A stretch of 64,000 bases of DNA from Haloarcula salinisoli (GTDB lineage: Archaea; Halobacteriota; Halobacteria; Halobacteriales; Haloarculaceae), in contig NZ_RKLQ01000005.1 in assembly GCF_019599405.1 (NCBI RefSeq), positions 124,001 through 188,000 of the forward strand. Reading direction: 5' to 3'. The position numbers and the translations under genes are program-made. Shown piece by piece: positions 1 through 64,000 of the stretch (positions are counted from its first letter, which is position 1; every line of letters begins with the position of its first letter). The notes beneath the pieces are model-generated. The model made no database searches and was not told where the DNA came from. It was given only the letters and a program-made list of their open reading frames with translations.

Positions 1-780
1 GCCCGGCGGCGTTTTGTCCGTGATATTCACGAACCCAAGCCCCAGCGAATTCCGCTCACCGAGTCCGCAGTCCAGCGCGAGGTTTAGGTGTCGACGGTGG
101 TGATCGTCCTGCACCGTATACTCGAACTTCCACTTGCTCAGGACGTAGGTCATCTCCTGACCCTCGGTAACGGTCACCGGAACGGCGAAGGTCTTGATGA
201 GTTCGTAGCCGTCGAACAGATCGCCGTCGACATCGCTCGGCCCAGGCAGGTGGTCGTGGGCGAAGCGGTCATGTTTCTGATCGAGATTGTCCTCCAACTG
301 CTTCCGGAGCGGTGCCATCGAATGCTTCGGGCGCCAGAACACGGCGGTTTCGCCACCGGGATGGTCGATACCGTACTCCTCGCATCTCCACGGTGGAATC
401 CGAACCAGGAGGCCGGTCCCGGTTTCAATCGTCCCGCGTGTGCCGGGTTCGCCGACATCGGGGGATAGCGACGTGATATCGTCGACGTAAAACGGCATTT
501 CGCCGATATTCAGTTCCGGTTCCTCGAGCAAGTCAGCAGCGACCTGTGCCAGTAACTCTTCTTCCGGCGAAGCAACCAACAGCTTCCGGTCATCCCCTGC
601 TTCCATATCATGGGGAGGAAACGGATTGGAGTAAGCGAACCCTGGAGGCTCGCCGTCGTCGTGACGTCGATCGTACTTGGTGTCGGCGAGCGCGTCCCAG
701 AGTCGGCCACGAAGCTTGTGATGGTAATCGTTCTGATAGGCTGTATCCGCGCGTGCCGACAAATGGGCCATTACACGCAC
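1..780 (-). CDS. cas6: Cas6 CRISPR RNA endonuclease (3' end beyond window)
   Basis: The reverse strand is open from a GTG at 780 to the window edge (260 codons, last few missing). Cas6 cuts CRISPR precursor RNA at each repeat to make guide RNAs. The N-terminal segment contains YHHKLRGRLW, the middle has SPDVGEPGTRGTIETGTG and KHDRFAHDHLPGPSDVDGD, and the end has the glycine-rich motif GLGERNSLGLGFVN, all typical of haloarchaeal type I-B Cas6. The GTG start gives the family's usual N-terminus and has a GGTGAG-type ribosome site about 10 bases upstream; an ATG nine bases inside (771) is the alternative. cas6 normally leads the type I-B operon, so cas8b, cas7 and cas5 would be expected beyond the left edge. 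No CRISPR repeat is visible in the window. Confidence 0.9.
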   Translation of the reverse strand, partial: MRVMAHLSARADTAYQNDYHHKLRGRLWDALADTKYDRRHDDGEPPGFAYSNPFPPHDMEAGDDRKLLVASPEEELLAQVAADLLEEPELNIGEMPFYVDDITSLSPDVGEPGTRGTIETGTGLLVRIPPWRCEEYGIDHPGGETAVFWRPKHSMAPLRKQLEDNLDQKHDRFAHDHLPGPSDVDGDLFDGYELIKTFAVPVTVTEGQEMTYVLSKWKFEYTVQDDHHRRHLNLALDCGLGERNSLGLGFVNITDKTPPG

Positions 781-899
781 CCTGGTGACTCACCTTTGCA
801 TATCATACAATCCGAATCATAATATCAGCATACAAAAAACACAGGTTGTGAAATGTTTATGATATTTTAGCAGTCGGATGCAATTAGAGGTGATACAGG

Positions 900-929
900 T
901 GGTCGTGATTATCGCCGTAATCACGACCA
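900..929. repeat. Palindromic copy of recurring 17-bp intergenic motif (site 1)
   Basis: Bases 900-911 and 918-929 are perfect 12-base inverted arms around a 6-base centre. The first 24 bases, TGGTCGTGATTATCGCC plus the next seven, recur on the opposite strand at 40943-40966. The 17-base core also occurs at 43036, 53278 and, degenerate, at 57890. It lies upstream of cas6. Confidence 0.75.
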
Positions 930-1100
930 ATAGCCACTGGCGTCGGTAACACACAGCCCAACCGCCATTCCGCAAATCCATACCCAGCCCACCGCATATC
1001 CGACCCCAAGCCACAACCCAACGAGGCACCCAAGAACTGCCACCTCACCAGCTGGCACGAGACCAGTGTACTGCCCTGGCGTGTCCACCACGACGCCCAT
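921..1100 (-). CDS. Possible small membrane protein (59 aa)
   Basis: A 59-codon frame starts MGVVVDTPGQYTG and contains two stretches of hydrophobic residues separated by a tryptophan-rich turn, so it could be a two-helix membrane protein. Its stop codon lies inside the palindrome at 900-929. I do not recognise a family. The amino-acid composition looks natural for a membrane peptide, but no ribosome site or neighbour supports it, and it could be chance. Confidence 0.35.
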   Translation of the reverse strand: MGVVVDTPGQYTGLVPAGEVAVLGCLVGLWLGVGYAVGWVWICGMAVGLCVTDASGYWS

Positions 1101-1342
1101 CCAAGTAACTTAGTATCGTAGAATCGTGTCCCAATATGGAGACAAAGAGCGACCGCTCGTGGAATGCGTGCGAGAACTACTCTATGACCCGCCCCTTGCA
1201 CGGGAGGCTACCGATGACAGTCTCCGGAAGATGCCCCTGTCCCCAACAGGGTGAACTTTCGAGAGATCGTAGTACCAGGCGGAGAGCGCCTGCAGAGACG
1301 CCACTAACGAGATTCTGGCCTACGTAGACCTGCTACACTAAC

Positions 1343-1891
1343 TTACGAGATATCCGCCGGCAGGTGGAAATCTACGTTGCCCGCCATGAGCAATGGCTCC
1401 AAGTATTCAATCGCCTGTTCACGGTTGTTGAACTGTAGGGACACCTCAGGGGTAGGACCCGACGCTGGTCGGGTCATCTCTTCGTCAGCTTGCGACGAAT
1501 CCTCAATGTATTCAACTCTAACCTCCCAATCAAGATTTCTGAATCGTTCGTCATCGATTGGTGCATCAGAGAAGACAACGGGGAGATCTGGATTGGCGGG
1601 ATAGGAATCGTGCGGAGGTTCAACCTCTCCTTCAGCAACCATGGCAGCAAAGATGAGCATCTGAATATATTCTGGCGGTATGCCCCAGAGGTTTCTATCG
1701 TACTCCTCACGGAGCTTCTCGGCGGTCACAGGCGACTCCTCCGCTGGTACCTGTTCGATGATGGGCTCGATTACAATTCGGGCATTTGTGCCATCGTTCT
1801 CGTACATCAGAACCGGTGGTTTCATTCTGAACGTCCCTACTTCGCCCTCCTGCTCGTATTGCCTCCAGTGCCCGGGATAGTCGATATTCAT
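1343..1891 (-). CDS. Hypothetical acidic protein
   Basis: A 182-residue soluble acidic protein beginning MNIDYPGHWRQYEQ, with no signal peptide or membrane segment. The central part, around GIPPEYIQMLIFAAMVAEGE, may form a hydrophobic helix in the fold. I chose the ATG at 1891. A TTG at 1915 would add eight residues and leave no better ribosome site. Acidic composition and codon use match a haloarchaeal gene. I do not recognise the family. It stands alone, with cas6 further left and a rightward CAP-domain gene to the right. Confidence 0.7.
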   Translation of the reverse strand: MNIDYPGHWRQYEQEGEVGTFRMKPPVLMYENDGTNARIVIEPIIEQVPAEESPVTAEKLREEYDRNLWGIPPEYIQMLIFAAMVAEGEVEPPHDSYPANPDLPVVFSDAPIDDERFRNLDWEVRVEYIEDSSQADEEMTRPASGPTPEVSLQFNNREQAIEYLEPLLMAGNVDFHLPADIS

Positions 1892-2338
1892 TTTGTTCTG
1901 AGCGACACCCTTCAAAGATGAAAAATTCTATTACTACTAATTTCCCCCACTGTACAGTTTGACCACTATACATCCCGAGCGAGCGCCCGAGTGCCGGCTG
2001 GTGAACGCCCAGCAGCCACGCCACCCCGAAATAAAAGGCACGTAGTGCCCGTCCTCGGTCCGTCCAGCGGAGACGTGAGTGAGGGGTCAGCAAAAGAGAC
2101 GATTCCCACGCGTCAAAGAACAACTGTGACGGGCGTACTCTGCCAGTGAATGGACAGCTAACGCTCCCGGGCACCGACTCCCTGAACTCGTCCGATACTG
2201 TACCACACCCCGCTCGCATTGACTGCCGTAGTATCTCTGAGCCAGACGTGTTCCGTCTCTTCGCTCCACATCGACGGAAGATGGCTGCAACTCTCACATG
2301 GCATCAGCTAATTACCAGTTGAAACATAACAAGAGGTG
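1892..2338. other. Intergenic region with a diverged repeat copy
   Basis: No convincing gene. The stretch holds one copy of a roughly 50-bp repeat at about 1977-2027 whose partner lies at about 3703-3760. The last 30 bases before 2339 contain AGAGGTG, a good ribosome site for the CAP gene. Confidence 0.5.
1977..2027. repeat. Intergenic repeat, copy 1
   Basis: This segment, with core GAGCGCCCGAGTGCCGG followed by TGGTGAACG and CAGCAGCCAC, aligns at roughly 80% by eye with 3703-3760. The two copies bracket the first CAP gene and the zinc-ribbon gene. Function unknown; they may be ends of a lost mobile element. Confidence 0.5.
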
Positions 2339-2950
2339 ATGCACAGACGGGAAGTACTAGCCGGGCTTGGAAGCGTGTTCACGATAGCCGGCGCGGGATG
2401 TGCAGGGAACGACAACCCCGTCGACGGCACCGCTCCAAACAGCCAGCAGCCCGAGTCAGAGTCCCAACAGAACGCGGCCGGCGTCAATACCACCAACGTG
2501 GAACGGCTCGTCCATCAGGAGATCAACGAGCGACGGACTGCGAACGGCCTCGAGCCGATCGCCTACGACCCAGCGCTGGCCAGTATCGCCGAAGACCACA
2601 GCCAGGACATGATCGACCGGAACTTCTTCGCCCACGAGAATCCCGACGGCGACGATTTCGCCGACCGGTACGACCAGGCCGGCTACGACTGTCGAGTCGC
2701 CACCGGCGGTGGGACGTACGCGACCGGTGGGGAGAACATCGCTCAGACATGGTGGGACGAACAGATTTCGACCACCCAGGGCTCGGTCAGATACGACACG
2801 GAAGCCGAACTCGCCGCGGGCATCGTCAATCAGTGGGTGAACTCCACCGGCCATCGCGAGAATATCCTCACCGACCACTGGGAATCGGAGGGCATCGGTA
2901 TCGCGTTCACCGACGATGACGAAGTCCTCGTGACGCAGAACTTCTGTTGA
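2339..2950 (+). CDS. CAP-domain (SCP/PR-1-like) secreted lipoprotein
   Basis: A 203-residue secreted protein. Residues 1-21 form a Tat-type lipoprotein signal: twin arginine at 3-4 and a lipobox ending in Cys21. A Gln/Ser-rich linker is followed by a CAP domain at about residues 50-203, with the usual pieces: VHQEINERRTANGL, the helix with HSQDMIDRNFFAHENPDG, GENIAQTWW and NSTGHRENIL. CAP proteins are extracellular and their biochemical role in archaea is uncertain. I use the ATG at 2339, preceded by AGAGGTG; a GTG codon directly before it is the alternative. A near copy lies at 7313-7930, and similarity continues about 110 bases past both stop codons, so the duplication included 3' flanking DNA. 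Confidence 0.9.
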   Translation: MHRREVLAGLGSVFTIAGAGCAGNDNPVDGTAPNSQQPESESQQNAAGVNTTNVERLVHQEINERRTANGLEPIAYDPALASIAEDHSQDMIDRNFFAHENPDGDDFADRYDQAGYDCRVATGGGTYATGGENIAQTWWDEQISTTQGSVRYDTEAELAAGIVNQWVNSTGHRENILTDHWESEGIGIAFTDDDEVLVTQNFC

Positions 2951-3112
2951 GCGGGCAAAGCAACCACCCCGAATTCGCGATAGCGCTCAATACCGGGAGA
3001 CAGACTGAGTTGCTGGCTGCCGACTGCATCAAACTCATACAGTCCTTGAGGCAACGCAAGTCGGAGGCACTGTACACCCATATACCAGACTGTGGGACTG
3101 TCTACGAAGCAG

Positions 3113-3568
3113 TTAGAGTGCGTAGATCGTCAACCCAAGAAGAAGGAGAAGAAGAATACCGGCGTAGAACCAGTGGTTACTCCCTTCGGACGCCGGCTGC
3201 AGCGGAGAGCTCGTAGCCTCACGGACGTTCGAGATTGTTTCAACATCGTCGTCGGGGCGCGTGTACTGTTCGGCTTCCTTGTCCCAAGCTGATTGTTCGC
3301 CGACCGTTGTGAAGCCCTCAGTGCCACAGACCTTGCACTGTTCGGGCTCGTCTGTATGTTTCTGCTTGCACTTTTCGCAATACTACACTACTTTTTGCGG
3401 GGCTGGCTCAGCAGGAGATCGACTCGACTGTGTCTGTGTCGATGGGGTGTCCGCCTCACGAAATTGTGTGAGAACAGTGTGACCACACGCGGAGCACTTG
3501 GAGGGGTTCGACTTGTAGGTCGCGCCACAGCTGTTGCACTCCCACTTGTCGCTCCCAAATAACCCCAT
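3113..3568 (-). pseudogene. Double zinc-ribbon membrane protein interrupted by an in-frame TAG
   Basis: One reading frame runs from ATG 3568 to the TAA at 3115-3113, but a TAG at 3385-3383 cuts it about 40% of the way in. The first part has a zinc ribbon (CNSCGATY, then CSACGH). After the TAG the same frame continues with a second ribbon (CEKC, then CKVCGTEG) and ends in a single transmembrane helix of mostly Leu and Ile. Because the frame is unbroken on both sides, this is either a recent nonsense mutation or a readthrough codon. A TTG at 3577 would add three residues. The same kind of lesion occurs at 31436. Confidence 0.65.
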
Positions 3569-3702
3569 CTCTGTCAACTAGTAACGAGGAGTAGTGTCTT
3601 AGTATTAGGTGGCAATCGAGTACCCGTACCCACCTCTGTGGGTTAATCTCCTGCCCCCATCTGTCCACCCTGCGGTCCAATCTTCGGCGGTGGCGGTTGC
3701 AC

Positions 3703-3760
3703 CCCGTCCCGAATGAGCGCCCAAGTGTCGGATGGGTGAACGGCGGGCAGCCACTGCCCC
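3703..3760. repeat. Intergenic repeat, copy 2
   Basis: Partner of 1977-2027, sharing GAGCGCCC, AGTG, CGG, TGGGTGAACG and GCAGCCAC. It sits just past the end of the DUF3006 gene. Confidence 0.5.
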
Positions 3761-3789
3761 TGTGTAACTGGCCACCCAACCGATAGACC

Positions 3790-4089
3790 TTATTCGTCCT
3801 TGTCTGATGGCGGCCGTTCGGAGAGGCGGTCGAACCGGTCCTGCGCCTGCTCACGCCGCGTCGATGTCAGCTCGGCGTCGTAGTCCCACTCGACCAACTC
3901 TCCATCGGCCACAGTGACCGACAACACCGCATCAGCATGCTGTCCATCGTCGGGCAGTGCCGTCGCATCGATGACTGCATTCCCGACCTCGTCGCCATCG
4001 TCCTCCAAGAACACCGTCGCCAGCCCGTCCTCGATTGAATCGACGACAGCGGTGTAAGTTCCATCAGCCAAGTCAACATGCGCAGTCAT
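3790..4089 (-). CDS. DUF3006-like protein
   Basis: A 99-residue small acidic beta-rich protein beginning MTAHVDLADGTYTAVVDSI. It resembles the DUF3006 family, whose members are often found beside secreted ComEC/Rec2-like metallo-beta-lactamase proteins, as here. Its ATG overlaps the TGA of the upstream gene by one base (TGATG), so the two are almost certainly co-transcribed and translationally coupled. Role unknown; a function together with the upstream enzyme is inferred from position. Confidence 0.75.
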   Translation of the reverse strand: MTAHVDLADGTYTAVVDSIEDGLATVFLEDDGDEVGNAVIDATALPDDGQHADAVLSVTVADGELVEWDYDAELTSTRREQAQDRFDRLSERPPSDKDE

Positions 4090-5468
4090 CAGTAAGTCTC
4101 CTCCAGGATGGTATCGCCCTCGCTGTTCCGGACGATGACGGTATCGCCGCCGTTGTTCCAGACCGGCGAGCCATAGCCCCAGTACAATTCGGTCTCCGTG
4201 TCCGTCCCGTTGCCCGTGTACAGCGTCACGCTGTCGCCGGCAGCCAGCGTGTAACCATCGGGGAACTCGTAGGTCTTGCCAGCCTCGTCGGCGACCGTCC
4301 AGCCCGAGAGATCGAGCATAGCGTCACCATCGTTTCGGAACACTACAAATTCGCCGTTGAGATTCTCCCTGTCGTCACCCTCCGCATCGGCGTTGATATC
4401 CGCTACCACCAGCTCCCCACCGCCGCCATCCGTGGCCACTGGCTCGGTCACAGTCCCAGACGCAGCACCGATCCGGTCGCGTTCGACCACCTCATCACCA
4501 GTGCCTGGCTCGATTGGCTCCCCATCTCGAAGCGTGGACGGGTCTGTGGGAGCGCCCTGTTGTGTCTGGACCGAGACGGCAGTCCCGTTGCTGACGAACA
4601 CGATGTCACCGTGGGTCGCCGTCCAGTAGGTCGGAATCGACCGCGTCGCAAGTCGATCAAGTACGTCCTCGGTCGGGTGGCCGTACTGGGAGTCATAGGC
4701 ACTGGAGACGACGACCGCCTGCGGATCAACAGCGTCCAACAGCGCCTCACTGGTCGAACTCGACGATCCGTGATGGCCGGCCTTCAGCACGGTTGCGTTG
4801 AGCTGAGTACCATACTCCTCGACGAGATAGGCTTCCTGATCATCCTCGGCATCCCCAGTCAGGAGGAAGCTCGTCTCGCCGTAGCTGAGCCGGAGCACGA
4901 TGCTGTTCTCGTTGCGCGCCTCGCTCTCGAGATACGGGTCCGGTGGCCCGAGCACCTGGACGTCCACGCCCTCGAACTGGATACTGTCTCCCTCACGCGT
5001 CTCGTACAGCGTCACGTCGTGCTCCTCGACTTCATCGAGATAGCCCTCGTAGGTCTGCGTACTCGCTGCAATCCCCGGGTCGTAGATGGCACCGATACCG
5101 TCGGCCTCGGTCTCGTAGTAGTCGATGATCGCCGCGTTTCCGCCGATGTGATCAGCGTCGTTGTGCGAGACCACCAGATGGTCGATGCGAGTGATATTGT
5201 GGGACTGGAGATACTGTAACACGTACTCCCCATCATCGTTGTAGTGGCCCGTGTCGATCAGCATGGTCTCGTTCGACGGACTGACGACGAGCGTGCTCAC
5301 CGACTGGCCGACGTTGATGTAGTGAACCTCGAGCGAGCTATTCCATTCAGTGATGGTTGTCGAATTCGTGTTAGCGGCCGAACCGTCGGGTTGAATGACG
5401 CCCGCACAACCGACGAGAACCACCAGACTGCAACAGACCATTAGAAGAAGTGGCCGAGACCGGAACAT
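4089..5468 (-). CDS. Secreted ComEC/Rec2-like metallo-beta-lactamase lipoprotein with lamin-tail domain
   Basis: A 459-residue exported protein. Residues 1-21 form a lipoprotein signal with lipobox LVGC (Cys21). The metallo-beta-lactamase fold of the ComEC/Rec2 group follows: VHYINVGQSVSTLVV, then the metal-binding motif SHNDADHIGG at about 101-110, LLTGDAEDD, and AGHHGSSSS. A low-complexity linker leads to a C-terminal lamin-tail (LTD) domain from about residue 365, with VVFRNDGDAMLDLSGWTV and YEFPDGYTLAAGDSV. Related proteins are thought to be extracellular nucleases or hydrolases, but the substrate cannot be told from sequence. It is coupled to the DUF3006 gene downstream. Confidence 0.85.
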   Translation of the reverse strand: MFRSRPLLLMVCCSLVVLVGCAGVIQPDGSAANTNSTTITEWNSSLEVHYINVGQSVSTLVVSPSNETMLIDTGHYNDDGEYVLQYLQSHNITRIDHLVVSHNDADHIGGNAAIIDYYETEADGIGAIYDPGIAASTQTYEGYLDEVEEHDVTLYETREGDSIQFEGVDVQVLGPPDPYLESEARNENSIVLRLSYGETSFLLTGDAEDDQEAYLVEEYGTQLNATVLKAGHHGSSSSTSEALLDAVDPQAVVVSSAYDSQYGHPTEDVLDRLATRSIPTYWTATHGDIVFVSNGTAVSVQTQQGAPTDPSTLRDGEPIEPGTGDEVVERDRIGAASGTVTEPVATDGGGGELVVADINADAEGDDRENLNGEFVVFRNDGDAMLDLSGWTVADEAGKTYEFPDGYTLAAGDSVTLYTGNGTDTETELYWGYGSPVWNNGGDTVIVRNSEGDTILEETY

Positions 5469-5615
5469 ACTTGCCTAATACAGGCTGCTCGGATATACAT
5501 TACGTGCCTAACAAGATCGTCGTACGCTAAGATAGCGGTCCTTGTCCGCGGAGATCAGTATCCTCAGCTGCCCAGGTTGACGGGCGCTCCCTGACCACGG
5601 TGTTCGTCTCGCTGG

Positions 5616-6332
5616 CTAGTAGAAGGAGTGATCGTCGAACGGGTCAAGGTTCGTCGACGTATCTTCCTCCGGTGCTGCTTCGATATACTCCGCCATCTCA
5701 GTGAGCTCCTCCGTCAGATGGTCGTGCATCGTTGCAATCCGCTCACGTTCTGCCGATGCAATCGGGTCACCATTGGCCTCTACTCGCTCCAGGAGCAAAT
5801 GCGTCGAGTTGACGATACTCTGGGCAAGCACGAGTGCTTGCGATGGCGGGTGAATGAACTGACACAACTCGACGTCTCCCGAGTAGATATCGTAATCTAA
5901 CCGCGGCAACTCCGTCTCGTCCGAGTAGCGAAAGCCACGGCGAAGCCCAGGCTGGGGGTTCTGCAATTCGTTAATCCGTTCAGATAAGACCAACTCGATA
6001 GGATCATCGAGACGGCTATACTCCGACCCCAGCGCCTTCAGGTCCTCAATCGGAGGTGTCTCATCCTCGTACTGCTCGGCGAGGTCACTGTAGAACGTCT
6101 CGACATCAATGACGATCAGTGCGATGGCCCGAAAGAGTCCATTTTCTGCCTCGCCAAAGGCACGAAGTTTCTCACGGACATCCTCGTACTCGCCGAGCAA
6201 GTGTGCCTCTCTGATATCGTCAAGGACACCGCGAACTTCTGCTTCACTGTCGTAGAATTGCTCGACCCACGCCCGGGGTGGCTCCGTCGTCTTGCCCTCT
6301 GTAGCAGCCATAGTACACTGTTGAGACGACAT
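5616..6332 (-). CDS. Hypothetical acidic protein
   Basis: A 238-residue soluble helical protein from the ATG at 6332 (MSSQQCTMAATEGKT); an ATG at 6311 would remove seven residues, and the frame is open further upstream. No catalytic motif stands out. Two helical stretches contain many Glu and Leu residues, and the C-terminal 40 residues are acidic and probably disordered. It lies between the MBL operon and a methyltransferase fragment, with which it shares strand. I do not recognise a family. Confidence 0.65.
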   Translation of the reverse strand: MSSQQCTMAATEGKTTEPPRAWVEQFYDSEAEVRGVLDDIREAHLLGEYEDVREKLRAFGEAENGLFRAIALIVIDVETFYSDLAEQYEDETPPIEDLKALGSEYSRLDDPIELVLSERINELQNPQPGLRRGFRYSDETELPRLDYDIYSGDVELCQFIHPPSQALVLAQSIVNSTHLLLERVEANGDPIASAERERIATMHDHLTEELTEMAEYIEAAPEEDTSTNLDPFDDHSFY

Positions 6333-6396
6333 CAAAAGTGGGTTCCCCTGAGGCACGGAACCTGCTCCTCCAGTAACAATATGAGGCAAGCAGCGC

Positions 6397-6650
6397 TCAG
6401 TCGTCACCGGCCGTCGACGACCGAGCAGGAACGGACTGCTCGGCCGCTGGCTCCTGGTCGACGTAGTCGGTCAACGCTGGTTCGGAACTCGAGAGCAGAC
6501 TCTCGACAAGCCGTTGGGCGAGTGTCACCGGCACCGCGTTCCCAATCTGACGCGTGGTCTCCGTCTTGTTGCCGCGGATCTCGTAATCGTCGGGGAAGCC
6601 CTGGGCCCGCTTGAGCTCTCGCGGCTGGAGCATTCTGTAGCGAATGTGCT
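6397..6650 (-). pseudogene. 3' fragment of a cytosine-5 DNA methyltransferase
   Basis: The frame reads HIRYRMLQPRELKRAQGFPDDY, then GNKTETTRQIGNAVPV, then a disordered tail. These are motifs IX and X of m5C DNA methyltransferases. Everything before motif IX is missing: a TAG stops the frame near 6650 and no catalytic domain is near. The 5' and middle parts of a methyltransferase of the same kind lie, in the same orientation, at 11570-14625, so this is probably the displaced end of that gene. About 150 residues expected between the pieces are absent, so a simple insertion does not explain it. Confidence 0.8.
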
Positions 6651-6729
6651 ACACAAGAGGAGCAAATTTAGACTAACGAGCGACTTGGCCTGTTGTGCGA
6701 ATTTAGTTTGCTTGTGAGTCTAAATTGGC

Positions 6730-7204
6730 TCAAGAGAGAGCGTACACCGAACCGTCCCCACTCCCAATATAAATTGTCCCATCGGCAACTGCTGGTGACG
6801 AGATCACGAAGTTGTCCGTCTGATATGACCATTGTTCACTTCCATCGCTTGCCGACAGTCCGTACACTGAGTTGTCACCGCTCCCGATGTAGACTGTTCC
6901 ACCCACTACTGCTGGTGACCCACTTACGTAGTCTCCTGTCTCATAGGTCCACTCCTCGCTCCCGTCACTTGCTGATAACGCGTAGACTGAACTGTCTATG
7001 CATCCAACGTAAACCATCCCGTCCACCACTGTTGGTGAAGAGTTCACAAAGTCACCAGTCTCATAGGACCAATACTCGCTCCCGTCACTGGCCGACAGTG
7101 CGTACACATAGCCGTCGCGACTTCCAACGTAGACAGTCCCATCGACCACTGCAGGCGTCGATTCAACCAATCCACCCGTCTGATACGACCATTGTTCACT
7201 TCCG
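6730..7204 (-). pseudogene. 5'-truncated PQQ-like beta-propeller repeat protein
   Basis: Four repeats of about 40 residues each contain the pattern SPAVVDGTVYVGS followed by VYALSASDGSEQWSY, as in PQQ-like (YVTN/WD-type) propeller proteins. There is no signal peptide or start. Upstream of about 7204 the frame runs into unrelated DNA that is the 5' region of the second CAP gene, so the 5' part was lost. A complete relative with a lipoprotein signal is at 29947-31005. Confidence 0.8.
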
Positions 7205-7312
7205 GAATGTCCCGACTGCGGGTGGCGGCCCGGGCTACCTGGCCTGCGACTGCTCACCCATTGGCCAAATTGGAGCCAGCTTCGCCGTCGCACGAAGAGC
7301 TTGCTCACAACC

Positions 7313-7930
7313 ATGATCAAACTCGGCGTAATGGCCGTGTTGGTGCTCGCTTTTGTCTCCTTCCAGTTCGGCACCGGTATCCTAGCCATCGACGACACGG
7401 TCAGCTCGATCGCTCCTAACAACCAGCAGCCCGAGTCACAGTCCCAACAGAACGCTGCTGGTGTCAATACCACGAACGTTGAACGGCTCGTCCATCAGGA
7501 AATCAACGAACGACGGACTGCGAATGATCTCGCGCCGATCACATACGATCCTACGCTGGCCAGTATCGCCGCCGACCACAGTGAGGATATGGTCGAACGT
7601 GATTTCTTCGCCCACGAGAATCCCGACGGCGACGATTTCGCCGACTGGTACGACCATGCCGGCTACGACTGTCGGGTCGCCACCGGCGACGGGACGTACG
7701 TGACCTGCGGGGAAAATATCGCCCAGACCTGGTGGGAAGAACAGATCACGACCGACCGAGGCACGGTTAGCTACCAAACTGAAGCCGAGCTCGCCGAGGG
7801 CATCGTTAATCAGTTGATGAATTCTACCGGCCATCGTGAGAAGATTCTTACAGAGTATTGGGAATCAGAGGGCATCGGTATCGCCTTCACCGACGACGAC
7901 GAGGTTCTTGTGACACAGAACTTCTGTTGA
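7313..7930 (+). CDS. CAP-domain secreted protein, paralogue of 2339-2950
   Basis: 205 residues from the ATG at 7313. From about residue 40 onward it is nearly the same as the first CAP protein, with GENIAQTWW and FFAHENPDGDDFAD conserved. The N-terminus is different: instead of a Tat lipobox there is one hydrophobic segment (LGVMAVLVLAFVSFQFG), so it may be membrane-anchored or Sec-exported without lipid. A TTG at 7301 is an alternative start. The break in similarity at the N-terminus coincides with the truncated PQQ gene on the other strand, suggesting that a duplicated CAP module landed here and captured a new start. Confidence 0.85.
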   Translation: MIKLGVMAVLVLAFVSFQFGTGILAIDDTVSSIAPNNQQPESQSQQNAAGVNTTNVERLVHQEINERRTANDLAPITYDPTLASIAADHSEDMVERDFFAHENPDGDDFADWYDHAGYDCRVATGDGTYVTCGENIAQTWWEEQITTDRGTVSYQTEAELAEGIVNQLMNSTGHREKILTEYWESEGIGIAFTDDDEVLVTQNFC

Positions 7931-8099
7931 GAGGGCAGAGTTATCCCAACGCATTTGCGATTGGGCTCGAGCTGGAAATACCGACTGAGTAGCCATCTGC
8001 CGACTGAATCAAAACTATGCAGTCCCTGGTGCTGCCCAACAGCTCGAAGCTAGAGGGGGCAACAGACCATCATAATAATTTGTTAGATTTTGACTGAAT

Positions 8100-8630
8100 T
8101 TAGAGTTTAGATACTGTTCTCTGGATTAACACTACAGATATGACACATACTATAGAAAGGAGGTAGACACTATATTCAATAAATGGAGTTGTCCGAATAG
8201 CGCCGTCTGATACTTCGACAAAAAGCCCGCTGCTTTTTAAAAAATATAGTTCCACGGTATACAAGACACCCTTCCAAGTGACTGTATTTAATGCAAAAGC
8301 AAATATTGCAACTGTGTATCGGAGAACTATCTCCGATCTGTTCTTACTTAGTGAATCCGTGGATTCTGAATCTAATAATTCCCGATAGAGTGGGCCTGTT
8401 TTGATAAACCAATAAATGATAAATAAAAATAGTATCAGACTAGCCAATAAAACAGCAGAATTAGTAAGAAGTGCGAAGGTTCCACTAGTATTATTTAAAT
8501 AACTCGTAAATAACTCCCCATTCACTAAGCTAACCAATTCAAAGTTTATGATAATCAATGATAATAGTATCAGAGATTGTAGAACAGTATTATCAATCCA
8601 AGACCGCAATGTCGTTCTATTTACATTCAT
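8100..8630 (-). CDS. Membrane protein of unknown function, AT-rich
   Basis: 176 residues with about five hydrophobic helices, beginning MNVNRTTLRSWIDN. Base composition is far more AT-rich than the flanking genes, and Ile, Asn, Ser and Leu dominate, which suggests recent transfer from a different source. No family recognised. The gene stands alone with AT-rich spacers on both sides. Confidence 0.65.
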   Translation of the reverse strand: MNVNRTTLRSWIDNTVLQSLILLSLIIINFELVSLVNGELFTSYLNNTSGTFALLTNSAVLLASLILFLFIIYWFIKTGPLYRELLDSESTDSLSKNRSEIVLRYTVAIFAFALNTVTWKGVLYTVELYFLKSSGLFVEVSDGAIRTTPFIEYSVYLLSIVCVISVVLIQRTVSKL

Positions 8631-9017
8631 CGCCGGATATCTAATGATGGGACTAACAAGTATTTTTTGGGTTTTGATATTCGATACCCGGAACGACGTG
8701 TTTTCTGATAGACGAGAGTAATCGTGTCACGGTTTCCTGCCCCAGTGAGGAACTTCGGGCCCGGTAGACTGCCTGATTGAATTGCTACCCTTCGTGTACA
8801 TACAAGAAATGTGCGGAAATTGGTCAATGAACAAGATTTTATTTGCCATCTTTGGATATATAACCAGACATTCTCACCGAATTTCTTCGATTTCGGTCTG
8901 CTGATTTTGCCAGATTATAACTCAACCCTTTTGCGACGTTACATACTGCACCCCATAGTCTCGACCACCCTACTCGCTCTTAATCAAAAACCAAAAATAG
9001 TAAACAGTTTGACCGCC
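8631..9017. other. AT-rich intergenic region
   Basis: No gene with convincing composition was found on either strand. Short frames here look like chance. The left end probably holds the promoter of the leftward membrane gene. Confidence 0.5.
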
Positions 9018-9659
9018 CTATGTCCAGGAAACGGTCACCGTTCCATATGATATATGACCGTCTGGGTAATTATCTGTATCATCGTCTGTAAATGCATCGG
9101 CTTCTGAAGATGAATAAAGCCTATCAGCGGTACCGGAAACGGTCACTGCAGTGGCGAACCTTAGAACGTCTCCATCGGATATGTCATCCGGTTCGACATA
9201 GAGCTCCGCCATTTCCCAGTCTTCGTAGGCGTCACTTCCACCATTTTTCTTGGAAGCCTGCACGTGCGTCTGGGAATCGTACCAATCAGATTTATCCGTA
9301 GTGAATTCTGGAGTGTCGTCATCTGCAACATAGGTCAGGAAAGTTATTTCACAAGTCCCAAGCCCAATCTGGTTGAGGAACCCTCTCCAAACAGGATCCA
9401 TCTCAAGTTTAAGTGTTTGATCTGGCTCTCCATCTATTTCCAATAGCCTTCCTATTTGGCATGTAGCTCCACCACTTTCTGAAACTTGGAAAGTACACGC
9501 AGCCTCGGCTTGTTTTTCGTAGAAGTCGTACTGGGCTTTTGTTTTCTGTACCGGGATGCCTTTACGTTCATAGCCACCAAATGTGGCGTTGTCATACCAT
9601 TCATACTCCTCTCCCGGTTCGATTTGATCTGGATTCGCTCGTGTGATATCTTGTCCCAT
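9018..9659 (-). CDS. Hypothetical protein, second gene of a two-gene unit
   Basis: 213 residues with no signal peptide (MGQDITRANPDQIEPGEEYEW), acidic and Thr/Ser/Asp-rich, probably all-beta. It starts two bases after the stop of the upstream Tat-exported gene, and GGAGG just before the start serves as ribosome site, so the pair form an operon. No family recognised. The gene is AT-richer than typical haloarchaeal DNA. Confidence 0.7.
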   Translation of the reverse strand: MGQDITRANPDQIEPGEEYEWYDNATFGGYERKGIPVQKTKAQYDFYEKQAEAACTFQVSESGGATCQIGRLLEIDGEPDQTLKLEMDPVWRGFLNQIGLGTCEITFLTYVADDDTPEFTTDKSDWYDSQTHVQASKKNGGSDAYEDWEMAELYVEPDDISDGDVLRFATAVTVSGTADRLYSSSEADAFTDDDTDNYPDGHISYGTVTVSWT

Positions 9660-9661
9660 TG

Positions 9662-10516
9662 TTAGTTACCTCCAACGTGCATTTCGTTGTTAATACGCTT
9701 CTCAATCTCAACGAACAAATCTGAACGGTTTTGTTGGACAATATACTTTTTACCGTCCCAATCGGTTAATTGTACATTATTTCCTGCCTCTCTATGTTCA
9801 ACCGTTACTGTCTCTCCATTTGCCATCTTAAACTCAAGATTATCTTCGGAAGGAGTGATACTCTCTATCCTACCGTTCTTTTCAACTTTTTGCTTCAATT
9901 TGTCATTCAGAGTTTGGTTTGACCCCTTCGCAGAAATCCCCGGCGGCAAAGTTACATTCTTCGCGGCTAATTTTAGCGAGGATTCTTCAGTACCTTCGAT
10001 AGTCGTTGAGACAGTTCCGGATTCAAACTCCCGATCTTTAGTTCCACAATGGGTTCTAAGGAATCCATTGTATAGTACGACATTATGCTCCCCACTGTTC
10101 TTCCATTCTATCGCTATACGGCAACTTCCCTCGGGGACACCTACTATTTGTGTAGAAGACAGTACTTCAGAATCATCCGATGACTCCTTTTCAATCAACA
10201 GCTCTCTGTTTTTCAGGTCTGCTGTAGCGATATAGGACTTGTCATCTGACTCTCCATAATGGATATTGATGACGTCCGTATCGTCAATCTGGAAAAACGC
10301 TTCTATCGTCTCGCCTTGACTCATGGTTGTGTCAAGGTCTTCTGAACTCTGATTTTCTCCGGTAATTGAATCAAAAACCACTTCTACATTGTTTTTAGAG
10401 CTCGACACGTTCCCTGAGCTACCACTGACTGTTCCAGTGAGGCTACCTGCAGCAATTAGCCCAGAGAGGCCTAGTGTAAATTCTCTCCTTTGAATCAGGT
10501 TATTATCGCGTGACAT
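9662..10516 (-). CDS. Tat-exported hypothetical protein
   Basis: 284 residues from ATG 10516. The N-terminus carries a twin-arginine signal (RREFTLGLSGLIAAGSLTG) without a lipobox cysteine. The rest is Ser/Asp/Glu-rich and mostly beta, with no catalytic motif that I can name. A secreted substrate- or surface-binding role is possible but unsupported. It precedes and is co-transcribed with the 9018-9659 gene. Confidence 0.7.
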   Translation of the reverse strand: MSRDNNLIQRREFTLGLSGLIAAGSLTGTVSGSSGNVSSSKNNVEVVFDSITGENQSSEDLDTTMSQGETIEAFFQIDDTDVINIHYGESDDKSYIATADLKNRELLIEKESSDDSEVLSSTQIVGVPEGSCRIAIEWKNSGEHNVVLYNGFLRTHCGTKDREFESGTVSTTIEGTEESSLKLAAKNVTLPPGISAKGSNQTLNDKLKQKVEKNGRIESITPSEDNLEFKMANGETVTVEHREAGNNVQLTDWDGKKYIVQQNRSDLFVEIEKRINNEMHVGGN

Positions 10517-11006
10517 CAATTGTAGATAATAGTCGATAGAAATAAGTTTTATTGTTTGGATAAATTATTTATATGTATTTCTAGTTGATAAATAAGGCAT
10601 TCAGAATTCTGATTTTCACGTGTGATTCATCGCTATACACAGTAGCAATCGTCAGACAAATTGCTAGGTGCGCGAATTTTACAGTTTGAGATGCTCTTCA
10701 TCAAATCTTTCACCAGAGATATTAAGATTAGAAGCGCGCGGCCGCGTCTGGCGATTATACTTATAAGTATAGCGTCGAACGAATCCACTCTTGCCGAAGT
10801 TTTTCCGCCATATTTTACGGACCAACCGCTATCGAGTCAAATATATAGTAATTGCTCTTTGTGTTAACTCCATTCAATACGCTCCCAAATAGTTCGTCCC
10901 AAGTATGATTACTAGTTTTCTATCATATTAGAGGATAAAAATTTGGACTTCGTCATTATAGTAATTAAGCATAAAGAGGATACCGGTGGCCTTAGTAATT
11001 GGCTAC
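10517..11006. other. AT-rich intergenic region
   Basis: 490 bases, strongly AT-rich apart from a short GC-rich patch near 10735. No gene was found. It should contain the promoters of the divergent genes on each side. Confidence 0.5.
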
Positions 11007-11186
11007 ATGACACGTGATACAGTCATTTCATGGAAGATGTTCGTACTTTTTCTCCTATTTCCTCCGCTAGCACTTCTTGCGATTGTTTTCTTTCCAATCA
11101 CGCTCATTGTTCTTTTTTGGCTCTATCAGCGGGGAAAGAGACAGGTAATAGAAGAGCAATTCGATGAGAAAAGACAAACTGAGTGA
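11007..11186 (+). CDS. Small membrane protein
   Basis: 59 residues from ATG 11007; a GTG at 10986 would add seven. Two adjacent hydrophobic helices (MFVLFLLFPPLALLAIVFF and ITLIVLFWLY) are followed by a charged tail RGKRQVIEEQFDEKR. Function unknown. AT-rich like its left neighbours. Confidence 0.55.
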   Translation: MTRDTVISWKMFVLFLLFPPLALLAIVFFPITLIVLFWLYQRGKRQVIEEQFDEKRQTE

Positions 11187-11387
11187 GAAGACAGATTAAT
11201 CATCTGAAGAGGCAATCTCCCTCAGAAATTCCAGGGTTACAGGTACATAGAGAAAGCAGCACAGGAATCCAGACCCAATCCCCCAAACTCTCAAACAATT
11301 TCGCGCCCACAACTCAGACCCCAGAATCAACACTAGCCGCCCGACAAGCCCATTTGTACCGTCAGTCGCGTTCCATCAACGAACCGC

Positions 11388-11575
11388 ATGGATGTTCTAG
11401 ATGACCTGTCCGGGTTCGATTTCGAGGAGCTGATAGAAGACATCTTCCGGAACCTCGGCTATGACAACATCCGACAAGCCGGGAAGTCAGCCGACGAAGG
11501 CCGGGATATCTTCATGGAAGAGGTCGTCGACAGGACACGCCGAGCCATCGTCGAGTGCAAGCACACTGACACCGG
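11388..11575 (+). pseudogene. 5' fragment of an Mrr-like restriction endonuclease
   Basis: The frame begins MDVLDDLSGFDFEELIEDIF and continues GYDNIRQAGKSADEGRDIFM, then IVECKHTDT. These are the N-terminal helices and first half of the PD-(D/E)XK core (D...ECK) of Mrr-type nucleases. At about 11575 similarity ends abruptly and the sequence becomes the antisense of a methyltransferase middle segment, so the rest of the nuclease has been deleted. Confidence 0.75.
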
Positions 11576-11952
11576 CGGGCGGCCGTCGCGAGTTGCCATG
11601 ATGAACAGACGCTCTCGGGAGGTTGGGTCGCCGTAGTCGGCGGCGTTTAACACCTCCCAGTCGATGCTGTAGCCCAGCGAATGGAGGCTGTTGATCACTG
11701 GTCGAAGGTCTCGCCGTTCCGCGTCGGCTGGCCATCGTCGTCGATAGGTCCCCACGACCGAAATTCTGTGACGTTTTCGACGAGGACGTGTTCTGGGCGG
11801 AGCTTCTGGACCCAGGTGAGGAAGTCCCACGCGGGCATCCGTTTCTGTTCGTCGACGGGCTTCCCACCTCGGGCGGTCGACCAGTGGGTTGCGTAACTGT
11901 TACAAAATTCAATATTTATAAGTATTTGCCAGTAAAAAATAGTAACATCAGA

Positions 11953-12564
11953 ATGCCACGGTCGTTCTCGGTTGGCGAGTTCGCCGATGAACTCGGTGTT
12001 CACGCCCAGACCGTGAAACGCTGGTTTCGTAACGACGACCTCGATTACACTCGCACACCAGGCGGTGAACGGCGGATTCCACATCGGGAACTCCGCCGAC
12101 TTGCAGGCGACACTCGTTCAACAGACCGTGTTGCCCTCTACGGTCGCGTCTCAAGCCACGGCCAGAAAGACAATGGCGACCTCGACCGGCAACTCGACCG
12201 ACTCACGGACTACGCTCACGACCACGGTTGGAGCGTCGAACACACCTACACCGACGTTGGCAGTGGCCTCAACGAAGACCGACGCGGCCTCAACTCCCTC
12301 CTCGATGACGTGCCAGACGCCGACTACGGCCGAGTTCTCGTCACCTACGAAGATAGGCTCACTCGCTTTGACTTCTCGTATCTTGAACGGTATTTCGACT
12401 GCTACGGTATCACCATCACCGTCATCGAAGACGAGACAGACAAATCAGCACAGGAAGACCTCGTTGATGACCTCATCAAGCTCGTCGCCAGCTTCAGCCG
12501 GAAACTCTACGGTATGCGCTCCTCGAAAAACAACAGGTCGTCAACGCCGTCGAGTCTGAGGTGA
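11953..12564 (+). CDS. tnpA: IS607-type serine recombinase TnpA
   Basis: 203 residues. Residues 1-55 form a MerR-like helix-turn-helix (FSVGEFADELGVHAQTVKRW). A resolvase-type catalytic domain follows, with YGRVSSHGQKDNGDLDRQLD containing the nucleophilic Ser, then VTYEDRLTRF and a C-terminal helix. The order DNA-binding domain then catalytic domain is characteristic of IS607 TnpA, which cuts and rejoins DNA at GG sites. The ATG at 11953 follows an AT-rich promoter-like stretch. It ends six bases before tnpB. Confidence 0.92.
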   Translation: MPRSFSVGEFADELGVHAQTVKRWFRNDDLDYTRTPGGERRIPHRELRRLAGDTRSTDRVALYGRVSSHGQKDNGDLDRQLDRLTDYAHDHGWSVEHTYTDVGSGLNEDRRGLNSLLDDVPDADYGRVLVTYEDRLTRFDFSYLERYFDCYGITITVIEDETDKSAQEDLVDDLIKLVASFSRKLYGMRSSKNNRSSTPSSLR

Positions 12565-12570
12565 AACCCG

Positions 12571-14292
12571 ATGAGTGACCACCTCTCGCTTCCAATCCGC
12601 TTGCCAGACGACGACGCCGACCGATTCGACCGACTGGCGACACTCACGCAACGAGTCGCCAATTATGTCCTCAAAGACCACTGGACGCCAACCCATCTCA
12701 ACGGGATTGCTGACGCATCCCATCAAGCGTGGAAATACTTCGATGAACACGACCCGTTCGAAGAACTCGACCTGTATCTCCCCTCGCGGTTTCGACGGTG
12801 CATCTTGCAGAAAGTCGGTGAAACGCTCCGCAGTCACGCCGACCGCCAAGACGCCTTTCAGTCCATCCAGAGCCTGTTGCCCGACCACAAAATCCGACGC
12901 ATTCACCGCCGACACATCAAAGATCAGCTCTGGGACGACGGTGACTACCTCTCGTCAGGCTACGTGGACATCCTCATCGACCAACTCAACAGCTACTACG
13001 ACCGTCACGGCACGTATCCAGACACGTATCTTGGGATGCAAGACTGTCCCGAGTACGATAGCGGCGTCTTGCCGTTCTCTGCGGATGATGGGCCAACCAG
13101 TGGGCAAGCTGTCAAATATCAGTACGACAGCGACAACGAGACACTGACCATTCGCCTCAAAACACCGGACACACTATCGCCGGAGACACGAGGTGACTGG
13201 TCGTGGACGGAGTACGAGCGCGGCGGCTACGAAGCGTTTCATGACCTCCTCGCTCAGGGCGACCTGTCGGCTCCCGAGTTCCAGTCCTCCCGTCGCAAAA
13301 CCGGTGACGCCTACTACGAACTCTCCTTCCCTGTCGAAGTCGAACAGACTGGAGCACGCGACGACATTGACTGCGTACTGGCACTCGACGCCGGGATGCG
13401 TAAAGACATGACTGGCGTGGTGGTCACTGACGGCGGCGAGCAACTATCCACGCCACATTTCATCCAGTTCACCGACCGTGACGGGATGCGACGACTTCAC
13501 CGCGAACGAACCCGACTCAACGACCGCCTTGCCGCGTTGGGCCGTGATGGTCGCTCGCATACTGACGAGTTCGCGCACATCCAGAGCGAGTACGAGCGGG
13601 TAAACAGCAAACTCCAGCACAAGCGTGAGCAACTGACACACGACGTAGCCAACCAAGTCCTCGCACTTGCACTCGCCTACGACGTGGACACGATTGTTCA
13701 CGAGGACTTGCGGTCGCTCTCCCCGCCGCGAGACGAAGGCGCGTTGTCGTGGGAGCTGTCGTCGTGGGCACGACGGGACATCATCGAGAACATCGAATAC
13801 CGAGCGGAGAGTGTTGGTGTCGCTGTCGAGCGAGTGTATCCGCAGGGAACGAGCCGGTCGTGCCCGCGTTGTGGCGCGACTGGCCACACTTGCAAGTCGC
13901 CCGACCACCACGGGGAACTGTGGTGGGGCGGACACTTCCGGTGTGACAATACCCGGTGTGACTTCGAGGGCGACCGCGACTATATCGGGGCACTGAACGT
14001 GGCTCGCGTGTTCTTCAGCGACGGCGATACGCTAGACCACGGTTTCACGTCCTCCTACATGGGGGATTCCGAAACCGTGCTAGCTCGCCGTTCCGCTGGC
14101 ACGCGGCTCACGTTCGGGTCTGGCATCGTCGCCTACAACCCCGAACAGGCAGCGGCGACCGCTGGTGGTGGGTCGGCTGTCATAGCGCCTGCCGTCGCCC
14201 TGCCCGAGTCGAACGCAGATGGTAGCGATGGACGTGGCCCAGTCGTCCAGCAGTGTACCCAATTCTTACGGTGTACTACTGAAAACTACTGA
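12571..14292 (+). CDS. tnpB: TnpB RNA-guided nuclease, long C-terminal extension
   Basis: 573 residues. TnpB proteins are RNA-guided DNA nucleases, ancestors of Cas12, that help the element persist. The RuvC-like residues are visible: Asp273 in LALDAG, Glu378 in VHEDLRSL and Asp470 in GDRDYIGALN. A zinc ribbon lies between the last two (CPRCG at 431-435, RCDNTRCDF near 460), so the nuclease looks intact. About 100 residues follow Asp470, longer than usual and rich in Ala, Gly and Ser. The stop codon is only 11 bases from the inferred right end, so this tail probably overlaps the guide (omega/re) RNA region. Confidence 0.92.
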   Translation: MSDHLSLPIRLPDDDADRFDRLATLTQRVANYVLKDHWTPTHLNGIADASHQAWKYFDEHDPFEELDLYLPSRFRRCILQKVGETLRSHADRQDAFQSIQSLLPDHKIRRIHRRHIKDQLWDDGDYLSSGYVDILIDQLNSYYDRHGTYPDTYLGMQDCPEYDSGVLPFSADDGPTSGQAVKYQYDSDNETLTIRLKTPDTLSPETRGDWSWTEYERGGYEAFHDLLAQGDLSAPEFQSSRRKTGDAYYELSFPVEVEQTGARDDIDCVLALDAGMRKDMTGVVVTDGGEQLSTPHFIQFTDRDGMRRLHRERTRLNDRLAALGRDGRSHTDEFAHIQSEYERVNSKLQHKREQLTHDVANQVLALALAYDVDTIVHEDLRSLSPPRDEGALSWELSSWARRDIIENIEYRAESVGVAVERVYPQGTSRSCPRCGATGHTCKSPDHHGELWWGGHFRCDNTRCDFEGDRDYIGALNVARVFFSDGDTLDHGFTSSYMGDSETVLARRSAGTRLTFGSGIVAYNPEQAAATAGGGSAVIAPAVALPESNADGSDGRGPVVQQCTQFLRCTTENY

Positions 14293-14657
14293 AAATTGGA
14301 ACGGTACACTCGATACCGCCGGAGAGAATAGTCACCGTCGGGTCGCACTCGTCGAACACCTCGCGCGGGTTGACGTTCTGGATATCGTCGTGGAAGTGCC
14401 GGGCCCACGGGTGGTTCGCCGCGTGGGTCTCGATGGCTCGCTCCCAGTGGTTGACGCCCACCAGATCGATGGTCTCCTCCAGGACTGCACGTGTTGGCTG
14501 TGGGATAGTCATCGCGACGTCTTTCAACGCCTCAACCAGCCCCCACGAGAGGCCACCGGCGCCACAAAAGAGGTCCACTGCGCGAATGGTACGATTCGAC
14601 TCCTCGGGGTGTGGATCACTCGACATGGGTGTCTGTCGGGACGTACTCTCTGGCACG

Positions 14658-14685
14658 TCCCCGCACCTACCAGGGGAGCAAAAAA
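14658..14685 (-). promoter_or_regulatory. Hairpin leader of the methyltransferase gene
   Basis: Read leftward: T-run, arm TCCCC, loop TGGTAGGTGC, arm GGGGA, then 33 bases to ATG 14625. The sequence between hairpin and ATG closely matches that before the ArdC-like gene at 37828. Confidence 0.65.
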
Positions 14686-14802
14686 CGGCTCTAATAAACT
14701 ACTCAGTCGGTGATAGGAGTCTATAGCCGTGCTGAATACAGAGGTATAGGCAGCAGACGACTTTTCAGCTCGTACCGGCAATCAGCAGACGACTAATCTG
14801 AA

Positions 14803-15144
14803 TCACCAATTGTAGAGTTTGTCTTCTTCAGGGGGAAACTCCAACAATTCGATACCATATGGATATGGCTCTGAGATGATGGTTTCTGGTTCACGAATAT
14901 GTCTCGATTCGAAGCCTGGAGGAGCTAATGATCCAATATATGCGCCTTCTGGATACTGTTCGAGAGGGTGTTTGTCAAGAATCTGTTTTATTCGATCCGC
15001 TGCGTCCTCGGGGAGTTCGTTCACATCTTCGTAGGCAACGATGTCAGTCCCGTCCATACTACCTGCGCGGAGGTGGACACGTGGTCGCACATCTTTAGAG
15101 TCTGTTCGAATAAATTCCACACGAACATTTGTCAGTGCCTGCAC
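14803..15144 (-). CDS. Hypothetical protein
   Basis: 113 residues from a GTG at 15144 (MQALTNVRVEFIRTDSKDV). It is acidic and soluble, with a central segment DAADRIKQILDKHPLEQYPEG and a Pro-rich end. No family recognised and no catalytic signature. It lies between the methyltransferase start and the next leftward gene, all on the same strand. Confidence 0.6.
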   Translation of the reverse strand: MQALTNVRVEFIRTDSKDVRPRVHLRAGSMDGTDIVAYEDVNELPEDAADRIKQILDKHPLEQYPEGAYIGSLAPPGFESRHIREPETIISEPYPYGIELLEFPPEEDKLYNW

Positions 15145-15269
15145 ATAGTAGTTTGTAGGTCAATACTCCTTGATTGGCTATTGCAATATATACACCCTGT
15201 ATTCAACACGCCATTTGTGTCAGATATTAAAATATTCCACAGTTCCAGAAATTTCGATACTGGCGTAAC

Positions 15270-15872
15270 TTACCCGTCTTCGCTACCCTCGAGATTGTCC
15301 CTGATGTACTTGTGGAACGTCTCAGTAGAGTGGTCAAGGTCGTACTCGTCGACGAGATCGAGCGCAGCGAGTGCGACGCCGGCGTTTGCGAATCGGGATG
15401 TCAGCAGTTGCTGAAGATTTGAGACGGCCTGGTACGCTCGGTCCTCGTCGTCCCGGTCATCGCGAACGAGGAACGCCATCATCAGGCGCTTCCACTCCGA
15501 CGCAGGCGCTTCGATAGCGAGATCCCACTTTGGGGCTTCCGTCGGACAGGACGACTGGCGCTCGTACACCGCCGCACTGTCAAGGTCACCCAAGAGCCGG
15601 TCGACGAAAGCGCCGCGCTCGATCGTGGGATAGTGCGTCCGGAACGTTGGGTTGACCAGACCCTCCCACTCGCTCTCCGACCCCAGCGTCGTCGTGAACG
15701 ACAGCTGGACAGGCGTCGTTTCGATACAGGACATACTGGTCCCGACCTGCTGGCGCCGCTCTGCGACGCCCTCAGCCGTCACTGTTAGCGTCGGGAAGTC
15801 GGGACTCGTGGATTCGGACTTAGTTGCCTCGCGATGCGTGCTGTCGTCGCGGGAAGATGCATCTGTACTCAT
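15270..15872 (-). CDS. Hypothetical plasmid protein
   Basis: 200 residues from ATG 15872 (MSTDASSRDDSTHREATK). The N-terminal 40 residues are disordered. A beta-rich domain follows, then a helical C-terminus with WKRLMMAFLVRDDRDDEDRAY. The frame is open upstream, but the hairpin leader at 15896-15924 marks the promoter region and supports the internal ATG. Family and role unknown. Confidence 0.7.
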   Translation of the reverse strand: MSTDASSRDDSTHREATKSESTSPDFPTLTVTAEGVAERRQQVGTSMSCIETTPVQLSFTTTLGSESEWEGLVNPTFRTHYPTIERGAFVDRLLGDLDSAAVYERQSSCPTEAPKWDLAIEAPASEWKRLMMAFLVRDDRDDEDRAYQAVSNLQQLLTSRFANAGVALAALDLVDEYDLDHSTETFHKYIRDNLEGSEDG

Positions 15873-15895
15873 GGTTGCCTGGGACAGCGCCTGCT

Positions 15896-15924
15896 GCCCC
15901 GCACCCGCCTGGGGCCCAGAAAAT
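15896..15924 (-). promoter_or_regulatory. Hairpin leader upstream of 15872
   Basis: Leftward: TTTTCTG, arm GCCCC, loop AGGCGGGTGC, arm GGGGC, 24 bases before the ATG. This is the clearest match to the consensus loop. Confidence 0.75.
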
Positions 15925-15940
15925 GGCCGCTGTGTCTCGC

Positions 15941-16165
15941 TCAACAGCGACTGATCCACGCCGGCGCACAATCGTGGGTCTCACCATATATCGACCCCTC
16001 TGAATACTGGTCGTCGTCGGCCTCGACGCTGACGATGACTTCACCGCCACGTGCGGAGATGTCGGTCACTGTCCCAACCACGGTATCAAGCGGCCCCTGG
16101 CCGTCGCGCCAGTCTACCTCGACGTGGTCGCCGCGGTCGAACTCGTAGTCGTCGAATGTTGGCAT
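15941..16165 (-). CDS. Small acidic beta-barrel-like protein
   Basis: 74 residues from ATG 16165: MPTFDDYEFDRGDHVEVDW, then GTVTDISARGGEVIVSVEAD. The pattern of short beta strands around Gly and Val resembles an SH3- or KOW-like barrel, but no family can be named with confidence. The longer open frame upstream runs through an inverted-repeat operator and the tail of a gene remnant, so I reject it as N-terminus. Confidence 0.65.
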   Translation of the reverse strand: MPTFDDYEFDRGDHVEVDWRDGQGPLDTVVGTVTDISARGGEVIVSVEADDDQYSEGSIYGETHDCAPAWISRC

Positions 16166-16200
16166 CAATTGGTGCCTCCAGTCGTCAGCGGCGACAGAAA

Positions 16201-16242
16201 TTAACCAACGTGTAGACTGTTTCGGCCTCAGCTGTTGGTTAA
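16201..16242. promoter_or_regulatory. Paired TTAACCAAC inverted boxes
   Basis: TTAACCAAC at 16201-16209 and its inverse at 16234-16242. It lies 36 bases upstream of the gene starting at 16165. It is followed by about 90 bases similar to the 3' end of the 17885-18832 gene, including a short remnant PVSTSLVEQTVRD that matches PVSSLIEPVIRD. Confidence 0.65.
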
Positions 16243-16520
16243 AGATTCCGAACCAAACACCGCAGATCAGTTCAGCAAGTAGGTCCGGCTCAATCCCGAA
16301 CAGTCTGCTCCACGAGACTGGTCGATACAGGTCACGCACCTACCCCCTCCAGCGATTACTCTTCAGAAGTTTATCAGAAACACCGTGCAAGATACAGAGG
16401 GTATATTTTTGAGTAGTTGTCCGTGCCGAATCGGATCTTCGAGTCTTCCAAGATTCTACAGGCTGAGCAGGCCCAGTGCCTCGGGGCTTCCCCGAGGCGG
16501 TCACTGTGGCTTAGACGCGC

Positions 16521-17444
16521 TCAGGGGAGATGCTCGCATGCAATCCCGTCACCGTCGCCATCGAGACCATGCGCTCCACCAGAAGCTTCGTGGACACCTT
16601 GAGCGGCCGCCTGTGAGAAAAAGTCATCACAATTATAGTCACCACCAGTACCGGTGTTCGCCCGATCAGCCTGCACAGCCTCTTGTTTCCACTGTGGGGT
16701 GGTAATAGACGTGTCCTCACGCAGTTCAATCGTTAATGAGAATTGTGCTGCATTCCCGTCAACTGTGGTGTTGATCGTGAGATGCTTGATAAGACCATCG
16801 TCACGAACAACGATTTCCCCTGTGGTGTCGGTGGTCTGATTAGAAACAGAATACACGTGGAATGCATGATCATCGTTCCGCCGTGTCTCAACGTATTCTG
16901 GAGTTGTGTCAGTGAAGAAGTTATCATATAATGTAGGTTTGACAATTCGGAAGAACGAGGTATGATGGAACTCAGCGAACCCGTACTCGCTAAACTCACG
17001 ATCAACGAAGTAATACGGCTGACGCTCGGTACCATCATGATTTACGCCGCCGTTTCGGACGTAACTGACTGTGCCCTCAGTGTACCATGTCTGGTTGGTG
17101 CTATCCCCGCTATCAAACGTATTGTTCTGGTGTAGGATTCGTTTTTTATCGGTGAGGTTACTTCGAACGGCTGAGTTTTCTTGGACCCACGAGTACTTGT
17201 CCGGGTCACGGATGTAGTAGTCGCCCGTGTAGCTTGCGTGAGCGATGTAGTCGTTGTGCCGGATAAGGTCCCAGTGATCGCCGAACAGGGCCGATACGTT
17301 CGTGATTTCTTGATCGCTCGTCCCGTTAGGAAACGCCACAGGCTCTTGATCGTGTTGCCCAGTTTCATTAGGAATAAATCCTGAACATCCAGCGAAAGTA
17401 AACAGGATAATAACGGGGAGAGTTACGATAAGCGTACGATTCAT
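16521..17444 (-). CDS. Lipoprotein with C-terminal Excalibur calcium-binding domain
   Basis: 307 residues. The signal peptide ends with a lipobox at Cys20 (LFTFAGC). The long middle region is a secreted domain without a name that I know, rich in Asn, Thr and aromatic residues. The last 40 residues are an Excalibur domain: NCDDF, then HGLDGDGDGIACE, a calcium-binding loop found in extracellular proteins. It probably sits on the outer face of the membrane. Composition is slightly AT-richer than its neighbours. Confidence 0.8.
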   Translation of the reverse strand: MNRTLIVTLPVIILFTFAGCSGFIPNETGQHDQEPVAFPNGTSDQEITNVSALFGDHWDLIRHNDYIAHASYTGDYYIRDPDKYSWVQENSAVRSNLTDKKRILHQNNTFDSGDSTNQTWYTEGTVSYVRNGGVNHDGTERQPYYFVDREFSEYGFAEFHHTSFFRIVKPTLYDNFFTDTTPEYVETRRNDDHAFHVYSVSNQTTDTTGEIVVRDDGLIKHLTINTTVDGNAAQFSLTIELREDTSITTPQWKQEAVQADRANTGTGGDYNCDDFFSQAAAQGVHEASGGAHGLDGDGDGIACEHLP

Positions 17445-17884
17445 AGCATATAGCTATTAACTACAAACATCAAAGTGCCGAGTATGATTGAGTACGATTG
17501 GCGCCAGCGTCAATGAAGTGTTTATGACGGTCAAGCGTAGGGGGACGCCCTACTTCCCGCAGTATCCGGATCGCTACCACACGGATTTATTCGTCTGAAT
17601 CATCACATATCTCCATCTACTTGACCGATCTGTGGATCGATTTGCATTGCGAGATACGCGCTGTGCATCTTGCACAGCTATCATAATATTTCTCTGAACT
17701 GGTAGAAACTCCGATGGTCAATTCGCACACTCTCTCTAGCGTCTAATTCACTAAATTCTGGCCGTAAACAATACCTTGTGAATGGTGTTATAACGCCCTC
17801 GTAATTAACCAGCATTTAGACTCCATCTATTGGTTAAATATTCCGAACGACACATCGCAGACCAGTTCAGTACGAAGAGTCGGC
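17445..17884. other. Intergenic region with operator-like repeat
   Basis: No gene found. It contains the promoter side of the Excalibur lipoprotein gene and, at 17805-17837, a pair of TTAACC/GGTTAA boxes. Confidence 0.5.
17805..17837. promoter_or_regulatory. Paired TTAACCAGC/TTGGTTAA boxes
   Basis: A shorter, imperfect relative of the 16201-16242 element, at the 3' side of the 17885-18832 gene. Similarity between the two loci continues into the gene's 3' end. Confidence 0.5.
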
Positions 17885-18832
17885 TCAATCCCGAATGACC
17901 GGCTCTATGAGACTGGACACTGGCAGCCCCTCGAAAGGCAGGTCGAACTGTGTATACGACTCGCTCTCAAGCTCGCTGTCCGCAGGCTCGTGTCGGGGCT
18001 GCCCACAGGTTGTACACGCCCAGATCGGCCGACCACGATGGGGATATGGCGCGATACTGTCGCGGCCGACTGCCTCATGACCAGTAATCTCCCCACAGTC
18101 GACACAGTACAGCGGCTCGTCAATATCGTCGAGGTCTGGCGTCCTCTCGTACCGCTGTACGATGCCAGGTACGACCCAGTACTGTCGGTCGGCGGCATCG
18201 ATTTCTGCCTCGAGTGTATCGAGCTCACCGCTGGTGGTCACCGGGCTGCCGTCCTCGCGATAGATCCGTGGGTCGCCCTCACCGTCCCAGTGCGTCTTGT
18301 CGACAGCAGTCTCGAACAGCGTCGTCCCGTCGGGCTCGTCGATAGGTGCCTCCGACGGAAGATCGGGCCAGCCCGTTGTAAGATGTGACGCCGGCGCCGT
18401 CTCGAAGGCAGCCCGGAGTTTCACCTCGCCATGGGAGACCTCCGGTCCGGTCGCAACGTGGTCGCTGACATCGAATGCCGAGGCCCCCAGCGCTCGGGCA
18501 TGATAGGTACTGTTGCCGGGAACCATAGCAACGACGGTACGACCGAACGACCAATCTTGGACAGCTGTGTCGCCATCCGAAGCCGCGGACTCGCTCACCC
18601 CGTTGCTCGCACAGTATGGACACTGGATTTCGCCCTCGGGAATTGGCTGCCAGCAGCTGGCACAGGTGTTGGCCCGGTCCTGGCCATCGCGATGGGTCGG
18701 GTAGTTCCCTGGGAGTGTGTCCCCATCATCCACCGCATCTTCCGCGCCAGGGTCAGACCGACCCGCTCCACGGAGATCCGCCGGGTCGTACTCGGAGTTC
18801 GGATCAGTCACACACAGTGAGTATCTCGTCAT
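17885..18832 (-). CDS. Zinc-ribbon plasmid protein
   Basis: 315 residues. The first 50 are disordered and acidic. A zinc ribbon follows (CASCWQPIPEGEIQCPYC). A mixed alpha/beta middle contains DWSFGRTVVAMVPGNSTYHAR. A second ribbon, YCVDCG to CTTCG, lies near residue 255. Two zinc ribbons suggest nucleic-acid or protein binding, but no function is known to me. The start ATG at 18832 is preceded by TTTTTCTG but no hairpin. The gene's 3' end has a duplicated remnant at about 16290-16340. Confidence 0.75.
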   Translation of the reverse strand: MTRYSLCVTDPNSEYDPADLRGAGRSDPGAEDAVDDGDTLPGNYPTHRDGQDRANTCASCWQPIPEGEIQCPYCASNGVSESAASDGDTAVQDWSFGRTVVAMVPGNSTYHARALGASAFDVSDHVATGPEVSHGEVKLRAAFETAPASHLTTGWPDLPSEAPIDEPDGTTLFETAVDKTHWDGEGDPRIYREDGSPVTTSGELDTLEAEIDAADRQYWVVPGIVQRYERTPDLDDIDEPLYCVDCGEITGHEAVGRDSIAPYPHRGRPIWACTTCGQPRHEPADSELESESYTQFDLPFEGLPVSSLIEPVIRD

Positions 18833-18879
18833 CGTTTTTAAACTACAGGACGGCCCAATTTACAGAAAAAGAAGGCGTG

Positions 18880-19323
18880 TCACTGGTCTAGTGCCTCAAG
18901 AGCGCCGACACGAGCGGCCTCGTTCGTGTGATGCTTCAACCAGCGGCGGGCCTCAGCCTGGGCTGCGCCGACACGCCCATCGTCAGGGTCCGTGTTGGAC
19001 GCCCACGCCTCGCCATCGGTGAGACAGTCGGCACAGGCCTGTGCGACCAGTTCGAGCGCTCGTTGGCGTGCCAGCCAGTCTAGCGTCGCTTCGATTGCCT
19101 CTAGCCGGCCGAGATACTCGACGTCCTCGCCCTGGTTGTGTTGCCGGAGGTCGGCGGCCTCGCTGACGACGGCCCGACCATCGCAGATGCGAGTAAGCTG
19201 ACCGTCGTTTTCGATGCACAGCCAGACCAGGTTTCGAAGCAGTGTCGTGTCGAAGTCAGTCGCCATCCGCTCGGCGAAGCTCGATTGCCGTTCAACCGAA
19301 GTCTCGGGGCGCTCACCACCCAT
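18880..19323 (-). CDS. Hypothetical helical protein
   Basis: 147 residues from ATG 19323 (MGGERPETSVERQSS), with AGGGGAG as ribosome site seven bases upstream. It is almost entirely helical, with LLRNLVWLC, LGRLEAIEATLDWLARQRALELVAQACADCL and a C-terminal helix ending EALEALDQ. The longer open frame to 19449 runs through a hairpin leader and is not used. Family unknown. Confidence 0.65.
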   Translation of the reverse strand: MGGERPETSVERQSSFAERMATDFDTTLLRNLVWLCIENDGQLTRICDGRAVVSEAADLRQHNQGEDVEYLGRLEAIEATLDWLARQRALELVAQACADCLTDGEAWASNTDPDDGRVGAAQAEARRWLKHHTNEAARVGALEALDQ

Positions 19324-19425
19324 CGATGCTCCCCTGGACCTTGGTGACGTGTTTCTGGAGCGATACAGCGACTGCTCTAGCGATTTGTTGAGATAGCACG
19401 AGTAATCACAGGACGATATGTTCTC

Positions 19426-19455
19426 GTCCCGCACCCGCCCGGGACGCACAAATTC
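19426..19455 (-). promoter_or_regulatory. Hairpin leader upstream of 19323
   Basis: Leftward: TTTGTGC, arm GTCCC, loop GGGCGGGTGC, arm GGGAC. It is 103 bases from the chosen ATG, farther than in other cases, so either the 5' UTR is long or the true start is upstream. Confidence 0.65.
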
Positions 19456-19457
19456 AG

Positions 19458-19799
19458 CTATAGCCAGTTGGCGCTGATATACTCCAGCGTGACATCCGGC
19501 TGTTCGATATACTGGGACATTTCGTGGACGATATCGCCTACTTCGCGAGCCGAGAGCGTCTGGTCCTTCTGAAACAACACGCCCGGACTGTCTGCGAGGT
19601 TCAGTGCGGTAAAGAAGTCGTCATCCTGTGTCAGAATGAGGCGACCCTCTGCTGTCGCATATGCAGCAATATCGGTATCAGAACTACCAACACCGAGCTC
19701 GGGAACATCTCGTATCCACTCGACGTCGTGGTCGAGCTTCCGGAGATACGTCACCGTCGCTCGCTCGATGTTCTCGTCCGCCAAGATCCGATAGCCCAT
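19458..19799 (-). CDS. DUF5615 (PIN-like) toxin
   Basis: 113 residues. Acidic residues of a PIN-like nuclease fold are visible: MGYRILADENIERATV with Asp-Glu-Asn, DTDIAAYATAEGRLILTQDDDF with the Asp cluster. DUF5615 proteins are predicted RNases paired with DUF433 antitoxins. The upstream DUF433 gene ends in the same base where this gene starts, so the two are coupled. A second pair lies at 43130-43729. Confidence 0.85.
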   Translation of the reverse strand: MGYRILADENIERATVTYLRKLDHDVEWIRDVPELGVGSSDTDIAAYATAEGRLILTQDDDFFTALNLADSPGVLFQKDQTLSAREVGDIVHEMSQYIEQPDVTLEYISANWL

Positions 19800-20080
19800 C
19801 AGTTTCGAACGTCCTCAGGGTCAGTCGTTAGATGGGCGTGCTCCTCGATAGCAGCCTCACGGTCCTGTTCAACGGCCCGCATCTCTTCGGGATTATCGTA
19901 GTAGTATGTCAGTGCTCGGTAGACATCTGCGACGTCGATGTCATGCCGGTCAGCAACCGTCCTGGGTTCGAGTCCTCGACCCTCGACCTGCTCTTTGATG
20001 AACTGGACCGTAATCCGCCGGCCCTCCAGATGTGGCTCGTCGTGGAGCTCCCGAACGATCCGACGGGCCATCTGACTCAT
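19799..20080 (-). CDS. DUF433-type antitoxin
   Basis: 93 residues with HLEGRRITVQFIKEQVEGRGLEPRTVADRHDIDVADVYRALTYYYDNPEE in consecutive pieces, the typical helix-turn-helix pattern of DUF433. It should bind DNA and neutralise the DUF5615 partner downstream. Genes overlap, giving co-translation. Confidence 0.85.
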   Translation of the reverse strand: MSQMARRIVRELHDEPHLEGRRITVQFIKEQVEGRGLEPRTVADRHDIDVADVYRALTYYYDNPEEMRAVEQDREAAIEEHAHLTTDPEDVRN

Positions 20081-20143
20081 ATTACTAGGTACAACCTCTC
20101 AGTACTTGAACCTCGGGCTTCGGAGAAGCAACCAATCCGCTAG

Positions 20144-20392
20144 CTACCGCTCGTCGCTCTCCCCGTCGTCTTTCGACGGCTGGATGTTCCGGCACCGGTC
20201 ACTGTACTCGGCTTCGTACTTCTCTAGCAGGAACTCGAACTCGCTGGCCGCTTCTTCGGCCGTCGCCCCCTTGCCCTTGATCGTGAACTGGTCTTCATCG
20301 CGCGTATCGGTTCCGCGTTTGAGACGCACTTCGATACTGGCACCGACATCAGTTCGCTCGATTCGCTCTGGGTTTGCAGTGTCGTCTGTCAT
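20144..20392 (-). CDS. Small acidic plasmid protein
   Basis: 82 residues from ATG 20392 (MTDDTANPERIERTDVGASIEVRLKRG in pieces). It has two short beta strands and a helix EEAASEFEFLLEKYEAEYSD, with a charged tail. The hairpin leader at 20414-20443 fixes the start. Similar short proteins are common on haloarchaeal plasmids; function unknown. Confidence 0.7.
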   Translation of the reverse strand: MTDDTANPERIERTDVGASIEVRLKRGTDTRDEDQFTIKGKGATAEEAASEFEFLLEKYEAEYSDRCRNIQPSKDDGESDER

Positions 20393-20413
20393 GGTTTGAA
20401 GGAGCACAGCGTC

Positions 20414-20443
20414 GTGCCCCGCACCCGCTCGGGGCACAGAAAT
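20414..20443 (-). promoter_or_regulatory. Hairpin leader upstream of 20392
   Basis: Leftward: TTTCTGT, a 7-bp arm GTGCCCC, loop GAGCGGGTGC, arm GGGGCAC; 22 bases before the ATG. Longest stem in the set with the consensus loop. Confidence 0.75.
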
Positions 20444-20745
20444 TCGAAACCGTCACTTGAGGTCGTAGCGGTTCTCCAGGGCGTGTCGATACCGCGCCTG
20501 GAGTTTCTCGGCGACCGATTCGCCACTCCCCGCTGGCTTCGCGATAATGCTCGCAAACTCCGCAGCCGGTTTCCAGCCGTCGTCTTCCCGCTCGGCGTCC
20601 CACTCCTGGACGACAGCTCGGCTGCCGTCCACAACGACGTACAGCACTCGACACGCGGGCCGTTCGCGATTCGGGAGCCCAGTTCGGTCCCCGGTCTGTG
20701 GATCCACCTCGAACTCCAGGTGGAGACCCCATCGATAGTAAACTA

Positions 20746-20796
20746 CCCCACCCTACTTCGCTCACCGCATACGCGGTTCGCTCGTTGAGGGTGGGG
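20746..20796. repeat. Right-end hairpin of the TnpB element
   Basis: Arms CCCCACCCT (20746-20754) and AGGGTGGGG (20788-20796) enclose a nested ACCGC-ATAC-GCGGT stem. In IS200/IS605 elements such subterminal hairpins are recognised by the transposase, and the region is transcribed as the 3' part of the TnpB guide RNA. Confidence 0.8.
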
Positions 20797-20818
20797 CTTT
20801 GATGTGGACTCCCGGCAA

Positions 20819-22084
20819 TCAGTCGCCAGCAATAGGCTGGTGACTCTCGCCGTTCAACGTCCCACCATTTATACGCACGTCTACTGGTGCGTCTCCGCTC
20901 CCCGACTTGGGCGAGGAACGGAGTCTATGTTGTCGCTTTCGGGCGTACCGTAGCCCGATGTTCTTTGCGCCGTTGTAGTCTGCGTTCACCTCGTAGCCGC
21001 ACTTCTGGCAACAGAAGTGTTCTCCGTGACGGTTATCGTCGTGTGTGAACCCACAGTCCGTCCGAGAACAGCGTTGGGACGTGTGGTTCGGATCAACTTG
21101 CTCCACGGAGACACCCCATTCTGGTGCCTTGTACTCGACGTACTCGAACAGGCGTCGGAACGCCCATATGTGGTGCCACTTTGCTTCGGGAAGCCGCTCC
21201 CGGATGTCCGTCAAGTCCTCGAACACGATTACGTCGCACTCGTTCTCAACGGCTTCCGTGACAAGTTCGTTGGCAACGGTATGGATGTACTGCTTCCGCC
21301 ATTCTTCTTCACGCTTTCCGAGGCGAAGCAGGGCGTTGTGCGCGGCTTGTGTCCCACGCTGTTGCAGCTCTCCTCGTCGCTTCTCGAACTCCCCAATCCA
21401 ATGGTCGTAGTCGTCTCCTTGCCAGAAACGCCCGGTGGAGGAAACAGCAAGACTGTTGACACCGAGGTCGATACCGAGGACTGTTTGGTGCCCGGTATCT
21501 GCCGAAACCTCTGCGTTGTCACTTCTGTCTTCGTCTTCTTCAGAGTCATACTTCCGAGTGGTAATATGGAAGTAGAACTCGTCGTCCACCGCGTCGTACT
21601 GGAGTGTACTCGCCCGGAACTCATACTCCTCGGATAGCACGTACTCTTCGTATGGTGTGGGGCTGTCCGAAGGAAGTTCAAAGTCACACTCGACACGCCC
21701 GTTGACAGTCGAGAGTGAGACTTTGTTCCGGTAGAATGTGGCGCTGCGCTTGTCGTAGACTATACTCCACGACGTGAACTCCGGTTGACTGACTTGCTTG
21801 CCGTTCTTCCACCGTTCAACACACCCCTTGGTTGCTTGGACGGCGCGTCGGATGGCTTCTTGAACAAGGTTTGCAGTGAGTTCGGTTTCGTCGCGGAGGT
21901 CGTCGTAGAGCGCGTTTCGTGCGGTTGTGTTGGCCGTGATGCACTCGGTATAGGAGTTGTCGGACCAACAGAACTCGGCAGCGCGGTTGGCACAATGAAG
22001 GAACTGGCGGGCGGATTTGTGGAGGTCGTCGCGGCTCTCGTTGGGAACGACGAGTTTGACGGGTGCGGTACGCCGGACCTCCAT
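20819..22084 (-). CDS. tnpB: TnpB RNA-guided nuclease
   Basis: 421 residues, a normal TnpB length. RuvC residues Asp206 (LGIDLGVNSL), Glu289 (VFEDLTDIRE) and Asp369 (NADYNGAKNIG) are intact, and the zinc ribbon is present (CSRTDCGF at 339-346, CCQKCGY at 358-364). Only about 50 residues follow Asp369, unlike the IS607 copy. It is unrelated in detail to the TnpB at 12571. It should cut DNA next to a short target motif using a guide RNA from the element's right end. No tnpA is adjacent. Confidence 0.93.
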   Translation of the reverse strand: MEVRRTAPVKLVVPNESRDDLHKSARQFLHCANRAAEFCWSDNSYTECITANTTARNALYDDLRDETELTANLVQEAIRRAVQATKGCVERWKNGKQVSQPEFTSWSIVYDKRSATFYRNKVSLSTVNGRVECDFELPSDSPTPYEEYVLSEEYEFRASTLQYDAVDDEFYFHITTRKYDSEEDEDRSDNAEVSADTGHQTVLGIDLGVNSLAVSSTGRFWQGDDYDHWIGEFEKRRGELQQRGTQAAHNALLRLGKREEEWRKQYIHTVANELVTEAVENECDVIVFEDLTDIRERLPEAKWHHIWAFRRLFEYVEYKAPEWGVSVEQVDPNHTSQRCSRTDCGFTHDDNRHGEHFCCQKCGYEVNADYNGAKNIGLRYARKRQHRLRSSPKSGSGDAPVDVRINGGTLNGESHQPIAGD

Positions 22085-22464
22085 ATTTCAGATGAGTATC
22101 CGACGGTTGTTAAATACTTGGGAGTCAGTCTGCCGATGCATACTGGTTGTGTGGCACCATGTCGGTTTCCTCTCCGGCCTACTCACTCACTCCGTTCGCT
22201 CCTTGAGGCCGGAGGCTCCACCTCGAAAGTGCTGGATCGCATAGAAGGCCTTCTCGTCACGCTCGATGGGTTCGTGGCGACCGTGTTCTGCCCACGAGTC
22301 TGGCAGGGGTCGGTTCTCGCTTTCGTCCTTCCAGCGCCATTTGTACTCGGTCCCTGAACCGCCGTTCCGCTGGGAACTCCTGCTCATCTCTCTCAGCCAC
22401 CGGAGAGTCCACAAAATCGCACTGAAAGTGCCGTATCACGACGTCTTGCGCTTCTAGATGTCAG

Positions 22465-22881
22465 CTAAACAGTCGAGAATGTGTCGAGGACATCTTGTGT
22501 CGTATACACAGGTACCAAGTCTTGACTCTGGAAATCAGTATCATCGCTCCATATTCCAGCGTCAGTGCCGAGCGCACAGGCCAGATAGAGGACATCATCT
22601 GGGTCTGTATCACCAATCGCTGTATCAGCGTCGTCAATATGGTTCTGGAAGGAACGTACGGGGACAGTCTCGATGTGCCTGAACAGCAGGTCGATGAACT
22701 GCTGCACTCGGTCTTCGTCCATCCCTGATTTCTCGATGACTAACGGCTTGTATTTGCCCAGCTCGTCTACCACGATTTCAGGAGTGAGAAGTTCTGGCTC
22801 CAGCGTCACAATCAGTTCCCGTGTTTTCGAATCCGCGATGAGAGCGGATATGATGACGTTCGCATCAACAATCAATTTCAT
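22465..22881 (-). CDS. PIN-domain toxin (VapC-like)
   Basis: 138 residues. PIN-domain acidic residues: Asp6 in LIVDANVIISAL, Glu near 39 in EIVVDEL, and the DTDPDDVLYLACALG and IWSDDTDF clusters. PIN toxins are Mg-dependent RNases. The gene starts six bases after the stop of the small upstream gene, which has the features of its antitoxin. Confidence 0.85.
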   Translation of the reverse strand: MKLIVDANVIISALIADSKTRELIVTLEPELLTPEIVVDELGKYKPLVIEKSGMDEDRVQQFIDLLFRHIETVPVRSFQNHIDDADTAIGDTDPDDVLYLACALGTDAGIWSDDTDFQSQDLVPVYTTQDVLDTFSTV

Positions 22882-22887
22882 CCGGAA

Positions 22888-23118
22888 TCAATCCGACGTA
22901 TCTTCGAGACGCTCGCGTGCGCTTCCGTTTATTTTGTCAGCAATTTCGGCGACATCCGCTTCAGTGAGTTCGCTATCGCCAGTGAGTTCATCCATAACAT
23001 CTAGTTGCTGGACTTTCTCCTGAATCGCCTGTCGAGTGACCTCACTCCAATTGATCTCTGGATGGCGCTCCATCTGTTCTTTGAGCGTCTCATCGACATT
23101 GACGGTAATACTTGGCAT
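22888..23118 (-). CDS. Antitoxin of the PIN-domain pair
   Basis: 76 residues. The N-terminal MPSITVNVDETLKEQMERHP with NWSEVTRQAIQEKVQQL is a ribbon-helix-helix pattern, and the C-terminus is an acidic helix, as in antitoxins that wrap the toxin. Co-transcribed with the PIN gene. Confidence 0.8.
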   Translation of the reverse strand: MPSITVNVDETLKEQMERHPEINWSEVTRQAIQEKVQQLDVMDELTGDSELTEADVAEIADKINGSARERLEDTSD

Positions 23119-23206
23119 ACAGTATCCTATGTGTACACAGATTACTGTGTTTTTCGGTGCTCACATGAACAGACAACACGAGCTACGACTCTTCCAAGCT
23201 GTGATG

Positions 23207-23491
23207 CTACGCTGCAGTCGGCCCGTGTCGAATATCGTGGACCAACCGGAACAGTGCCCAGCCGTACAGCACGACCGACGCTGACCACAGCCACCGGTGG
23301 TACGGTAGGTCGGCGCGAGCCGCCACCAACGCGATGGGCGACACGACAAGTCCGACGCCGGCGGAGATACAGAACTGGACCAGCCCACCGCCCACACGGC
23401 ACGGAAGCCGACGGAGGGAATCTTCCAGGGCGATGGCGGCCCCCAGCAGCACGATGCCGCCACCGACAGCACCCAGGGTGAACCTCAGCAT
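23207..23491 (-). CDS. Small membrane protein
   Basis: 94 residues from ATG 23491, with three hydrophobic segments: LGAVGGGIVLLGAAIAL, FCISAGVGLVVSPIALVAA and WLWSASVVLYGWALF. Its start overlaps the end of the upstream gene by seven bases, so translation is probably coupled. Function unknown. Confidence 0.65.
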   Translation of the reverse strand: MLRFTLGAVGGGIVLLGAAIALEDSLRRLPCRVGGGLVQFCISAGVGLVVSPIALVAARADLPYHRWLWSASVVLYGWALFRLVHDIRHGPTAA

Positions 23492-23931
23492 CCTCGACCA
23501 CCGACCGACAGTGCAGCGATTGGCTGGACGTCCACTCGGCCGAGCTCTGACTGGGTTAGCACGGCACACAGTCCCTCCCGAGCCTCAGCACGCGAACACG
23601 GTTCGATATCGACTCCATGTCGCCGGTCGATTCGCACCCTGGCGAACGGCTCCGATGCCGAGGCGCTGAGATGCTTGCTTTGACAGAGAATCCATTCGGT
23701 GCTGAAGTCTGGTGCTGACTGGAACCGTGCCGCGACCGGCTCGTGACGCAGTTCGACCAGCACACACTCGGCGAACGCCACAGCCTCCGTTGGCGAGCGC
23801 AGCGTCGGGACATCCGCCTCCAGGTCCTGCCACGCTGCGGGAGTGTCGGGCACACCCACCGTCTGCGAAATGATTTGGTTGTTCGGCGCTGCCGCTTCGG
23901 CGACTGTAAGTGACTCCTTGTTTCGGAACAT
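23485..23931 (-). CDS. Hypothetical plasmid protein
   Basis: 148 residues from ATG 23931 (MFRNKESLTVAEAAAPNNQ). A central part with AVAFAECVLVELRHEPVAAR looks like an amphipathic helix followed by beta strands with TEWILCQSKHLSA. No family named. Led by a hairpin at 23960-23988 and coupled to the membrane protein downstream. Confidence 0.65.
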   Translation of the reverse strand: MFRNKESLTVAEAAAPNNQIISQTVGVPDTPAAWQDLEADVPTLRSPTEAVAFAECVLVELRHEPVAARFQSAPDFSTEWILCQSKHLSASASEPFARVRIDRRHGVDIEPCSRAEAREGLCAVLTQSELGRVDVQPIAALSVGGRGC

Positions 23932-23959
23932 AACGGTGTGTGAGCGCCCGTTTTTCGAC

Positions 23960-23988
23960 GCCCCTCGCCCGTCTGGGGCCCAGAAAAT
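23960..23988 (-). promoter_or_regulatory. Hairpin leader upstream of 23931
   Basis: Leftward: TTTTCTGG, arm GCCCC, loop AGACGGGCGA, arm GGGGC; 29 bases before the ATG. Confidence 0.7.
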
Positions 23989-24001
23989 TTGCTGGGCGTG
24001 G

Positions 24002-24913
24002 CTACTCGTTAACGTGGTCTTGGAGTCGTTGATACCACATCCGCAGCGTTGGCGGGACCACCTCCGCGGCCTCTGCAACAGTCGTCTGAGCCCATTCTTG
24101 GCCAGTCTCTTCACCGGCGAGATAGACACATCCCGCCGCGATTCCCCGCCGACTCCCGGTGAACCCCTGCTCGTCGTCAACCAGCTGTGCCAACTCCCGA
24201 GCCCGTCGACCTGTCGCGTCGGTAGCCGGCACGGGCATCGCTTCCAAGACCCTCGGCACCCGCTCACTCGGGCGCTCAATGGGAATCGGGAGTTCGAGGT
24301 CACGTTGAAACACTTTGTATACCGTCCAGATGTGGGACTCCGAACACCGTGCCACTTCGGCGAGCCGGTGCATCTCGATGGCGTTGTTGCACCGACAGGC
24401 GATATAGACCGCCGCTGCAGCGCCGCCCTCTATCGATCGTCCGATCAGAAGGTCCGCATCTTGGGCGGTCTTGAACAGCGAGCACGCCTGGGTGCGAATC
24501 GTATCTGACAGCTCAAGCGCGCTGGTGACCCGCCGAATCTCGCCCAGTCCGTGCGAAAGGTTTCGCTGGCGCTTGGACTCGAACCGCGACCGACGGTGGA
24601 GAGTCCGCTGACGGCTGAGCCGGCGCTTTTTCCGCGCCGTCAGGACCGTCCCGTTCGCATCCGAATGGGCACGACCAATCTCCGTCGAGAGCCCCTTATC
24701 GTGCCGGGTTACCGTCCGAGGAGCGCCAGTCCGGCGACACTCGTCCTCGTCAAATGAACGCCATTCCGGACCGTGGTCGATCTGCTGTTCCTCGACCACA
24801 AGCCCGCAGTCGGAACAGTGCGTCTCTCCGCCGACTCGATCAAGATGACCACCACACTCGGGACACGTTGATGGAGTGCTGGACTTACCTGTCGGTGCAG
24901 ATTGCGATGACAT
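24002..24913 (-). CDS. tfb: Transcription initiation factor TFB paralogue
   Basis: 303 residues. The N-terminal zinc ribbon is CPECGGHLDRVGGETHCSDCG. The B-reader-like linker includes RSFDEDECRRTGAPRT. Two cyclin folds follow; the first has IGRSIEGGAAAAVYIACR and the second TGSRRGIAAGCVYLAGE. TFB recruits RNA polymerase to promoters bound by TBP. Haloarchaea carry several TFBs with different promoter choice, and plasmid copies are common. The linker between ribbon and core is basic and shorter than in chromosomal TFBs. Its own gene has a hairpin leader, so it might drive the genes that share that leader; this is only inference. The start is ATG 24913. Confidence 0.9.
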   Translation of the reverse strand: MSSQSAPTGKSSTPSTCPECGGHLDRVGGETHCSDCGLVVEEQQIDHGPEWRSFDEDECRRTGAPRTVTRHDKGLSTEIGRAHSDANGTVLTARKKRRLSRQRTLHRRSRFESKRQRNLSHGLGEIRRVTSALELSDTIRTQACSLFKTAQDADLLIGRSIEGGAAAAVYIACRCNNAIEMHRLAEVARCSESHIWTVYKVFQRDLELPIPIERPSERVPRVLEAMPVPATDATGRRARELAQLVDDEQGFTGSRRGIAAGCVYLAGEETGQEWAQTTVAEAAEVVPPTLRMWYQRLQDHVNE

Positions 24914-24922
24914 GTGTTTCTC

Positions 24923-24946
24923 CTCCACCCGCAAGGGAGTCAGAAA
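24923..24946 (-). promoter_or_regulatory. Hairpin leader upstream of tfb
   Basis: Leftward: TTTTTCTGA, arm CTCC, loop CTTGCGGGT, arm GGAG; 10 bases before the ATG, so the ribosome site GGAGGAG lies in the 3' arm. Shorter stem than most. Confidence 0.55.
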
Positions 24947-24964
24947 AACTCGCTACAGGACGGC

Positions 24965-25636
24965 TCAGTTGGCGTCTGGAAGCCGTCCATCGGGCCGCGG
25001 AACCAAACCGTCCCGAATCTCAATATCGACCCGACGCAGGTGCTTACACCGCTCTGCAATGTCCGGACAGCTGCACGATTCGGCCAGCACGTCAGCCTCG
25101 TAGACACTGCCGGACGCCGAGTGTACCTCATAGCGGCCGGGTTTCTCGAGGAAGGATATGTCCATGTCCTCGCGTTTGGCCCGCTTGGTCCGGTCCTCGT
25201 CGTCGCTGTGGACTGCGAAGGGGTCGTCTTCAGGGTCAGTTAACTCTCCGTCGTCGAATCGTGCCTGAGCGACTCCGCCGTCAGTCGCGGAAAAGCGAAC
25301 CTCACTGTCGACGTGTTCACCGAAGCCATCATCCAATTTTCTTCGTTTGACCCAGCCGGGAATCGGACGCTCGCCGGTGACAAACGCTACCCGCCGCCGA
25401 TGCTTGCAGGTCACCTCGCGGTGCTCATCGTCCGGACACTCACAGGTTTCTTCCAGAGTGTCGACGAGATAGGTCGCTCCAGAACTCGACACGACCAGAT
25501 ACAGGTCGGGCGCACCGCGAGCCAGCCCGATATCGTCAAGGACGCTCATTACCTCCATCAGGGCGGCCTCGGTTCGGTCGGGAAGGTCACTAATCTCGGG
25601 CCTGTCGGTCGTCGCTGAAGGGTTCTGTGTCGCCAT
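24965..25636 (-). CDS. Protein with two SWIM-type zinc fingers
   Basis: 223 residues from ATG 25636. Two CxC..CxH modules: CECPDDEHREVTCKH at about residue 65 and CSCPDIAERCKH near 195. These are SWIM zinc fingers, which bind DNA or proteins. An acidic linker with DPEDDPFAVHSDDED separates them. Plasmid and virus genomes of haloarchaea often carry such proteins. Led by a hairpin leader. Confidence 0.8.
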   Translation of the reverse strand: MATQNPSATTDRPEISDLPDRTEAALMEVMSVLDDIGLARGAPDLYLVVSSSGATYLVDTLEETCECPDDEHREVTCKHRRRVAFVTGERPIPGWVKRRKLDDGFGEHVDSEVRFSATDGGVAQARFDDGELTDPEDDPFAVHSDDEDRTKRAKREDMDISFLEKPGRYEVHSASGSVYEADVLAESCSCPDIAERCKHLRRVDIEIRDGLVPRPDGRLPDAN

Positions 25637-25667
25637 GTCTGTAGGGGCGAGACGCACTCACCGGTAC

Positions 25668-25695
25668 GCCTCTCACCCACCAGAGGCCCAGAAAA
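25668..25695 (-). promoter_or_regulatory. Hairpin leader upstream of 25636
   Basis: Leftward: TTTTCTGG, arm GCCTCT, loop GGTGGGTG, arm AGAGGC; 32 bases before the ATG. The arm sequence differs from the GCCCC type yet stays complementary. Confidence 0.7.
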
Positions 25696-25700
25696 TCACC

Positions 25701-25913
25701 CTACGAGTAGCGCCGGCCGAGTTCGAGCGCTCGTTCATGGCGCTCATCAAGGTGATCGATATCCTCTCGATATATCGTCCCTGGACGTGCGATGAACCCA
25801 CAGGCACGGGCACAGAGAAACACCACCTCCCAGCCACCCGGGACCGCACTGAAGCGATACAGCAACGATGAACTGCATCTGGGACAGGTTGCATCGGGAT
25901 GTTCGATGATCAT
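25701..25913 (-). CDS. Small zinc-ribbon protein
   Basis: 70 residues: a ribbon CPRCSSS with FLCARACGF, then a helical tail REDIDHLDERHERALELG. Zinc-binding peptide of unknown role. Its ATG overlaps the stop of the 25910-26125 gene (ATGA), placing it last in an operon that starts at 27463. Confidence 0.7.
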   Translation of the reverse strand: MIIEHPDATCPRCSSSLLYRFSAVPGGWEVVFLCARACGFIARPGTIYREDIDHLDERHERALELGRRYS

Positions 25914-26125
25914 CGGTCCACCAGCCGTTCGTGGACTTCGGGGTTGACTACCGGGACGACGCCGGTCACCTCAGTTTTCCCGTACCCTTCTCGAAGGAGA
26001 TCGTGGACATCGTTCGCGAGAGCGACCGCTTCGTCCCGCTTCTCAGGGGTCTGCGCGTTGGCCGAGAAATCCGATGGGCTAACGCCCCGAACTTCGATGA
26101 AGAATCGCGGTTCAGCCTCACACAT
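25910..26125 (-). CDS. Small hypothetical plasmid protein
   Basis: 71 residues from ATG 26125 (MCEAEPRFFIEVRGVSPSDF). The mix of beta strands and one helix (RDEAVALANDVHDLLREG) resembles small haloarchaeal plasmid proteins. Overlaps its neighbours on both sides, consistent with a tightly packed operon. Function unknown. Confidence 0.65.
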   Translation of the reverse strand: MCEAEPRFFIEVRGVSPSDFSANAQTPEKRDEAVALANDVHDLLREGYGKTEVTGVVPVVNPEVHERLVDR

Positions 26126-26348
26126 CGGCCTCAACCTCACTGACCAGAAGGGTCGTCTCATCACCCTGTGCCGTCATCGGGACCCGGTGCGTCCGGACGA
26201 AATCTGAGGTTGCGAGCGTGTGTTCGACGAGCCCGACAAAGCCTTCCTCGACGTCGTCACCAAACTCGATAACCGCATCTGGGTCGGGAACAGCTGCATA
26301 CTCATCGTCCTCTGCTGTCGCTGGCTCTGAGACTTGCTCTTTCGACAT
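26118..26348 (-). CDS. Small acidic protein
   Basis: 76 residues from ATG 26348 (MSKEQVSEPATAEDDEY). Strongly acidic, with a central FGDDVEEGFVGLVEHTLATSD. Has its own hairpin leader at 26372-26400 inside the 3' part of the preceding gene, which suggests an internal promoter within the operon. Confidence 0.65.
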   Translation of the reverse strand: MSKEQVSEPATAEDDEYAAVPDPDAVIEFGDDVEEGFVGLVEHTLATSDFVRTHRVPMTAQGDETTLLVSEVEADV

Positions 26349-26371
26349 GATCAACCACGCGGTGCTGGAAT

Positions 26372-26400
26372 AGCCCCGCATCCAGCTGGGGCTCACAAAA
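26372..26400 (-). promoter_or_regulatory. Hairpin leader upstream of 26348
   Basis: Leftward: TTTTGTG, arm AGCCCC, loop AGCTGGATGC, arm GGGGCT; 24 bases before the ATG. It overlaps the last codons of the 26393-26638 gene. Confidence 0.65.
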
Positions 26401-26638
26401 CGGGAGCCGTTTCACCGTCGTCTTGCCCCTCGTCGCGAAGTTCCCGCGCCCGCATCCGCAACGCGGCCTGGACCTGTGTGCGGTCGCGATGCTGGGACTC
26501 GTAGGCGACGTACTTCTGGACTGTCTCGATGGAATCCATACAGCAGATGCCGGCCCGGATCGGTCGGAGGCGGTCAGCATCCAGCAGTCTCTCTGGCGGA
26601 AGGCGCTCAAGAACCGCCTCTGTTTCGTGTTCGGGCAT
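26393..26638 (-). CDS. Small helical protein
   Basis: 81 residues from ATG 26638 (MPEHETEAVLERLPPERLL). Helical throughout, with ETVQKYVAYESQHRDRTQVQAALRMRARELRDEG. It could be a DNA-binding or structural plasmid protein, but no motif decides. It starts six bases after the upstream stop; the TTTTCTG at about 26660 has only a weak hairpin. Confidence 0.65.
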   Translation of the reverse strand: MPEHETEAVLERLPPERLLDADRLRPIRAGICCMDSIETVQKYVAYESQHRDRTQVQAALRMRARELRDEGQDDGETAPVL

Positions 26639-26643
26639 ACCAC

Positions 26644-26856
26644 TCACTCTGCAGCAGCAGAAAATTCGCTGAGTGTGAGCTGGTCGTCCATCTTGAACCG
26701 ACACTCAGGATAGTGCGCGAGAACGGTCCCATCGAAGACCGCCCAGAAACTGAGCTTGTGGGGCTCGACATGCTGCCAGAACCGAGCGTGCCGCAATCCG
26801 TCTTCGACCCGCCGGGCTTCGACGTGGGGCCAGCACTCGCGCTCGATTAGCGCCAT
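26644..26856 (-). CDS. Small hypothetical protein
   Basis: 70 residues from ATG 26856 (MALIERECWPHVEARRVED). Contains KLSFWAVFDGTVLAHYPECRF, a beta-hairpin-like piece. Its start overlaps the end of the upstream gene by ten bases. The longer open frame upstream is the shadow of that gene. Function unknown. Confidence 0.6.
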   Translation of the reverse strand: MALIERECWPHVEARRVEDGLRHARFWQHVEPHKLSFWAVFDGTVLAHYPECRFKMDDQLTLSEFSAAAE

Positions 26857-27158
26857 GCGGACGCTCCCTCTGGCCGGTCCTGCATATACAAGTTGGCCAG
26901 CGACAGGCCTGCGTCGAGCGTCTGCCGCGTCCCGACAAGTTTCGTCGCCCGTTCGAGTCGCCACCTGTTGTCCTTTCTTTTGAGCAGGACCGTCGCCCCG
27001 GTGTCGGGGATGAGCCACCCAATCGTGTCGGTCCCAGCGGCGAGATACTCCCACTGCCCAGCGGCGGCCTCTCGGGCCGCGGCCTGTCTATCAATCTGGC
27101 CATCCGATCGGGGTCCGCCGGCGCCGAAATCGCCGAGCGTGGCTACCTCGCCGGTCAT
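26847..27158 (-). CDS. Hypothetical plasmid protein
   Basis: 103 residues (MTGEVATLGDFGAGGPRSDG). The middle reads WEYLAAGTDTIGWLIPDTGATVLLKRKDNRWRLERATK in pieces, a beta-sheet pattern. Its ATG overlaps the stop of the upstream gene as ATGA. Function unknown. Confidence 0.65.
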   Translation of the reverse strand: MTGEVATLGDFGAGGPRSDGQIDRQAAAREAAAGQWEYLAAGTDTIGWLIPDTGATVLLKRKDNRWRLERATKLVGTRQTLDAGLSLANLYMQDRPEGASAWR

Positions 27159-27463
27159 CGCGATGCCCCCTGTTTCCAGTGTTCCACCTCGGTGAGAATC
27201 GCATCGATGGTGGTCGCGACTCGTTGGACTAGCGGGGCCTGAGCGTCAACGTCAACGGTGACCTGTGCTCGGAGTGCAAGGACATCCGGCGTCGACAGCC
27301 ACGGTAGCCGGTCAGCGACAGAACTGAGGACCACTGCCTGGAGGTCGGTATCAAGCGGTTGCTGCTCGCGAATAATGGTCGTTATCGGGGCGACGAAATT
27401 CCGACGGGACGGGAGTCCACGAGTATGCCGACTCGACTCGTGTTTTGGATAGTTCTGATACAT
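27155..27463 (-). CDS. Hypothetical protein, first gene of a seven-gene operon
   Basis: 102 residues (MYQNYPKHESSRHTRGLPSRR). The C-terminal half is helical with VQRVATTIDAILTEVEHWKQG. The hairpin leader sits directly at the start codon, and six more genes follow with overlaps or very small gaps down to 25701. Function unknown. Confidence 0.7.
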   Translation of the reverse strand: MYQNYPKHESSRHTRGLPSRRNFVAPITTIIREQQPLDTDLQAVVLSSVADRLPWLSTPDVLALRAQVTVDVDAQAPLVQRVATTIDAILTEVEHWKQGASR

Positions 27464-27490
27464 CCTCTCGGCCGCCAGAGGAACACAAAA
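27463..27490 (-). promoter_or_regulatory. Hairpin leader at start codon of 27463
   Basis: Leftward: TTTTGTGT, arm TCCTCT, loop GGCGGCCG, arm AGAGGA, and the final A is the first base of the ATG. The ribosome site AGAGG is thus inside the stem. Confidence 0.7.
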
Positions 27491-27496
27491 GATGGT

Positions 27497-27811
27497 CTAA
27501 TCCAAGCTAAATCCAATATATCTAATATATTTTGTAAATGTGTTGTAATTCATCGGTGCTTGTTCATTCTTCTCTATCGTCTGGAGTCCGTCATCAGTCT
27601 CGCAAACAGGTTTTTTCCCATCTGCGTCGCTAATTCTCTCACCAGTAAACGTCGCGTTTGGTCCATATTCTTCTTCACAGTGCCTCTGGCTCGCTAACTC
27701 AAACAGGTAGAATTGATACCCCATCCAGAATAGAAACAACGCAATGACTATTAGTTGAGCCATTCTCCCTATCAGGTACCGCCGCCGCTCCTGTTTATTC
27801 ATCTCACTCAT
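27497..27811 (-). CDS. Single-pass membrane protein
   Basis: 104 residues with a basic N-terminus (MNKQERRRYLIGRM) and one helix (LIVIALFLFWMGYQFYLF). The rest is probably outside, with Cys residues at CEEEYG and PVCETDDG that could pair. It follows a 33-residue frame with a six-base gap. AT-richer than its neighbours. Function unknown. Confidence 0.65.
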   Translation of the reverse strand: MSEMNKQERRRYLIGRMAQLIVIALFLFWMGYQFYLFELASQRHCEEEYGPNATFTGERISDADGKKPVCETDDGLQTIEKNEQAPMNYNTFTKYIRYIGFSLD

Positions 27812-27817
27812 GTTGGT

Positions 27818-27919
27818 TCACACGTCTGCATCATCTAGTCCGACCTGAACGATCTCAATAAAAACAGGAGTCATGTTTCTGAAACGCTTCTTGTCGTGTC
27901 GTTGCTGTTTGTCTGACAT
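27818..27919 (-). CDS. 33-residue small protein with its own hairpin leader
   Basis: Frame MSDKQQRHDKKRFRNMTPVF to VGLDDADV, basic at the N-terminus and acidic at the end. The hairpin leader abuts its ATG exactly as for 27463 and 29590, which is the main argument that it is translated. It precedes the membrane protein gene by six bases, so it may be a leader peptide or a small partner. Confidence 0.5.
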   Translation of the reverse strand: MSDKQQRHDKKRFRNMTPVFIEIVQVGLDDADV

Positions 27920-27946
27920 CCTCGCACCCGTTTGAGGAGCATAAAA
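27919..27946 (-). promoter_or_regulatory. Hairpin leader at start codon of 27919
   Basis: Leftward: TTTTATG, arm TCCTC, loop AAACGGGTGC, arm GAGGA overlapping the ATG. Consensus loop with a different, still complementary, arm pair. Confidence 0.7.
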
Positions 27947-28022
27947 TCACGGCAACTCGCACTAGACTTCTAACTGTCTCGGCACCGGCCAAACCGTGGT
28001 CTGACAAATCGTTCAGAGCCGT

Positions 28023-28241
28023 CTACACTCGGTATCGGGTGTCCGTCTCCCAGTAGGAGTTTAGCAGGCTGAGTGAACCGCCGACAACACCAAGAATAAC
28101 AGCAGTTATCAAGAGACTCACGAGGAACTCAAACTTCAGGACTGAGTTGAATATCCAAGTAAGTATACCCCCAAGAAAGAGTGCTATTATAAAACCGTAT
28201 TCAACGAAAGTCGCTACCAGTATTTTGAGAGTATCTGGCAT
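28023..28241 (-). CDS. Small membrane protein
   Basis: 72 residues with two membrane helices (FVEYGFIIALFLGGILTWIF and FLVSLLITAVILGVVGGSL). Ends WETDTRYRV. Stand-alone and AT-rich. Function unknown. Confidence 0.6.
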   Translation of the reverse strand: MPDTLKILVATFVEYGFIIALFLGGILTWIFNSVLKFEFLVSLLITAVILGVVGGSLSLLNSYWETDTRYRV

Positions 28242-28301
28242 GGCTAGTAAACCACCGGATATGAATGAATTACACTTCTATTAAAATATAGTTCTGACTT
28301 T

Positions 28302-28832
28302 TCAAGCCCAGATATCAAGACCAGCCTGTTCGCTTTCAGTTGGAGTGCCGCTGGTCGTCTCGACACGTTCCGTATCGAACGGTGGCTTGGCCAACCGAAC
28401 AGCCTCGTCGTTGTACGACCACTTCGTCCGTTTCACGCAGCCGATGGCAAGAACAGGACTGCACTCGACACAGGTACTCACGGAACCCTCAAACCCGACA
28501 ATCTCTACTGACCAAGCGATGATACTCTGGATTCGGTGAGTATCTTCTTCTGGCCGGCGAGTACTGGACGACCGGCAGCCAACAGCCCCACAGCAGTCGC
28601 ACGTCACCAGATACTCGCGGTCTGCTTCGTGGAAGAGGGGCGCCGCTTGCTCCATGTTGTCTCGGTTGGCGAAGGCGCACTCGCCACAGATTGCGAAGTG
28701 GTACACACCTTCCTCACGGTCGACATCAGCAGGCCACCGGAGGTACGTTCGTGTCCGCCCGAGGTACTCCCAGTTTCGGGTCCCACAGAACCGGCAGTAC
28801 TCGGCCTCAGCATCTTGTGATACATCGCTCAT
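28302..28832 (-). CDS. Multi-zinc-ribbon protein
   Basis: 176 residues from ATG 28832 (MSDVSQDAEAEYCRFCGTR). Several Cys pairs: CRFCG, CGEC, CDCCG and CVEC, so at least two zinc sites. Its ATG overlaps the stop of the upstream GNAT/Mom-like gene (ATGA), making a two-gene unit. A role in nucleic-acid handling with its partner is possible but not shown. Confidence 0.75.
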   Translation of the reverse strand: MSDVSQDAEAEYCRFCGTRNWEYLGRTRTYLRWPADVDREEGVYHFAICGECAFANRDNMEQAAPLFHEADREYLVTCDCCGAVGCRSSSTRRPEEDTHRIQSIIAWSVEIVGFEGSVSTCVECSPVLAIGCVKRTKWSYNDEAVRLAKPPFDTERVETTSGTPTESEQAGLDIWA

Positions 28833-29590
28833 TGCGACCATCGGTCCAGCGTCGACTGTTCGCGAATGTTTTCGACGGGACAGAGGAACCGCCACTTGTA
28901 CCGCTCGCGGATTGGTTTGTCCTCGCGATTGCTCGCCTGCCCTGGCTCGCGATACCCGGTACAGGTCCACCCTTTGTCCCGCAACGCCCGCACCATCGCG
29001 CCGTCGAAATCCGCCCGCACCCACGTTAGGAGGAAGCGAACGTCCTCGTCGGCATGGTCACGAACGAATCGCTCCTGGGCCCGCGCGAGTGCCGCTGATG
29101 CGAGGTTCGGCATCCGAACACCGATGCAAATCCGAGCGGCCTCGACGATGGTGTCGCCGGCGACCACCTCACTGTCGACGACGGGCTCGTCCGTCGACAG
29201 GAGGATCCGCCGGGCCGTCGGTCGAAGACGCTTCGGGAGCGGGTCGATATCCAGCGGCTCTGGATGGAGCTGGCCGGCGACGCCGTACCGAATCCGCTTG
29301 CGCGAGATGAGCGGGTAGCGCCAGGTGATAGCGCCGACCAGTGCCCCCTGGAAGTACACGCCGTGATGGGCGATGTTCACCGACGGCAGCGAGTCCATGT
29401 AGGAGTGGTGCGCCTCGTACACGGCTGACGCTGTCTCGCGGGAGATTGGGTCGACATCGACGTGGTCAGCGAACCGGATGCCGAACGGCGCCGTGAACGG
29501 TTGCCCATGATCGTGAATCGGACATGAACACGACGGCGTTGGTTGGTGCTGGAACGACTCTGGTTCGGAGTGGGAAGCAGACTGAGCCAT
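28829..29590 (-). CDS. GNAT-fold protein resembling Mom-type DNA modification enzymes
   Basis: 253 residues. The layout resembles phage Mu Mom and related GNAT proteins: AVYEAHHSYMDSLP near residue 60, VNIAHHGVYFQGALVGAITW strand pair, VEAARICIGVRMPNLASAAL where the acetyl-CoA site would be, and a C-terminal FLLTWVRADFDGAMVRALRDKGW. Mom converts adenine in phage DNA to a modified form that resists restriction. The match is by pattern only; it may instead be another acetyltransferase. It has a hairpin leader and a single TTAACCAAC box upstream, and is coupled to a zinc-ribbon gene. Confidence 0.5.
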   Translation of the reverse strand: MAQSASHSEPESFQHQPTPSCSCPIHDHGQPFTAPFGIRFADHVDVDPISRETASAVYEAHHSYMDSLPSVNIAHHGVYFQGALVGAITWRYPLISRKRIRYGVAGQLHPEPLDIDPLPKRLRPTARRILLSTDEPVVDSEVVAGDTIVEAARICIGVRMPNLASAALARAQERFVRDHADEDVRFLLTWVRADFDGAMVRALRDKGWTCTGYREPGQASNREDKPIRERYKWRFLCPVENIREQSTLDRWSQ

Positions 29591-29617
29591 CCTCTCGCCC
29601 GCCAGAGGAGCACAAAA
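29590..29617 (-). promoter_or_regulatory. Hairpin leader at start codon of 29590
   Basis: Leftward: TTTTGTGC, arm TCCTCT, loop GGCGGGCG, arm AGAGGA ending in the first base of the ATG. A box AACCAACACT on the forward strand at 29631-29640 lies directly upstream. Confidence 0.75.
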
Positions 29618-29946
29618 TCCGGAGTGTTAACCAACACTAGAGCCTGTTGCCACTCTTGAATTCCCGCGCGTCAACCCAGTCCGATAGTCCCCACTCATCA
29701 CTCATCCATAGGCAGATCTGGTATAAAGAAATAGACTTACTTCCAAACAGGGGGAAAATTCTGTCCCGGGCAAATGCCCGAGTGTGAAGATCCACACACC
29801 TGATTTCTAGTGAAAACTGGAATATCTGTTCCAGCTTGTGTGACAAACACTCACTCACGAGGGGACGGGCCACACACCAGTGAGCGTGTCAAAAACGGGT
29901 TCATTGCTGTAGCGTTTGGACCTGCGGTGCTACCCCGACGGCCATG
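29591..29946. other. Intergenic region with single TTAACCAAC box
   Basis: Apart from the leader and one box, no convincing gene. A 78-codon leftward frame (29637-29873) has atypical composition and no leader, so I do not call it. Confidence 0.45.
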
Positions 29947-31005
29947 CTACTGTTCCGACAACGCGTACACATTGTTGTCAAAGCTCCCAACATAGACGGT
30001 GCCATCCACCACTGCTGGTGACGAACCCACTTGACCGCCCGTCCCGTAAGACCATTGGTCGGTGCCACCCTCGGCCGACAACGCGTACACACTGGTATCG
30101 TTGCTCCCAACATAGACAGTGCCATCAACCACCGCCGGTGACGAAGCTACCCAGTCACCCGTCTGGTAGGACCATTGCTCGGTGCCATCCTCGGCCACCA
30201 ACGCGTACACATAGCTGTCGTCGCTCCCAATGTAGACGGTGCCATCCACCACTGCCGGTGACGAACGTACTACTCTACCTGTCTCGAAGGACCATTGCTC
30301 GGTGCCATCCTCGGCCGACAACGCATACACATAGTGGTCGTCGCTCCCAACATAGACGGTGCCATCCACCACTGCCGGTGACGAAAACACCCATTCACCC
30401 GTCTCGAAGGACCATTGCTCGGTGCCATCCTCGGCCGACAACGCATACAAATAGTGGTCGTCGCTCCCAATGTAGATGGTGCCATCGACCACTGCCGGAA
30501 ACGATGACACTAATCCACCAGTCTCGAAGGACCACTGTTCGGTGCCATCCTCGGCCGACAACGCGTATACATTGTTGTCAAAGCTCCCAACATAGACAGT
30601 GCCATCGACCACTGTCGGTGACGACCGCACTTGATCACCCGTCTCGAAGGCCCATTGTTCGGTGCCATCCTCGGCCGACAACGCGTACACATTGGAGTCG
30701 AGGCTCCCGACGTAGACAGTACCATCACCCACTGCCGGGGACGAAGCTACTGCATCATCCGTCTCGAAGGCCCATTGTTCGGTACCGTCTTGGGCCGACA
30801 ACGCGTACACACTGTCGTCCCAACTCCCAACATAGACAGTGCCATCCACCACTGCCGGTGACGAACGCACTTCAGCGTCCGTCTCGAAGGCCCATTGTTC
30901 GCCAACGGGTCCTTCCGGCCCTTCAGATGAGCTACAGCCAGCAATCACACCCACACCAGCAGCCCCCACCACACGAAGCCACTCCCGACGAGTCCGATTT
31001 GACAT
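29947..31005 (-). CDS. Lipoprotein with PQQ-like beta-propeller repeats
   Basis: 352 residues. Tat lipoprotein signal with twin Arg at 6-7 and lipobox Cys24 (GVIAGC). Then about eight repeats of exactly 40 residues, each with SSPAVVDGTVYVGS, VYALSAEDGTEQW and a variable strand. This pattern builds an eight-bladed propeller related to PQQ/BamB-like proteins; the PQQ-binding residues are not evident. It is expected to be an extracellular binding or scaffold protein. The DNA repeats are so alike that recombination could change repeat number. A 5'-truncated relative is at 6730-7204. Confidence 0.85.
   Translation of the reverse strand: MSNRTRREWLRVVGAAGVGVIAGCSSSEGPEGPVGEQWAFETDAEVRSSPAVVDGTVYVGSWDDSVYALSAQDGTEQWAFETDDAVASSPAVGDGTVYVGSLDSNVYALSAEDGTEQWAFETGDQVRSSPTVVDGTVYVGSFDNNVYALSAEDGTEQWSFETGGLVSSFPAVVDGTIYIGSDDHYLYALSAEDGTEQWSFETGEWVFSSPAVVDGTVYVGSDDHYVYALSAEDGTEQWSFETGRVVRSSPAVVDGTVYIGSDDSYVYALVAEDGTEQWSYQTGDWVASSPAVVDGTVYVGSNDTSVYALSAEGGTDQWSYGTGGQVGSSPAVVDGTVYVGSFDNNVYALSEQ
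29970..30900. repeat. Tandem 120-bp coding repeats
   Basis: The phrase GTGCCATCCACCACTGCCG recurs at 120-base intervals (about 30000, 30120, 30240, 30360, 30480, 30600, 30720, 30840). The two units around 30290-30480 are almost identical over more than 100 bases. Confidence 0.85.
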
Positions 31006-31035
31006 ATTTGTACCATAAAGTGCTGATATATAAAC

Positions 31036-31656
31036 TCAATTGGTAACTGGTTTTTCAAGAAGCGCCCTGCCGCTGTCGCGAAGTGTCAGATTCTCGCGTT
31101 CATGAAACGGGAACCTGACGGTTGCTTTCGGCGGGAGTTCCCGGTACGTCCCTCGACCAGTCCGAACCGCTGTCGGCCTGCCGCTGAAGATATCCCGCTC
31201 GCGAAGCGCGTCGACGTAGTCACTCCCGGCGAGGACGACCAGTTCCCGACAAGGCGACTCGTCCTGGTCGGCGGCGTAGAGACGACGAAGCCAGCTGCCG
31301 AGCGCCGAGTGGACCCCCATCGCCCACCGGTCCAATTCCGTCTCGACTGGGTCACCCGAATGGAGTTCGTACGCTGGCTTGTCATTGATCGGCACGTCTC
31401 GAAGGTCGTCGATTGTTGTGTGGTAGGGGTCGACCTACAGCCGCGGCATGAGGACCGCGTGTTCCGCCGAGAGGATTCCCCATGTGTTCGGCCACCGATC
31501 GGCCGTCCCGGCCCATCGGACAGCAGCCTCGACGTACTGGCGTTTGACCGCAAAGTATGACGACGTATACAGTTCGCGGGCCTCCACTGTTTCCGAAGCT
31601 ATCGCTGCCCCACATCCAATGAGCACGAAACGGCCACGGGTTCGCTCACCGGGCAT
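31036..31656 (-). pseudogene. DUF6884-like protein interrupted by an in-frame TAG
   Basis: One frame runs from ATG 31656 (MPGERTRGRFVLIGCGAA) to 31036 but contains TAG at 31438-31436. Before it: VLIGCG, ELYTSSYFAVKRQYVEAA, WGILSAEHAVLMPRL; after it: VDPYHTTIDDL and the C-terminal domain. The order GCG, YTS, ILSAEH, PY is that of DUF6884. The codon falls in a variable position of the loop before PY, so the change could be CAG or AAG to TAG. Either a nonsense mutation or readthrough. DUF6884 proteins have been linked to 7-deazaguanine DNA modification, but I cannot verify this here. Confidence 0.65.
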
Positions 31657-31658
31657 TC

Positions 31659-31790
31659 TCACTGGCTATCCGGGTGCTCTCCCTCGAACACCTCACCGGA
31701 CTCCTGGGCCCGGCAATGCTCGGTGCCAATGTCGTCTATGTCGCTATCCGGCTCCTGCTCGTCCGTCGACTGCTGTTGGTCGGTACTCAT
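31659..31790 (-). CDS. Small acidic protein (43 aa)
   Basis: MSTDQQQSTDEQEPDSDIDD to GEHPDSQ, almost entirely acidic and polar. It has a leader-like hairpin upstream and its stop is three bases from the start of the DUF6884-like gene, so it heads that operon. Role unknown. Confidence 0.5.
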   Translation of the reverse strand: MSTDQQQSTDEQEPDSDIDDIGTEHCRAQESGEVFEGEHPDSQ

Positions 31791-31802
31791 TTGAAGAATC
31801 CT

Positions 31803-31825
31803 CACCCGACTGGGTGGCACAAAAT
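31803..31825 (-). promoter_or_regulatory. Variant hairpin leader upstream of 31790
   Basis: Leftward: TTTTGTG, CACCC, AGTC, GGGTG. The stem is shifted relative to other leaders and the loop motif CGGGTG is in the 3' arm, so this is a weaker member. Confidence 0.5.
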
Positions 31826-31832
31826 CTAACTG

Positions 31833-31871
31833 TTAACCAACAATTGCCGATTTTTGCCTCGTGTTGGTTAA
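31833..31871. promoter_or_regulatory. Paired TTAACCAACA inverted boxes
   Basis: TTAACCAACA at 31833-31842 and TGTTGGTTAA at 31862-31871, spacer 19. It lies between the DUF6610-like gene end and the hairpin leader of the next operon. Confidence 0.75.
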
Positions 31872-31879
31872 TACAAGTC

Positions 31880-32824
31880 TCACGGCCGCCGCTCACCAAT
31901 CGGTGTCAGTCCCTCGCGGTACTCGATTCGGTCCCGTTCGTATTCATCGCGATAGGCCAGCGTCTGGCCGTTCTCGTACTCAACGACGATAGCATCCTCC
32001 AGGTCTCGACCACCCGCATGGTGCCCGTCGGCGGCGAACACCCGGTCCATCGGTTCCGCTGTTAGCGGATTCCGGTCTTTCTCCCTCGACGGCCACACCC
32101 CGACCGACTGCCAATACCGCTTGATCTCCCGAAGACTCTCCCGGACCGTCTCCCGAATCGAGAACTCATCAGCCTCTCGATAGCCGTGTGGCGAGAAGTA
32201 CTGGCCTTTGAGCGCCGCGAGATGAATCCCGTTCCAGTCCACTCCGACGATGTCCGCCGGTTCCTCGCCGGTCACACGCGGTTGAGTGAGCTCATCGATC
32301 ACCTCGTACTGCTTCGGGGGACTCGCACCAAGCAGATGCACCCGACGACCCCGCCAATCGACGATGTTGGTGTACTCCCCAGCTGTCTTGTCCGAATACC
32401 CCATCGGGTAACCCAGTACAATATCCTTGTCGACGGCGTCGATTGCCTCCCGGCACTTCGGGACGATGATGAGCTCCGTGTCGGGGAACTTCGACTTGAG
32501 TTCCCGCGCGGCGCGGTTGTACTCGCGTGCTTCCTCGACATCGTAGGCATCGCCGAGGATTCCAATCGAGGGTGCATACCGCTCAAATCGCTCGATGTAC
32601 CGGTCCAAGTCGGGATTCCGAAAGTCGTTGTCCAGCATCTCAATTGGGACGTCGACGTTCCGCAGCGACGACTGGTAGGAGTAGTCCTCGCGAACACCGA
32701 CAGTGAATCCGAGCCGATACGCGTCGACGACGAACGGCTCACGATGGAGGAAACCGATCCACTCGGCTCGCTGTGCGTCGTCGATGGCCGTTGCTGACCA
32801 GGAGTAGATCGCCTCTGAAGACAT
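31880..32824 (-). CDS. DUF6610-like protein, possible tRNA-guanine-transglycosylase-fold enzyme
   Basis: 314 residues. Strings such as SIGILGDAYDVEEAREYN, ELIIVPKCREAIDA, GRRVHLLGASPPKQYEVI and VGVDWNGIHLAALKGQYF recur in a haloarchaeal family I know as DUF6610. The arrangement, alternating strands with a late conserved Asp, is compatible with a TIM barrel like tRNA-guanine transglycosylases, which in phages (DpdA) insert 7-deazaguanine into DNA. That link is inference. It lies next to the DUF6884-like gene. Start ATG 32824; leader upstream. Confidence 0.6.
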   Translation of the reverse strand: MSSEAIYSWSATAIDDAQRAEWIGFLHREPFVVDAYRLGFTVGVREDYSYQSSLRNVDVPIEMLDNDFRNPDLDRYIERFERYAPSIGILGDAYDVEEAREYNRAARELKSKFPDTELIIVPKCREAIDAVDKDIVLGYPMGYSDKTAGEYTNIVDWRGRRVHLLGASPPKQYEVIDELTQPRVTGEEPADIVGVDWNGIHLAALKGQYFSPHGYREADEFSIRETVRESLREIKRYWQSVGVWPSREKDRNPLTAEPMDRVFAADGHHAGGRDLEDAIVVEYENGQTLAYRDEYERDRIEYREGLTPIGERRP

Positions 32825-32845
32825 GGAACACCAAGCGCGCCCATC

Positions 32846-32876
32846 GGCGCGCTCAGCTGGCTAGCGCGCCACAAAA
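32846..32876 (-). promoter_or_regulatory. Hairpin leader upstream of 32824 (variant loop)
   Basis: Leftward: TTTTGTG, an 8-bp arm GGCGCGCT, loop AGCCAGCTG, arm AGCGCGCC; 22 bases before the ATG. Position and T-rich element agree with the others, but the CGGGTG loop is absent. Confidence 0.55.
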
Positions 32877-32924
32877 CCACCCCGTAGTTTAAATTGGGTT
32901 ACGTGACAATCAGCAAGTAAGAGG

Positions 32925-33716
32925 ATGGCCAAGCCCGGCGTTGACCCTCGCTTTACCGATCCACACAACTTCGACGGCTACTGGCCGCCAGATTGGGATG
33001 CCCGTCAGCAACTGGTCGTTAAACGCGACGACTGGACGTGCCAGAACTGCAATACCCGCAACCCAGACAACCTCTGTACGATTCCTGAGCAACCAATTGA
33101 CCACGGTGGAAGCTTCGAGCTTTGGAACCTCATCACGCTGTGTGAGGACTGCAAATTCGAATTCCAACAATCGAACGAGGCAGGCCAAGGGACAGCCCAG
33201 TCGTCGAATACGTCTGGACCAGAGAGAGGCTCCACAGACGGCCTCGATCAGCCAGCGGCACCAGGCACTAATTCCACAGACCAGCAGGAAACAGATGCCT
33301 CTGCAGTGACCGTGGAAACTGATCCAGAATCGGAACCCAATGAGACGGTCTCTGGACTCAAACGAGCAGTCGTCGCTTTCGGCGGTGGCACAGCCCTGGC
33401 CGGGACATATATCGGTGCGTTAGTCATCGCCTCCATCGCCCCAGACTGGATGTTCTCGCTATTCTTCCTTGGCCTGCCATTCGCCGGGCTGGCCACCGGG
33501 TCCAGGTGGCCACTCTCGACTGTTGTCGCTCTCGGCCATGTGGCTCTGTTTTATGTCGCCATCGCGCCGTTTGCCCCGCCGAGCATGACGGTCACCAACC
33601 TCCGCCTCTGGATACCGTTTGTAGTGCCTCTGGTCGGAATCGCGTACGGACTCGCTGCAGACCACTATGACCTGTCGCTACGTGACCGGCTCCGACGGCC
33701 TCAGATTCTCGATTGA
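32925..33716 (+). CDS. HNH-like zinc domain fused to membrane domain
   Basis: 263 residues. N-terminal HNH-like module: VVKRDDWTCQNCNTRNPDN, then PIDHGGSFELWNLITLCEDC, with the Cys pairs and Asp-His present. A disordered acidic linker (about 85-145) leads to four membrane helices, starting VVAFGGGTALAGTYIGALV. Membrane-tethered HNH proteins may act as nucleases against incoming DNA, but this is unproven. Divergent from the DUF6610-like gene. Confidence 0.75.
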   Translation: MAKPGVDPRFTDPHNFDGYWPPDWDARQQLVVKRDDWTCQNCNTRNPDNLCTIPEQPIDHGGSFELWNLITLCEDCKFEFQQSNEAGQGTAQSSNTSGPERGSTDGLDQPAAPGTNSTDQQETDASAVTVETDPESEPNETVSGLKRAVVAFGGGTALAGTYIGALVIASIAPDWMFSLFFLGLPFAGLATGSRWPLSTVVALGHVALFYVAIAPFAPPSMTVTNLRLWIPFVVPLVGIAYGLAADHYDLSLRDRLRRPQILD

Positions 33717-33859
33717 TGGTCGAGTGCGTTCGTCGACGATATGTAGGCTGAAAAACTACGAATAGCGGAATGTGGACTTATCGCCGGTAGTATCGGGCCC
33801 GTGTTATACGCACACATACTGGGAGAACCTTTCTGTACTCGGCCAGTATCGGTGCAAAT

Positions 33860-36859
33860 ATGCGAGTCAGTCGGGAGGTCTGGGACGATCAACAACCGCC
33901 AGCGGTGTTTGAGACGGCCGACACCGACGCCGAACGCCGGCGGATTCTCAAGGCCGTGCGTGAGGACAACCGGGTCGAAGCGTTCCCGCTGGTCGCCCAA
34001 ATTGCGGCTGGAGACGGGGGTTATGAGGGGAGAATCCGCCGGGCAGCGATGAGTGCGGTCAGTACGATTGGCGAGCCGGATGCCATCTATGCCGTAGCAC
34101 TGGGCGTGGCCGCCGACGAATCTGCTGAGTACTGGACGCGGATGATGGCCGTAGAAGCACTTTCAGACCTCGAGGAAAGCGTCTACGACGAGCGGCTGCC
34201 GGAGACACTAATTGAGGCTCTGACCGACGGTGAGTCAACTCCTGAGAACGAGTCCAAGCGCAGGCAGTTCTGGATTGTCGCGTTCAAGCTACTGGCGACG
34301 TGTGACCCTGATCTGGCCCGCCGGACGGCGCTGACAGTACTGTCCGAGTCCCGGCAGCTGGACGAACGCAAGAGAGCCATAGCCCGCGCTCTCTCTGGAG
34401 CCGAGAGCGCAATCGTTGACGAACAGATACTACAGGTACTTGAGCGAATAGCGACCGATACCGATGGCGACGGGGAACTCCAGGAGGCTGCTGTCGATGC
34501 GCTCGTCGCTCACTGGCCCGATCGTGCGGGGGAACTGGCCAGACGGCTGCTTACCGACGGGGTGACCATCCGTTCGAGTGGGGTCCAGAAGTCGCTCGTC
34601 TCGACTCTCGATGGCAGCGACGAAGGAGATAGAACCGTTCTCAGGACCGTCCTCGACGAGCAATGGCGAAGCACTGGTGTACGGATTCGGGCGGCGAAAG
34701 AACTGGCAACCAGTGGGACTGCCGCAGATCTTCGGGCGGTGTGTGACGCCTTCGGGTTTCCAACCAATCGGGAGGAAGAGCTCGGCTACTCCAGCGTTTC
34801 GTTCAGCCGTGTTGCTGATACGTTGCTCTCGTTCGACCATGAGGCTGTGCGGCCGGTGTTTGAGGCCGTCGCGGGCGATACGTCCGCAAGGAACCGCGAC
34901 CGGCTCGCCGCAATCAAGGGCCTCGGGACACTTGGTGATACACGCTCAGTCCCGGTACTGGTGTCGCTGCTCGACTCTGAGCAGGAGGAACGGCGCCGTC
35001 GGTTGTCCACCTGGCACCGAATTGTATCCGCCCTGAGTGCAATTGGCAGCGACGAGGCACTCGACGCACTCATCCAGGGTGACGGCGCCGATCTTTCAGG
35101 GATGGCGGCGCGAGTAGCGGACGGTTCGGCCGATGCGTGGCGCCGTCGCAACGCAGCGGAGGCCCTCGGTGAAGCTGGCGACGAGCGCTCCGTCCCAGTC
35201 CTCCAATCAGTGCTTCTGTCGGAAGATTTGTTGGCGGTCAAGCACGGTCAGTCGAAAATCGCGAGAGCACTTGCGGAAATCGGCACTGAACTAGCCTACC
35301 AAGCGCTTGTTGCCGCCATTGAAGCCGATACTAACATCCGAACCACGTACGCCGCTGCCAAACAACTCGCATGGGACCAACCGACCTGCTTAGAGATACA
35401 GACGCGTATCGATGCCCTCGATAGGGCTCTCCAGGAACTGTCGGAGACACCCCAGACTCGATGGGGGCCCAGGTTCCGGACCCGGCAGCTCTACGAGTCA
35501 CTAGGAGAGCTACGGGCTGATGCGGATTTAGAAGCGGCTGTCGAGGCTGCGGGCTCATATGACGGTAAGTACTACCCCCGGGCGCTGGTCGAGCCGGCAC
35601 TGGCGGCTGGCCGGCTGGACTACCTCCAAGAGTTGGTAGCCTCAGTTGGACTCCCTTGGACCGTTGCCAGTCCGCTGATTGAGGGGCTGGTCGAGCAGCA
35701 TGAGTCACTCGGCCTGTCGGAGGTCGGCGACTTTCTGCTATGGTTGCTCGATCCAGAGACTGGATCCTACCCGAACGGACGGCATCTCTCGCCCCTGGAG
35801 ACCGAGGCTGGTGAAAAAGTGATCGGGTATCTACGGACCGAGCGACCCGCTGACTACCGCCAGGTCGTGCTGTCGCTGGTACAAGAGCATCAGACTGGCC
35901 TTAGATTGCTGGATGATCTGGACGACGGCGAAGATCGGCTCCAAGCCTGTCTTGTGGCCTTCGAGCGTCTTGGCCAGTACTCGAGGAAACGGCGCCGTCG
36001 ACTACTGAACGAAATCGCGTCGATGGACCCGGTGGCAGCCGACGATGCTGCTGTGGCGGCGCTAACAGAGCGGGTGGATTGGCTATCTATTGGTCGCCTG
36101 CTCGACAGGGGTGACGAACGCGTCGTTGACCTGCTGTGTGAGTATCTCGAGGTGACGACTCGGCCGCAATCAGTCGGCAGCCTCGCCGCCGCACTGCGGG
36201 ACTCGCCGGCAGATTCCGACATCGTCTTCGAGGCGATCAGGGAGAAGTACCGCGACCCATCGTTTTACCACCGACTCCGGATCGAACACGAGGGCTACAA
36301 CACTGCAATCAGATATGAGGAGGAACCCGGACGGCTCCTCGGCCATCTCCACGAAATCGACCGTGAACGTGCAATCGAAACGTTCCGTGCGGATCTGGCT
36401 GCTAATGAAATAACCGCCCTTCGGCAGGACCTGCTGTCTGCACTCGGAGCGTACCTCTCCGAGGACGAATACCAAGAGGTGTGTCAGTCCTTGCTCGACG
36501 ACTCGGACCCGGCTGTTCGGCTCGATGCGGCACTTGCACTTACCCGCCGAGGGGAGGTGCCAGCTGTGTCGACACTGCAAGAACTGGTCTTGTCGTCTGG
36601 GCTCGACTTATCCGACCGCAAGAGTGCCGTGGCTGCCATCGGCAACGCCGACAAGGAAGTGGCGGTGAACCATCTGATTGAAATCATCGAGGCTGACCAC
36701 GACTACGATGTCCGTGGAGAGGCCGATTCGGTCCGGGCGGCTGCGGTTACGGCGCTCGCCCAACAGGAGACCGTAGAGGCTATGCGATATCTCCAGAACA
36801 GAAGTACCAATGACGGCGCAATCTGGCGGGCGTCCTCGGCGACGCTACAGGCGGAGTGA
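33860..36859 (+). CDS. Large HEAT-repeat protein
   Basis: 999 residues built of alpha-helical HEAT-like repeats throughout, e.g. DAIYAVALGVAADESAEYW, AIKGLGTLGDTRSVPVLVSL and AAEALGEAGDERSVPVLQSV. No catalytic domain is visible. Such solenoids hold partner proteins or nucleic acids, and in accessory regions they often belong to defence or signalling systems. Start ATG 33860. It converges on the ArdC-like gene. Confidence 0.8.
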   Translation: MRVSREVWDDQQPPAVFETADTDAERRRILKAVREDNRVEAFPLVAQIAAGDGGYEGRIRRAAMSAVSTIGEPDAIYAVALGVAADESAEYWTRMMAVEALSDLEESVYDERLPETLIEALTDGESTPENESKRRQFWIVAFKLLATCDPDLARRTALTVLSESRQLDERKRAIARALSGAESAIVDEQILQVLERIATDTDGDGELQEAAVDALVAHWPDRAGELARRLLTDGVTIRSSGVQKSLVSTLDGSDEGDRTVLRTVLDEQWRSTGVRIRAAKELATSGTAADLRAVCDAFGFPTNREEELGYSSVSFSRVADTLLSFDHEAVRPVFEAVAGDTSARNRDRLAAIKGLGTLGDTRSVPVLVSLLDSEQEERRRRLSTWHRIVSALSAIGSDEALDALIQGDGADLSGMAARVADGSADAWRRRNAAEALGEAGDERSVPVLQSVLLSEDLLAVKHGQSKIARALAEIGTELAYQALVAAIEADTNIRTTYAAAKQLAWDQPTCLEIQTRIDALDRALQELSETPQTRWGPRFRTRQLYESLGELRADADLEAAVEAAGSYDGKYYPRALVEPALAAGRLDYLQELVASVGLPWTVASPLIEGLVEQHESLGLSEVGDFLLWLLDPETGSYPNGRHLSPLETEAGEKVIGYLRTERPADYRQVVLSLVQEHQTGLRLLDDLDDGEDRLQACLVAFERLGQYSRKRRRRLLNEIASMDPVAADDAAVAALTERVDWLSIGRLLDRGDERVVDLLCEYLEVTTRPQSVGSLAAALRDSPADSDIVFEAIREKYRDPSFYHRLRIEHEGYNTAIRYEEEPGRLLGHLHEIDRERAIETFRADLAANEITALRQDLLSALGAYLSEDEYQEVCQSLLDDSDPAVRLDAALALTRRGEVPAVSTLQELVLSSGLDLSDRKSAVAAIGNADKEVAVNHLIEIIEADHDYDVRGEADSVRAAAVTALAQQETVEAMRYLQNRSTNDGAIWRASSATLQAE

Positions 36860-36874
36860 GTCTGTCGGGCGTAC

Positions 36875-37828
36875 CTATTCGACGGCGTCGATGACTTCCG
36901 CTGCTGTCTTGGAAATCCGGTCTAGTCGGTCCCGTACTGTCTCCGGTGCATCCCCGTCCCACGCTGCGAGATAGAACGCCGCGTTGTCCGCGTCCAGCCC
37001 GAAGTGCCGACTGACGATGTAGGCAACCGCCTCGGCTTCGACCTCTCGACGTGACCGCTCTTTTTCGTCGTCACAGTCGAAATGCAACAGCGCGTGGGCA
37101 AATTCGTGGATGAGCGTGCTCGCGAGGTCAGCCCGATTTTCACGGTCAACTACCTCCACGACTGGCTTGGTCGTCGTGGGGCTCCGTCGCTCGCACACCC
37201 CGCTGGCTGATCCGTGAGTCCACTCCCCCGGTGGAACGATTCTCGCGTCGACGCCGATGACGTCAGTCACCTCGAGCAGCGCTTCGACCAGTCCATCCGT
37301 CTGCCCGTATGCCTCGGTCTCCAGCTCGGGAAGGGGCTCGCCCTCAGTCTGGGAGATGTCGAACACCGACGTTGGCCGGAATCCGACCAAGCCTCGCGAC
37401 CACTCCTCGGGCTCCGTCTCGTCGAACTCACAGTCAGTGCGCTCGTGGTACGAGGGAGAGTTCCCACACTCCGGGCATTTGTCGGTGATGATAGGCGCCC
37501 AGATCCAGATGGCCTCCTCACCCGCCTGGACCTGCCGGTCGAACTCGTCTTTCCAGGTGTTGTACCCAGCGACCTTCGTCGCCTCGGGACACTGTAGTTT
37601 GATCAGCAGCGTGTTCCGGGCCGAGTAGTCGTGGAACTTGCTCTGGACGTCCAGCCATTGCTGGAACTGCTTGCTGGCCTGGGCCTCGTCGGTTAGCTTG
37701 GCGAGGTCTTCGACCCACGCCTCCAGCTGCTCGCGCATCTCATCGGCCCGTGTGTCTGAATCGTCGAACGAGTGGGTGGTCGTCGTACTGTGCTCCTGGT
37801 CGGGAGTCTCGGAGTTCATCGTCGACAT
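36875..37828 (-). CDS. ArdC-like anti-restriction protein with metallopeptidase domain
   Basis: 317 residues from ATG 37828. N-terminal ArdC-N-like domain at about 20-150 (FHDYSARNTLLIKLQCPEAT, VAGYNTWKDEF) binds single-stranded DNA in known members. A small zinc motif (CPECG) follows. The C-terminal IrrE/ImmA-type metallopeptidase has LIHEFAHALLHF with HExxH. ArdC of conjugative plasmids protects entering DNA from restriction. This and the origin nearby support a mobile plasmid backbone. The sequence upstream of the ATG nearly repeats that of the broken methyltransferase. Confidence 0.85.
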   Translation of the reverse strand: MSTMNSETPDQEHSTTTTHSFDDSDTRADEMREQLEAWVEDLAKLTDEAQASKQFQQWLDVQSKFHDYSARNTLLIKLQCPEATKVAGYNTWKDEFDRQVQAGEEAIWIWAPIITDKCPECGNSPSYHERTDCEFDETEPEEWSRGLVGFRPTSVFDISQTEGEPLPELETEAYGQTDGLVEALLEVTDVIGVDARIVPPGEWTHGSASGVCERRSPTTTKPVVEVVDRENRADLASTLIHEFAHALLHFDCDDEKERSRREVEAEAVAYIVSRHFGLDADNAAFYLAAWDGDAPETVRDRLDRISKTAAEVIDAVE

Positions 37829-37859
37829 GAGTCTGTGTCGGGACGCACTCTCGGGCACG

Positions 37860-37888
37860 CCCCCGCACCCGCCAAGGGGGACAGAAAA
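37860..37888 (-). promoter_or_regulatory. Hairpin leader upstream of the ArdC-like gene
   Basis: Leftward: TTTTCTGT, arm CCCCC, loop TTGGCGGGTGC, arm GGGGG; 32 bases before the ATG, followed by a block shared with the 14625 gene leader. Confidence 0.75.
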
Positions 37889-37893
37889 GTATC

Positions 37894-37935
37894 TTAACCA
37901 ACAGAGTGAAGATTCCGGCACCGAATGTTGGTTAA
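37894..37935. promoter_or_regulatory. Paired TTAACCAACA inverted boxes between divergent genes
   Basis: TTAACCAACA at 37894-37903 and TGTTGGTTAA at 37926-37935, spacer 22. The right box ends five bases before the ATG of the rightward gene at 37941, and the left box adjoins the hairpin leader of the leftward gene, so one element could control both. Confidence 0.8.
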
Positions 37936-37940
37936 CATCT

Positions 37941-38255
37941 ATGCCAGAGGAACCCACACAACCAGCGACTCTCCCATCGGGCATTGTCGATGAGTGTTCG
38001 GCCCTATCAGTGGACCAACTTCAAGAACTCGCCAAGTATGCCGAGTCGCTGGCTGAGTATCGAGAACGGGAGAAACGACTCGAAGGTGAGGACGAGTCAT
38101 CAGACGAGGCACCGGATGACAGACCCGATGAGGTACCAACTGGGGCGTCGGTCACGGTCAAGGAAATCAACGACAATCGCTATCGCTACTGGCAGTGGCG
38201 TGATGGGGACAAAATCAAATCGAAGTACATCGGTCCAGCCAATCCAGACGAGTGA
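37941..38255 (+). CDS. Small conserved plasmid protein
   Basis: 104 residues from ATG 37941. A helix (VDQLQELAKYAESLAEYR), a disordered acidic middle, and a C-terminal ITVKEI-like motif (VTVKEINDNRYRYWQWRDGD, KIKSKYIGP) that recurs in small haloarchaeal plasmid proteins. The motif is probably a beta hairpin. Function unknown. The start lies right behind an operator-like box. Confidence 0.7.
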   Translation: MPEEPTQPATLPSGIVDECSALSVDQLQELAKYAESLAEYREREKRLEGEDESSDEAPDDRPDEVPTGASVTVKEINDNRYRYWQWRDGDKIKSKYIGPANPDE

Positions 38256-38266
38256 TTCACTGTTGA

Positions 38267-38527
38267 TTATCCTTCGTCATTGGCTGCTTCCCAGCCTTGG
38301 TGAAAATACGCCAGAGCGGTGTCGGAATCGAATTTTTCACCGGAAGGCCAGTGTACGAGGCACTGGTCCTCGGGCACTGCTTTGACGATACCAGCTGCCC
38401 TGAGTTCCTGCACAATCCGGCGTGCCCTGGACTCGTCGACGTCGACTGTCTGTACTCGGTGATTATCTCGGTCCTGTGCGAGTTGACGGCGCTCAAACCG
38501 TTCGTAGTCTGGTCGTGAGTCGTTCAT
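38267..38527 (-). CDS. Small DNA-binding-like protein
   Basis: 86 residues (MNDSRPDYERFERRQLAQDR). A winged-helix-like pattern: VDVDESRARRIVQELRAAGIVKAVPEDQCLVHW. It converges with the 37941 gene and has a leader hairpin. It may be a transcription regulator of the plasmid. No family named. Confidence 0.65.
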   Translation of the reverse strand: MNDSRPDYERFERRQLAQDRDNHRVQTVDVDESRARRIVQELRAAGIVKAVPEDQCLVHWPSGEKFDSDTALAYFHQGWEAANDEG

Positions 38528-38531
38528 GATT

Positions 38532-38557
38532 GCTCCGCACCACGAAGGAGCGCAGAA
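38532..38557 (-). promoter_or_regulatory. Hairpin leader upstream of 38527
   Basis: Leftward: TTTCTGC, arm GCTCC, loop TTCGTGGTGC, arm GGAGC; four bases before the ATG, so the GGAG ribosome site is in the stem. Confidence 0.65.
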
Positions 38558-38614
38558 AGTCTATGCCAGAAGCAAACCGAGGGGAATCAATCAAACTAGT
38601 TTAGGGTCCTGAAA

Positions 38615-39874
38615 TCAGGAGCCAATCACTTCCACAATATGCCCAACACGCGAATCATCTTCCAAGGCATCTAACACCGAATCGGGGTTGACATCTCCAG
38701 CGAGTGTATACATGTTCGACATTCCTTGTCCCCGGCCGCGACCATGGCGGTCTTTCGACAAGACATTTGAATGGACGAGATCGTTCAGCTTTTCTCTAAA
38801 TGTGTGCTGTTTGAGCTCATTGGCATCAATGTACTCACAGAGATCGGAGTACAGTTGATGGAGTGCCGTCGTTTCACCCGTCGCACCATTCAGTTCGGCA
38901 GAAACAACGGTGAGTAGTGCGATTTTACGCTGCGTAGTTTCAGCACCAATCGTATCAATAAGGGCTTCTCTCTCGATCTCCTCTTTCGCAGCACGAACAT
39001 GGCGTTCGCCAACCATTCCGACACCTTCGTCATCGGCGAGATCACAGGCGTAGGACAGCAATTCGATGGCCTGTCTAGCGTCGCCTGTTTCTTGTGCGGC
39101 GAGTGATGCCGTCAGAGGAATTGTGCCGTCCTCAAGCACATCGCTTTTCAGATGGGTGAAATCCTCATCCCCGTCCTCAAAGTGAGTATCGCGGAGTGCC
39201 TGTGCAGTACGGCGAGCAAGGATATTTTGAAGATGATTAGCGTTGTAGGGATTGAACGTGATTTCGCGCTGACCGAGGGATGAACGGACATCAGCGTCGA
39301 GATTATTCCTGAACTGTAGGTCATTGGTAATACCGATTATTCCGATTTTGACGTCATCGGGGTTAGCTCGAGAGAGTTCGTAGAGAATATAGTCATCTTC
39401 ACCAATCGCATCAATCTCATCGAGAATGATGATGACAGTCCCGCCAATAGTCTCGAGTTCGTCGAGAACCATCTCGAATAGCCGTTTCCGCTGGTATCCA
39501 CTGGGTTCGTCAACTCCCTGACCCTTGCGTACTTCGCGAAGTTCTTTGACGAGTCTGGTTAGGACGTGGTACGAACGGTCAGCTCCCTTGCAGGGGAGAT
39601 GAATGACTTCCAGTTGCACCCCTTCTTGATTAGCCCACTCTTGAAGTTGTTCAGATTTTAGTTGGACACCCGCAGTTTTTCCTTGACCAGTCGGACCATA
39701 AACGAGAATATCGCGGGGAGAGCCATCCATAGTTACAGGCCGGAGCGCCATGTGGATCTTGTCAAGCTCTTCCTCCCGCTCAGGAAGATCGGTTGGTTTG
39801 TATTTCCCGACATCAGCCTCAAGAACGTCAATATCTTCGTATATCGTGTCCCTATCCCCGAATCCCTGTGTCAT
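38615..39874 (-). CDS. orc1/cdc6: Orc1/Cdc6 replication initiator
   Basis: 419 residues from ATG 39874. AAA+ ATPase: Walker A GPTGQGKT at 60-67 and Walker B LDEIDAIG at 151-158, sensor region IGIIGITNDLQFRNNL. A C-terminal winged helix (ELKQHTFREKLNDLVHSNVLS) binds origin repeats. It starts replication at the adjacent origin. The frame stays open 220 bases upstream, but that part lies in the repeat-rich origin and is discarded. Confidence 0.93.
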   Translation of the reverse strand: MTQGFGDRDTIYEDIDVLEADVGKYKPTDLPEREEELDKIHMALRPVTMDGSPRDILVYGPTGQGKTAGVQLKSEQLQEWANQEGVQLEVIHLPCKGADRSYHVLTRLVKELREVRKGQGVDEPSGYQRKRLFEMVLDELETIGGTVIIILDEIDAIGEDDYILYELSRANPDDVKIGIIGITNDLQFRNNLDADVRSSLGQREITFNPYNANHLQNILARRTAQALRDTHFEDGDEDFTHLKSDVLEDGTIPLTASLAAQETGDARQAIELLSYACDLADDEGVGMVGERHVRAAKEEIEREALIDTIGAETTQRKIALLTVVSAELNGATGETTALHQLYSDLCEYIDANELKQHTFREKLNDLVHSNVLSKDRHGRGRGQGMSNMYTLAGDVNPDSVLDALEDDSRVGHIVEVIGS

Positions 39875-39909
39875 CTTACCTGGGGTATAGATGCCATATT
39901 TGATAAAAC

Positions 39910-40366
39910 CCCCCGGTAGAGTGATGAGAGTGACATGGGGTGGCTGAGAGTGTAACTCCACGGGGACGGGGGGTATGAGAGTGTAAATGGTCACAGGAAC
40001 AGGTGGGGGAGAGGACTGCAATAGTAGAGATGATACTTCAGTTATAAAGCGCCAAACAATGAAGATTTCTGGTGGTCTAGTCAATATACTCAATTAGTTG
40101 TTAGAGAGTTTCTCCTATCGATATACTGCTCTTCAGCAATTCGTTCTATCTATTACTATACTAGTATATAACGAAAGCGTTATAATAACGCGAAATCACT
40201 CCCACCAAGTCCACAAGAACTCTAGGTTCAGATCTTGAGTGCAAGACGGACTCTAATCGCTGAATTCGCTGTTTTTACACTCTTCCACCCCCCGTGGAGG
40301 TCAGTTGACTTGGACCTAAATGGATACCATCCCGTCAGTAGTTACACTCTCATACCCCCCGTCTCC
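39910..40366. other. Replication origin with inverted ORB-like repeats around an AT-rich core
   Basis: Left of the core, on the reverse strand, repeats of the form TTTACACTCTCATACCCCCC lie at 39965-39988 and 39936-39960, with a weaker one at 39910-39934. Right of the core, on the forward strand, TTTTTACACTCTTCCACCCCCC is found at 40272-40297 (first 20 bases shared) and GTTACACTCTCATACCCCCC at 40341-40366. Between them, about 40080-40235, the DNA is strongly AT-rich and would unwind easily. This layout, next to orc1/cdc6, is that of haloarchaeal origins. Confidence 0.8.
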
Positions 40367-40403
40367 CGGTGGTGGAACTGGTGGTTAAAGCGACTTACAA
40401 TAT

Positions 40404-40444
40404 TAACCAACACTTCCCGATATCCATACTCTGTGTTGGTTAAT
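40404..40444. promoter_or_regulatory. Paired TTAACCAACA inverted boxes at the origin
   Basis: TTAACCAACA at 40404-40413 and TGTTGGTTAA at 40435-40444, spacer 21. It lies just outside the right origin repeats and downstream of the leftward gene at 40496. Confidence 0.8.
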
Positions 40445-40495
40445 GAGGACTCTCGGTGCCTTATCGATACCACAGCCACAGCAGACAACAGTTAG

Positions 40496-40729
40496 TCAGT
40501 CTGTTTTCCGAAGTTGGCCATTAACCTCGTAGAGCCAGCCTCGTTCGAGGAGCCGGTTAAGAACGTAGGTCGCGTCCGCATCAGTCTCGATCTGCTCGGC
40601 TTCGGTGAGGAGGATCTCGGTAACCGCCTCCCTGGAGAGTTCGTCCGTGTCCGATGCGTACGCTGTCTCAAGTGACTCGTAGGCGTTCTGGATCCATTGT
40701 GGTAGAGATGGCTGGTCGGTACGCCGCAT
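40496..40729 (-). CDS. Small helical protein
   Basis: 77 residues from ATG 40729 (MRRTDQPSLPQWIQNAYES). The pattern ATYVLNRLLERGWLYEVNGQLRKTD resembles a winged helix. It precedes the origin and may regulate it, but no family is certain. The start is 11 bases from the stop of the upstream zinc-finger gene, so these two form a unit. Confidence 0.65.
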   Translation of the reverse strand: MRRTDQPSLPQWIQNAYESLETAYASDTDELSREAVTEILLTEAEQIETDADATYVLNRLLERGWLYEVNGQLRKTD

Positions 40730-40739
40730 CTGGTGTGAA

Positions 40740-40883
40740 TTAGAGGTGATAGCTGGCAATTTCTGTTGAGTGACACTCCGGACACCGTTCCCGATTGGTG
40801 TCGGCCATGCACCCGCACCGACGGCACTCATATAAGACTTCTCGCTGAGGCCCAGAGATGGCCGCTCGAAGGTGCTGAAGCAT
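40740..40883 (-). CDS. Small zinc-finger protein
   Basis: 47 residues from ATG 40883 (MLQHLRAAISGPQREVLYECRR in pieces). CRRCG and CPECH form a four-Cys zinc site. The pattern matches the very small haloarchaeal zinc-finger proteins of unknown role. The open frame continues upstream through the recurring 17-bp motif, so a longer start cannot be excluded. Confidence 0.7.
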   Translation of the reverse strand: MLQHLRAAISGPQREVLYECRRCGCMADTNRERCPECHSTEIASYHL

Positions 40884-41370
40884 ATGACAGACTTTGAAAG
40901 CCCGTGACAAATAGCTAGCCCGTCTTTTGGCCTCACAGTTCATGATTACGGCGATAATCACGACCATTGTCCTGGAGAGGCTGCTACCTCTGCTTAGCCT
41001 GAGAGGTATGAGCGGAAATCGCATTCGCAGGGACGGGGCCGAAGAACGGTTTTCACAGAGTTGATTTCAGAACGGGTGGGACGAACTAGGTGCTCAGTGT
41101 ACATGCATATGGACCACTGAGGGCCCTCTCAATGAACTCAACAATGTTGTTGTAGCTATGGGTTCGTTTTACAATCGTTCAAATAGGAGTACGTTTATTT
41201 CTGATGTGTACCTACGATAATTGTGAACCAGCACCCACCGAGAGCACACATTCCCCGTTCTATTCGGAGGGGCAGGCCCCACCTCCTTCCGGGTATCGAT
41301 GGGGCAGCATGGGTCGCGAACTGGACCCGCACCGATCGAGGACCACTCACGAGCGGGCGGCCACGGGGAC
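40884..41370. other. Intergenic region with motif site 2
   Basis: No gene found. It contains the recurring motif at 40943-40966 and, to the right, the promoter region of the 41371 membrane-protein gene. Confidence 0.45.
40943..40966 (-). repeat. Recurring intergenic motif, site 2
   Basis: A 24-base reverse-strand match to 900-923 without any mismatch. Confidence 0.8.
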
Positions 41371-41916
41371 ATGACCGAGGCTCCCCAGCGGACGACAGGG
41401 GGACCGTTTCGCAAGCTAGACCCGTGGTCTCTGGCTATTCTTAGTGGAGTCCTGACGGGACTGACCGGAGCTGTCGCGTACTTTCTTGTCCCCCTGGCAA
41501 CCAGCGAGTACGTCATGAAGTCCGGCGGTCGTGATGCCTTTGAGATTACCAACTACGTCTTCGAGTACTTTTTTGCGCAGTCGATTCTCTATCACGTGGG
41601 GGTTCTGGTCCTCGTTCCGTTCGTGACAACAGCGGTAGCGCTGTCACTCGTCCGCCGGGGTGGACACGTCAGCCGAGCGACGGACGTGACGATCGTCACT
41701 GCGGTCGTTGTCGGGCCTGTCGTAACGGTCTTGCTCGGGGCGTCTGTCGCCTGGGTCGCCATCGCGTTTCAGTCTCTGGCTATCGCTCTCTACGGTGCCA
41801 TCATTGCCTTCGTCATCGCGATGATTCTCTCGGCGTGTGTCGCCATCGTCACGGCGGTGAGCGCTGTGGGCGGTTACGCGCTGGTCGAGCGTTTCGGACC
41901 CCGACCGCCTGAGTAG
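41371..41916 (+). CDS. Multi-pass membrane protein
   Basis: 181 residues from ATG 41371 (MTEAPQRTTGGPFRKLDPW). Four to five membrane helices, with LAILSGVLTGLTGAVAYFLV first and AVSAVGGYALVERFG last. Function unknown; haloarchaea carry many such DUF-level membrane proteins. Confidence 0.7.
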   Translation: MTEAPQRTTGGPFRKLDPWSLAILSGVLTGLTGAVAYFLVPLATSEYVMKSGGRDAFEITNYVFEYFFAQSILYHVGVLVLVPFVTTAVALSLVRRGGHVSRATDVTIVTAVVVGPVVTVLLGASVAWVAIAFQSLAIALYGAIIAFVIAMILSACVAIVTAVSAVGGYALVERFGPRPPE

Positions 41917-42323
41917 TCTCCGACCGTGGCGCCGCCTTGTCACAGGTAACGGTCGAGGGACCGGAGAGTTACCGCGTCACGTATCGCAATCCACGAACGC
42001 CGATTTTGACAGACGCTGTTGGTACTACTCCAACGAAAAGGTAGAGCAGTACCGAATTGACCTCTGTATTGAGCGGTTCTTAGCCTTTACTGACCGCTAG
42101 ACAGCTCGGTTAGGCATGCTGGGAGAAGCACGACCACCTCTTCAAACAAGCCGGTACTGGAAATCCCTCTTCGTTTCAGCGTCTGGTGAGCGAATATGTT
42201 GCTCACTGCGGATGCGCACGCCTCAGTCATCCTTTCGAAGGCCGAAGACGTCTAGTTTCGCCCTCTCAGCGATTCTGTCTCTGATCAGTAAACTTATTCT
42301 CGAGTCGAAATACGCGATAACCA
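41917..42323. other. Intergenic region
   Basis: 407 bases without a gene that I can support; short frames near 42116 have no recognisable features. Confidence 0.4.
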
Positions 42324-42929
42324 ATGCCCTCCACACCGCTATTCGCTCCCGATGAGTTTTTCTCTTCGGATGAGTTTTCCGCTCAACGGTCTCCGTCACT
42401 GGCCGGTGCCGCGATCATCTTAATCTTGACAAATGTCGTCGCCGTTGCGAGTGGGGTGCCGTACGCAGACCAATTTCCGTCCGAGTTCACGCCCGAAGGA
42501 CTTGTGTTCGTGTTTCTCATTGCCGGTTTAATCGGCGGTGCTGCTCTCTGGACCGTATTGACAGTTGCCGTGTATCTCCTGACCGCGATCGTCGGTGGGA
42601 CTGGCTCGATCGCCCGGACTGCGGCAAACATCGGATGGGCATCGCTTCCGCTCTTGTTGCGGCACACGATCCTGGCACTCACTATCTGGGTCCTCACGCT
42701 TACCGGAGACGCTCCGCCGATAGCGATGACTCAGATGCAGCCTCCGTCTCCGTTGTTCCTATTTAATCTCCTCACCGGCGTCATCGCCTACGTTTGGCTC
42801 GGGTATCTTTTCACGTACGCCATCCGGGATGCTCGAAATCTGGATATTCGACGCTCGGCTGGCGTCGCAGGAATTGTCATTATGATCCCGCTGCTTAACA
42901 CTGCTTTGAGCCTCTTTGGAGTGTTTTAG
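42324..42929 (+). CDS. Yip1-like membrane protein
   Basis: 201 residues, ATG 42324 (MPSTPLFAPDEFFSSDEF). Five helices with the spacing of Yip1-domain proteins: a first helix with IILILTNVVAVASG, a second LVFVFLIAGLIGGAALWTVL, and a third TAANIGWASLPLLLRHTILAL. Roles in archaea are unknown. Confidence 0.7.
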   Translation: MPSTPLFAPDEFFSSDEFSAQRSPSLAGAAIILILTNVVAVASGVPYADQFPSEFTPEGLVFVFLIAGLIGGAALWTVLTVAVYLLTAIVGGTGSIARTAANIGWASLPLLLRHTILALTIWVLTLTGDAPPIAMTQMQPPSPLFLFNLLTGVIAYVWLGYLFTYAIRDARNLDIRRSAGVAGIVIMIPLLNTALSLFGVF

Positions 42930-43035
42930 CAGTAGTTTCGATTCTGATGATCTGCTGAAACCCTCCAGAACTGAGCGGAAATGGTTGTTGGGTACAGAGG
43001 ATGCACTGATCGTTGAACGGCTTGGTCGAACATTT

Positions 43036-43052
43036 GGCGATAATCACGACCA
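43036..43052 (-). repeat. Recurring intergenic motif, site 3
   Basis: Exact 17-base copy, 78 bases upstream of the DUF433 gene. On the reverse strand the following bases ATGTTCGACCAAG resemble those at site 4 (ATGCCCGACCGAG). Confidence 0.8.
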
Positions 43053-43129
43053 GTTCTGCTTCGGAAACTCTTGATGGAGATACACTGGTCCGAACACTCT
43101 TGATGCCCCAGGCGGTAGATGACACTAAC

Positions 43130-43402
43130 ATGAGTTCAACGGTCCAGATTGTGAAAACGCCAGATACTCTCCACGGAAAGCCCCGTCTCGAGGGAACACG
43201 GGTTGGCGTCCTCCAAGTTGGAGAACTAGTCCGACAGCGTCAGTGGAGCATCTCTGAGGTCGCCGACCAGCTGGGGCTTGATGATGCACAAGTCCGTGCT
43301 GCGACTGAGTACTACGATGAGCATCCGGAGTTGATGGACACGCTTCGTGCCCAGAAAGAAGCACGGAAGCGTTCGGTCACACAGCAGAGCCAAGCCGAAT
43401 AA
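43130..43402 (+). CDS. DUF433-type antitoxin
   Basis: 90 residues from ATG 43130 (MSSTVQIVKTPDTLHGKPRL). Typical helix-turn-helix: GTRVGVLQVGELVRQRQWSI, SEVADQLGLDDAQVRAATEYYDEHPE. The toxin ATG follows the stop directly. Only distantly like the pair member at 19799. Confidence 0.85.
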   Translation: MSSTVQIVKTPDTLHGKPRLEGTRVGVLQVGELVRQRQWSISEVADQLGLDDAQVRAATEYYDEHPELMDTLRAQKEARKRSVTQQSQAE

Positions 43403-43729
43403 ATGCGGATTCTTTGCGATCAGAACGTACCCACGAAATATATTGAAGCGTTCGACAACGCTGACAACATTACTGTCACGACAGTCGATAGCGTTCTTCA
43501 ACATGACGCCGCGGATAAAGACATCGTCGCCTACGCTGAACGTCACGACTGGGTCATATTTACGAATGATGACGATTTCTTCGTGGTCGGTGGCGACCAC
43601 GGTCTCCTTCTGTATGACCAACTGGATGACCCGGTGCCAGGCGATGTTGTCACCGCCATCCAGCGTATTGCAGAAGCGTACCACACTCGATCCGAAATCA
43701 CCGAATCAGTCCCTGGAAACTGGATTTAG
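43403..43729 (+). CDS. DUF5615 (PIN-like) toxin
   Basis: 108 residues: MRILCDQNVPTKYIEAFDN with Asp6, DAADKDIVAYAERHDWVIFTNDDDF with the Asp cluster. Predicted RNase, neutralised by the upstream DUF433 protein. The pair ends seven bases before the convergent surface-protein gene. Confidence 0.85.
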   Translation: MRILCDQNVPTKYIEAFDNADNITVTTVDSVLQHDAADKDIVAYAERHDWVIFTNDDDFFVVGGDHGLLLYDQLDDPVPGDVVTAIQRIAEAYHTRSEITESVPGNWI

Positions 43730-43735
43730 TTCCAG

Positions 43736-46700
43736 TTAGGATCGCTTTCGGGCCGCGAGGAGAGCGGCTCCCAGCAGTGCCACCAGCGCGAGTACGATAC
43801 CGAAGCCTGCCCCATCGCCACTGGTCGTCGTGGTTGGGTCCGTCGTAGGCGTCTGCGAGGGAGTGTCACCGCCGGTCGGCCCGGCATCGGTTTCGTTCTC
43901 GACGACGACTGTCGTCGTTACGGTGGCCGTCTGTCCGGCAGCGTTCGTCACGCTGAGTTCGACGGTGTATTCGCCGGCTTCCTCGAACGCCAGCGTCGTC
44001 GTCTCGCCCGACCGTTCTCGACCGTCGATCGACCACTCGTAGCTGGCGATCTCCTCGTCCGATAGTCGTGCCTCACTGACGTTGAGTCTGCGTTCCTCAC
44101 CGACCGCCAGACGAATCGTCTCGTCGTCGAATGCTGGCGATGTACTCCACTCGACTGTCTCCGACAGCATCATGATGGTCACCGTCGCGGTGTCGTCGCC
44201 TCCCTCGCTGTCGCGGACCTCGTAGCTGAACGAATCGGTCCCAGCGAAGCCTGGCTCGGGCGTGTACTCGAACGATCCGTTCTCGGCGAGTGCCAGTGTG
44301 CCGTTGGTGGGACCGCTCTCGACAGTCACCGAGAGCGCGTCGCCGTCGGGGTCGGTGTCGTCGTCGAGCACTCCGCCGTCGGCAGCAACGGTCAGCGTCG
44401 TGTTCTCGACGGCCGTGTACGCGTCGTCGGTCGCGTTCGGCGGGTCATTCGGCTCTGCGCCACCGCCGCCACCGCCACCGCCGCTGCCCGAGGTCCCGTC
44501 GTCGTCATCGGCTTCCTCGACGGAGACCGAGCGCGTCGCGGTGTCGTTAGCCGTTCGAACGGTAATTGTGCCCGAGTCGGCGTCACCCTCGCTAGTTTCC
44601 CACGCCAGCGTAACGTTCGTCTCATTGCCAGCTGCGAGGGTCAGCGACCGGGTATCGACTTCGTCTCCGTTGAACGCTTCGAGCGTGACCGGCTGGCTGT
44701 CGGCGAGCTCACCGACGTTGGTCACGGACGCCGTCACCGAGAGCTTCTCCCCTTCGGTCACGGGCGCATTCGTTCCGGTAATCGTGACGGTGAGATTTGC
44801 CGGTCGGGCCGCTTCGGTCACGGTAATCGTCACCGTGGCGGTGTCGGTCCCACCGCTGCCGTCGCTGACCTGGTAGGTGAACGAGTCCTCACCGGTGAAC
44901 CCATCGTCGGGTGTATACTCGAAGCTCCCGTCGGCATCCAGTGCGACGCGCCCGTTGGACGGCCCAGCGACCGGTGTCGTCGTCACGGTCAACGCGTCGC
45001 CGTCCGGGTCATCGTCGTTCGTCAGGAGGCCACCGGACTCTACGGCGAGTGTCTCGTCGCCGGCTACTGTGTAGCTATCATCGGCGGCTGCCGGTGCCGC
45101 GTTAGCCGCTGGCTGCCACGACAGTACCGGGTAGCCCTCCTCTCGGGTCGCCCACGTGGTCCCGAATTCGAATGCGGTCAGGTTACCGGGCGCGTCCGGC
45201 CCGGTCATCTCGTCGGCGCGTCCCTGGCCGTCACCGGTCTCGAAGCCCTCGTTGTCCTCGACGACCGTCTCGAACGACGAGAATCCGACTGCGGCGGACT
45301 GGTCCGTCGCTCGCTCGTCGAAGTACGATTCGCGGAGGTCGGCGGTGGCCCCGCTGAACGTGCCGGCCATCCCGCCGACGATGCCTCCGACGTTCGTGTT
45401 CCCGGTCACGACACCCGCGGCGTACGACCGTTCGACGACGCTGCCACTGGTTTCGACCGTCCGCACGTCGCCCACGAGGCCGCCCACGTAGGCGTCGCCG
45501 GTCGCGTTGCCGGTGGCGTAGGACTCGTTGACCGTCCCCGCGCTGGACAGGCCCACGAGTCCACCGACCGAGGACGCGTCCGGGCTGCCGACGTCACCGG
45601 TCGCGTACGACTCCGTCACGGTGCCGCCGACGTTGCCGCCGACGAGCCCACCGACGCTCCCGCCCGAACTCCCGACTGTCGCTGAGGCGCTCGAGCGTGC
45701 GACAGTGCCGGCGTTCCGGCCGACGAGGCCGCCGACGTCGTTCTCGCCGGTCACGGTCCCGGTGACACCCACCGACCGTACCCGTCCGCCGCTATTGTTC
45801 CCGACGGCTATACCGACCTGGTTCTGGCCGGTGACGTCGGCGTCGGTCAGCGTGACGTTCCCCACGGTGGCGCCGTCGCCCACAACCCCGAAGAGGCCGG
45901 TGTCGTTCTGTGTGGCTCTCGTAACCGTCAGCCCGGCTATCGCCCGATCTTCGCCGTCGAACGACCCGGTAAACGGCGTGGTGTCGTCACCGACTGGGTC
46001 GAACCCGGCCCCGTCATTCCACGTCTCGGTCGCGCTCGCGTCGATATCGTTCCCGAGCGTGTAGCTCGCGTCGAGGTCCACATTCATCGCCTGGAGCTGC
46101 GTGGCGTTCGTGACCACGTAGGGGTCCTCGGCCGTCCCGGAGCCGAACATCCCCGCGGGACCGGAGCCACTCGATGGCTGCTCGACGGCAACCGTTGCCT
46201 CGTCGCTCGCTGTCGGGCTGGCGACGGTGACGGTCACCGCCGGCGGGTCGTCGGCGGTTGTCGCGTAGGTGAACGTCGTCGTCGTTTCGTCGCCGGCCGG
46301 CACTGACACCGACCGGGACGCTACCTCGGTGCCGTTGGTACCGAGTGTCACCGGTTGCGTGGCAGCGACTGCACCACCGTTTGAGACGTTCGCTCGGACG
46401 GCGATGGTATCGCCGGCAGTCACCGTCACGTTCACGTCCGTAATGTCCACGGCGAAGGCCGGCTCCTCGGCGACCGACAGCGTCACCGTCGCTGTGTCCG
46501 TGTCCGTTCCGTCGCTGACTTCGTAGGTGAACGAGTCGGTGCCGACGAAGCCCTCATCCGGCGTGTACTGGAAGCTCCCGTCGGACTCCAGCGCGAGGCT
46601 CCCGTTCGACGGCCCGGCGACCGGCGTCGTCGTCACAGTCAACGCGTCGCCGTCGGGGTCCGTGTCGTTCGCGAGGACCCCCTCGCTCGCGCCGACGGCG

Positions 46701-49700
46701 AGCGTCCCGTTCTCCACGGTCGTGTAGCTATCGGCCGTCGCCGTCGGAACGCGGTTCACCGACACGTCACGCGTCGCGATGTCGTCGTCGGTCGTGACCC
46801 CGACCGTCACAGTGGGAGCGTCCGACGCGGACGCAGTGTACGTGAACGTCCCCGTCGTGGATTCGCCGTCCAACAGCGTCACCGTCTCGGAGCCGACCTG
46901 CTCGCCGTCGACGGTGAACCCAATCGTCTGTTCCGCGCCGCTCGCCCCGTCGTTGGTGACCTCGTAGTCCACCTGCACCGTCTCACCGGCGGTCACCGTG
47001 TCGTTGGCGTCTGTGATGATCGCATTGAAGTTCGCGCCCGACTGCCCGACGGTCACGGGCGCCGTCTCGTTCGTCCCGGGACTTACCAGGGTCACGTCGC
47101 CGGACTGTGCCGTCTCTGGGGTCCAGGTCAACGTGATGTCCGTCTCGCCGCCGCCCAGCAGCGTCACGTCCGTATTGTCGACCTGTGCCGCATCAATGCC
47201 GAGCAGTTCCAGGCGGTCGGTGGCGGTGAACTCCCCGAGATTCTCGACGCGGACATCGACGGTCAGCGTCTCGCCGGTCAGGACCGGTGCGTTGGTGTCT
47301 GTGATGGTGGTCCTGAATGGTATCGGCAACTCGCCGTCGTACCGCTCGGCAAGCACCGGGTAGCTCTCGGTCAGTGCCCACCCCGTCTCGAAGTCGAATG
47401 CGGTCATATTCGACACGGCGGCAACGTCGGTCATCTCCGCGGTCGTCAGCCCCCTGCCGCCGGCCGAGTCGTCCTGCCCGGTGACGACTGTGTCCCAGTA
47501 GACCCCGGTCACCGTCCCGCTATTGGTCCCGACTGCGCCGCCGGCGTCGCTGTCCCCGATGACGCTCGCCACCGTGTAGGCCTGTTTGACGGTGCCAGTG
47601 TTTTCACCGACGAGGCCGGCCACGGCGCTGTCACCCTCGACGGAGCCGTCGGCGGTCACGTTCGCCACGTAGTCGGTGTTCCGACCGACCGCGCCACCGA
47701 CGGACTCGTTGCCAGTCACCGTCGCCGTGACGGAAGCAACAGCGAGTTGCTGGATGTTTTCTCCCACGACGCCGCCGACCGCAGTGTCGCCGTCGACTGA
47801 AGCGTTGGTCGTCACGTCGATAACCACGCCATCGTTTGCTCCCGCGACGCCGCCGACCGCACTGTCACCATCGACGGTGCCATTGACGTTCACACGGGTC
47901 ACATATTGTCTGTTACTCCCGACGGCGCCCCCGATCGAGCGCGAGCCCGTAACGATCACGCCGCTAGCGCTAGTGTTCTGCAGCTGTTCCCCGTTGAGGA
48001 AGCCCACGACGCCACCGGTCCGGTTCGTGCCGGTGACTGTCGCGTTGTCGACTGAGATATTGGTCAGGGGCTGACCGAAGTATCTGATGGTCGTATCGTA
48101 GCTGCCGACGGTGCCGCCGGTCCGGTTCGCCCCGGTGACCGTCGTATCGGTGACCGAGATGTTCCCGACGGTGCCGCCGGTCATGTTGCCGACGACGCCG
48201 CCGGTCCGATTGCCACCAGTCACGACCACGCTGTCGAGGGTTACGTTCGTAACGTCGCCACCGATGGCACGGCCGACGAGGCCGCCGGTCCCGTCCGCGC
48301 CGGTGACCGTCGCGTCGGCGAGCGTCAGATTATGGACCGCCCCGCCGTCGAGGACACCGAAGAACCCGACTGAGTCGTTCCCCGGCCGGTCGAGGGTCAG
48401 GTTCGAGACGGTGTGGTCCGCCCCGTCAAACGAGCCGGTGAACGCGACGGTGTCGTTCCCGAGCGGGTCGAAGCCGTCGCCGGTGTTCAGCGGCCGGCTG
48501 CTCGCGTCGATGTCGTCGGTGAGCCGGTAGGCGGCGCTGCGGTTGCGCCCGACGGCGGAGAGGTCGTACGGGTTCGACACCTCGAACGGTGCGCTCGCAG
48601 TCCCGTCTTCGTCGGGCACCTGGGCGACGAGACGTGGATACCCCGTCTCGTTTGCCAGCCAGTCGTCGTAAAACTCCAGTCCCGCCATCGTCACCGTCGC
48701 GTTCGGCCCCGTCATCTCGCCGGTCGTCAGGTTCGTCGTCCCGTCGACGTTCGCGGCGGCCTGCCCGGCCGTCTCCTCGTTCCAGTAGGTGTCTCGAACC
48801 ACTCCGTTCCACCCGTCGCTGCCAGAGTAAAAGACGGTTACTCCACCCACGACCGGCCCGACAGGAGTTTGTCCGTCGTCACCTGCTGCCCCGCTGACAG
48901 TCCCAGTCACGTACGTGTCGTTTATCCTCGAGGTGCCTTCGAGGTTTGCGACGACGCCCCCTCCTACGGTATCTGTGGAATTGCGATTTATATCGGCTCC
49001 CGACGCCACGTCGGTAATTACGCCGTCTCCGCGGTGCTCGCCAACGACCCCACCGACCAGTCCGTCGAACTCTCCAAAGCTGTATCCGAGGTTCGTCACC
49101 TCACCGTCGACCGTTGCCTCTCGAATCACACCGTCGTTCCTGGAAGCCAATCCACCGGCTAGGAAGGGGGATGTCACGTCAGCGTCGACCGTTACATTTC
49201 GAATTACACCCCTGTTGTCGTCGACCAGACCGCCAGCACCGATAATGGTTAATCGCTCGGGAGTAGACCTGAGGGTTACAGTGGCGTTCGCTGAAACGTT
49301 CTGTATGACACCGGACCGGGAATTGAGACCTGCTACGCCGCCGACATCTCTGAAGACCAATTCATAACCGCCCACTTCGAATGTCCCTTCGTTCGGTACG
49401 ACCCGTCCCTCGACGTTGCTGGCAGCGATAGTGCCATGATTTTCCCGTGCGATGATACCCGCGTTCGTGCGAAGGTCGCCTGGCAGTGTCTGATCCGCAG
49501 GTGGTGTGACGTTCGCATCCGTAACGTGAACGTTCCGGACGACACCCGGTTCACCGATAGCGGCGAACAGCCCGTAGTCGGTGGACAGGTTCGATATCGT
49601 GTGTCCGTCCCCGTCGAACGTACCGTTGAAGCGCACTGGCTCGGACTCACGGAAGTATTTACCGACCGGAACGAACCCGCGATACAAAATGTCGTTCCGA

Positions 49701-50506
49701 CTCCTCGTGAGGACCGCTCGCCACTGGGCGGTCCGCGAGGCGTCGATGTCCGCGGTGAGCGTGTAGTTCGCGTCCAGGCTGTCGTTCATCGCCTGTAGCT
49801 CCCGCACGGTCGAAATCTCGTAGGGGTCGTCGGCCGACCCGTCACCGGGCAGGTCCGCGGGCGTCGGCCGGTCGAATGCGATGTCCCGGGTCGTGTCGCC
49901 CGAGACGCTCACCGTCGGCGTCACCGTGGCGTTCGTCCCGCCGACGAACTCGTGATAGACGGTCAGGTCCACCGAGGATTCCGTGACCGTCACCGCGTAC
50001 GTCCCGTCGGCGTCGGTGGTCGTCGCCGTGTCGGTGCCGTTGACGACGACGGTGGCGTTCTCGACGCCCGCCCCGAAGTCGGTAACCGTCCCCGAGAGCG
50101 TCGCCGGGGTGCCCGTCCCCGACAGCGACACGTCCGAGGTGGTGCCGTCGCCGTAGGATACGGTCAGCGTCGCGCTGTCGTCGGCCGTATCGCCCGGCGA
50201 GTACTCGACGGTCGCGGTCAGGCTATCGCCCGCCGCGAGCGTGGCGCCGCTGGCACCCGAGGTGACGGTGTAGTCGTCCCCGTCGGCCCCGGCCACCTCG
50301 ACGCCGGTCACCTCGATTTCGCTCCCGCCGTCGTTCGTGACCGTCACGTCCTGGCTTGCCGTGTTTCCGACGCTCTGTTGCCCGAAATCGACGGCCGACG
50401 GCGAGATGCTCGCGTTGCCGGCCGCCTGGGCCGCCGCGGGCGACACTCCGACGGTGGCAATCGAGAAGACCATCAGGACCGACAGCACGACTGCACGGAG
50501 TTTCAC
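43736..50506 (-). CDS. Giant cell-surface protein with GLUG, cadherin-like, CARDB and PKD domains
   Basis: About 2256 residues. A Sec signal (VVLSVLMVFSIATVGVSPAAAQA) opens it; GTG 50506 is my start, though GTGs further up are possible. Then an anchor-D-like Ig domain (SPSAVDFGQQSVGNTASQDV), a carboxypeptidase-regulatory-like domain, three blocks of GLUG repeats (GGLVGRNAGTV, GGVVGENTGTV), CARDB-like domains, and three cadherin-like domains with NDTDPDGDALTV and FQYTPDEGFVGTDSFTY. Near the end are a PKD domain (YEWSIDGRER) and a Thr-rich spacer before a C-terminal anchor (GFGIVLALVALLGAALLAARKR), a PGF-CTERM-like signal processed by archaeosortase. Likely an adhesin. Confidence 0.88.
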   Translation of the reverse strand: MKLRAVVLSVLMVFSIATVGVSPAAAQAAGNASISPSAVDFGQQSVGNTASQDVTVTNDGGSEIEVTGVEVAGADGDDYTVTSGASGATLAAGDSLTATVEYSPGDTADDSATLTVSYGDGTTSDVSLSGTGTPATLSGTVTDFGAGVENATVVVNGTDTATTTDADGTYAVTVTESSVDLTVYHEFVGGTNATVTPTVSVSGDTTRDIAFDRPTPADLPGDGSADDPYEISTVRELQAMNDSLDANYTLTADIDASRTAQWRAVLTRSRNDILYRGFVPVGKYFRESEPVRFNGTFDGDGHTISNLSTDYGLFAAIGEPGVVRNVHVTDANVTPPADQTLPGDLRTNAGIIARENHGTIAASNVEGRVVPNEGTFEVGGYELVFRDVGGVAGLNSRSGVIQNVSANATVTLRSTPERLTIIGAGGLVDDNRGVIRNVTVDADVTSPFLAGGLASRNDGVIREATVDGEVTNLGYSFGEFDGLVGGVVGEHRGDGVITDVASGADINRNSTDTVGGGVVANLEGTSRINDTYVTGTVSGAAGDDGQTPVGPVVGGVTVFYSGSDGWNGVVRDTYWNEETAGQAAANVDGTTNLTTGEMTGPNATVTMAGLEFYDDWLANETGYPRLVAQVPDEDGTASAPFEVSNPYDLSAVGRNRSAAYRLTDDIDASSRPLNTGDGFDPLGNDTVAFTGSFDGADHTVSNLTLDRPGNDSVGFFGVLDGGAVHNLTLADATVTGADGTGGLVGRAIGGDVTNVTLDSVVVTGGNRTGGVVGNMTGGTVGNISVTDTTVTGANRTGGTVGSYDTTIRYFGQPLTNISVDNATVTGTNRTGGVVGFLNGEQLQNTSASGVIVTGSRSIGGAVGSNRQYVTRVNVNGTVDGDSAVGGVAGANDGVVIDVTTNASVDGDTAVGGVVGENIQQLAVASVTATVTGNESVGGAVGRNTDYVANVTADGSVEGDSAVAGLVGENTGTVKQAYTVASVIGDSDAGGAVGTNSGTVTGVYWDTVVTGQDDSAGGRGLTTAEMTDVAAVSNMTAFDFETGWALTESYPVLAERYDGELPIPFRTTITDTNAPVLTGETLTVDVRVENLGEFTATDRLELLGIDAAQVDNTDVTLLGGGETDITLTWTPETAQSGDVTLVSPGTNETAPVTVGQSGANFNAIITDANDTVTAGETVQVDYEVTNDGASGAEQTIGFTVDGEQVGSETVTLLDGESTTGTFTYTASASDAPTVTVGVTTDDDIATRDVSVNRVPTATADSYTTVENGTLAVGASEGVLANDTDPDGDALTVTTTPVAGPSNGSLALESDGSFQYTPDEGFVGTDSFTYEVSDGTDTDTATVTLSVAEEPAFAVDITDVNVTVTAGDTIAVRANVSNGGAVAATQPVTLGTNGTEVASRSVSVPAGDETTTTFTYATTADDPPAVTVTVASPTASDEATVAVEQPSSGSGPAGMFGSGTAEDPYVVTNATQLQAMNVDLDASYTLGNDIDASATETWNDGAGFDPVGDDTTPFTGSFDGEDRAIAGLTVTRATQNDTGLFGVVGDGATVGNVTLTDADVTGQNQVGIAVGNNSGGRVRSVGVTGTVTGENDVGGLVGRNAGTVARSSASATVGSSGGSVGGLVGGNVGGTVTESYATGDVGSPDASSVGGLVGLSSAGTVNESYATGNATGDAYVGGLVGDVRTVETSGSVVERSYAAGVVTGNTNVGGIVGGMAGTFSGATADLRESYFDERATDQSAAVGFSSFETVVEDNEGFETGDGQGRADEMTGPDAPGNLTAFEFGTTWATREEGYPVLSWQPAANAAPAAADDSYTVAGDETLAVESGGLLTNDDDPDGDALTVTTTPVAGPSNGRVALDADGSFEYTPDDGFTGEDSFTYQVSDGSGGTDTATVTITVTEAARPANLTVTITGTNAPVTEGEKLSVTASVTNVGELADSQPVTLEAFNGDEVDTRSLTLAAGNETNVTLAWETSEGDADSGTITVRTANDTATRSVSVEEADDDDGTSGSGGGGGGGGAEPNDPPNATDDAYTAVENTTLTVAADGGVLDDDTDPDGDALSVTVESGPTNGTLALAENGSFEYTPEPGFAGTDSFSYEVRDSEGGDDTATVTIMMLSETVEWSTSPAFDDETIRLAVGEERRLNVSEARLSDEEIASYEWSIDGRERSGETTTLAFEEAGEYTVELSVTNAAGQTATVTTTVVVENETDAGPTGGDTPSQTPTTDPTTTTSGDGAGFGIVLALVALLGAALLAARKRS

Positions 50507-50729
50507 CGCGACCACCCCACCGTAGCCGTCCGCGTCAGGACGTATTCTGGTGCCACCCACCACCACGAGCGCACCCGAGTCGACAGAGCGTCGGTCGTCC
50601 CCGGAGCAATCTGCGTCGCTGTTCCCCCATCCCCTGGCGCTACTGCGCTGCTCATTCGCCAGAAGGTGAGAGGTGGACCACAGAGTAACCGGTCCCTACA
50701 CGCGTAGGGACGACACGACCTGTCAGGGA

Positions 50730-53063
50730 TTACTCCTCGTCGAACACGGTCTCCAGCAGGTTCCGCTGGGCCGCCCGGAGCACCTCGTCGAACGTGGGCC
50801 GGGCGACGTCGAGGTGGTCGGCGACCTCGCCGGCGTTCTGTGTCCGCGGTTTCTCGAAGTAGCCGCCCCGGTAGGCGACCGCCAGCACCTCGCGCTGGCG
50901 GTCGGTCAGGCCCGAGAGCGGGTCGTCGCGGTCGGGCGCTGTCGGGGCCGTCGTGAACTCGCCGATGGTCACGTCGTCGAACCGGTCGGTCAGCGCGCCC
51001 AGGACCGGGTCGAACGAGGCGGCCTCGGGGAGCCGAACTGTCAGCCGGGTCGTCTCCGGACCGACGTCGGCCCCGTCCAGACGTGCGCCGCGGCCGACGA
51101 CGACCGCGCTGGGCGTCGAACCGGTCACGACGACCTGTAGCTGCGGGCCGTCACCGACGCGCTCGACCTGTGCGATACCGTCGGTATCACCCGCAGCGTC
51201 CACAAACGCCGCCGGGTCGCCTTCGACGGTGAGGTGACAGAGGACCGCGCCGTCCTGTCGGGGTACGGCGCCGTCGACCGTTACCCACGTCCCGGCGGCC
51301 GCGACGGCCCGCGACAGCGGCGTCTCGTCCGTCTGGACGGTCGCCGTCAACTCGACCCACTCGTCGGCGGCCAGCGCCCGCCGGCGCTCGTCACTGGCCA
51401 TCGCGTAGCCCAGCACGTCCGCGGACTCCCCGAGGAGGTCCGATACCCGCCCGTCCGACAGCGTGCGATCGGATGCCAGATGCACGACGAGCACGCCGCG
51501 AGTGACACCGTCGTGGACTATCGGGACCACGACGCCGGTCCCCGAGTCGGTGCCGGCGGTGAGCGGGAACCGGGTGGGGTCGGCGTCGCGCTCGGCGATG
51601 GCCGTGGTGACGCCGGGCCGGTCACCGTCCGGCACTGCGAGGCTATCGCAGGAGCCGTCGGGGCCGTCCGCCGCGAGCAACTCGATGTCGTCTGTCGCGG
51701 TCACCCTGCCGACCTGGGCGACGGTGACCGCATCCATGGCGACCAGCTCCGCACACACCGCGCCCGCGAACGCCTCGACCGACGTGGCGTCTGCCAGTTC
51801 CCGCTGGAGCGTGCTGCGTGCGTCCCGCTCGGCCCTGAGCGCCTGCTCGTTCTGTTTGCGCTCGACGATGTCCCGTATCGTGACCATCACACCACCGATG
51901 AGTGGGTCGTCGAGGTAGTTGCCGCCGCGGGCCTCGACCCAGCGGTACGAGCCCCCTTTCGTGCGGACGCGGTACTCAACGTTTACGTCCATCTCGGGGT
52001 CGGCCAGCATCTCCTCGAAGACGCTCCGGATGTGGTCGCGGTCCTCGGGATGGACGTGTTCGAAGGCGTCCGTCCCCTCTAGTTCGTCTGGTTCGTACCC
52101 CAGCGTCGTCTCGATACCCGGTGACGCGTAGTCGATATCGCCGGCTTCGTCGCAGACGAGGACGTAGTCCGACGACCGGTCCAGAATCCGCCGGTACCGC
52201 TCTTTCGCCGACGCCAGCTCTTCCTCGCGGCGTTTCTGTTCGGTGATATCTGTCGCGGTGGTAAACACCAGTGAGTAGTCGTCGGCGTGGGCCTCGGGGA
52301 CGTACACCTCCATCAGCTCGTACCGAATTTCGTCCCCGTCCAGTGGCCGGAACTTACACTCCGTACAGAAATACCGCTGGCCGTCGACGACCGCCTTCCA
52401 CATCGCCGTCAGCCCCTCGCGGGTATCTTGGACCATCATCTCGTCGAAGTTTGCCACGAGTTCGGCCTTCGAGTCGACGCCGTAGAAATCGAGCGCGGCG
52501 TCGTTGACCATGTGGACCTCCATCCGCGCCAGAATTTCCAACAGCTCCTCGGGATGGGCGTCTAAGTAGGTGCCGAGTTCCTCGCCCGTATCGGCCAGTT
52601 CCATGGCATAGGCTCGGGCCTCGGCGAAGTCCTGTTCCCAGAGCACGAGGTCGTCGTTGTCGAACAACGTCCGGTATCGATCCCGGCCTCGTTCGAGCGG
52701 GGGCTCCGCGGCCGTCCGTTGTGGTTGCTCTCGGAGCGTGAGGACGGCTATTTCCTGCCCTTTACGGGTCGTCGTCGTGAGTCGTGACTCGACCAACAGA
52801 GCCGTCCCGTGTCCGGTCTGTGCCCGCCACTGGAGTGTGACTGGGCCGTCTGCACGTGCCTTGTCTACCGCTTCAGCTCCGATGGGTGAACTTCCGTCAG
52901 TGGCTACCTCGGACAGGGGCAACCCGACCAGTGTCGACTCCTCGCGATGCAACATCGTACAGCACGTGTCGTTGACCGACTGTATCGTCCCCCTGGTAAC
53001 ATCGACTGCGAGAACTCCGTCGGGAATATCGTCGAGAAGCGACTCTGACTCCCGGAGTGCCAT
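50730..53063 (-). CDS. Bat-type regulator: PAS domains, GAF-like domain and HTH-10
   Basis: 777 residues. Three PAS domains (about 5-100, 120-285, 290-410; the third has VHPEDRDHIRSVFEEML), a GAF-like domain (about 425-560), a Bat-type middle region and a C-terminal HTH-10 (LTDRQREVLAVAYRGGYFEKPRTQ, VADHLDVARPTFDEVLRAAQ in pieces). Such proteins sense redox or other signals in the cytoplasm and regulate transcription, as bacterio-opsin activator does. It lies 223 bases upstream of the giant surface protein on the same strand and may regulate it. Confidence 0.88.
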   Translation of the reverse strand: MALRESESLLDDIPDGVLAVDVTRGTIQSVNDTCCTMLHREESTLVGLPLSEVATDGSSPIGAEAVDKARADGPVTLQWRAQTGHGTALLVESRLTTTTRKGQEIAVLTLREQPQRTAAEPPLERGRDRYRTLFDNDDLVLWEQDFAEARAYAMELADTGEELGTYLDAHPEELLEILARMEVHMVNDAALDFYGVDSKAELVANFDEMMVQDTREGLTAMWKAVVDGQRYFCTECKFRPLDGDEIRYELMEVYVPEAHADDYSLVFTTATDITEQKRREEELASAKERYRRILDRSSDYVLVCDEAGDIDYASPGIETTLGYEPDELEGTDAFEHVHPEDRDHIRSVFEEMLADPEMDVNVEYRVRTKGGSYRWVEARGGNYLDDPLIGGVMVTIRDIVERKQNEQALRAERDARSTLQRELADATSVEAFAGAVCAELVAMDAVTVAQVGRVTATDDIELLAADGPDGSCDSLAVPDGDRPGVTTAIAERDADPTRFPLTAGTDSGTGVVVPIVHDGVTRGVLVVHLASDRTLSDGRVSDLLGESADVLGYAMASDERRRALAADEWVELTATVQTDETPLSRAVAAAGTWVTVDGAVPRQDGAVLCHLTVEGDPAAFVDAAGDTDGIAQVERVGDGPQLQVVVTGSTPSAVVVGRGARLDGADVGPETTRLTVRLPEAASFDPVLGALTDRFDDVTIGEFTTAPTAPDRDDPLSGLTDRQREVLAVAYRGGYFEKPRTQNAGEVADHLDVARPTFDEVLRAAQRNLLETVFDEE

Positions 53064-53565
53064 ACATACACCTTTGATTCGCCCTGTAATAATCTACTGG
53101 CAGAGTCACGTGACCGAACGTACGACTATCCAGAACGAGATCTCTTACAGCATCACGGCTGCTGTGCTGACTCCAAGCTCTTCCTCTCACACGGACGGCA
53201 GACAAGCTTCGGACGGTTAAGATCCCCTGCAGATCGGTGATTCTATATGTATCGTCGACCGTCTCGGTCGGGCATGCGGCGATAATCACGACCAGAATGT
53301 GACTTACTCTGTTGTACCCGACTACAAGAGAGTGAAAGTCTAGGCCAGAATTTGAACGGGTTCTCGTACCGGTCAAGATAACAGACGTGAAAGCCTAAAC
53401 CTAGGTGCTGGTTATATGAGTAGAACTGAGTTTGATATTACTCTAGAAGTCGAAGTTGTTCTTCACTTTGTATTGAATCCGTCTATAAGGATGACAGGTT
53501 CCATCCCGCGGGTTTTCAGATAGCGAAGATTGAAAATTCCTCGCTAGAAACGCATACACAACCCA
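53064..53565. other. Intergenic region with motif site 4
   Basis: No firm gene. Holds the recurring motif at 53278-53294. A leftward open frame across it has no recognisable feature except the strand-encoded LVVIIAACPTE that the motif itself produces. The right end holds the promoter of the STAND gene. Confidence 0.45.
53278..53294 (-). repeat. Recurring intergenic motif, site 4
   Basis: Exact 17-base copy. The flank CGGTCGGGCATGC is shared in part with site 5 (CGGTCGGGAATGC). Confidence 0.8.
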
Positions 53566-56500
53566 ATGACCGAGAACACTGCCTCCGCTCCCCAATCAAT
53601 ACCACGACCTGAGTCGGAGGTGGTATCGGACTATATCGAAGAAGGGGAATCCCACATCCATATCTCAGGTGGGCCGGGAATCGGTAAGACGACCACCCTC
53701 CAGCAGATTACAGCAGATATCGGCACGGACTACGAGACTGACATCCGTGAGATACGACCAAACCATAGCTGTGAGGACTTTGTACGGGAAGTATGCCACT
53801 CTCTGTTCGACCATCTCCCCGGCGATAAAACAGAGGAAGGCAAGCGGGTTACCGGCATCAGTATCAGCGCGGTAGGAGGTCTCTCATGGGATGATGAAGG
53901 CCCAGACGCAACCAGAGCTCATTTCGGATACAGGGACGCCCTCATTGAGCTGTCTGAACGATTCACCGAAGATCAACCACTCCTGATATGTGTCGATGAT
54001 ATCCACAAGCTAGGTGACAACGACAAAGCAATCAGGGGCGTAATAGAGGAAACATGCGATACCCTCCCATCGAATGTCACGCTCCTCACCGCGGGCCGTC
54101 TCCCGTTCCGTGACTTGGAAACCTTCGTCTCACTCGATACCTTTACTGAGGAACAAACAGCGACACTGCTCCGTCAAGCGTTTCCAGAGATAGAGGACGA
54201 ACAAATAGAGATCGTTCATGAGGAGGTCGACGGCCATCCACTCTATCTCGGTTTGCTCATCGAATCGAACGATGACGCTGCAGCGCTCAAACTCCCAGAC
54301 GACGAAGTCTACACGGCCATCGAAGAACGGTATCTCCAGTTCCTCTCCCCCGACGAACGCCGCATCCTCCGAGCGACCGCTCCCCTGCGTGAACTCCACG
54401 AAGCAGTCTGTACATACGTTCTGCCCGACTCCTACGACCTAGATCGGGTCGCTGTTGCTGAAATTCTAGAATCACTAAGCACACGTACTGTTGTCCAACT
54501 GATCGGACGCACCCATACAGGTCTTGCTACGTTCAAAGTTCACGATGTCTTCCGGGAGTTCCTTGCAGAACGGTGGGGCCGTACTGAGGAAACCCAACAA
54601 CGAGCGTTCCAGTACTACGCGGAAACCAGCATTGAACTGGCCGACGAAAACACAGAACTTGAAACAGAGGTCCACTACATCACCTACTGCCTTGAATTCC
54701 TCTCCGACGCCGTCATCCGGGATCAGACCGAGACCGTGTCCGACCTGATTGCGCACGTAGTGGCGGACGACGGCTTCAGCTTCTATCCGGCCTCCCTGCT
54801 CGTCACCGCGTTCAAAACCCGCGATGCGGAACAAATCCCGGATTCCATCATTGAAGCGGTCTTCGCAGCCATCGATGCCCGGAACGAGATTGCGAACGAC
54901 TTCTACGACGCACGACTCAACCGCACCTGGGCAGAGCGACAGCTCGAACAGGGCGCATTCGAAACCCCATCAAACATCTTGCTCACCTATCTCGCCAGGA
55001 TAACCGATAACGATCCATCTTTCGTGCAGCGAACCATTGACGCGACACGGCCGACCGATGAACGGACGAAATGGTCTCTGATCTCACTCGGTACCGATCT
55101 TCCTGCATCCGGTGCGAGAACGGTAGGCGAGAAAGCAATACCATGGATCCAGGAGACCGATGCATACCATGACCTCGCCTACCGTAGCCTGGAACTACAT
55201 GAGCATCTCTGTAGTCTCAATGAGTACGATACGGCCCTTGATCTCCTAGATGTGATTCTCACCCCACGACAGGTCGACGGCAACGACCAATTAGACGGAA
55301 ATCAGGGGATGACGAGATACAGTCTTATCCAAGCACTCGAAGAGACGTTTCCCGACCTCTGTGAGGAACGACCCGACGACCTTCTTGAGGTGCTTTACAC
55401 GAATCTTGAAGACGCACTCCGCATCGAAGGGGTGGACGGTGTGGAATACGAGGTACTCGTCAAGCAGAACCCGGTTACAGAACTCGACTACGTCGACGAG
55501 AACCGCGGGAAGCTGAAACACATCCTCCTAGAGTACTTTATCCGTGCCGTCACGACATGGATCGACCAGGAGCCAACTGCCGCCGACAGACGCGAGTTCA
55601 TTGAGGAGTTGCTCAGCGGCCCTGTCATGTTCCAGCGCGTCGGCTTCACACTGCTCGCGGCGCACCCCGAACACCAAGTCGACCTCATCGAGACGGCGCT
55701 ACTGGATGAAGAGAACTACCGGGACCGCCCCGCCACATTCGAGTTTTACCACCTCCTTGCAACAGCATTCGATCATCTAGAGGAAGACGTCCAAGCGCAG
55801 GTCTGCGAGAATATCAATAATGGCCCATATATCGATGTAGAGGAGAAGGCTGAACAGCTCGCTCAACGACGAGATGAATCCGCACAGTCTCTCGAACAAA
55901 GACTACAGGAAACATGGCGTCGAGACCGGTTCTGTCTCATTCAGGACACGTTGCCCGAACCCTATGTAGCACAGCTGGAAGGACTGCTGGAGAAGCATGG
56001 CGAACCAGATCGGGTTCCCTCTGAGCCACACCAGTCCGCTGTAACTGGTGGCTGGGGAGCCGTGAATGAACGAGGACCAGAGGAGACAGAGGAGCTACGG
56101 GACAGCCCGGCCGAAGAGGTGCTCACCACCGCAGTCGAATGGGAACCCCCGGAAACAGAACGATGGGAACCCGATGAAGACGGAAAGCTTGAGGAGTGGA
56201 CCCACGTCGGGTTTTCTCGGCAAATCCGGGATCTAATCGAAGAGCAACCGGAACGGTATGCCCGCGAAATATCGATTCTAAAAGACGCCAATCCCAGGTA
56301 TGCCGAGGCGGCATTTCGCGCATTCCGGGAACTGCTCGACGAGGGACAAACATTCCCTTGGAGCTCGATCATCGCGCTTGGTACGGTCATCGCCGACGAC
56401 CCAGTTGCATGGAGTACCGGCAGCCGTACCCGCCTTGCCATGCTCCTCAACAAGGGTATGGCCGTTGATGAAACACCGTTCCCCGAGGCTCACGCGGACG

Positions 56501-57621
56501 AGGTCCGTGACATCTTGTTGGTGCTAGTTACTGATACCGATCCTGATCAGGAACAAGACCAACCCGCGGAGGGCGTGGCCGGCCACGGAGACCCAGTCCG
56601 AGTCGCGATCAACTCCGTGCGCCCGATGGCACTCAACGCGCTCATCACCTACGCGTGGTGGGACACCGACCAAGGCGACAATGATCTGGAGCCCGTGCTT
56701 CGTGACGCTATCGAGAAACGTATCACAGAGGATCAGTCGCTTGCCGTCCGCACAGTGATCGGGCGGCGGTTCGGAACACTCTGGGAACTAGACCGAAACT
56801 TGGTAGAACAACACTTGGATACAATCTTCCCTCGTGGAGAGTCGATCACAGAACAGCGCCGATTCATCGCCGCATGGAACTCCTTCACCAGCCATAACGT
56901 CATGTGGGGATACGACGTCCTTCGCTCCTACTACAGCCACGCCATAGAACTGCTCGACTATGGTGAAGACGATGCGTATGAGATCAATGTTGGATCCACT
57001 GCTACCCACGTCGTGTCGTCCTACTTGTTCGGGGAGGACTCGCTTTCCGATGATGAGAGCCTTATCGCACGGTATTACCGGGTTCTATCTCCTGAAGAAG
57101 CAACGGAGGTTGCTAGGACGCTTGCAAACGCGATTGGAAAGCCCGAGGTAGAGGAGCAGTGGGACTCTATCAGGACACTCTGGGACTGGCGGTTAGATCA
57201 GTTAGTCAACGCCGAGGAGACAGAACAACGGGATCATGCGGACGAGATGCGTCGGTTCTTAGACTGTGTCCGTGAATCCTCGGCAACCGATATTGCGCAA
57301 GAACATGATCGTGTACGCCGATCCCTTTCCCATGTTTCCACATGGGATCCGCACTGGCGTCGAATAGAGGAATGGATCGCGGGTCAGTCAAATACATATC
57401 CGGAGATTTCTATGGAATTGTATGGTGTCCTGGTTGAAGCGGCAGTACAGGGGGACTGGTCCTCCGCGGCTCGAACTAGTCAAGAATCCCACCGAAAACA
57501 GATCTATGAGCATGCGGCCGACGCCAGCGAAGAGGCCTTACAATCCGCTCGCAGTATAGCGAATCATTTTGCGGCCGAACGTTGTGAGATGGATCGTGAA
57601 TTTCTGAACGAGACCCTGTAG
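53566..57621 (+). CDS. STAND-type NTPase, candidate immune sensor
   Basis: 1351 residues. P-loop near the N-terminus: GGPGIGKTT at 35-43, Walker B LLICVDDIH at 139-147, then the sensor-like LTAGRLPF. After a winged-helix region (around 260-340, with LSPDERRILRATAPL) the remaining 1000 residues are helical repeats, probably a ligand-sensing solenoid. No N-terminal effector is fused: the NTPase begins at about residue 12, so an effector must be separate or at the C-terminus. STAND NTPases such as Avs proteins detect viral proteins; the family here is not one I can name. A gene on the other strand with a nuclease motif follows. Confidence 0.8.
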   Translation: MTENTASAPQSIPRPESEVVSDYIEEGESHIHISGGPGIGKTTTLQQITADIGTDYETDIREIRPNHSCEDFVREVCHSLFDHLPGDKTEEGKRVTGISISAVGGLSWDDEGPDATRAHFGYRDALIELSERFTEDQPLLICVDDIHKLGDNDKAIRGVIEETCDTLPSNVTLLTAGRLPFRDLETFVSLDTFTEEQTATLLRQAFPEIEDEQIEIVHEEVDGHPLYLGLLIESNDDAAALKLPDDEVYTAIEERYLQFLSPDERRILRATAPLRELHEAVCTYVLPDSYDLDRVAVAEILESLSTRTVVQLIGRTHTGLATFKVHDVFREFLAERWGRTEETQQRAFQYYAETSIELADENTELETEVHYITYCLEFLSDAVIRDQTETVSDLIAHVVADDGFSFYPASLLVTAFKTRDAEQIPDSIIEAVFAAIDARNEIANDFYDARLNRTWAERQLEQGAFETPSNILLTYLARITDNDPSFVQRTIDATRPTDERTKWSLISLGTDLPASGARTVGEKAIPWIQETDAYHDLAYRSLELHEHLCSLNEYDTALDLLDVILTPRQVDGNDQLDGNQGMTRYSLIQALEETFPDLCEERPDDLLEVLYTNLEDALRIEGVDGVEYEVLVKQNPVTELDYVDENRGKLKHILLEYFIRAVTTWIDQEPTAADRREFIEELLSGPVMFQRVGFTLLAAHPEHQVDLIETALLDEENYRDRPATFEFYHLLATAFDHLEEDVQAQVCENINNGPYIDVEEKAEQLAQRRDESAQSLEQRLQETWRRDRFCLIQDTLPEPYVAQLEGLLEKHGEPDRVPSEPHQSAVTGGWGAVNERGPEETEELRDSPAEEVLTTAVEWEPPETERWEPDEDGKLEEWTHVGFSRQIRDLIEEQPERYAREISILKDANPRYAEAAFRAFRELLDEGQTFPWSSIIALGTVIADDPVAWSTGSRTRLAMLLNKGMAVDETPFPEAHADEVRDILLVLVTDTDPDQEQDQPAEGVAGHGDPVRVAINSVRPMALNALITYAWWDTDQGDNDLEPVLRDAIEKRITEDQSLAVRTVIGRRFGTLWELDRNLVEQHLDTIFPRGESITEQRRFIAAWNSFTSHNVMWGYDVLRSYYSHAIELLDYGEDDAYEINVGSTATHVVSSYLFGEDSLSDDESLIARYYRVLSPEEATEVARTLANAIGKPEVEEQWDSIRTLWDWRLDQLVNAEETEQRDHADEMRRFLDCVRESSATDIAQEHDRVRRSLSHVSTWDPHWRRIEEWIAGQSNTYPEISMELYGVLVEAAVQGDWSSAARTSQESHRKQIYEHAADASEEALQSARSIANHFAAERCEMDREFLNETL

Positions 57622-57677
57622 GTCTCACGCCAACCGGTAGTACTGTCGGGCTGGTTATGACAGATTAGGATGATTTG

Positions 57678-58020
57678 CTAGATATCTGATTGTATGAAGC
57701 GCTCAGCAATAGATAACAATTCTTGGACCTCTACCTTTTCTAACTGTGCTTCTTGCGAGTGGACAGATCGGTTCTGGATCTCTCGAAGACGTTCTAATAT
57801 CTCAATTTCTTCCTCCGAGAGTATGTCCTCATCCTGCAATGAGATAAGCAAACTTCCGATGGGTCATTCAGTATCTCGGTCGGGAATGCTGAGATAATCA
57901 CGAACAGTCTCAAGACAACCTGTCTCTCTCGGCCTGTATCTTTCTCCGTCACGACTTGGTGTTCGTCCCATGGCCTCTCCGGTATCGACTGGTCGACTAT
58001 TGAGAGAACCGTGCTTTTAC
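57678..58020 (-). pseudogene. Decayed coding remnant
   Basis: Two reverse frames join into one protein-like sequence: first ERPWDEHQVVTEKDTGRERQ, then VLRLFVIISAFPTEILNDP, a frame change near 57860, then DEDILSEEEIEILERLREIQ and ending IAERFIQSDI with a stop at 57678. The composition is that of real protein. Because of the frame change and lack of a start, I call it a remnant. It includes motif site 5, which suggests that the motif may be a fragment of coding DNA. Confidence 0.4.
57890..57906 (-). repeat. Recurring intergenic motif, site 5 (degenerate)
   Basis: Three mismatches to the 17-base core but with matching flank toward the left. Confidence 0.55.
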
Positions 58021-58028
58021 AGCTATGA

Positions 58029-60218
58029 TTAGAAATATCGGTATCTATCTTCAGGCATATAATCAGAATCGTCGATTGTACGTCTTATTTTAGCAATATA
58101 TTTCTCCTCGTTTTCAGTTAAATCTTCACAATCTTCGGAGAATTGGCTTTCATCGATCATCGACTGAATGTGCGAAAGGATTTCCCCGTTTGCCTTAGAG
58201 TTGCTCGAGATGATATTGGTGTTTTCAGAGAAAATGTCGTATAAATTGGAGATGGCCTCTACGCTGATAAAGTGGAATGAGAAATCCGTATCTCTCTCAA
58301 TCCGCTCACGAGCATCCTTATTTAGGCTTCCGGACTCTGTATTTGAAAAGAGGAGTTCTTTTGAGACGACGAAGACCATCTGGTCGCTTTCTGTAAATAC
58401 ACTACTGCCAGAATCTTCCAAATCTTGTTTTGATTTTGTCAGTTGCGTCTGAGGGATGCTCTTGCTCTGCTTAGAGTCAACAAGATAATGACTGCCATTT
58501 AATTTTAATCTTCCATCTGCCTCGTTTTTCCCACCTCCAGGAAGGTAATCCCGAAATAGGTATCTCAGTACCACATTTACGTGATCCTCTATATCATATC
58601 CAGCCTGCTGTTTGCTGTCATGGGATTCGCGGAATTGCTCAGGTTCCGAATAATAATCCTGTAGTATCTTTACCGATCTGCGTGCTTCCTTCTCAACAAG
58701 CATTTCTTGTTGGAATCTGAGTTTTCTCCGGGTAGCTCTGACAATATATCGAACTACATCAGTATGCGATTCAGAAATTAGAATCCGGTGATAATTAACT
58801 TGAGTGAGGATAATATTGTATATTTTCTCAAATTTATCTGGGCGCGCTCTGAACGGAATAATAACCCTATAAAATCTTCTATGACTATCCTCAGCGTCAT
58901 CAGAATATGACTTCACGGTGAGTTGTATCCGGCTCTCTTCTGGCTCCTCAATATCTGCTATCCGATGCTGTCTCCCACCAATTTCAATGTCCTCCCCAGT
59001 TGCGTCACTCAAAACGCTATGTATCTCCTTCATCAGCGATTCTTTGTTCAACGGAATATCCTCCTCTTTAGAATCCGGATTTATAATGCCTTTATCGACT
59101 AACTTGTTCATTCCTGTATCCGAATCTATATTTTCCAAAGAATTATAGTACTTATCCCTGTAATTCTTGTGGGTTGTCAGTAGCTTATTAAAATAGTACG
59201 ATGGTGGTTTGTGGTATGGTTCATAAACATCAATGCCATACCTCTCAAGTATATCTTCGATAGTGTCTCTTAGTTCTTGTTCAGTTTCAGATATTTCAAG
59301 TGAAATCTTGATAAACTCTCGATTATCGCTCGTTCGCGAGAAAGTCTGGAAATTCAGCTCGAATTCAACGTCTTCTTCTTCAGTCACATATACAAATTTA
59401 CACTTGTCTACCGCCAGTAAATCCTGTTTATCTTGTATTAGAAGATCGTAATCAACGAATTCTTGTACCTCAATAACCCCTTCTCCGGAGGAGACAGAAA
59501 GGGAAATATTCGAGTTTCCTCCTGAGATACGAATATCTCGCAGAAAAACATCGTGAGACTTCAGTTTTTGTACGAAGAGTGGATCAATGTCCAAGTCATC
59601 ATATGAGTCGGGCTCCTCGTCTTGAAGAACAATATTGTCGTAGTCGTGCGTCGCATAAACAAATCCGTTTCTCTGTGTCTTATTTCCTGAAAGCCTTATT
59701 TCGTCTTCCGCCTCGTTTATTTCCAGTAGTAATGGTGGATAGTACTCTTCTTCAGTCGGTCGGAGGGGTTCAACATACTCTCTTGAACTCTTTTCCCCGA
59801 CATAGATTATCCGCGGGTCAGAATCATTACTGTTTAGTACAATATTATCTTCTTTGTCGACCTCGGATAGAAAATCATCAATAGCTGTACCTTCGTCCAG
59901 CTTCCTTATGTCATTCACTCGGAATTCTTTATCAAATCTTGCATCAAGTAATTCTCTCACAAATTCCTCAAATTCAACTTCAGAAAACTCCGAGAATGAA
60001 ACGTCGTATGCGTCCGAGATTACGTCAGCAACACTTTCCCAAAAAACATCGTCTGTTTTATCTGTTGAGTCATATTGCTGTTGCAGTTCCCTTACTGTCG
60101 TACCATGGCTTTTCAACGCATTCCTGGCTGATCGGAAGATAGTAGCACTTTTTCTATTAAAAAGCAGAGGTAGAATCCTTTCTTTTAAAAACGTCTTCTC
60201 AAGGTGATCTCCTCTCAT
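58029..60218 (-). CDS. Hypothetical protein with PD-(D/E)XK-like nuclease motif, AT-rich
   Basis: 729 residues, beginning MRGDHLEKTFLKERILPL. The first 550 residues are mixed alpha/beta with no named domain. Near the C-terminus, GGGKNEADGRLKLNG then YLVDSKQSK gives Glu566-x-Asp568 and Asp581-Ser-Lys583, the order of a PD-(D/E)XK nuclease. The gene is much richer in A and T than its neighbours, so it was probably acquired recently. Lying tail-to-tail with the STAND gene and near further nuclease genes, it is a candidate defence effector. Confidence 0.6.
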   Translation of the reverse strand: MRGDHLEKTFLKERILPLLFNRKSATIFRSARNALKSHGTTVRELQQQYDSTDKTDDVFWESVADVISDAYDVSFSEFSEVEFEEFVRELLDARFDKEFRVNDIRKLDEGTAIDDFLSEVDKEDNIVLNSNDSDPRIIYVGEKSSREYVEPLRPTEEEYYPPLLLEINEAEDEIRLSGNKTQRNGFVYATHDYDNIVLQDEEPDSYDDLDIDPLFVQKLKSHDVFLRDIRISGGNSNISLSVSSGEGVIEVQEFVDYDLLIQDKQDLLAVDKCKFVYVTEEEDVEFELNFQTFSRTSDNREFIKISLEISETEQELRDTIEDILERYGIDVYEPYHKPPSYYFNKLLTTHKNYRDKYYNSLENIDSDTGMNKLVDKGIINPDSKEEDIPLNKESLMKEIHSVLSDATGEDIEIGGRQHRIADIEEPEESRIQLTVKSYSDDAEDSHRRFYRVIIPFRARPDKFEKIYNIILTQVNYHRILISESHTDVVRYIVRATRRKLRFQQEMLVEKEARRSVKILQDYYSEPEQFRESHDSKQQAGYDIEDHVNVVLRYLFRDYLPGGGKNEADGRLKLNGSHYLVDSKQSKSIPQTQLTKSKQDLEDSGSSVFTESDQMVFVVSKELLFSNTESGSLNKDARERIERDTDFSFHFISVEAISNLYDIFSENTNIISSNSKANGEILSHIQSMIDESQFSEDCEDLTENEEKYIAKIRRTIDDSDYMPEDRYRYF

Positions 60219-60564
60219 GTATCCCTCTGTATCTTACTGTGACATAGATTAGAAAGAAAGCGATTAGCCATTTTGCCGTTCAACATATATGACCACTATA
60301 CTAATAGAGTATTAAAGGTTATTCAATAGTTAATTACCAATTACAAAAATATCGTCTTTTGACCCCCCCAAAGATGGCGGTAAGGGTTTAATCGTCATCC
60401 CAAAGTCACTGCGTCAGAAACACTCTTCGAGCGACACATAGCACAGACAGTCAGATTGTTACCCGTACATGAAAAATACTAGATTATTATCGTACTTCGG
60501 GCTACCATTACCAAAGGAACAATTTCTCCAAACGCTGTTTGGCAAGACACGACGTAACAGCTGT
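60219..60564. other. Intergenic region
   Basis: 346 AT-rich bases; the left end carries the promoter of the 729-residue protein gene. No gene or repeat was seen. Confidence 0.5.
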
Positions 60565-60903
60565 TCAGTCTCGTGTTTCAACGCGATACAGCCGCCCCTG
60601 GTTCGGTAGACTCCCATTCAGGGCCGCAATCGCCTGCTGCCACGCCTCAACGCTAGCGAACCCGCTTAGTTGTTGATATGGCGCCAGCGCACTCGCCTCA
60701 GTCGGGTCAACCACCCCGATCTCCTCGACGGTGACGTCACCCTCTTTCGTGCCCAGTCGGGATTTGCGCCACCACGTCTCCCCGGTGGTCCGGGCTGATT
60801 TCCGGAAGGTCACCACTTCACCATGTTCACGTAGTTGGCTGCGTGCAGTGTCATTAGCGAAGATAATCGGGCCGACTGTCCCACCAGGTGATGATTGAGG
60901 CAT
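60565..60903 (-). CDS. ASCH/PUA-like small protein
   Basis: 112 residues (MPQSSPGGTVGPIIFANDTA). The order GEVVTFRKSARTTGETWWRK, DVTVEEIGVVDP, SGFASVEAWQQAIAALNG and LYRVE is that of ASCH/PUA-like folds, which bind RNA or modified bases. ASCH proteins often accompany mobile elements. The match is by pattern only. Confidence 0.5.
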   Translation of the reverse strand: MPQSSPGGTVGPIIFANDTARSQLREHGEVVTFRKSARTTGETWWRKSRLGTKEGDVTVEEIGVVDPTEASALAPYQQLSGFASVEAWQQAIAALNGSLPNQGRLYRVETRD

Positions 60904-60950
60904 CGGTCTCTGTATGGCGTTTTGACACCCCTCTCTCTAGAATCTTCTGT

Positions 60951-61769
60951 TTAATCCCAACGAGAGAGGGCGCCCTGTCCCTGAGGTGTCACACCCGCAT
61001 CGAGCATATCCTCGTCTGAGAAGCGAAGGACACTGATGATGATATACGCCTCTCGTTCGTGATTGAGATTCCCGACGAAAAAGTAGTGATTCATATTGTC
61101 GTCGTTGAATCCCAGCGCGTCAATAACACCATTGACATCGTCATGCTTGTCCCAATAGCGATAAACACCCCACTCAATTGTATGCTGGTCGTGATACGTT
61201 TTTGCAGCGCAGCCTTCACAGCGGTATTTGATATAGAGATCTTGTGGGTAGTCCGATTTCCCCTTTCGCTCGTTCATTTCGAGGTCCATTTGAACAGTGC
61301 TGTCCGGGTTCTCGTCGATATAGACATCCATAATCTCGGCCGGTTCAACCAGTCCGAGACTTACTCGTTGCTCGTTCAGTCGAATCGTGCAGTCGCCAGC
61401 TAACTGGTCAACCAGCTGAATCTGCTCTGATTTTGAAACCGTGTCGACGTGTCTGATTTTCTTGTGTAGGTCTCCCCAGTCTTCTTTCGAGCCAGCGATT
61501 TTGTAACTCTCGTCTCTATTGTCTTGTGCTGGCTCCTCTACTGGCACCGAAACGACGTTCCACCGCTTGCAATTGTCCATCCACAGTTGCGTGGGATACA
61601 AGCGAATGTAGCCATGGGTGTCGGAGTAGCCGCCCAGACACACTGTGTGCCGACCGTCACGAATTGGTTCTGGCGCTGCCCGGCCGAGAATAATCAAATC
61701 ACGAATCCTGTCAACCTCTTGTGACACGGGTGTTCCGATATAGAACTCATCACTGTATATAAAACTCAT
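60951..61769 (-). CDS. Hypothetical protein with zinc-type Cys pair
   Basis: 272 residues (MSFIYSDEFYIGTPVSQEV). The last third contains YIKYRCEGCAAKTYHDQHTIEW, a CxxC followed by a His region that could bind zinc, and the end ISVLRFSDEDM. The opening ILGRAAPEPIRDGRHTVCLGG looks like a beta domain. I have no family name. It lies between the ASCH-like and HNH genes on one strand, so all three may be one operon. Confidence 0.65.
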   Translation of the reverse strand: MSFIYSDEFYIGTPVSQEVDRIRDLIILGRAAPEPIRDGRHTVCLGGYSDTHGYIRLYPTQLWMDNCKRWNVVSVPVEEPAQDNRDESYKIAGSKEDWGDLHKKIRHVDTVSKSEQIQLVDQLAGDCTIRLNEQRVSLGLVEPAEIMDVYIDENPDSTVQMDLEMNERKGKSDYPQDLYIKYRCEGCAAKTYHDQHTIEWGVYRYWDKHDDVNGVIDALGFNDDNMNHYFFVGNLNHEREAYIIISVLRFSDEDMLDAGVTPQGQGALSRWD

Positions 61770-61819
61770 GGTGGTTGACAGAGGGGGTCGGCGCCAGCGA
61801 TTCCGAAAGCGACAGACGG

Positions 61820-62263
61820 TTATTGAAACTCAGTCAAATCGACCTGCGCTCCACCAAGGTCAAAATCATGGTCCAAGAACTCTTTCGACTCATGGGCTGA
61901 GACTGTCTTTGTGTTCAGAATTTCGGGGCCGATATCGTCTAACCGTTCGTTGAGCCGTTCTCGTTCTTGTTCGGTAAGCAGCAGGTCCGCTTGCGTCTCA
62001 ATCTGAAGTTTTCTGAGTTGCCCCTCGATTGTCTTTGCTTCCATCTCAGCATGACACGACCGACAGAGTGTGACAAGATTTACCGGCAGATGTGCATCAA
62101 GCCCTTCGGGAACTTTTGTGTCTGGCACAAGGTGGTGCACACTCAACCGTTCATCTCCTTCTGGTTGCTCGCATCGCTGGCAGCGGCCAGCATCCCGATT
62201 CCGGACTGCTAAGGCGATTTGCTCAAAACGATCTCCTCTATCTTGGCCGTTGTGATTTGGCAT
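61820..62263 (-). CDS. HNH endonuclease
   Basis: 147 residues from ATG 62263 (MPNHNGQDRGDRFEQIALA). The HNH motif is complete: CQRCEQPEG, LSVHHLVP, NLVTLCRSCH. A helical C-terminus follows. An ATG at 62356 would add 31 residues. It is divergent from the PD-(D/E)XK-like gene. HNH nucleases in such settings serve restriction or homing. Confidence 0.8.
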   Translation of the reverse strand: MPNHNGQDRGDRFEQIALAVRNRDAGRCQRCEQPEGDERLSVHHLVPDTKVPEGLDAHLPVNLVTLCRSCHAEMEAKTIEGQLRKLQIETQADLLLTEQERERLNERLDDIGPEILNTKTVSAHESKEFLDHDFDLGGAQVDLTEFQ

Positions 62264-62372
62264 TGTAATAAACAGTGTCTGGTTACGGACTTGAAGTTGT
62301 TCCACGAGGGAGGTTTCTACGGTATGGGATGTAGCACCACTATTTTCACCACTCATCGCACAATACCGGTCC

Positions 62373-63548
62373 GTGAACAAATCTAGCATCGAGCACCAAT
62401 TAGCGGACATTCGGCGACAACTAAGCGAAACCGAATCGCTGCCTCTCCCAACGTTGGAGATTATCGGGCAGTCACAGCAGGAGCGTTACTGGCAGTCATT
62501 GCTCGTGTACTTTCTTGACCCCGACAGCCCCCATGGGTTCGGGTCGGATGTCCTAACAGCATTCTTGGAGGCGATTTCGTCTCATCCAAACATAGCATTC
62601 GATACGCCTGTGCACGACGCGACACGGGTCACCATCCAATCGGAAGTACCCACAGGGAGCGGTCCTGTTGATTTGTTACTAGCACTCGATGACGAGTGGT
62701 TCCTCTGTATCGAACTCAAAGTCGCCTCGCCGGAGACAGGCGACCAGACGGTTCGCTACGCATCGGCGCCAACCATTGGTGACATCGTGGTGAGTGAGCA
62801 TGCTGGTACGGCCGAGTATGTGTATCTCGCACCTGAAACCGCTCAAGCACCTTCCTCCGAGGAGTTCGTCGATGTCTCTTGGCGACACGTCGTCGATCAG
62901 CTTGAGGACGTACTCCACGACGGACAGGGGCAGTATCCAGCGAAGAGTAGCGCACAACTCGCCGATTACCTCGATACGATCAAACGAACACTGAACATGA
63001 CTAACTTAGACGGCATCTCCACGGAGACGGCATTGTACACCGAACACTTTGAACTGATTGACCAGCTCACAGAGGCCTATGAAGCTGACAAACAACGACT
63101 CTTCCAGGCACTTGAGGAGGCGTTTTTCGCTGCGACGGATGTTGACCCAGCAGACTGGACGGTCAACAACCGCGGGACAAACTATATCAATTTTTACAAA
63201 AACGCTTGGCAGAACTTGGATACAGGTACGTCTATCGAGTACGAACCACACGTACACCTGAAGCGCGACCAGCCACGGATTTGGCTCCGACTCGACATTG
63301 AGCACGGTAATAAACAGACTATCCGTGAGGAGTTTCGTGCGTTGCTGAGCGACGAGGAGCTGGCAACACTGGAAGCGAATGGGTGGGACATCGTCGATGG
63401 TACCTATGCTTATTTCGCCAAGTCAGTGCCTATCGATTTCGAGTCTCCAAACGAGTCGGTTCAACGGGCCACGCAGGAACTGCACCAACTCGGTACTGTC
63501 GTTGAGCCACACATTGACGAGGTCGCGGCGGCTCACCGGCACGAGTGA
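62373..63548 (+). CDS. PD-(D/E)XK nuclease superfamily protein
   Basis: 391 residues from a GTG at 62373. The core is Glu91 (SEVPTGSGPVD), Asp100 and Glu114-Leu-Lys116 (FLCIELKVASPE), followed by TGDQTVRY. It is of the PDDEXK_4 type, whose members are often defence proteins. Two short helical domains follow; KNAWQNLDTG and IWLRLDIEHGNKQTIREEF lie in the C-terminal domain. The start is close to the divergent HNH gene, and both could share a promoter region. Confidence 0.75.
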   Translation: MNKSSIEHQLADIRRQLSETESLPLPTLEIIGQSQQERYWQSLLVYFLDPDSPHGFGSDVLTAFLEAISSHPNIAFDTPVHDATRVTIQSEVPTGSGPVDLLLALDDEWFLCIELKVASPETGDQTVRYASAPTIGDIVVSEHAGTAEYVYLAPETAQAPSSEEFVDVSWRHVVDQLEDVLHDGQGQYPAKSSAQLADYLDTIKRTLNMTNLDGISTETALYTEHFELIDQLTEAYEADKQRLFQALEEAFFAATDVDPADWTVNNRGTNYINFYKNAWQNLDTGTSIEYEPHVHLKRDQPRIWLRLDIEHGNKQTIREEFRALLSDEELATLEANGWDIVDGTYAYFAKSVPIDFESPNESVQRATQELHQLGTVVEPHIDEVAAAHRHE

Positions 63549-63795
63549 GCTTCCACTTCGGGTTACTCAACAAGGCTACTGAGGCCCGGCCTATTGAGGT
63601 ATCACCCAAATCATAGAATAATAATTGCAGAGAATAACCGGAATTATAAAAACATCAAAGCGCAGTGTGGCGTTCCAATAAGCACATATAATGCAAAATT
63701 ACTTACCAAAAAGTTAAGTTTACTATTTGTTTACACTCAGATAACGCCCTGATTATGAATGCCATCAGCAAAGAACCTCTCACGTTCACGAGACC
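63549..63795. other. AT-rich promoter region
   Basis: 247 AT-rich bases upstream of the 63796 gene, including TTTACTATTTGTTTACAC. No gene seen. Confidence 0.4.
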
Positions 63796-63936
63796 ATGCC
63801 CATGATTCGAGTTAAAGACTGGACAAAAGAACAGCTCGAAGACATCAAAGATGAAGAAGACCACACTTCCCTCGATTCAGTGGTCAAATCACTTCTCAAA
63901 GAACGCCAACCTGGGTCTAATTCTGCCGACGAATGA
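63796..63936 (+). CDS. Small antitoxin-like protein
   Basis: 46 residues from ATG 63796, or 44 from ATG 63802. MIRVKDWTKEQLEDIKDEED then LDSVVKSLLKER is the pattern of small VapB/ribbon-helix-helix antitoxins. Its stop overlaps the next start (AATGA), so it is coupled to the downstream gene. Confidence 0.6.
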   Translation: MPMIRVKDWTKEQLEDIKDEEDHTSLDSVVKSLLKERQPGSNSADE

Positions 63937-64000
63937 GTGACACTACCCCCACCACGACAGAGGATCATAGCCTTCCCAGTATTTTCGACAGCTGTGACCC
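63933..64000 (+). CDS. Start of a large gene resembling DUF499 ATPases (partial)
   Basis: Only 22 residues are in the window. MSDTTPTTTEDHSLPSIFDS ends with CDP. The string LPSIFDSCDP resembles the opening of haloarchaeal DUF499 ATPases, which occur with DUF1156 DNA methylases in defence loci. The evidence is thin. Confidence 0.4.
   Translation, partial: MSDTTPTTTEDHSLPSIFDSCD

Follow-up and report, generated by a model that had tools for sequence, protein, structure and literature searches.

The DNA of the halovirus HVTV-1 contains dPreQ1, dADG and dG+, as measured by Hutinet et al. (PMC6884629), and dPreQ1 makes up approximately 30% of its Gs (PMC8306585). No DpdA was recognised in HVTV-1, and the use of a host DpdA or of an undetected 2'-deoxyribosyltransferase was proposed (PMC6884629). 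Bacterial Dpd islands carry dpdA–dpdC together with dpdD–K. DpdC has been placed in DUF328/YaaA, the sister family of DUF6884, and is described as hydrolysing dPreQ0 to dADG (PMC12839542). DUF6884, characterized by CxxxK and LSAxxG motifs, is related to YaaA (PMC11701544). In BRC (BREX-related capture) modules, a GNAT and a TGT have been proposed as joint DNA modifiers (PMC12839542). Further points of comparison are Mom of phage Mu (structure 8bv8) and the leading regions of conjugative plasmids, in which ArdC is clustered with other anti-restriction genes.

Here we describe a haloarchaeal locus whose components are of these known kinds; within the literature searched, the novelty would lie in the assignment of DUF6610 and in the combination on archaeal plasmids. 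The locus is part of a 64,000-nucleotide stretch of Haloarcula salinisoli DNA (the window), the closest relatives of which are Haloarcula plasmids. We consider it probable (approximately 0.7) that it is the core and remnant of a DNA-hypermodification and anti-restriction module that combines base exchange by DUF6610, hydration by DUF6884 where intact and acylation by a Mom-like GNAT with ArdC in resisting restriction. Genes for DUF6610, DUF6884, a PQQ-repeat lipoprotein, the Mom-like protein and an overlapping Cys-rich protein all lie on the minus strand within positions 28302–32824. The original prediction, made from the sequence by a model, gave the DUF6610-like, DUF6884-like and Mom-like genes their right names and place, although the DUF6884 gene proves to be a pseudogene. 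The genes and their conserved neighbours are:

24002–24934, minus strand: TFB (TFIIB-type) general transcription factor, backbone neighbour (PF00382, E = 3.8e-21)
24965–25657, minus strand: SWIM zinc-finger protein, backbone neighbour (PF04434; 24 loci)
28302–28832, minus strand: Cys-rich, zinc-ribbon-like protein that overlaps the Mom stop codon; partner of Mom in backbone A (13 loci)
28829–29590, minus strand: Mom-like GNAT, 253 amino acids, intact (Pfam/PHROG, model, and S165 aligned to the serine that is changed in Mu Mom 8bv8)
29947–31005, minus strand: PQQ-repeat lipoprotein, variable cargo between Mom and DUF6884 (other cargo or none there in relatives)
31036–31662, minus strand: DUF6884 pseudogene (DpdC-like), with a TAG and with motif residues and the C terminus lost (Pfam, comparison with intact homologues)
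31435–31437, minus strand: in-frame TAG in the DUF6884 pseudogene (Thr in intact relatives, MPRQTVAPYDT; MPRL*VDPYHT in the window)
31880–32824, minus strand: DUF6610 protein, 314 amino acids, intact; predicted TGT/DpdA-like transglycosylase (Pfam, AF2 model, viral homologues)
32925–33716, plus strand: HNH-type protein, divergent from DUF6610 and conserved in backbone A (PHROG HNH, 1.8e-6; 12 loci)
36875–37984, minus strand: ArdC-like anti-restriction protein, conserved neighbour of DUF6610 (PF08401, E = 7e-6)

The Pfam family PF20314 (DUF6610) matches the window protein with E = 3.1e-63 (213.5 bits against a cut-off of 27). The protein is 75–82% identical over its full length to those of relatives, and the family is present in about one-third of the sampled haloarchaeal genomes. 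An AF2 model from 73 sequences is a TIM barrel (pLDDT 82.9, pTM 0.83). Its top Foldseek matches are class II aldolases (E = 1e-4). When the best 1000 Foldseek chains were re-aligned to the model with VIA-align, TGTs occupied 46 of the 50 best rows (Z 12.8–13.2, 213–222 residues), and archaeosine TGT 1iq8 was 19% identical to DUF6610 in the structural alignment. The remaining four rows were PdxJ, with Z equal to that of TGT and fewer residues aligned. The TIM-barrel transglycosylase fold anticipated at the outset is borne out by the model and by a second alignment whose best rows are mostly TGTs. Because aldolases come first in Foldseek and PdxJ equals TGT in Z, the fold by itself establishes no more than a TIM barrel. 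In BFVD, the best structural match is a protein of HCTV-1, with annotated queuine tRNA-ribosyltransferases of phages and archaeal viruses further down.

Invariant residues of DUF6610 follow the DpdA/TGT motif order (D65xD67, GD92, P122, G138, H163LLG and D196). The D/GD/P/G/H..G/D motifs are collinear with those of the host's own ArcTGT, in which VHLFGAGHP resembles VHLLGASPP of DUF6610. If the motifs are mapped in this way, D196 would be the candidate nucleophile, and the HLLG motif (H163–G166), D65/D67 and D92 would be further candidate residues. Phage DpdA/DpdA2 (PMC6884629) share this D, D, P, G, H..G, D order, a TGT-like fold and folE/que neighbours in virus genomes, but DUF6610 has no significant sequence similarity to them and is annotated only as DUF6610 or hypothetical. 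Alignment with hhalign of all DUF6610 members, of the core only or of viral members only against DpdA and haloarchaeal ArcTGT gave probabilities below 1%, and PF01702 (TGT) has no match in the window protein. Because both this Pfam family and profile similarity are absent, we describe DUF6610 as working like DpdA/TGT and not as a member. Sequence searches of solved structures with DUF6610, singly or as a profile, gave nothing meaningful, and an NCBIfam search gave no match.

The family is also encoded by viruses. We detected it with tblastn in the Druskaviridae HVTV-1, HVTV-2, HCTV-1, HCTV-5 and HCTV-16. In the three virus genomes searched (HVTV-1, HCTV-1 and HCTV-5), PF20314 has full-length matches (E = 3e-58 to 8e-63), and the TGT family PF01702 has zero matches even at E = 10. 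In HVTV-1, the DUF6610 gene, which encodes gp69, comes immediately after folE, with queE, queD, queC and queF around it; in HCTV-1 and HCTV-16 it adjoins the same folE/que cluster. The HCTV-16 record names the que genes, yet its DUF6610 gene is still a 'hypothetical protein'. In phages 9g and CAjan, dpdA adjoins folE, the same placing as that of viral DUF6610. This preQ0-operon context is the strongest new evidence for the role of DUF6610. Given this siting, the 7-deazaguanine in HVTV-1 DNA and the lack of a canonical TGT/DpdA, DUF6610 is probably the missing DpdA-type base exchanger of HVTV-1-type viruses, and the family as a whole is predicted, probably correctly, to be a DpdA-type transglycosylase. 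The preQ0-synthesis context is held by the viral members; unlike phage DpdA/DpdA2, the plasmid copies have no preQ0 genes of their own in the regions read, and they would rely on host preQ0.

Alternatively, DUF6610 could be a TGT-like tRNA enzyme, a paralogue of ArcTGT that alters archaeosine and lets plasmids and viruses tune translation, and its closeness to Mom and ArdC could be backbone linkage only. The predicted TGT fold suits this reading, as does the prior use of preQ0 for tRNA by the hosts, and the Cys-rich C terminus of many DUF6610 members may correspond to the TGT zinc site. However, the operon of the viral homologue belongs to viruses with 7-deazaguanine in DNA and not only in tRNA, the constant neighbour of DUF6610 is the anti-restriction protein ArdC, and Mom-like GNATs of this kind target DNA. 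We therefore regard a tRNA role as unlikely and favour exchange of a DNA base.

Recurrence was assessed by surveying 293 genomes of the order three times and by reading 40 fetched regions. The order ArdC, DUF6610, DUF6884, Mom repeats on many haloarchaeal plasmids. Backbone A (Haloarcula and some neighbours) runs TFB, SWIM, small ORFs, Cys-rich, Mom, cargo, DUF6884, DUF6610, HNH, k15, ArdC, all on a single strand except HNH. Backbone B (other genera) runs SWIM, ArdC, k21, DUF6610, c26393, k13, k20, Mom, DUF6166. A third arrangement has DUF6610 and DUF6884 without Mom (L123, L125, L144 and L145), and DUF6884 lies between DUF6610 and Mom in approximately ten related Haloarcula loci. In the window, the PQQ lipoprotein gene splits Mom from DUF6884, so the set is interrupted there. 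Both folds and the same-order recurrence in many plasmids support the idea, first put forward for the window, that the genes form a DNA-modification set, the chemistry of which is predicted.

The set is not obligate, as most DUF6610 loci lack both of the other genes. Among 78 plasmid loci collected via DUF6610, 70 have an ArdC-like gene nearby, compared with 10 that have a Mom-like gene and 9 that have DUF6884; DUF6610 with ArdC therefore forms the core, to which the other two genes are accessory. This pattern, and the insertion of other cargo genes between members of the set, would also fit a replication or establishment function for DUF6610 and ArdC, with Mom-like and DUF6884 as independent selfish or defence genes linked solely by common regulation; the sole PADLOC match is that of DUF6884 to a candidate-defence model. 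Against unrelated cargo, DUF6884 stands beside DUF6610 in two different backbones (L093–L108; L123, L125, L144 and L145), and each of the three families independently indicates base modification. DUF6610 is also strongly enriched in genomes with Mom-like genes (30 of 36, versus 66 of 257 without; Fisher, 3e-11), including outside the genus (17 of 23, versus 66 of 253 others; 7e-6), with shared descent ignored in both tests. We consider an assembly of unrelated cargo unlikely and a functional set the better account. As in ArdC-bearing leading regions of conjugative plasmids, ArdC is clustered with other putative anti-restriction genes, a likeness in gene clustering; the haloarchaeal set differs in adding predicted base-modifying enzymes.

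The window copy of DUF6884 is a remnant. PF21818 (DUF6884) matches it as a fragment (E = 1.5e-9) with both motifs broken (Ile replaces the Lys of CxxxK, and Ala replaces the Gly of LSAxxG), and approximately 80 C-terminal amino acids are missing. Intact copies occupy the same position in loci L093–L101, L103, L104, L106 and L108 and in Haloarcula pelagica; these relatives satisfy the Pfam model (E = 1.6e-18) with CGDAK and LSAEHG motifs. Strains whose set is intact include H. pelagica and H. argentinensis. We ruled out the TAG as a sense codon, because relatives have Thr there and the same copy shows motif decay and a lost C terminus; additionally, no DUF6884 is annotated between DUF6610 and Mom on a closely related Haloarcula marina plasmid. 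The link of DUF6884 to 7-deazaguanine suspected in the original prediction is in print: one study assigns the DUF6884 domain to dpdC (PMC11888242). In other haloarchaea, DUF6884 lies beside TGT paralogues (G055 C1 2727897–2730126; G003 C1 2653517–2655138; G068 C7 182909–184473).

The adjacency of a transglycosylase-like protein and a DUF6884/YaaA-type protein is shared with bacterial Dpd islands. Resemblance of the pair to dpdA–dpdC, with an HNH-type gene next to it (32925–33716), raises the alternative that the locus supplies the modifying half of a Dpd-like restriction system, in which self-DNA is marked for a cognate nuclease and the mobile element is not shielded. This is quite improbable given the siting on plasmids beside anti-restriction ArdC, the absence of the HNH gene from backbone B and its membrane-like C terminus, and the failure of any PADLOC model to recognise DUF6610 or the Mom-like protein. 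Unlike the islands, the haloarchaeal set is plasmid-borne and, in the regions read, has a Mom-like GNAT and ArdC where the islands carry restriction genes; DpdB was not seen. We retain shielding of the plasmid as the probable reading.

The Mom-like protein is 75–82% identical over its full length to those of relatives. It matches PHROG 1384 'Mom-like' (1.4e-4) and, under the cut-off, PF25680 (Mom; E = 3.4e-4, 20.8 bits against 27.1); a solved-structure sequence search with its profile gave nothing meaningful. The model, from 11 sequences, is of low confidence (pLDDT 63.5). Phage Mu Mom 8bv8 is nevertheless its top Foldseek match (E = 2.8e-7; next GNAT, 7.8e-5) and is also first in VIA-align (Z 13.6, 162 residues), in agreement with the GNAT fold proposed earlier. 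The serine replaced by Ala in inactive Mu Mom 8bv8 (S124A; residue 114 in the 231-amino-acid Mu record) aligns with S165, which is invariant among the haloarchaeal proteins, and the His/Tyr, Arg and Asn residues common to Mu Mom are H62, Y64, R153 and N162. In contrast to Mu Mom, to which it is approximately 24% identical in a loose alignment, the haloarchaeal protein has an extra CxCPIH N terminus, resides on an archaeal plasmid without Com and is linked to a transglycosylase-like protein. The pairing of GNAT and TGT-like proteins recalls BRC modules, a likeness by description only; the HerA/FtsK, PglZ and STAND genes of BRC were not seen at the haloarchaeal loci.

The Cys-rich protein encoded at 28302–28832 has no Pfam family above the cut-off. 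It may be likened to a Com-like activator of Mom translation, by analogy only and with the gene order reversed.

Shared cis elements accompany these genes:

29588–29620, minus strand: hairpin leader TTTTGTGCTCCTCTGGCGGGCGAGAGG-ATG of the Mom-like gene
29627–29636, plus strand: single TTAACCAACA box before the Mom-like gene
31789–31826, minus strand: hairpin leader of the remnant ORF upstream of the DUF6884 pseudogene
31833–31871, no strand assigned: inverted pair TTAACCAACA-N19-TGTTGGTTAA before the same remnant ORF
32825–32880, minus strand: TTTTGTG and a long GC-rich hairpin before DUF6610 (−29.9 kcal/mol, z −2.6)
37894–37935, no strand assigned: inverted pair TTAACCAACA-N22-TGTTGGTTAA upstream of ArdC

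The window contains the TTAACCAACA box 15 times when up to one mismatch is allowed, compared with 1.8 expected, chiefly as inverted pairs 19–22 bp apart. Inverted pairs spaced by 21–22 bp, a centre-to-centre distance of approximately three helical turns, occur in 32 of 41 regions, and this recurrence suggests that one regulator is shared. The boxes that the original prediction had assigned to all three genes are thus real, but in the window none precedes DUF6610 and Mom has a single one; in backbone B, an inverted pair does precede DUF6610. The hairpin leader proposed as common to the genes likewise exists as a repeated primary motif, TTTTNTG-(CCTC..GAGG)-ATG, before many backbone A genes, whereas DUF6610 has a different, GC-rich hairpin. 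We rejected the leaders as strongly structured RNA, as the single-strand folding energy of most individual leaders is no better than that of shuffles; an Rfam scan of the window gave no match. Leaders and boxes also stand before unrelated genes, as shared regulation of separate cargo would have it.

From the directly supported gene identities, conserved order, folds, Mom catalytic-residue conservation and viral preQ0 context, we infer the substrate, chemistry and protection of the module. The host genome encodes QueC and ArcTGT, and the host would make preQ0 for archaeosine in tRNA. DUF6610 would remove guanine from DNA and insert preQ0 or a derivative, a step that Druskaviridae would carry out with members of this family, supplied by a preQ0 operon of their own. 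Where intact, DUF6884 may work after DUF6610 in the manner of DpdC, hydrating the base nitrile to an amide. The Mom-like GNAT would transfer an acyl group to a base, either N6 of adenine, the target in phage Mu, or possibly a deazaguanine side group. Because the window has lost DUF6884, the module there would be limited to base exchange and acylation. Together with ArdC, the module would make plasmid DNA resistant to restriction on entering or moving between cells.

A bolder proposal, which we hold tentatively and at slightly less than even odds, is that DNA 7-deazaguanine transglycosylases include DUF6610 as a new and highly diverged family, which is the missing DpdA of Druskaviridae and to which plasmids add DpdC-like and Mom-like enzymes. 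The resulting DNA would be doubly modified, carrying 7-deazaguanine together with an acylated base that could itself be a deazaguanine, and would be the first plasmid DNA with such a modification. A literature search, the scope of which did not include 10.1093/nar/gkad657, found neither DUF6610 as a DNA base exchanger nor its combination with Mom-like, DUF6884 or ArdC proteins on archaeal plasmids. The analysis names a concrete candidate for the 7-deazaguanine-inserting enzyme of HVTV-1-type viruses, a question that had no answer in 2019, and predicts hypermodified bases in ordinary haloarchaeal plasmids. If this is true, the DUF6610 family would gain a function, and archaeal plasmids would join phages and bacterial islands as carriers of 7-deazaguanine and Mom-type DNA modification.

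Copies of a repeated gene leader span 14685-37890 of the window, all on the minus strand, and across the plasmid family the genes downstream of them are unrelated to each other. Each leader opens with TTTTNTG; a short GC hairpin, whose loop reads GGGTG, comes next, and GAGG lies immediately 5' of the start codon.

14685, 15923, 22416, 23987, 25695, 27490, 27946, 29617, 31824, 37888 (-), examples of the TTTTNTG-hairpin leader

Among the backbone genes of the plasmid is a TFB of its own (24002-24934), with a SWIM zinc-finger protein gene adjoining it in many relatives; this TFB might recognise the TTTTNTG leaders as promoters.

The genome that holds the window carries DUF6610 a second time (G000:C4:105446-106441; loci L002 and L107); this copy is 54% identical and has different surroundings, which include TnpB-like genes. 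Two IMG/VR viral contigs of 53-58 kb (L218 and L219) encode Mom-like proteins that are 41-43% identical. Paired related proteins of 226 and 154 amino acids, of unknown family (cluster k8; L093:10019-11199 and relatives), are frequently located between DUF6884 and Mom. In another haloarchaeon, two DUF6884 genes directly precede a TGT paralogue (G055:C1:2727897-2730126), a likely Dpd-type island.

The window also contains inverted box pairs of the form TTAACCAACA-N19-22-TGTTGGTTAA:

16201-16242, inverted pair
31833-31871, inverted pair
37894-37935, inverted pair
40403-40443, inverted pair

The same pairs recur in 32 of 41 regions, spanning two plasmid backbones, mostly with a spacing of 21-22 bp, and precede DUF6610, the backbone B gene k13, SWIM and other genes. 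These pairs look like an operator on which a common regulator acts.

Follow-up and report, generated by a model that had tools for sequence, protein, structure and literature searches.

At the right edge of the analysed window (64,000 nucleotides from Haloarcula salinisoli), three leftward genes are followed by a divergent nuclease gene and by the start of an operon. The latter was followed into the rightward continuation of the same contig, which was read to the contig end (L002; adding 60999 to its coordinates gives the window scale). The features are listed below, with E-values for the Pfam and PADLOC matches.

53566-57621: 1351-aa NTPase, C-terminal part Dsr1-like
60565-60903, minus strand: 112-aa small protein, partner of the M19B-like gene; sole Pfam match A1_Propeptide (0.26)
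60951-61769, minus strand: 272-aa PDC-M19B-like protein with a CEGC pair and a conserved RWNVV...RDESxK stretch; PADLOC PDC-M19B (1e-9)
61820-62410, minus strand: HNH endonuclease, 196 aa as called; Pfam HNH (2.7e-8)
62373-63548, plus strand: stand-alone PD-(D/E)XK nuclease, 391 aa; Pfam PDDEXK_4 (6.4e-12), PADLOC PDC-S26 (3.1e-28)
63802-63936, plus strand: 44-aa antitoxin-like ORF, its stop overlapping the next ATG (ATGA-coupled to the DUF499 gene)
63933 onwards (first 68 bases in the window; L002 2934-6230), plus strand: DUF499 ATPase (HmaC), 1098 aa; Pfam DUF499 (3.9e-36), PADLOC HmaC (2e-89)
L002 6227-6844, plus strand: DUF7680 protein; Pfam DUF7680, PF24728 (3.1e-37)
L002 about 6852-9707 (start inferred), plus strand: DUF1156 methylase; Pfam DUF1156 (1e-5), PADLOC HmaB (6.9e-57)
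L002 9707-13345, plus strand: HKD-SNF2 helicase; Pfam Helicase_C (6.4e-19), PADLOC HmaA (3.7e-52)
L002 13415-14221, plus strand: serine recombinase, just after the helicase; Pfam Resolvase (2.3e-22)

The first-pass annotation had described this edge as a cluster of ASCH-like, Cys-pair, HNH and divergent PD-(D/E)XK genes with an antitoxin-like gene coupled to the start of a probable DUF499 gene, and had taken it for a defence island running out of the window. All of these genes are present, including the Cys-pair gene with its C-x2-C motif, and the edge gene is indeed DUF499. Extension of the contig to the right, which had been proposed as a check, disclosed the full-length DUF499 gene together with the methylase (DUF1156) and the helicase (PLD/SNF2) that had been expected there. 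The island is seen on both sides, with the operon on the right and the HNH, PDC-M19B, PDC-S26 and Dsr1-like NTPase genes on the left. Two points had to be revised: no Pfam ASCH match was obtained for the 112-aa protein at E up to 5, so that the ASCH label denotes motif resemblance only, and the leftward trio lies outside the DUF499 system.

The four core genes of the operon abut, with no gene in between. The DUF499 ATPase carries GGGKT at 103 and LLDE at 225, the methylase DPTAGRG and DPPY, and the helicase GLGKT at 286 and DEAH at 417. An N-terminal phospholipase-D (HKD) nuclease domain precedes the helicase motor (HxK...GSxN at residue 125), and the HKD motif is found in 46 of 46 haloarchaeal helicases. 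The protein matches the NCBIfam model phospholipD_antiphage (5.6e-91) under that model's cut-off, and the profiles BrxH, DrmD, PLD_Helicase and PbeA outscore HmaA. Pfam searches revealed no PglZ or iSTAND among the operon proteins, and no HEPN or PD-(D/E)XK match on the DUF499 ATPase or the helicase. Among the 48 other DUF7680 loci, 5 have a relative of the 44-aa ORF (75-80% identity) ahead of DUF499, as does L097; this ORF may be an autoregulator, which would repress the operon.

Of 292 Halobacteria genomes, 47 contain DUF7680, at 49 loci in total. In all 48 haloarchaeal loci other than our own it is located between DUF499 and the methylase, and the genes share a strand. The helicase follows downstream in 45 of these loci, while the remaining three stop at contig ends. 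Conversely, 48 of the 50 strong DUF499 matches (E < 1e-20) belong to DUF7680 loci. Outside the haloarchaeal set there are 79 further loci, mostly cyanobacterial, with DUF499 directly upstream in 69. From these, a 71-row DUF7680 set was built, consisting of 67 of the 79 loci and 4 plasmid proteins (12 loci were dropped as fragments or haloarchaeal copies). The gene order ATPase-DUF7680-methylase-helicase recurs on annotated plasmids. The unnamed Pfam family DUF7680 can be assigned as fourth core component to a putative defence system of archaea and bacteria.

The slot between DUF499 and DUF1156 is taken by DUF3780 in a known subtype, the Type-2 BR systems, which this family marks according to the available text of PMC12839542. 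The DUF7680 protein of the operon matches PF24728 only within Pfam and not the DUF3780 model; HMMER-level identity of the two families has to be rejected, as no cross-match was obtained at E up to 10, and shallow profiles gave no match between them. A profile alignment of the two families is full-length and collinear over 142 columns, with a score of 27.4 that was reached by none of 500 column shuffles; with an intermediate alignment set, 4 of 400 shuffles attained the score of that set. Of 30 viral DUF3780 loci, 2 were left out of the 142-column comparison and 10 were left out of alignment A5. The structure models of DUF7680 and DUF3780, which were compared by the order of strands and helices, both read E-E-E-H-E-H-H-H-H (pLDDT 85 and 83). 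DUF7680 has the features of the DUF3780 superfamily: a predicted alpha+beta fold with a four-stranded sheet and five helices, and the same slot in the locus. Foldseek searches with the DUF7680 model returned nothing significant from PDB (best E 0.18) or BFVD (best E 0.018), with TM-scores normalised by query of at most 0.24 among the matches listed. Profile alignment and predicted structures indicate that DUF7680 is a distant homologue of DUF3780. The available text of PMC12839542 reports no homologue of DUF3780, and the link would join that family to a homologous one.

This raises the question of whether the operon is a plain Type-2 BR system with a drifted small protein, so that DUF7680 is DUF3780 renamed and nothing is distinct. 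As far as the available text of PMC12839542 describes them, Type-2 BR systems have the same gene order, an HKD-SNF2 helicase and a small protein of the same fold in the same slot, and the collinear profile match fits this reading. Type-2 systems, however, have a stand-alone DUF3780, for which the operon has DUF7680 instead. Its scores are far under the cut-offs of the NCBIfam equivalogs (198.7 against 1200, 124.7 against 1000 and 306.2 against 1100 bits), and its ATPase and methylase are nearer to HmaC and HmaB. In an ATPase tree (quick, computed without bootstrap), all 12 DUF3780 ATPases fall into one clade (SH-aLRT 100) which contains none of the 34 DUF7680 rows; the DUF7680 ATPases form a clade of their own with an SH-aLRT of 92, which is below the 95 mark and accompanied by long-branch warnings. 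L199 and L225 yielded no usable ATPase and were left out of the tree. We therefore regard a plain Type-2 system as unlikely, even if DUF7680 systems may be counted under one of the BR types of PMC12839542, judged from its available text.

Among other known systems, Hma (PADLOC, PMC8565338) is matched by the ATPase, methylase and helicase of the operon (HmaC, HmaB and HmaA, respectively), but the operon has DUF7680 as an additional fixed protein and an HKD nuclease domain in its helicase. Its gene order also differs from that of two plasmid loci which carry DUF499 but lack DUF7680, where the helicase (or a gene named ATPase) is followed by the methylase and DUF499. Type-1 BR systems consist of three genes, with an active C-terminal PD-(D/E)XK on the helicase and often HEPN on DUF499, while the operon has a fourth gene and an N-terminal HKD domain. 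Type-3 BR loci contain PglZ and iSTAND, both of which are absent from the operon. With BREX (BrxC, PglX/BrxX, PglZ, BrxL), to which DUF499 systems are linked in the available text of PMC12839542, the operon has the ATPase and methylase logic in common, but it lacks PglZ and BrxL.

Of the four genes, that of the methylase is exchanged on its own. We compared the methylases of 46 complete haloarchaeal loci (3 of the 49 DUF7680 loci lack a component and were left out). Among 29 locus pairs in which the other three proteins are at least 95% identical, the methylases are at most 75% identical in 20 (12 of 17 pairs when short ORFs are excluded); in addition, there are 5 reverse pairs. Exchange breakpoints are found at both ends of the methylase gene. 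As the methylase is swapped independently of the other three proteins, we infer that the choice of target, for marking as well as for cutting, lies with the methylase alone, and the swaps suggest how such systems change their target. In Type III restriction-modification (Mod/Res), the methylase is the recognition subunit serving both arms. The operon would be alike if its methylase recognises for both arms; no homology to Mod or Res is claimed, and the operon has the DUF499 ATPase and DUF7680 in addition.

The differences could also reflect relaxed or decaying methylases, with a helicase-nuclease that is unspecific for sequence or reads DNA ends or replication intermediates. Among the 46 methylase ORFs are three short ones (741-887 aa), an indication that some genes may be broken, and site-specific cutting by DUF499 systems is a proposal. 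However, the replacements at the gene ends are sharp and bring in other, mostly full-length alleles, and DPPY (motif IV) is retained in 46 of 46 methylases. This motif is usual for adenine methylases. A plasmid methylase of the DUF1156 type furthermore matches a strong motif in a published methylome, in which TCGACGG (m4C) was assigned to a plasmid of H. marismortui (PMC6606915). The H. marismortui copy of the operon lies on that plasmid (155 kb), and TCGACGG is a candidate for the motif of its DUF1156 allele, the only allele with a published motif. We consider methylase decay improbable.

A mismatch exists between the DPPY motif of all 46 methylases and the m4C which the methylome reports.

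Methylase exchange may point to a plug-in machine, in which the methylase acts as a replaceable cartridge that gives marking and cutting their specificity, while ATPase, DUF7680 and helicase-nuclease form a nearly unchanged, universal chassis common to different genomes; the H. marismortui allele would read TCGACGG and make m4C despite the adenine-methylase label of its family. We see the chances of this as evenly balanced. Natural methylase swaps make target choice by BREX-related systems directly testable, since the sites that one chassis restricts should vary with its methylase, and for one allele the methylome supplies a candidate site.

Overall, we consider it likely that these genes form a four-protein, restriction-modification-like defence operon which represents a separate lineage of DUF499-centred (Hma / BREX-related, BR) systems. 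At the level of sequence, this is carried by the four genes, their fixed order, the intact motifs, the indicated homology of DUF7680 and DUF3780, and the independent exchange of the methylase. The operon probably marks the DNA of its host cell and destroys viral DNA that lacks the mark. The methylase would read a short asymmetric site and mark the host copies; the ATPase would assemble on DNA with the methylase, and DUF7680 may serve it as a bridge or reader. Where a site is unmarked, the SNF2 motor would move and the HKD nuclease domain would presumably cut. Three points seem to be new, namely DUF7680 as a fixed part, the separate methylase exchange and the link to the H. marismortui methylome; our search for literature on DUF499 together with haloarchaea found none. 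It is very improbable that the genes have merely accumulated by chance on a plasmid-like contig and that the operon serves plasmid housekeeping instead of defence. Close relatives do occur on plasmids and a recombinase follows the operon, but the systems are patchily spread (47 of 292 genomes), show 97-99% protein identity between different genomes and have candidate defence genes nearby. For a relative of the helicase component, the available text of PMC12839542 moreover reports experiments that demonstrate an antiphage role.

The leftward trio was rejected as part of the DUF499 system, as a tblastn search of 51 loci (48 DUF7680 loci and 3 M19B loci) showed no association of its relatives with the operon. 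The single exception is one weak HNH match in L069. Within the island, the HNH and PD-(D/E)XK genes probably encode accessory nucleases that stand outside the DUF499 system, and the M19B-like and small proteins are probably accessory as well. The PD-(D/E)XK protein resembles S26 of PDC-S26. The HNH protein has a partial match to NCBIfam IscB (4.8e-8) which covers the HNH part only; it probably begins further in, because its ORF and the PD-(D/E)XK ORF, as called, overlap head-to-head by 38 bases.

Relatives of the 272-aa protein were found in 4 of 292 Halobacteria genomes (our own included) and in 14 plasmid records, and none in the viral contigs searched. A complete PDC-M19 was rejected: M19A (ParB-DUF488) is located beside M19B in L086 and L087, but is absent here from the window, L002 and L003, and the sole DUF488 match of the genome is on contig C1. 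The 112-aa ORF can be considered real because Natronococcus sp. AD-5 has a conserved counterpart (68%), likewise beside an M19B-like gene, and in G269 a broken remnant of it adjoins an M19B remnant.

The haloarchaeal contig has 212,318 bases, of which the window covers 124001-188000, and was examined through to its end. The gene cut by the right edge codes for a DUF499 ATPase of 1098 aa. It is followed without gaps by genes for DUF7680, a DUF1156 methylase and a PLD/SNF2 helicase, with a serine recombinase after the helicase. DUF499, a DUF1156 methylase and a helicase had been predicted to the right of the edge in the first-pass annotation, and all were found there. The genes which it had named within the window are present where it placed them, as ORFs and by Pfam and PADLOC matches; its ASCH label for the 112-aa protein found no support in a Pfam search. 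PADLOC assigns the three large operon proteins to HmaC, HmaB and, less strongly, HmaA. An ORF of 44 aa, conserved at 5 of 48 other DUF7680 loci, overlaps the start of the ATPase gene; we take it to code for a putative small repressor.

DUF7680 is a core part of the system. Among 292 Halobacteria genomes, 47 carry the Pfam family, at 49 loci in all. Leaving our own aside, 48 loci were fetched with their flanks, and in every one DUF499 is found upstream and the methylase downstream of DUF7680 on the same strand. The helicase follows the methylase in 45 of these; the other three contigs stop before that point. Nearly all DUF499 matches with E below 1e-20 (48 of 50) are within these DUF7680 loci. 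One of the two outside them (genome G263) is truncated by the contig end. On contig C2 of genome G162 (locus L098), the gene that follows DUF499 is TFIIB-like (identified by eye). The ATPase there has neither DUF7680 nor a methylase behind it and is possibly an orphan relic.

The family extends beyond the archaea: 79 DUF7680 loci were found in named genomes, chiefly from cyanobacteria but also from Chloroflexi, a Desulforamulus and an Acidimicrobiales MAG. DUF7680 also occurs on plasmids (Pseudanabaena, Allocoleopsis, Sinorhizobium, Aminobacter, Rhodococcus), where the records examined annotate it as "hypothetical protein". DUF499 ends at most 1.5 kb upstream in 69 of the 79 loci and is absent upstream in 10, four of which have room for it. 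The methylase starts at most 2.5 kb downstream in 47 loci; in the remainder, other genes often intervene before it. Extra genes between DUF7680 and the methylase are frequent in the cyanobacterial loci (L107-L185), and in two annotated plasmids the inserted genes are a PemK/MazF-RHH pair and a PIN-domain gene.

Such systems have been united as DUF499-centred BREX-related (BR) systems of three types (PMC12839542). In Type 1 the helicase carries a PD-(D/E)XK domain at its C-terminus. In Type 2 it carries an HKD nuclease at its N-terminus, and DUF3780 is present as a stand-alone protein. PglZ and an inactive STAND characterise Type 3. Our operon resembles Type 2 in its HKD helicase (HxK...GSxN is present in all 46 haloarchaeal helicases) and in gene order, but has DUF7680 in the position of DUF3780. 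A quick ATPase tree (51 sequences), drawn without Type-3 systems and with a long-branch warning from the program, groups the 34 DUF7680-linked ATPases from archaea and bacteria in a single clade (SH-aLRT 92). The 12 DUF3780-linked and the four Type-1-like ATPases stand outside it (SH-aLRT 100 for each). As the ATPase clades are separate, we rank the DUF7680 system as a variant beside Types 1 and 2 and not as a new kind.

Profile comparisons and structure models indicate that DUF7680 is a distant DUF3780. HMMER gave no match between the two, nor did a profile-profile comparison of shallow sets. Sets of 71 DUF7680 proteins, mostly bacterial, and 16 DUF3780 proteins gave a best profile-profile alignment that is collinear over 90 columns and was equalled by 4 of 400 column-shuffled controls. 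With 120 and 44 proteins, respectively, the alignment is collinear over 142 columns with a score of 27.4, reached by none of 500 shuffles (maximum 25.2, longest 63 columns). AlphaFold2 models (pLDDT 85.2 for DUF7680, 82.6 for DUF3780), compared by element order, have in common two strands, a third strand, a long helix, a short strand and four helices of similar lengths; in the DUF7680 model an insert follows the second strand. The shared order agrees with the DUF3780 fold of four strands and five helices described in PMC12839542. In most plasmids examined, DUF3780 occupies the same operon slot. It is found in 5 of 392 genomes of the phylum, all listed as "same phylum" only and therefore outside our organism's class. 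DUF3780 relatives also occur on 30 IMG/VR contigs (L197-L226), so viral or provirus-like elements may be among the carriers of this type of defence.

Within the literature searched, to which subscription papers do not belong, there is no mention of DUF7680 or of DUF499 together with haloarchaea, and DUF3780 is mentioned only in PMC12839542. Outside its supplement, neither "swap" nor "phase variation" occurs as a term in that paper.

Sequence identities indicate that the methylase gene is exchanged separately from the other three. Between our system and that of locus L045, identity is 91% for the ATPase, 88% for DUF7680 and 90% for the helicase, and 98% for the methylase. Between L045 and locus L049 the values are 98, 99 and 99% versus 54% for the methylase. 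Haloarcula pelagica shows 94, 96 and 89% identity to our system versus 53% for the methylase. The H. pelagica and L049 methylases share 93% identity. In nucleotide windows, identity changes at both ends of the methylase gene; the tract shared by our operon continues for about 600 bases within the helicase gene. The 46 complete loci give 1,035 pairs, of which 29 have at least 95% identity in each of the other three proteins. Methylase identity is 75% or lower in 20 of the 29 (12 of 17 without three short methylase ORFs). The reverse pattern occurs in five pairs. Across pairs, ATPase identity correlates with helicase identity at 0.97, and methylase identity with that of the other components at 0.80-0.84. 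In many pairs the methylase ends are conserved and the middle is divergent; this middle holds the catalytic core and a presumed target-recognition insert.

If different methylases mark different sites, a fixed-site nuclease would be lethal after each methylase swap. The simplest reading is thus that the methylase would recognise the target for both arms, marking and cutting. PglX is thought to be the recognition subunit in BREX, and Mod is that of Type III systems. Through the ATPase and DUF7680, the methylase would be linked to the HKD-helicase, and this helicase would cut DNA lacking the mark. The role of a reader of modified DNA, proposed as a hypothesis for DUF3780 (PMC12839542), would fall to DUF7680.

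In H. marismortui, TCGACGG is methylated as m4C and has been assigned to a methylase on a 155-kb plasmid (PMC6606915). This plasmid bears a close copy of our operon. Genome G154 was taken to be the same strain; its contig C6 equals the older plasmid record NC_006394 in length (155,300 bases). On C6, the DUF1156 gene alone matches N6/N4 methylases, at 21 bits and under the Pfam cut-off, and the plasmid annotation names only two other genes as methyltransferases (251 and 195 aa). The DUF1156 gene straddles the start of the plasmid record, where the annotation table has no genes. TCGACGG is thus probably the site of the H. marismortui DUF1156 allele. The m4C call conflicts with the DPPY motif, found in 46 of 46 methylases, and with adenine labels.

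To the left of the operon, the PDC-M19B-like gene and the 112-aa gene are paired also in Natronococcus sp. AD-5 and, in broken form, in genome G269. The remnants of both genes at locus L088 (9543-10235) are broken near an alcohol-dehydrogenase-like fragment, with a transposase-like gene about 1.5 kb away (both named by eye). Two other M19B relatives adjoin M19A (ParB-DUF488) and a DNA methylase, which suggests modification-linked defence. They belong to two distant haloarchaea (loci L086 and L087), where positions from about 8000 to 13400 hold M19B, the ParB-DUF488 fusion, a partial methylase-like protein and a full N4/N6 methylase; this cluster looks like such a defence system. M19A is missing beside the M19B-like gene of our island. 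The HNH and PDC-S26 nucleases are similar to auxiliary nucleases that PMC12839542 describes beside BR systems; their company with the operon is not conserved. Other genes in the window are:

43736-50566, minus strand: predicted surface protein of 2276 aa, with cadherin-like repeats and an anchor-like C-terminal end (by eye)
53566-57621, plus strand: STAND/AAA NTPase of 1351 aa, with an AAA_16-like N-terminus and a C-terminal part matching PADLOC Dsr1 (4.1e-25, residues 492-1222)
58029-60218, minus strand: protein of 729 aa without convincing family match

A C-terminal ExD...DxK-like pattern, seen by eye in the 729-aa protein, is suggestive of a PD-(D/E)XK nuclease.
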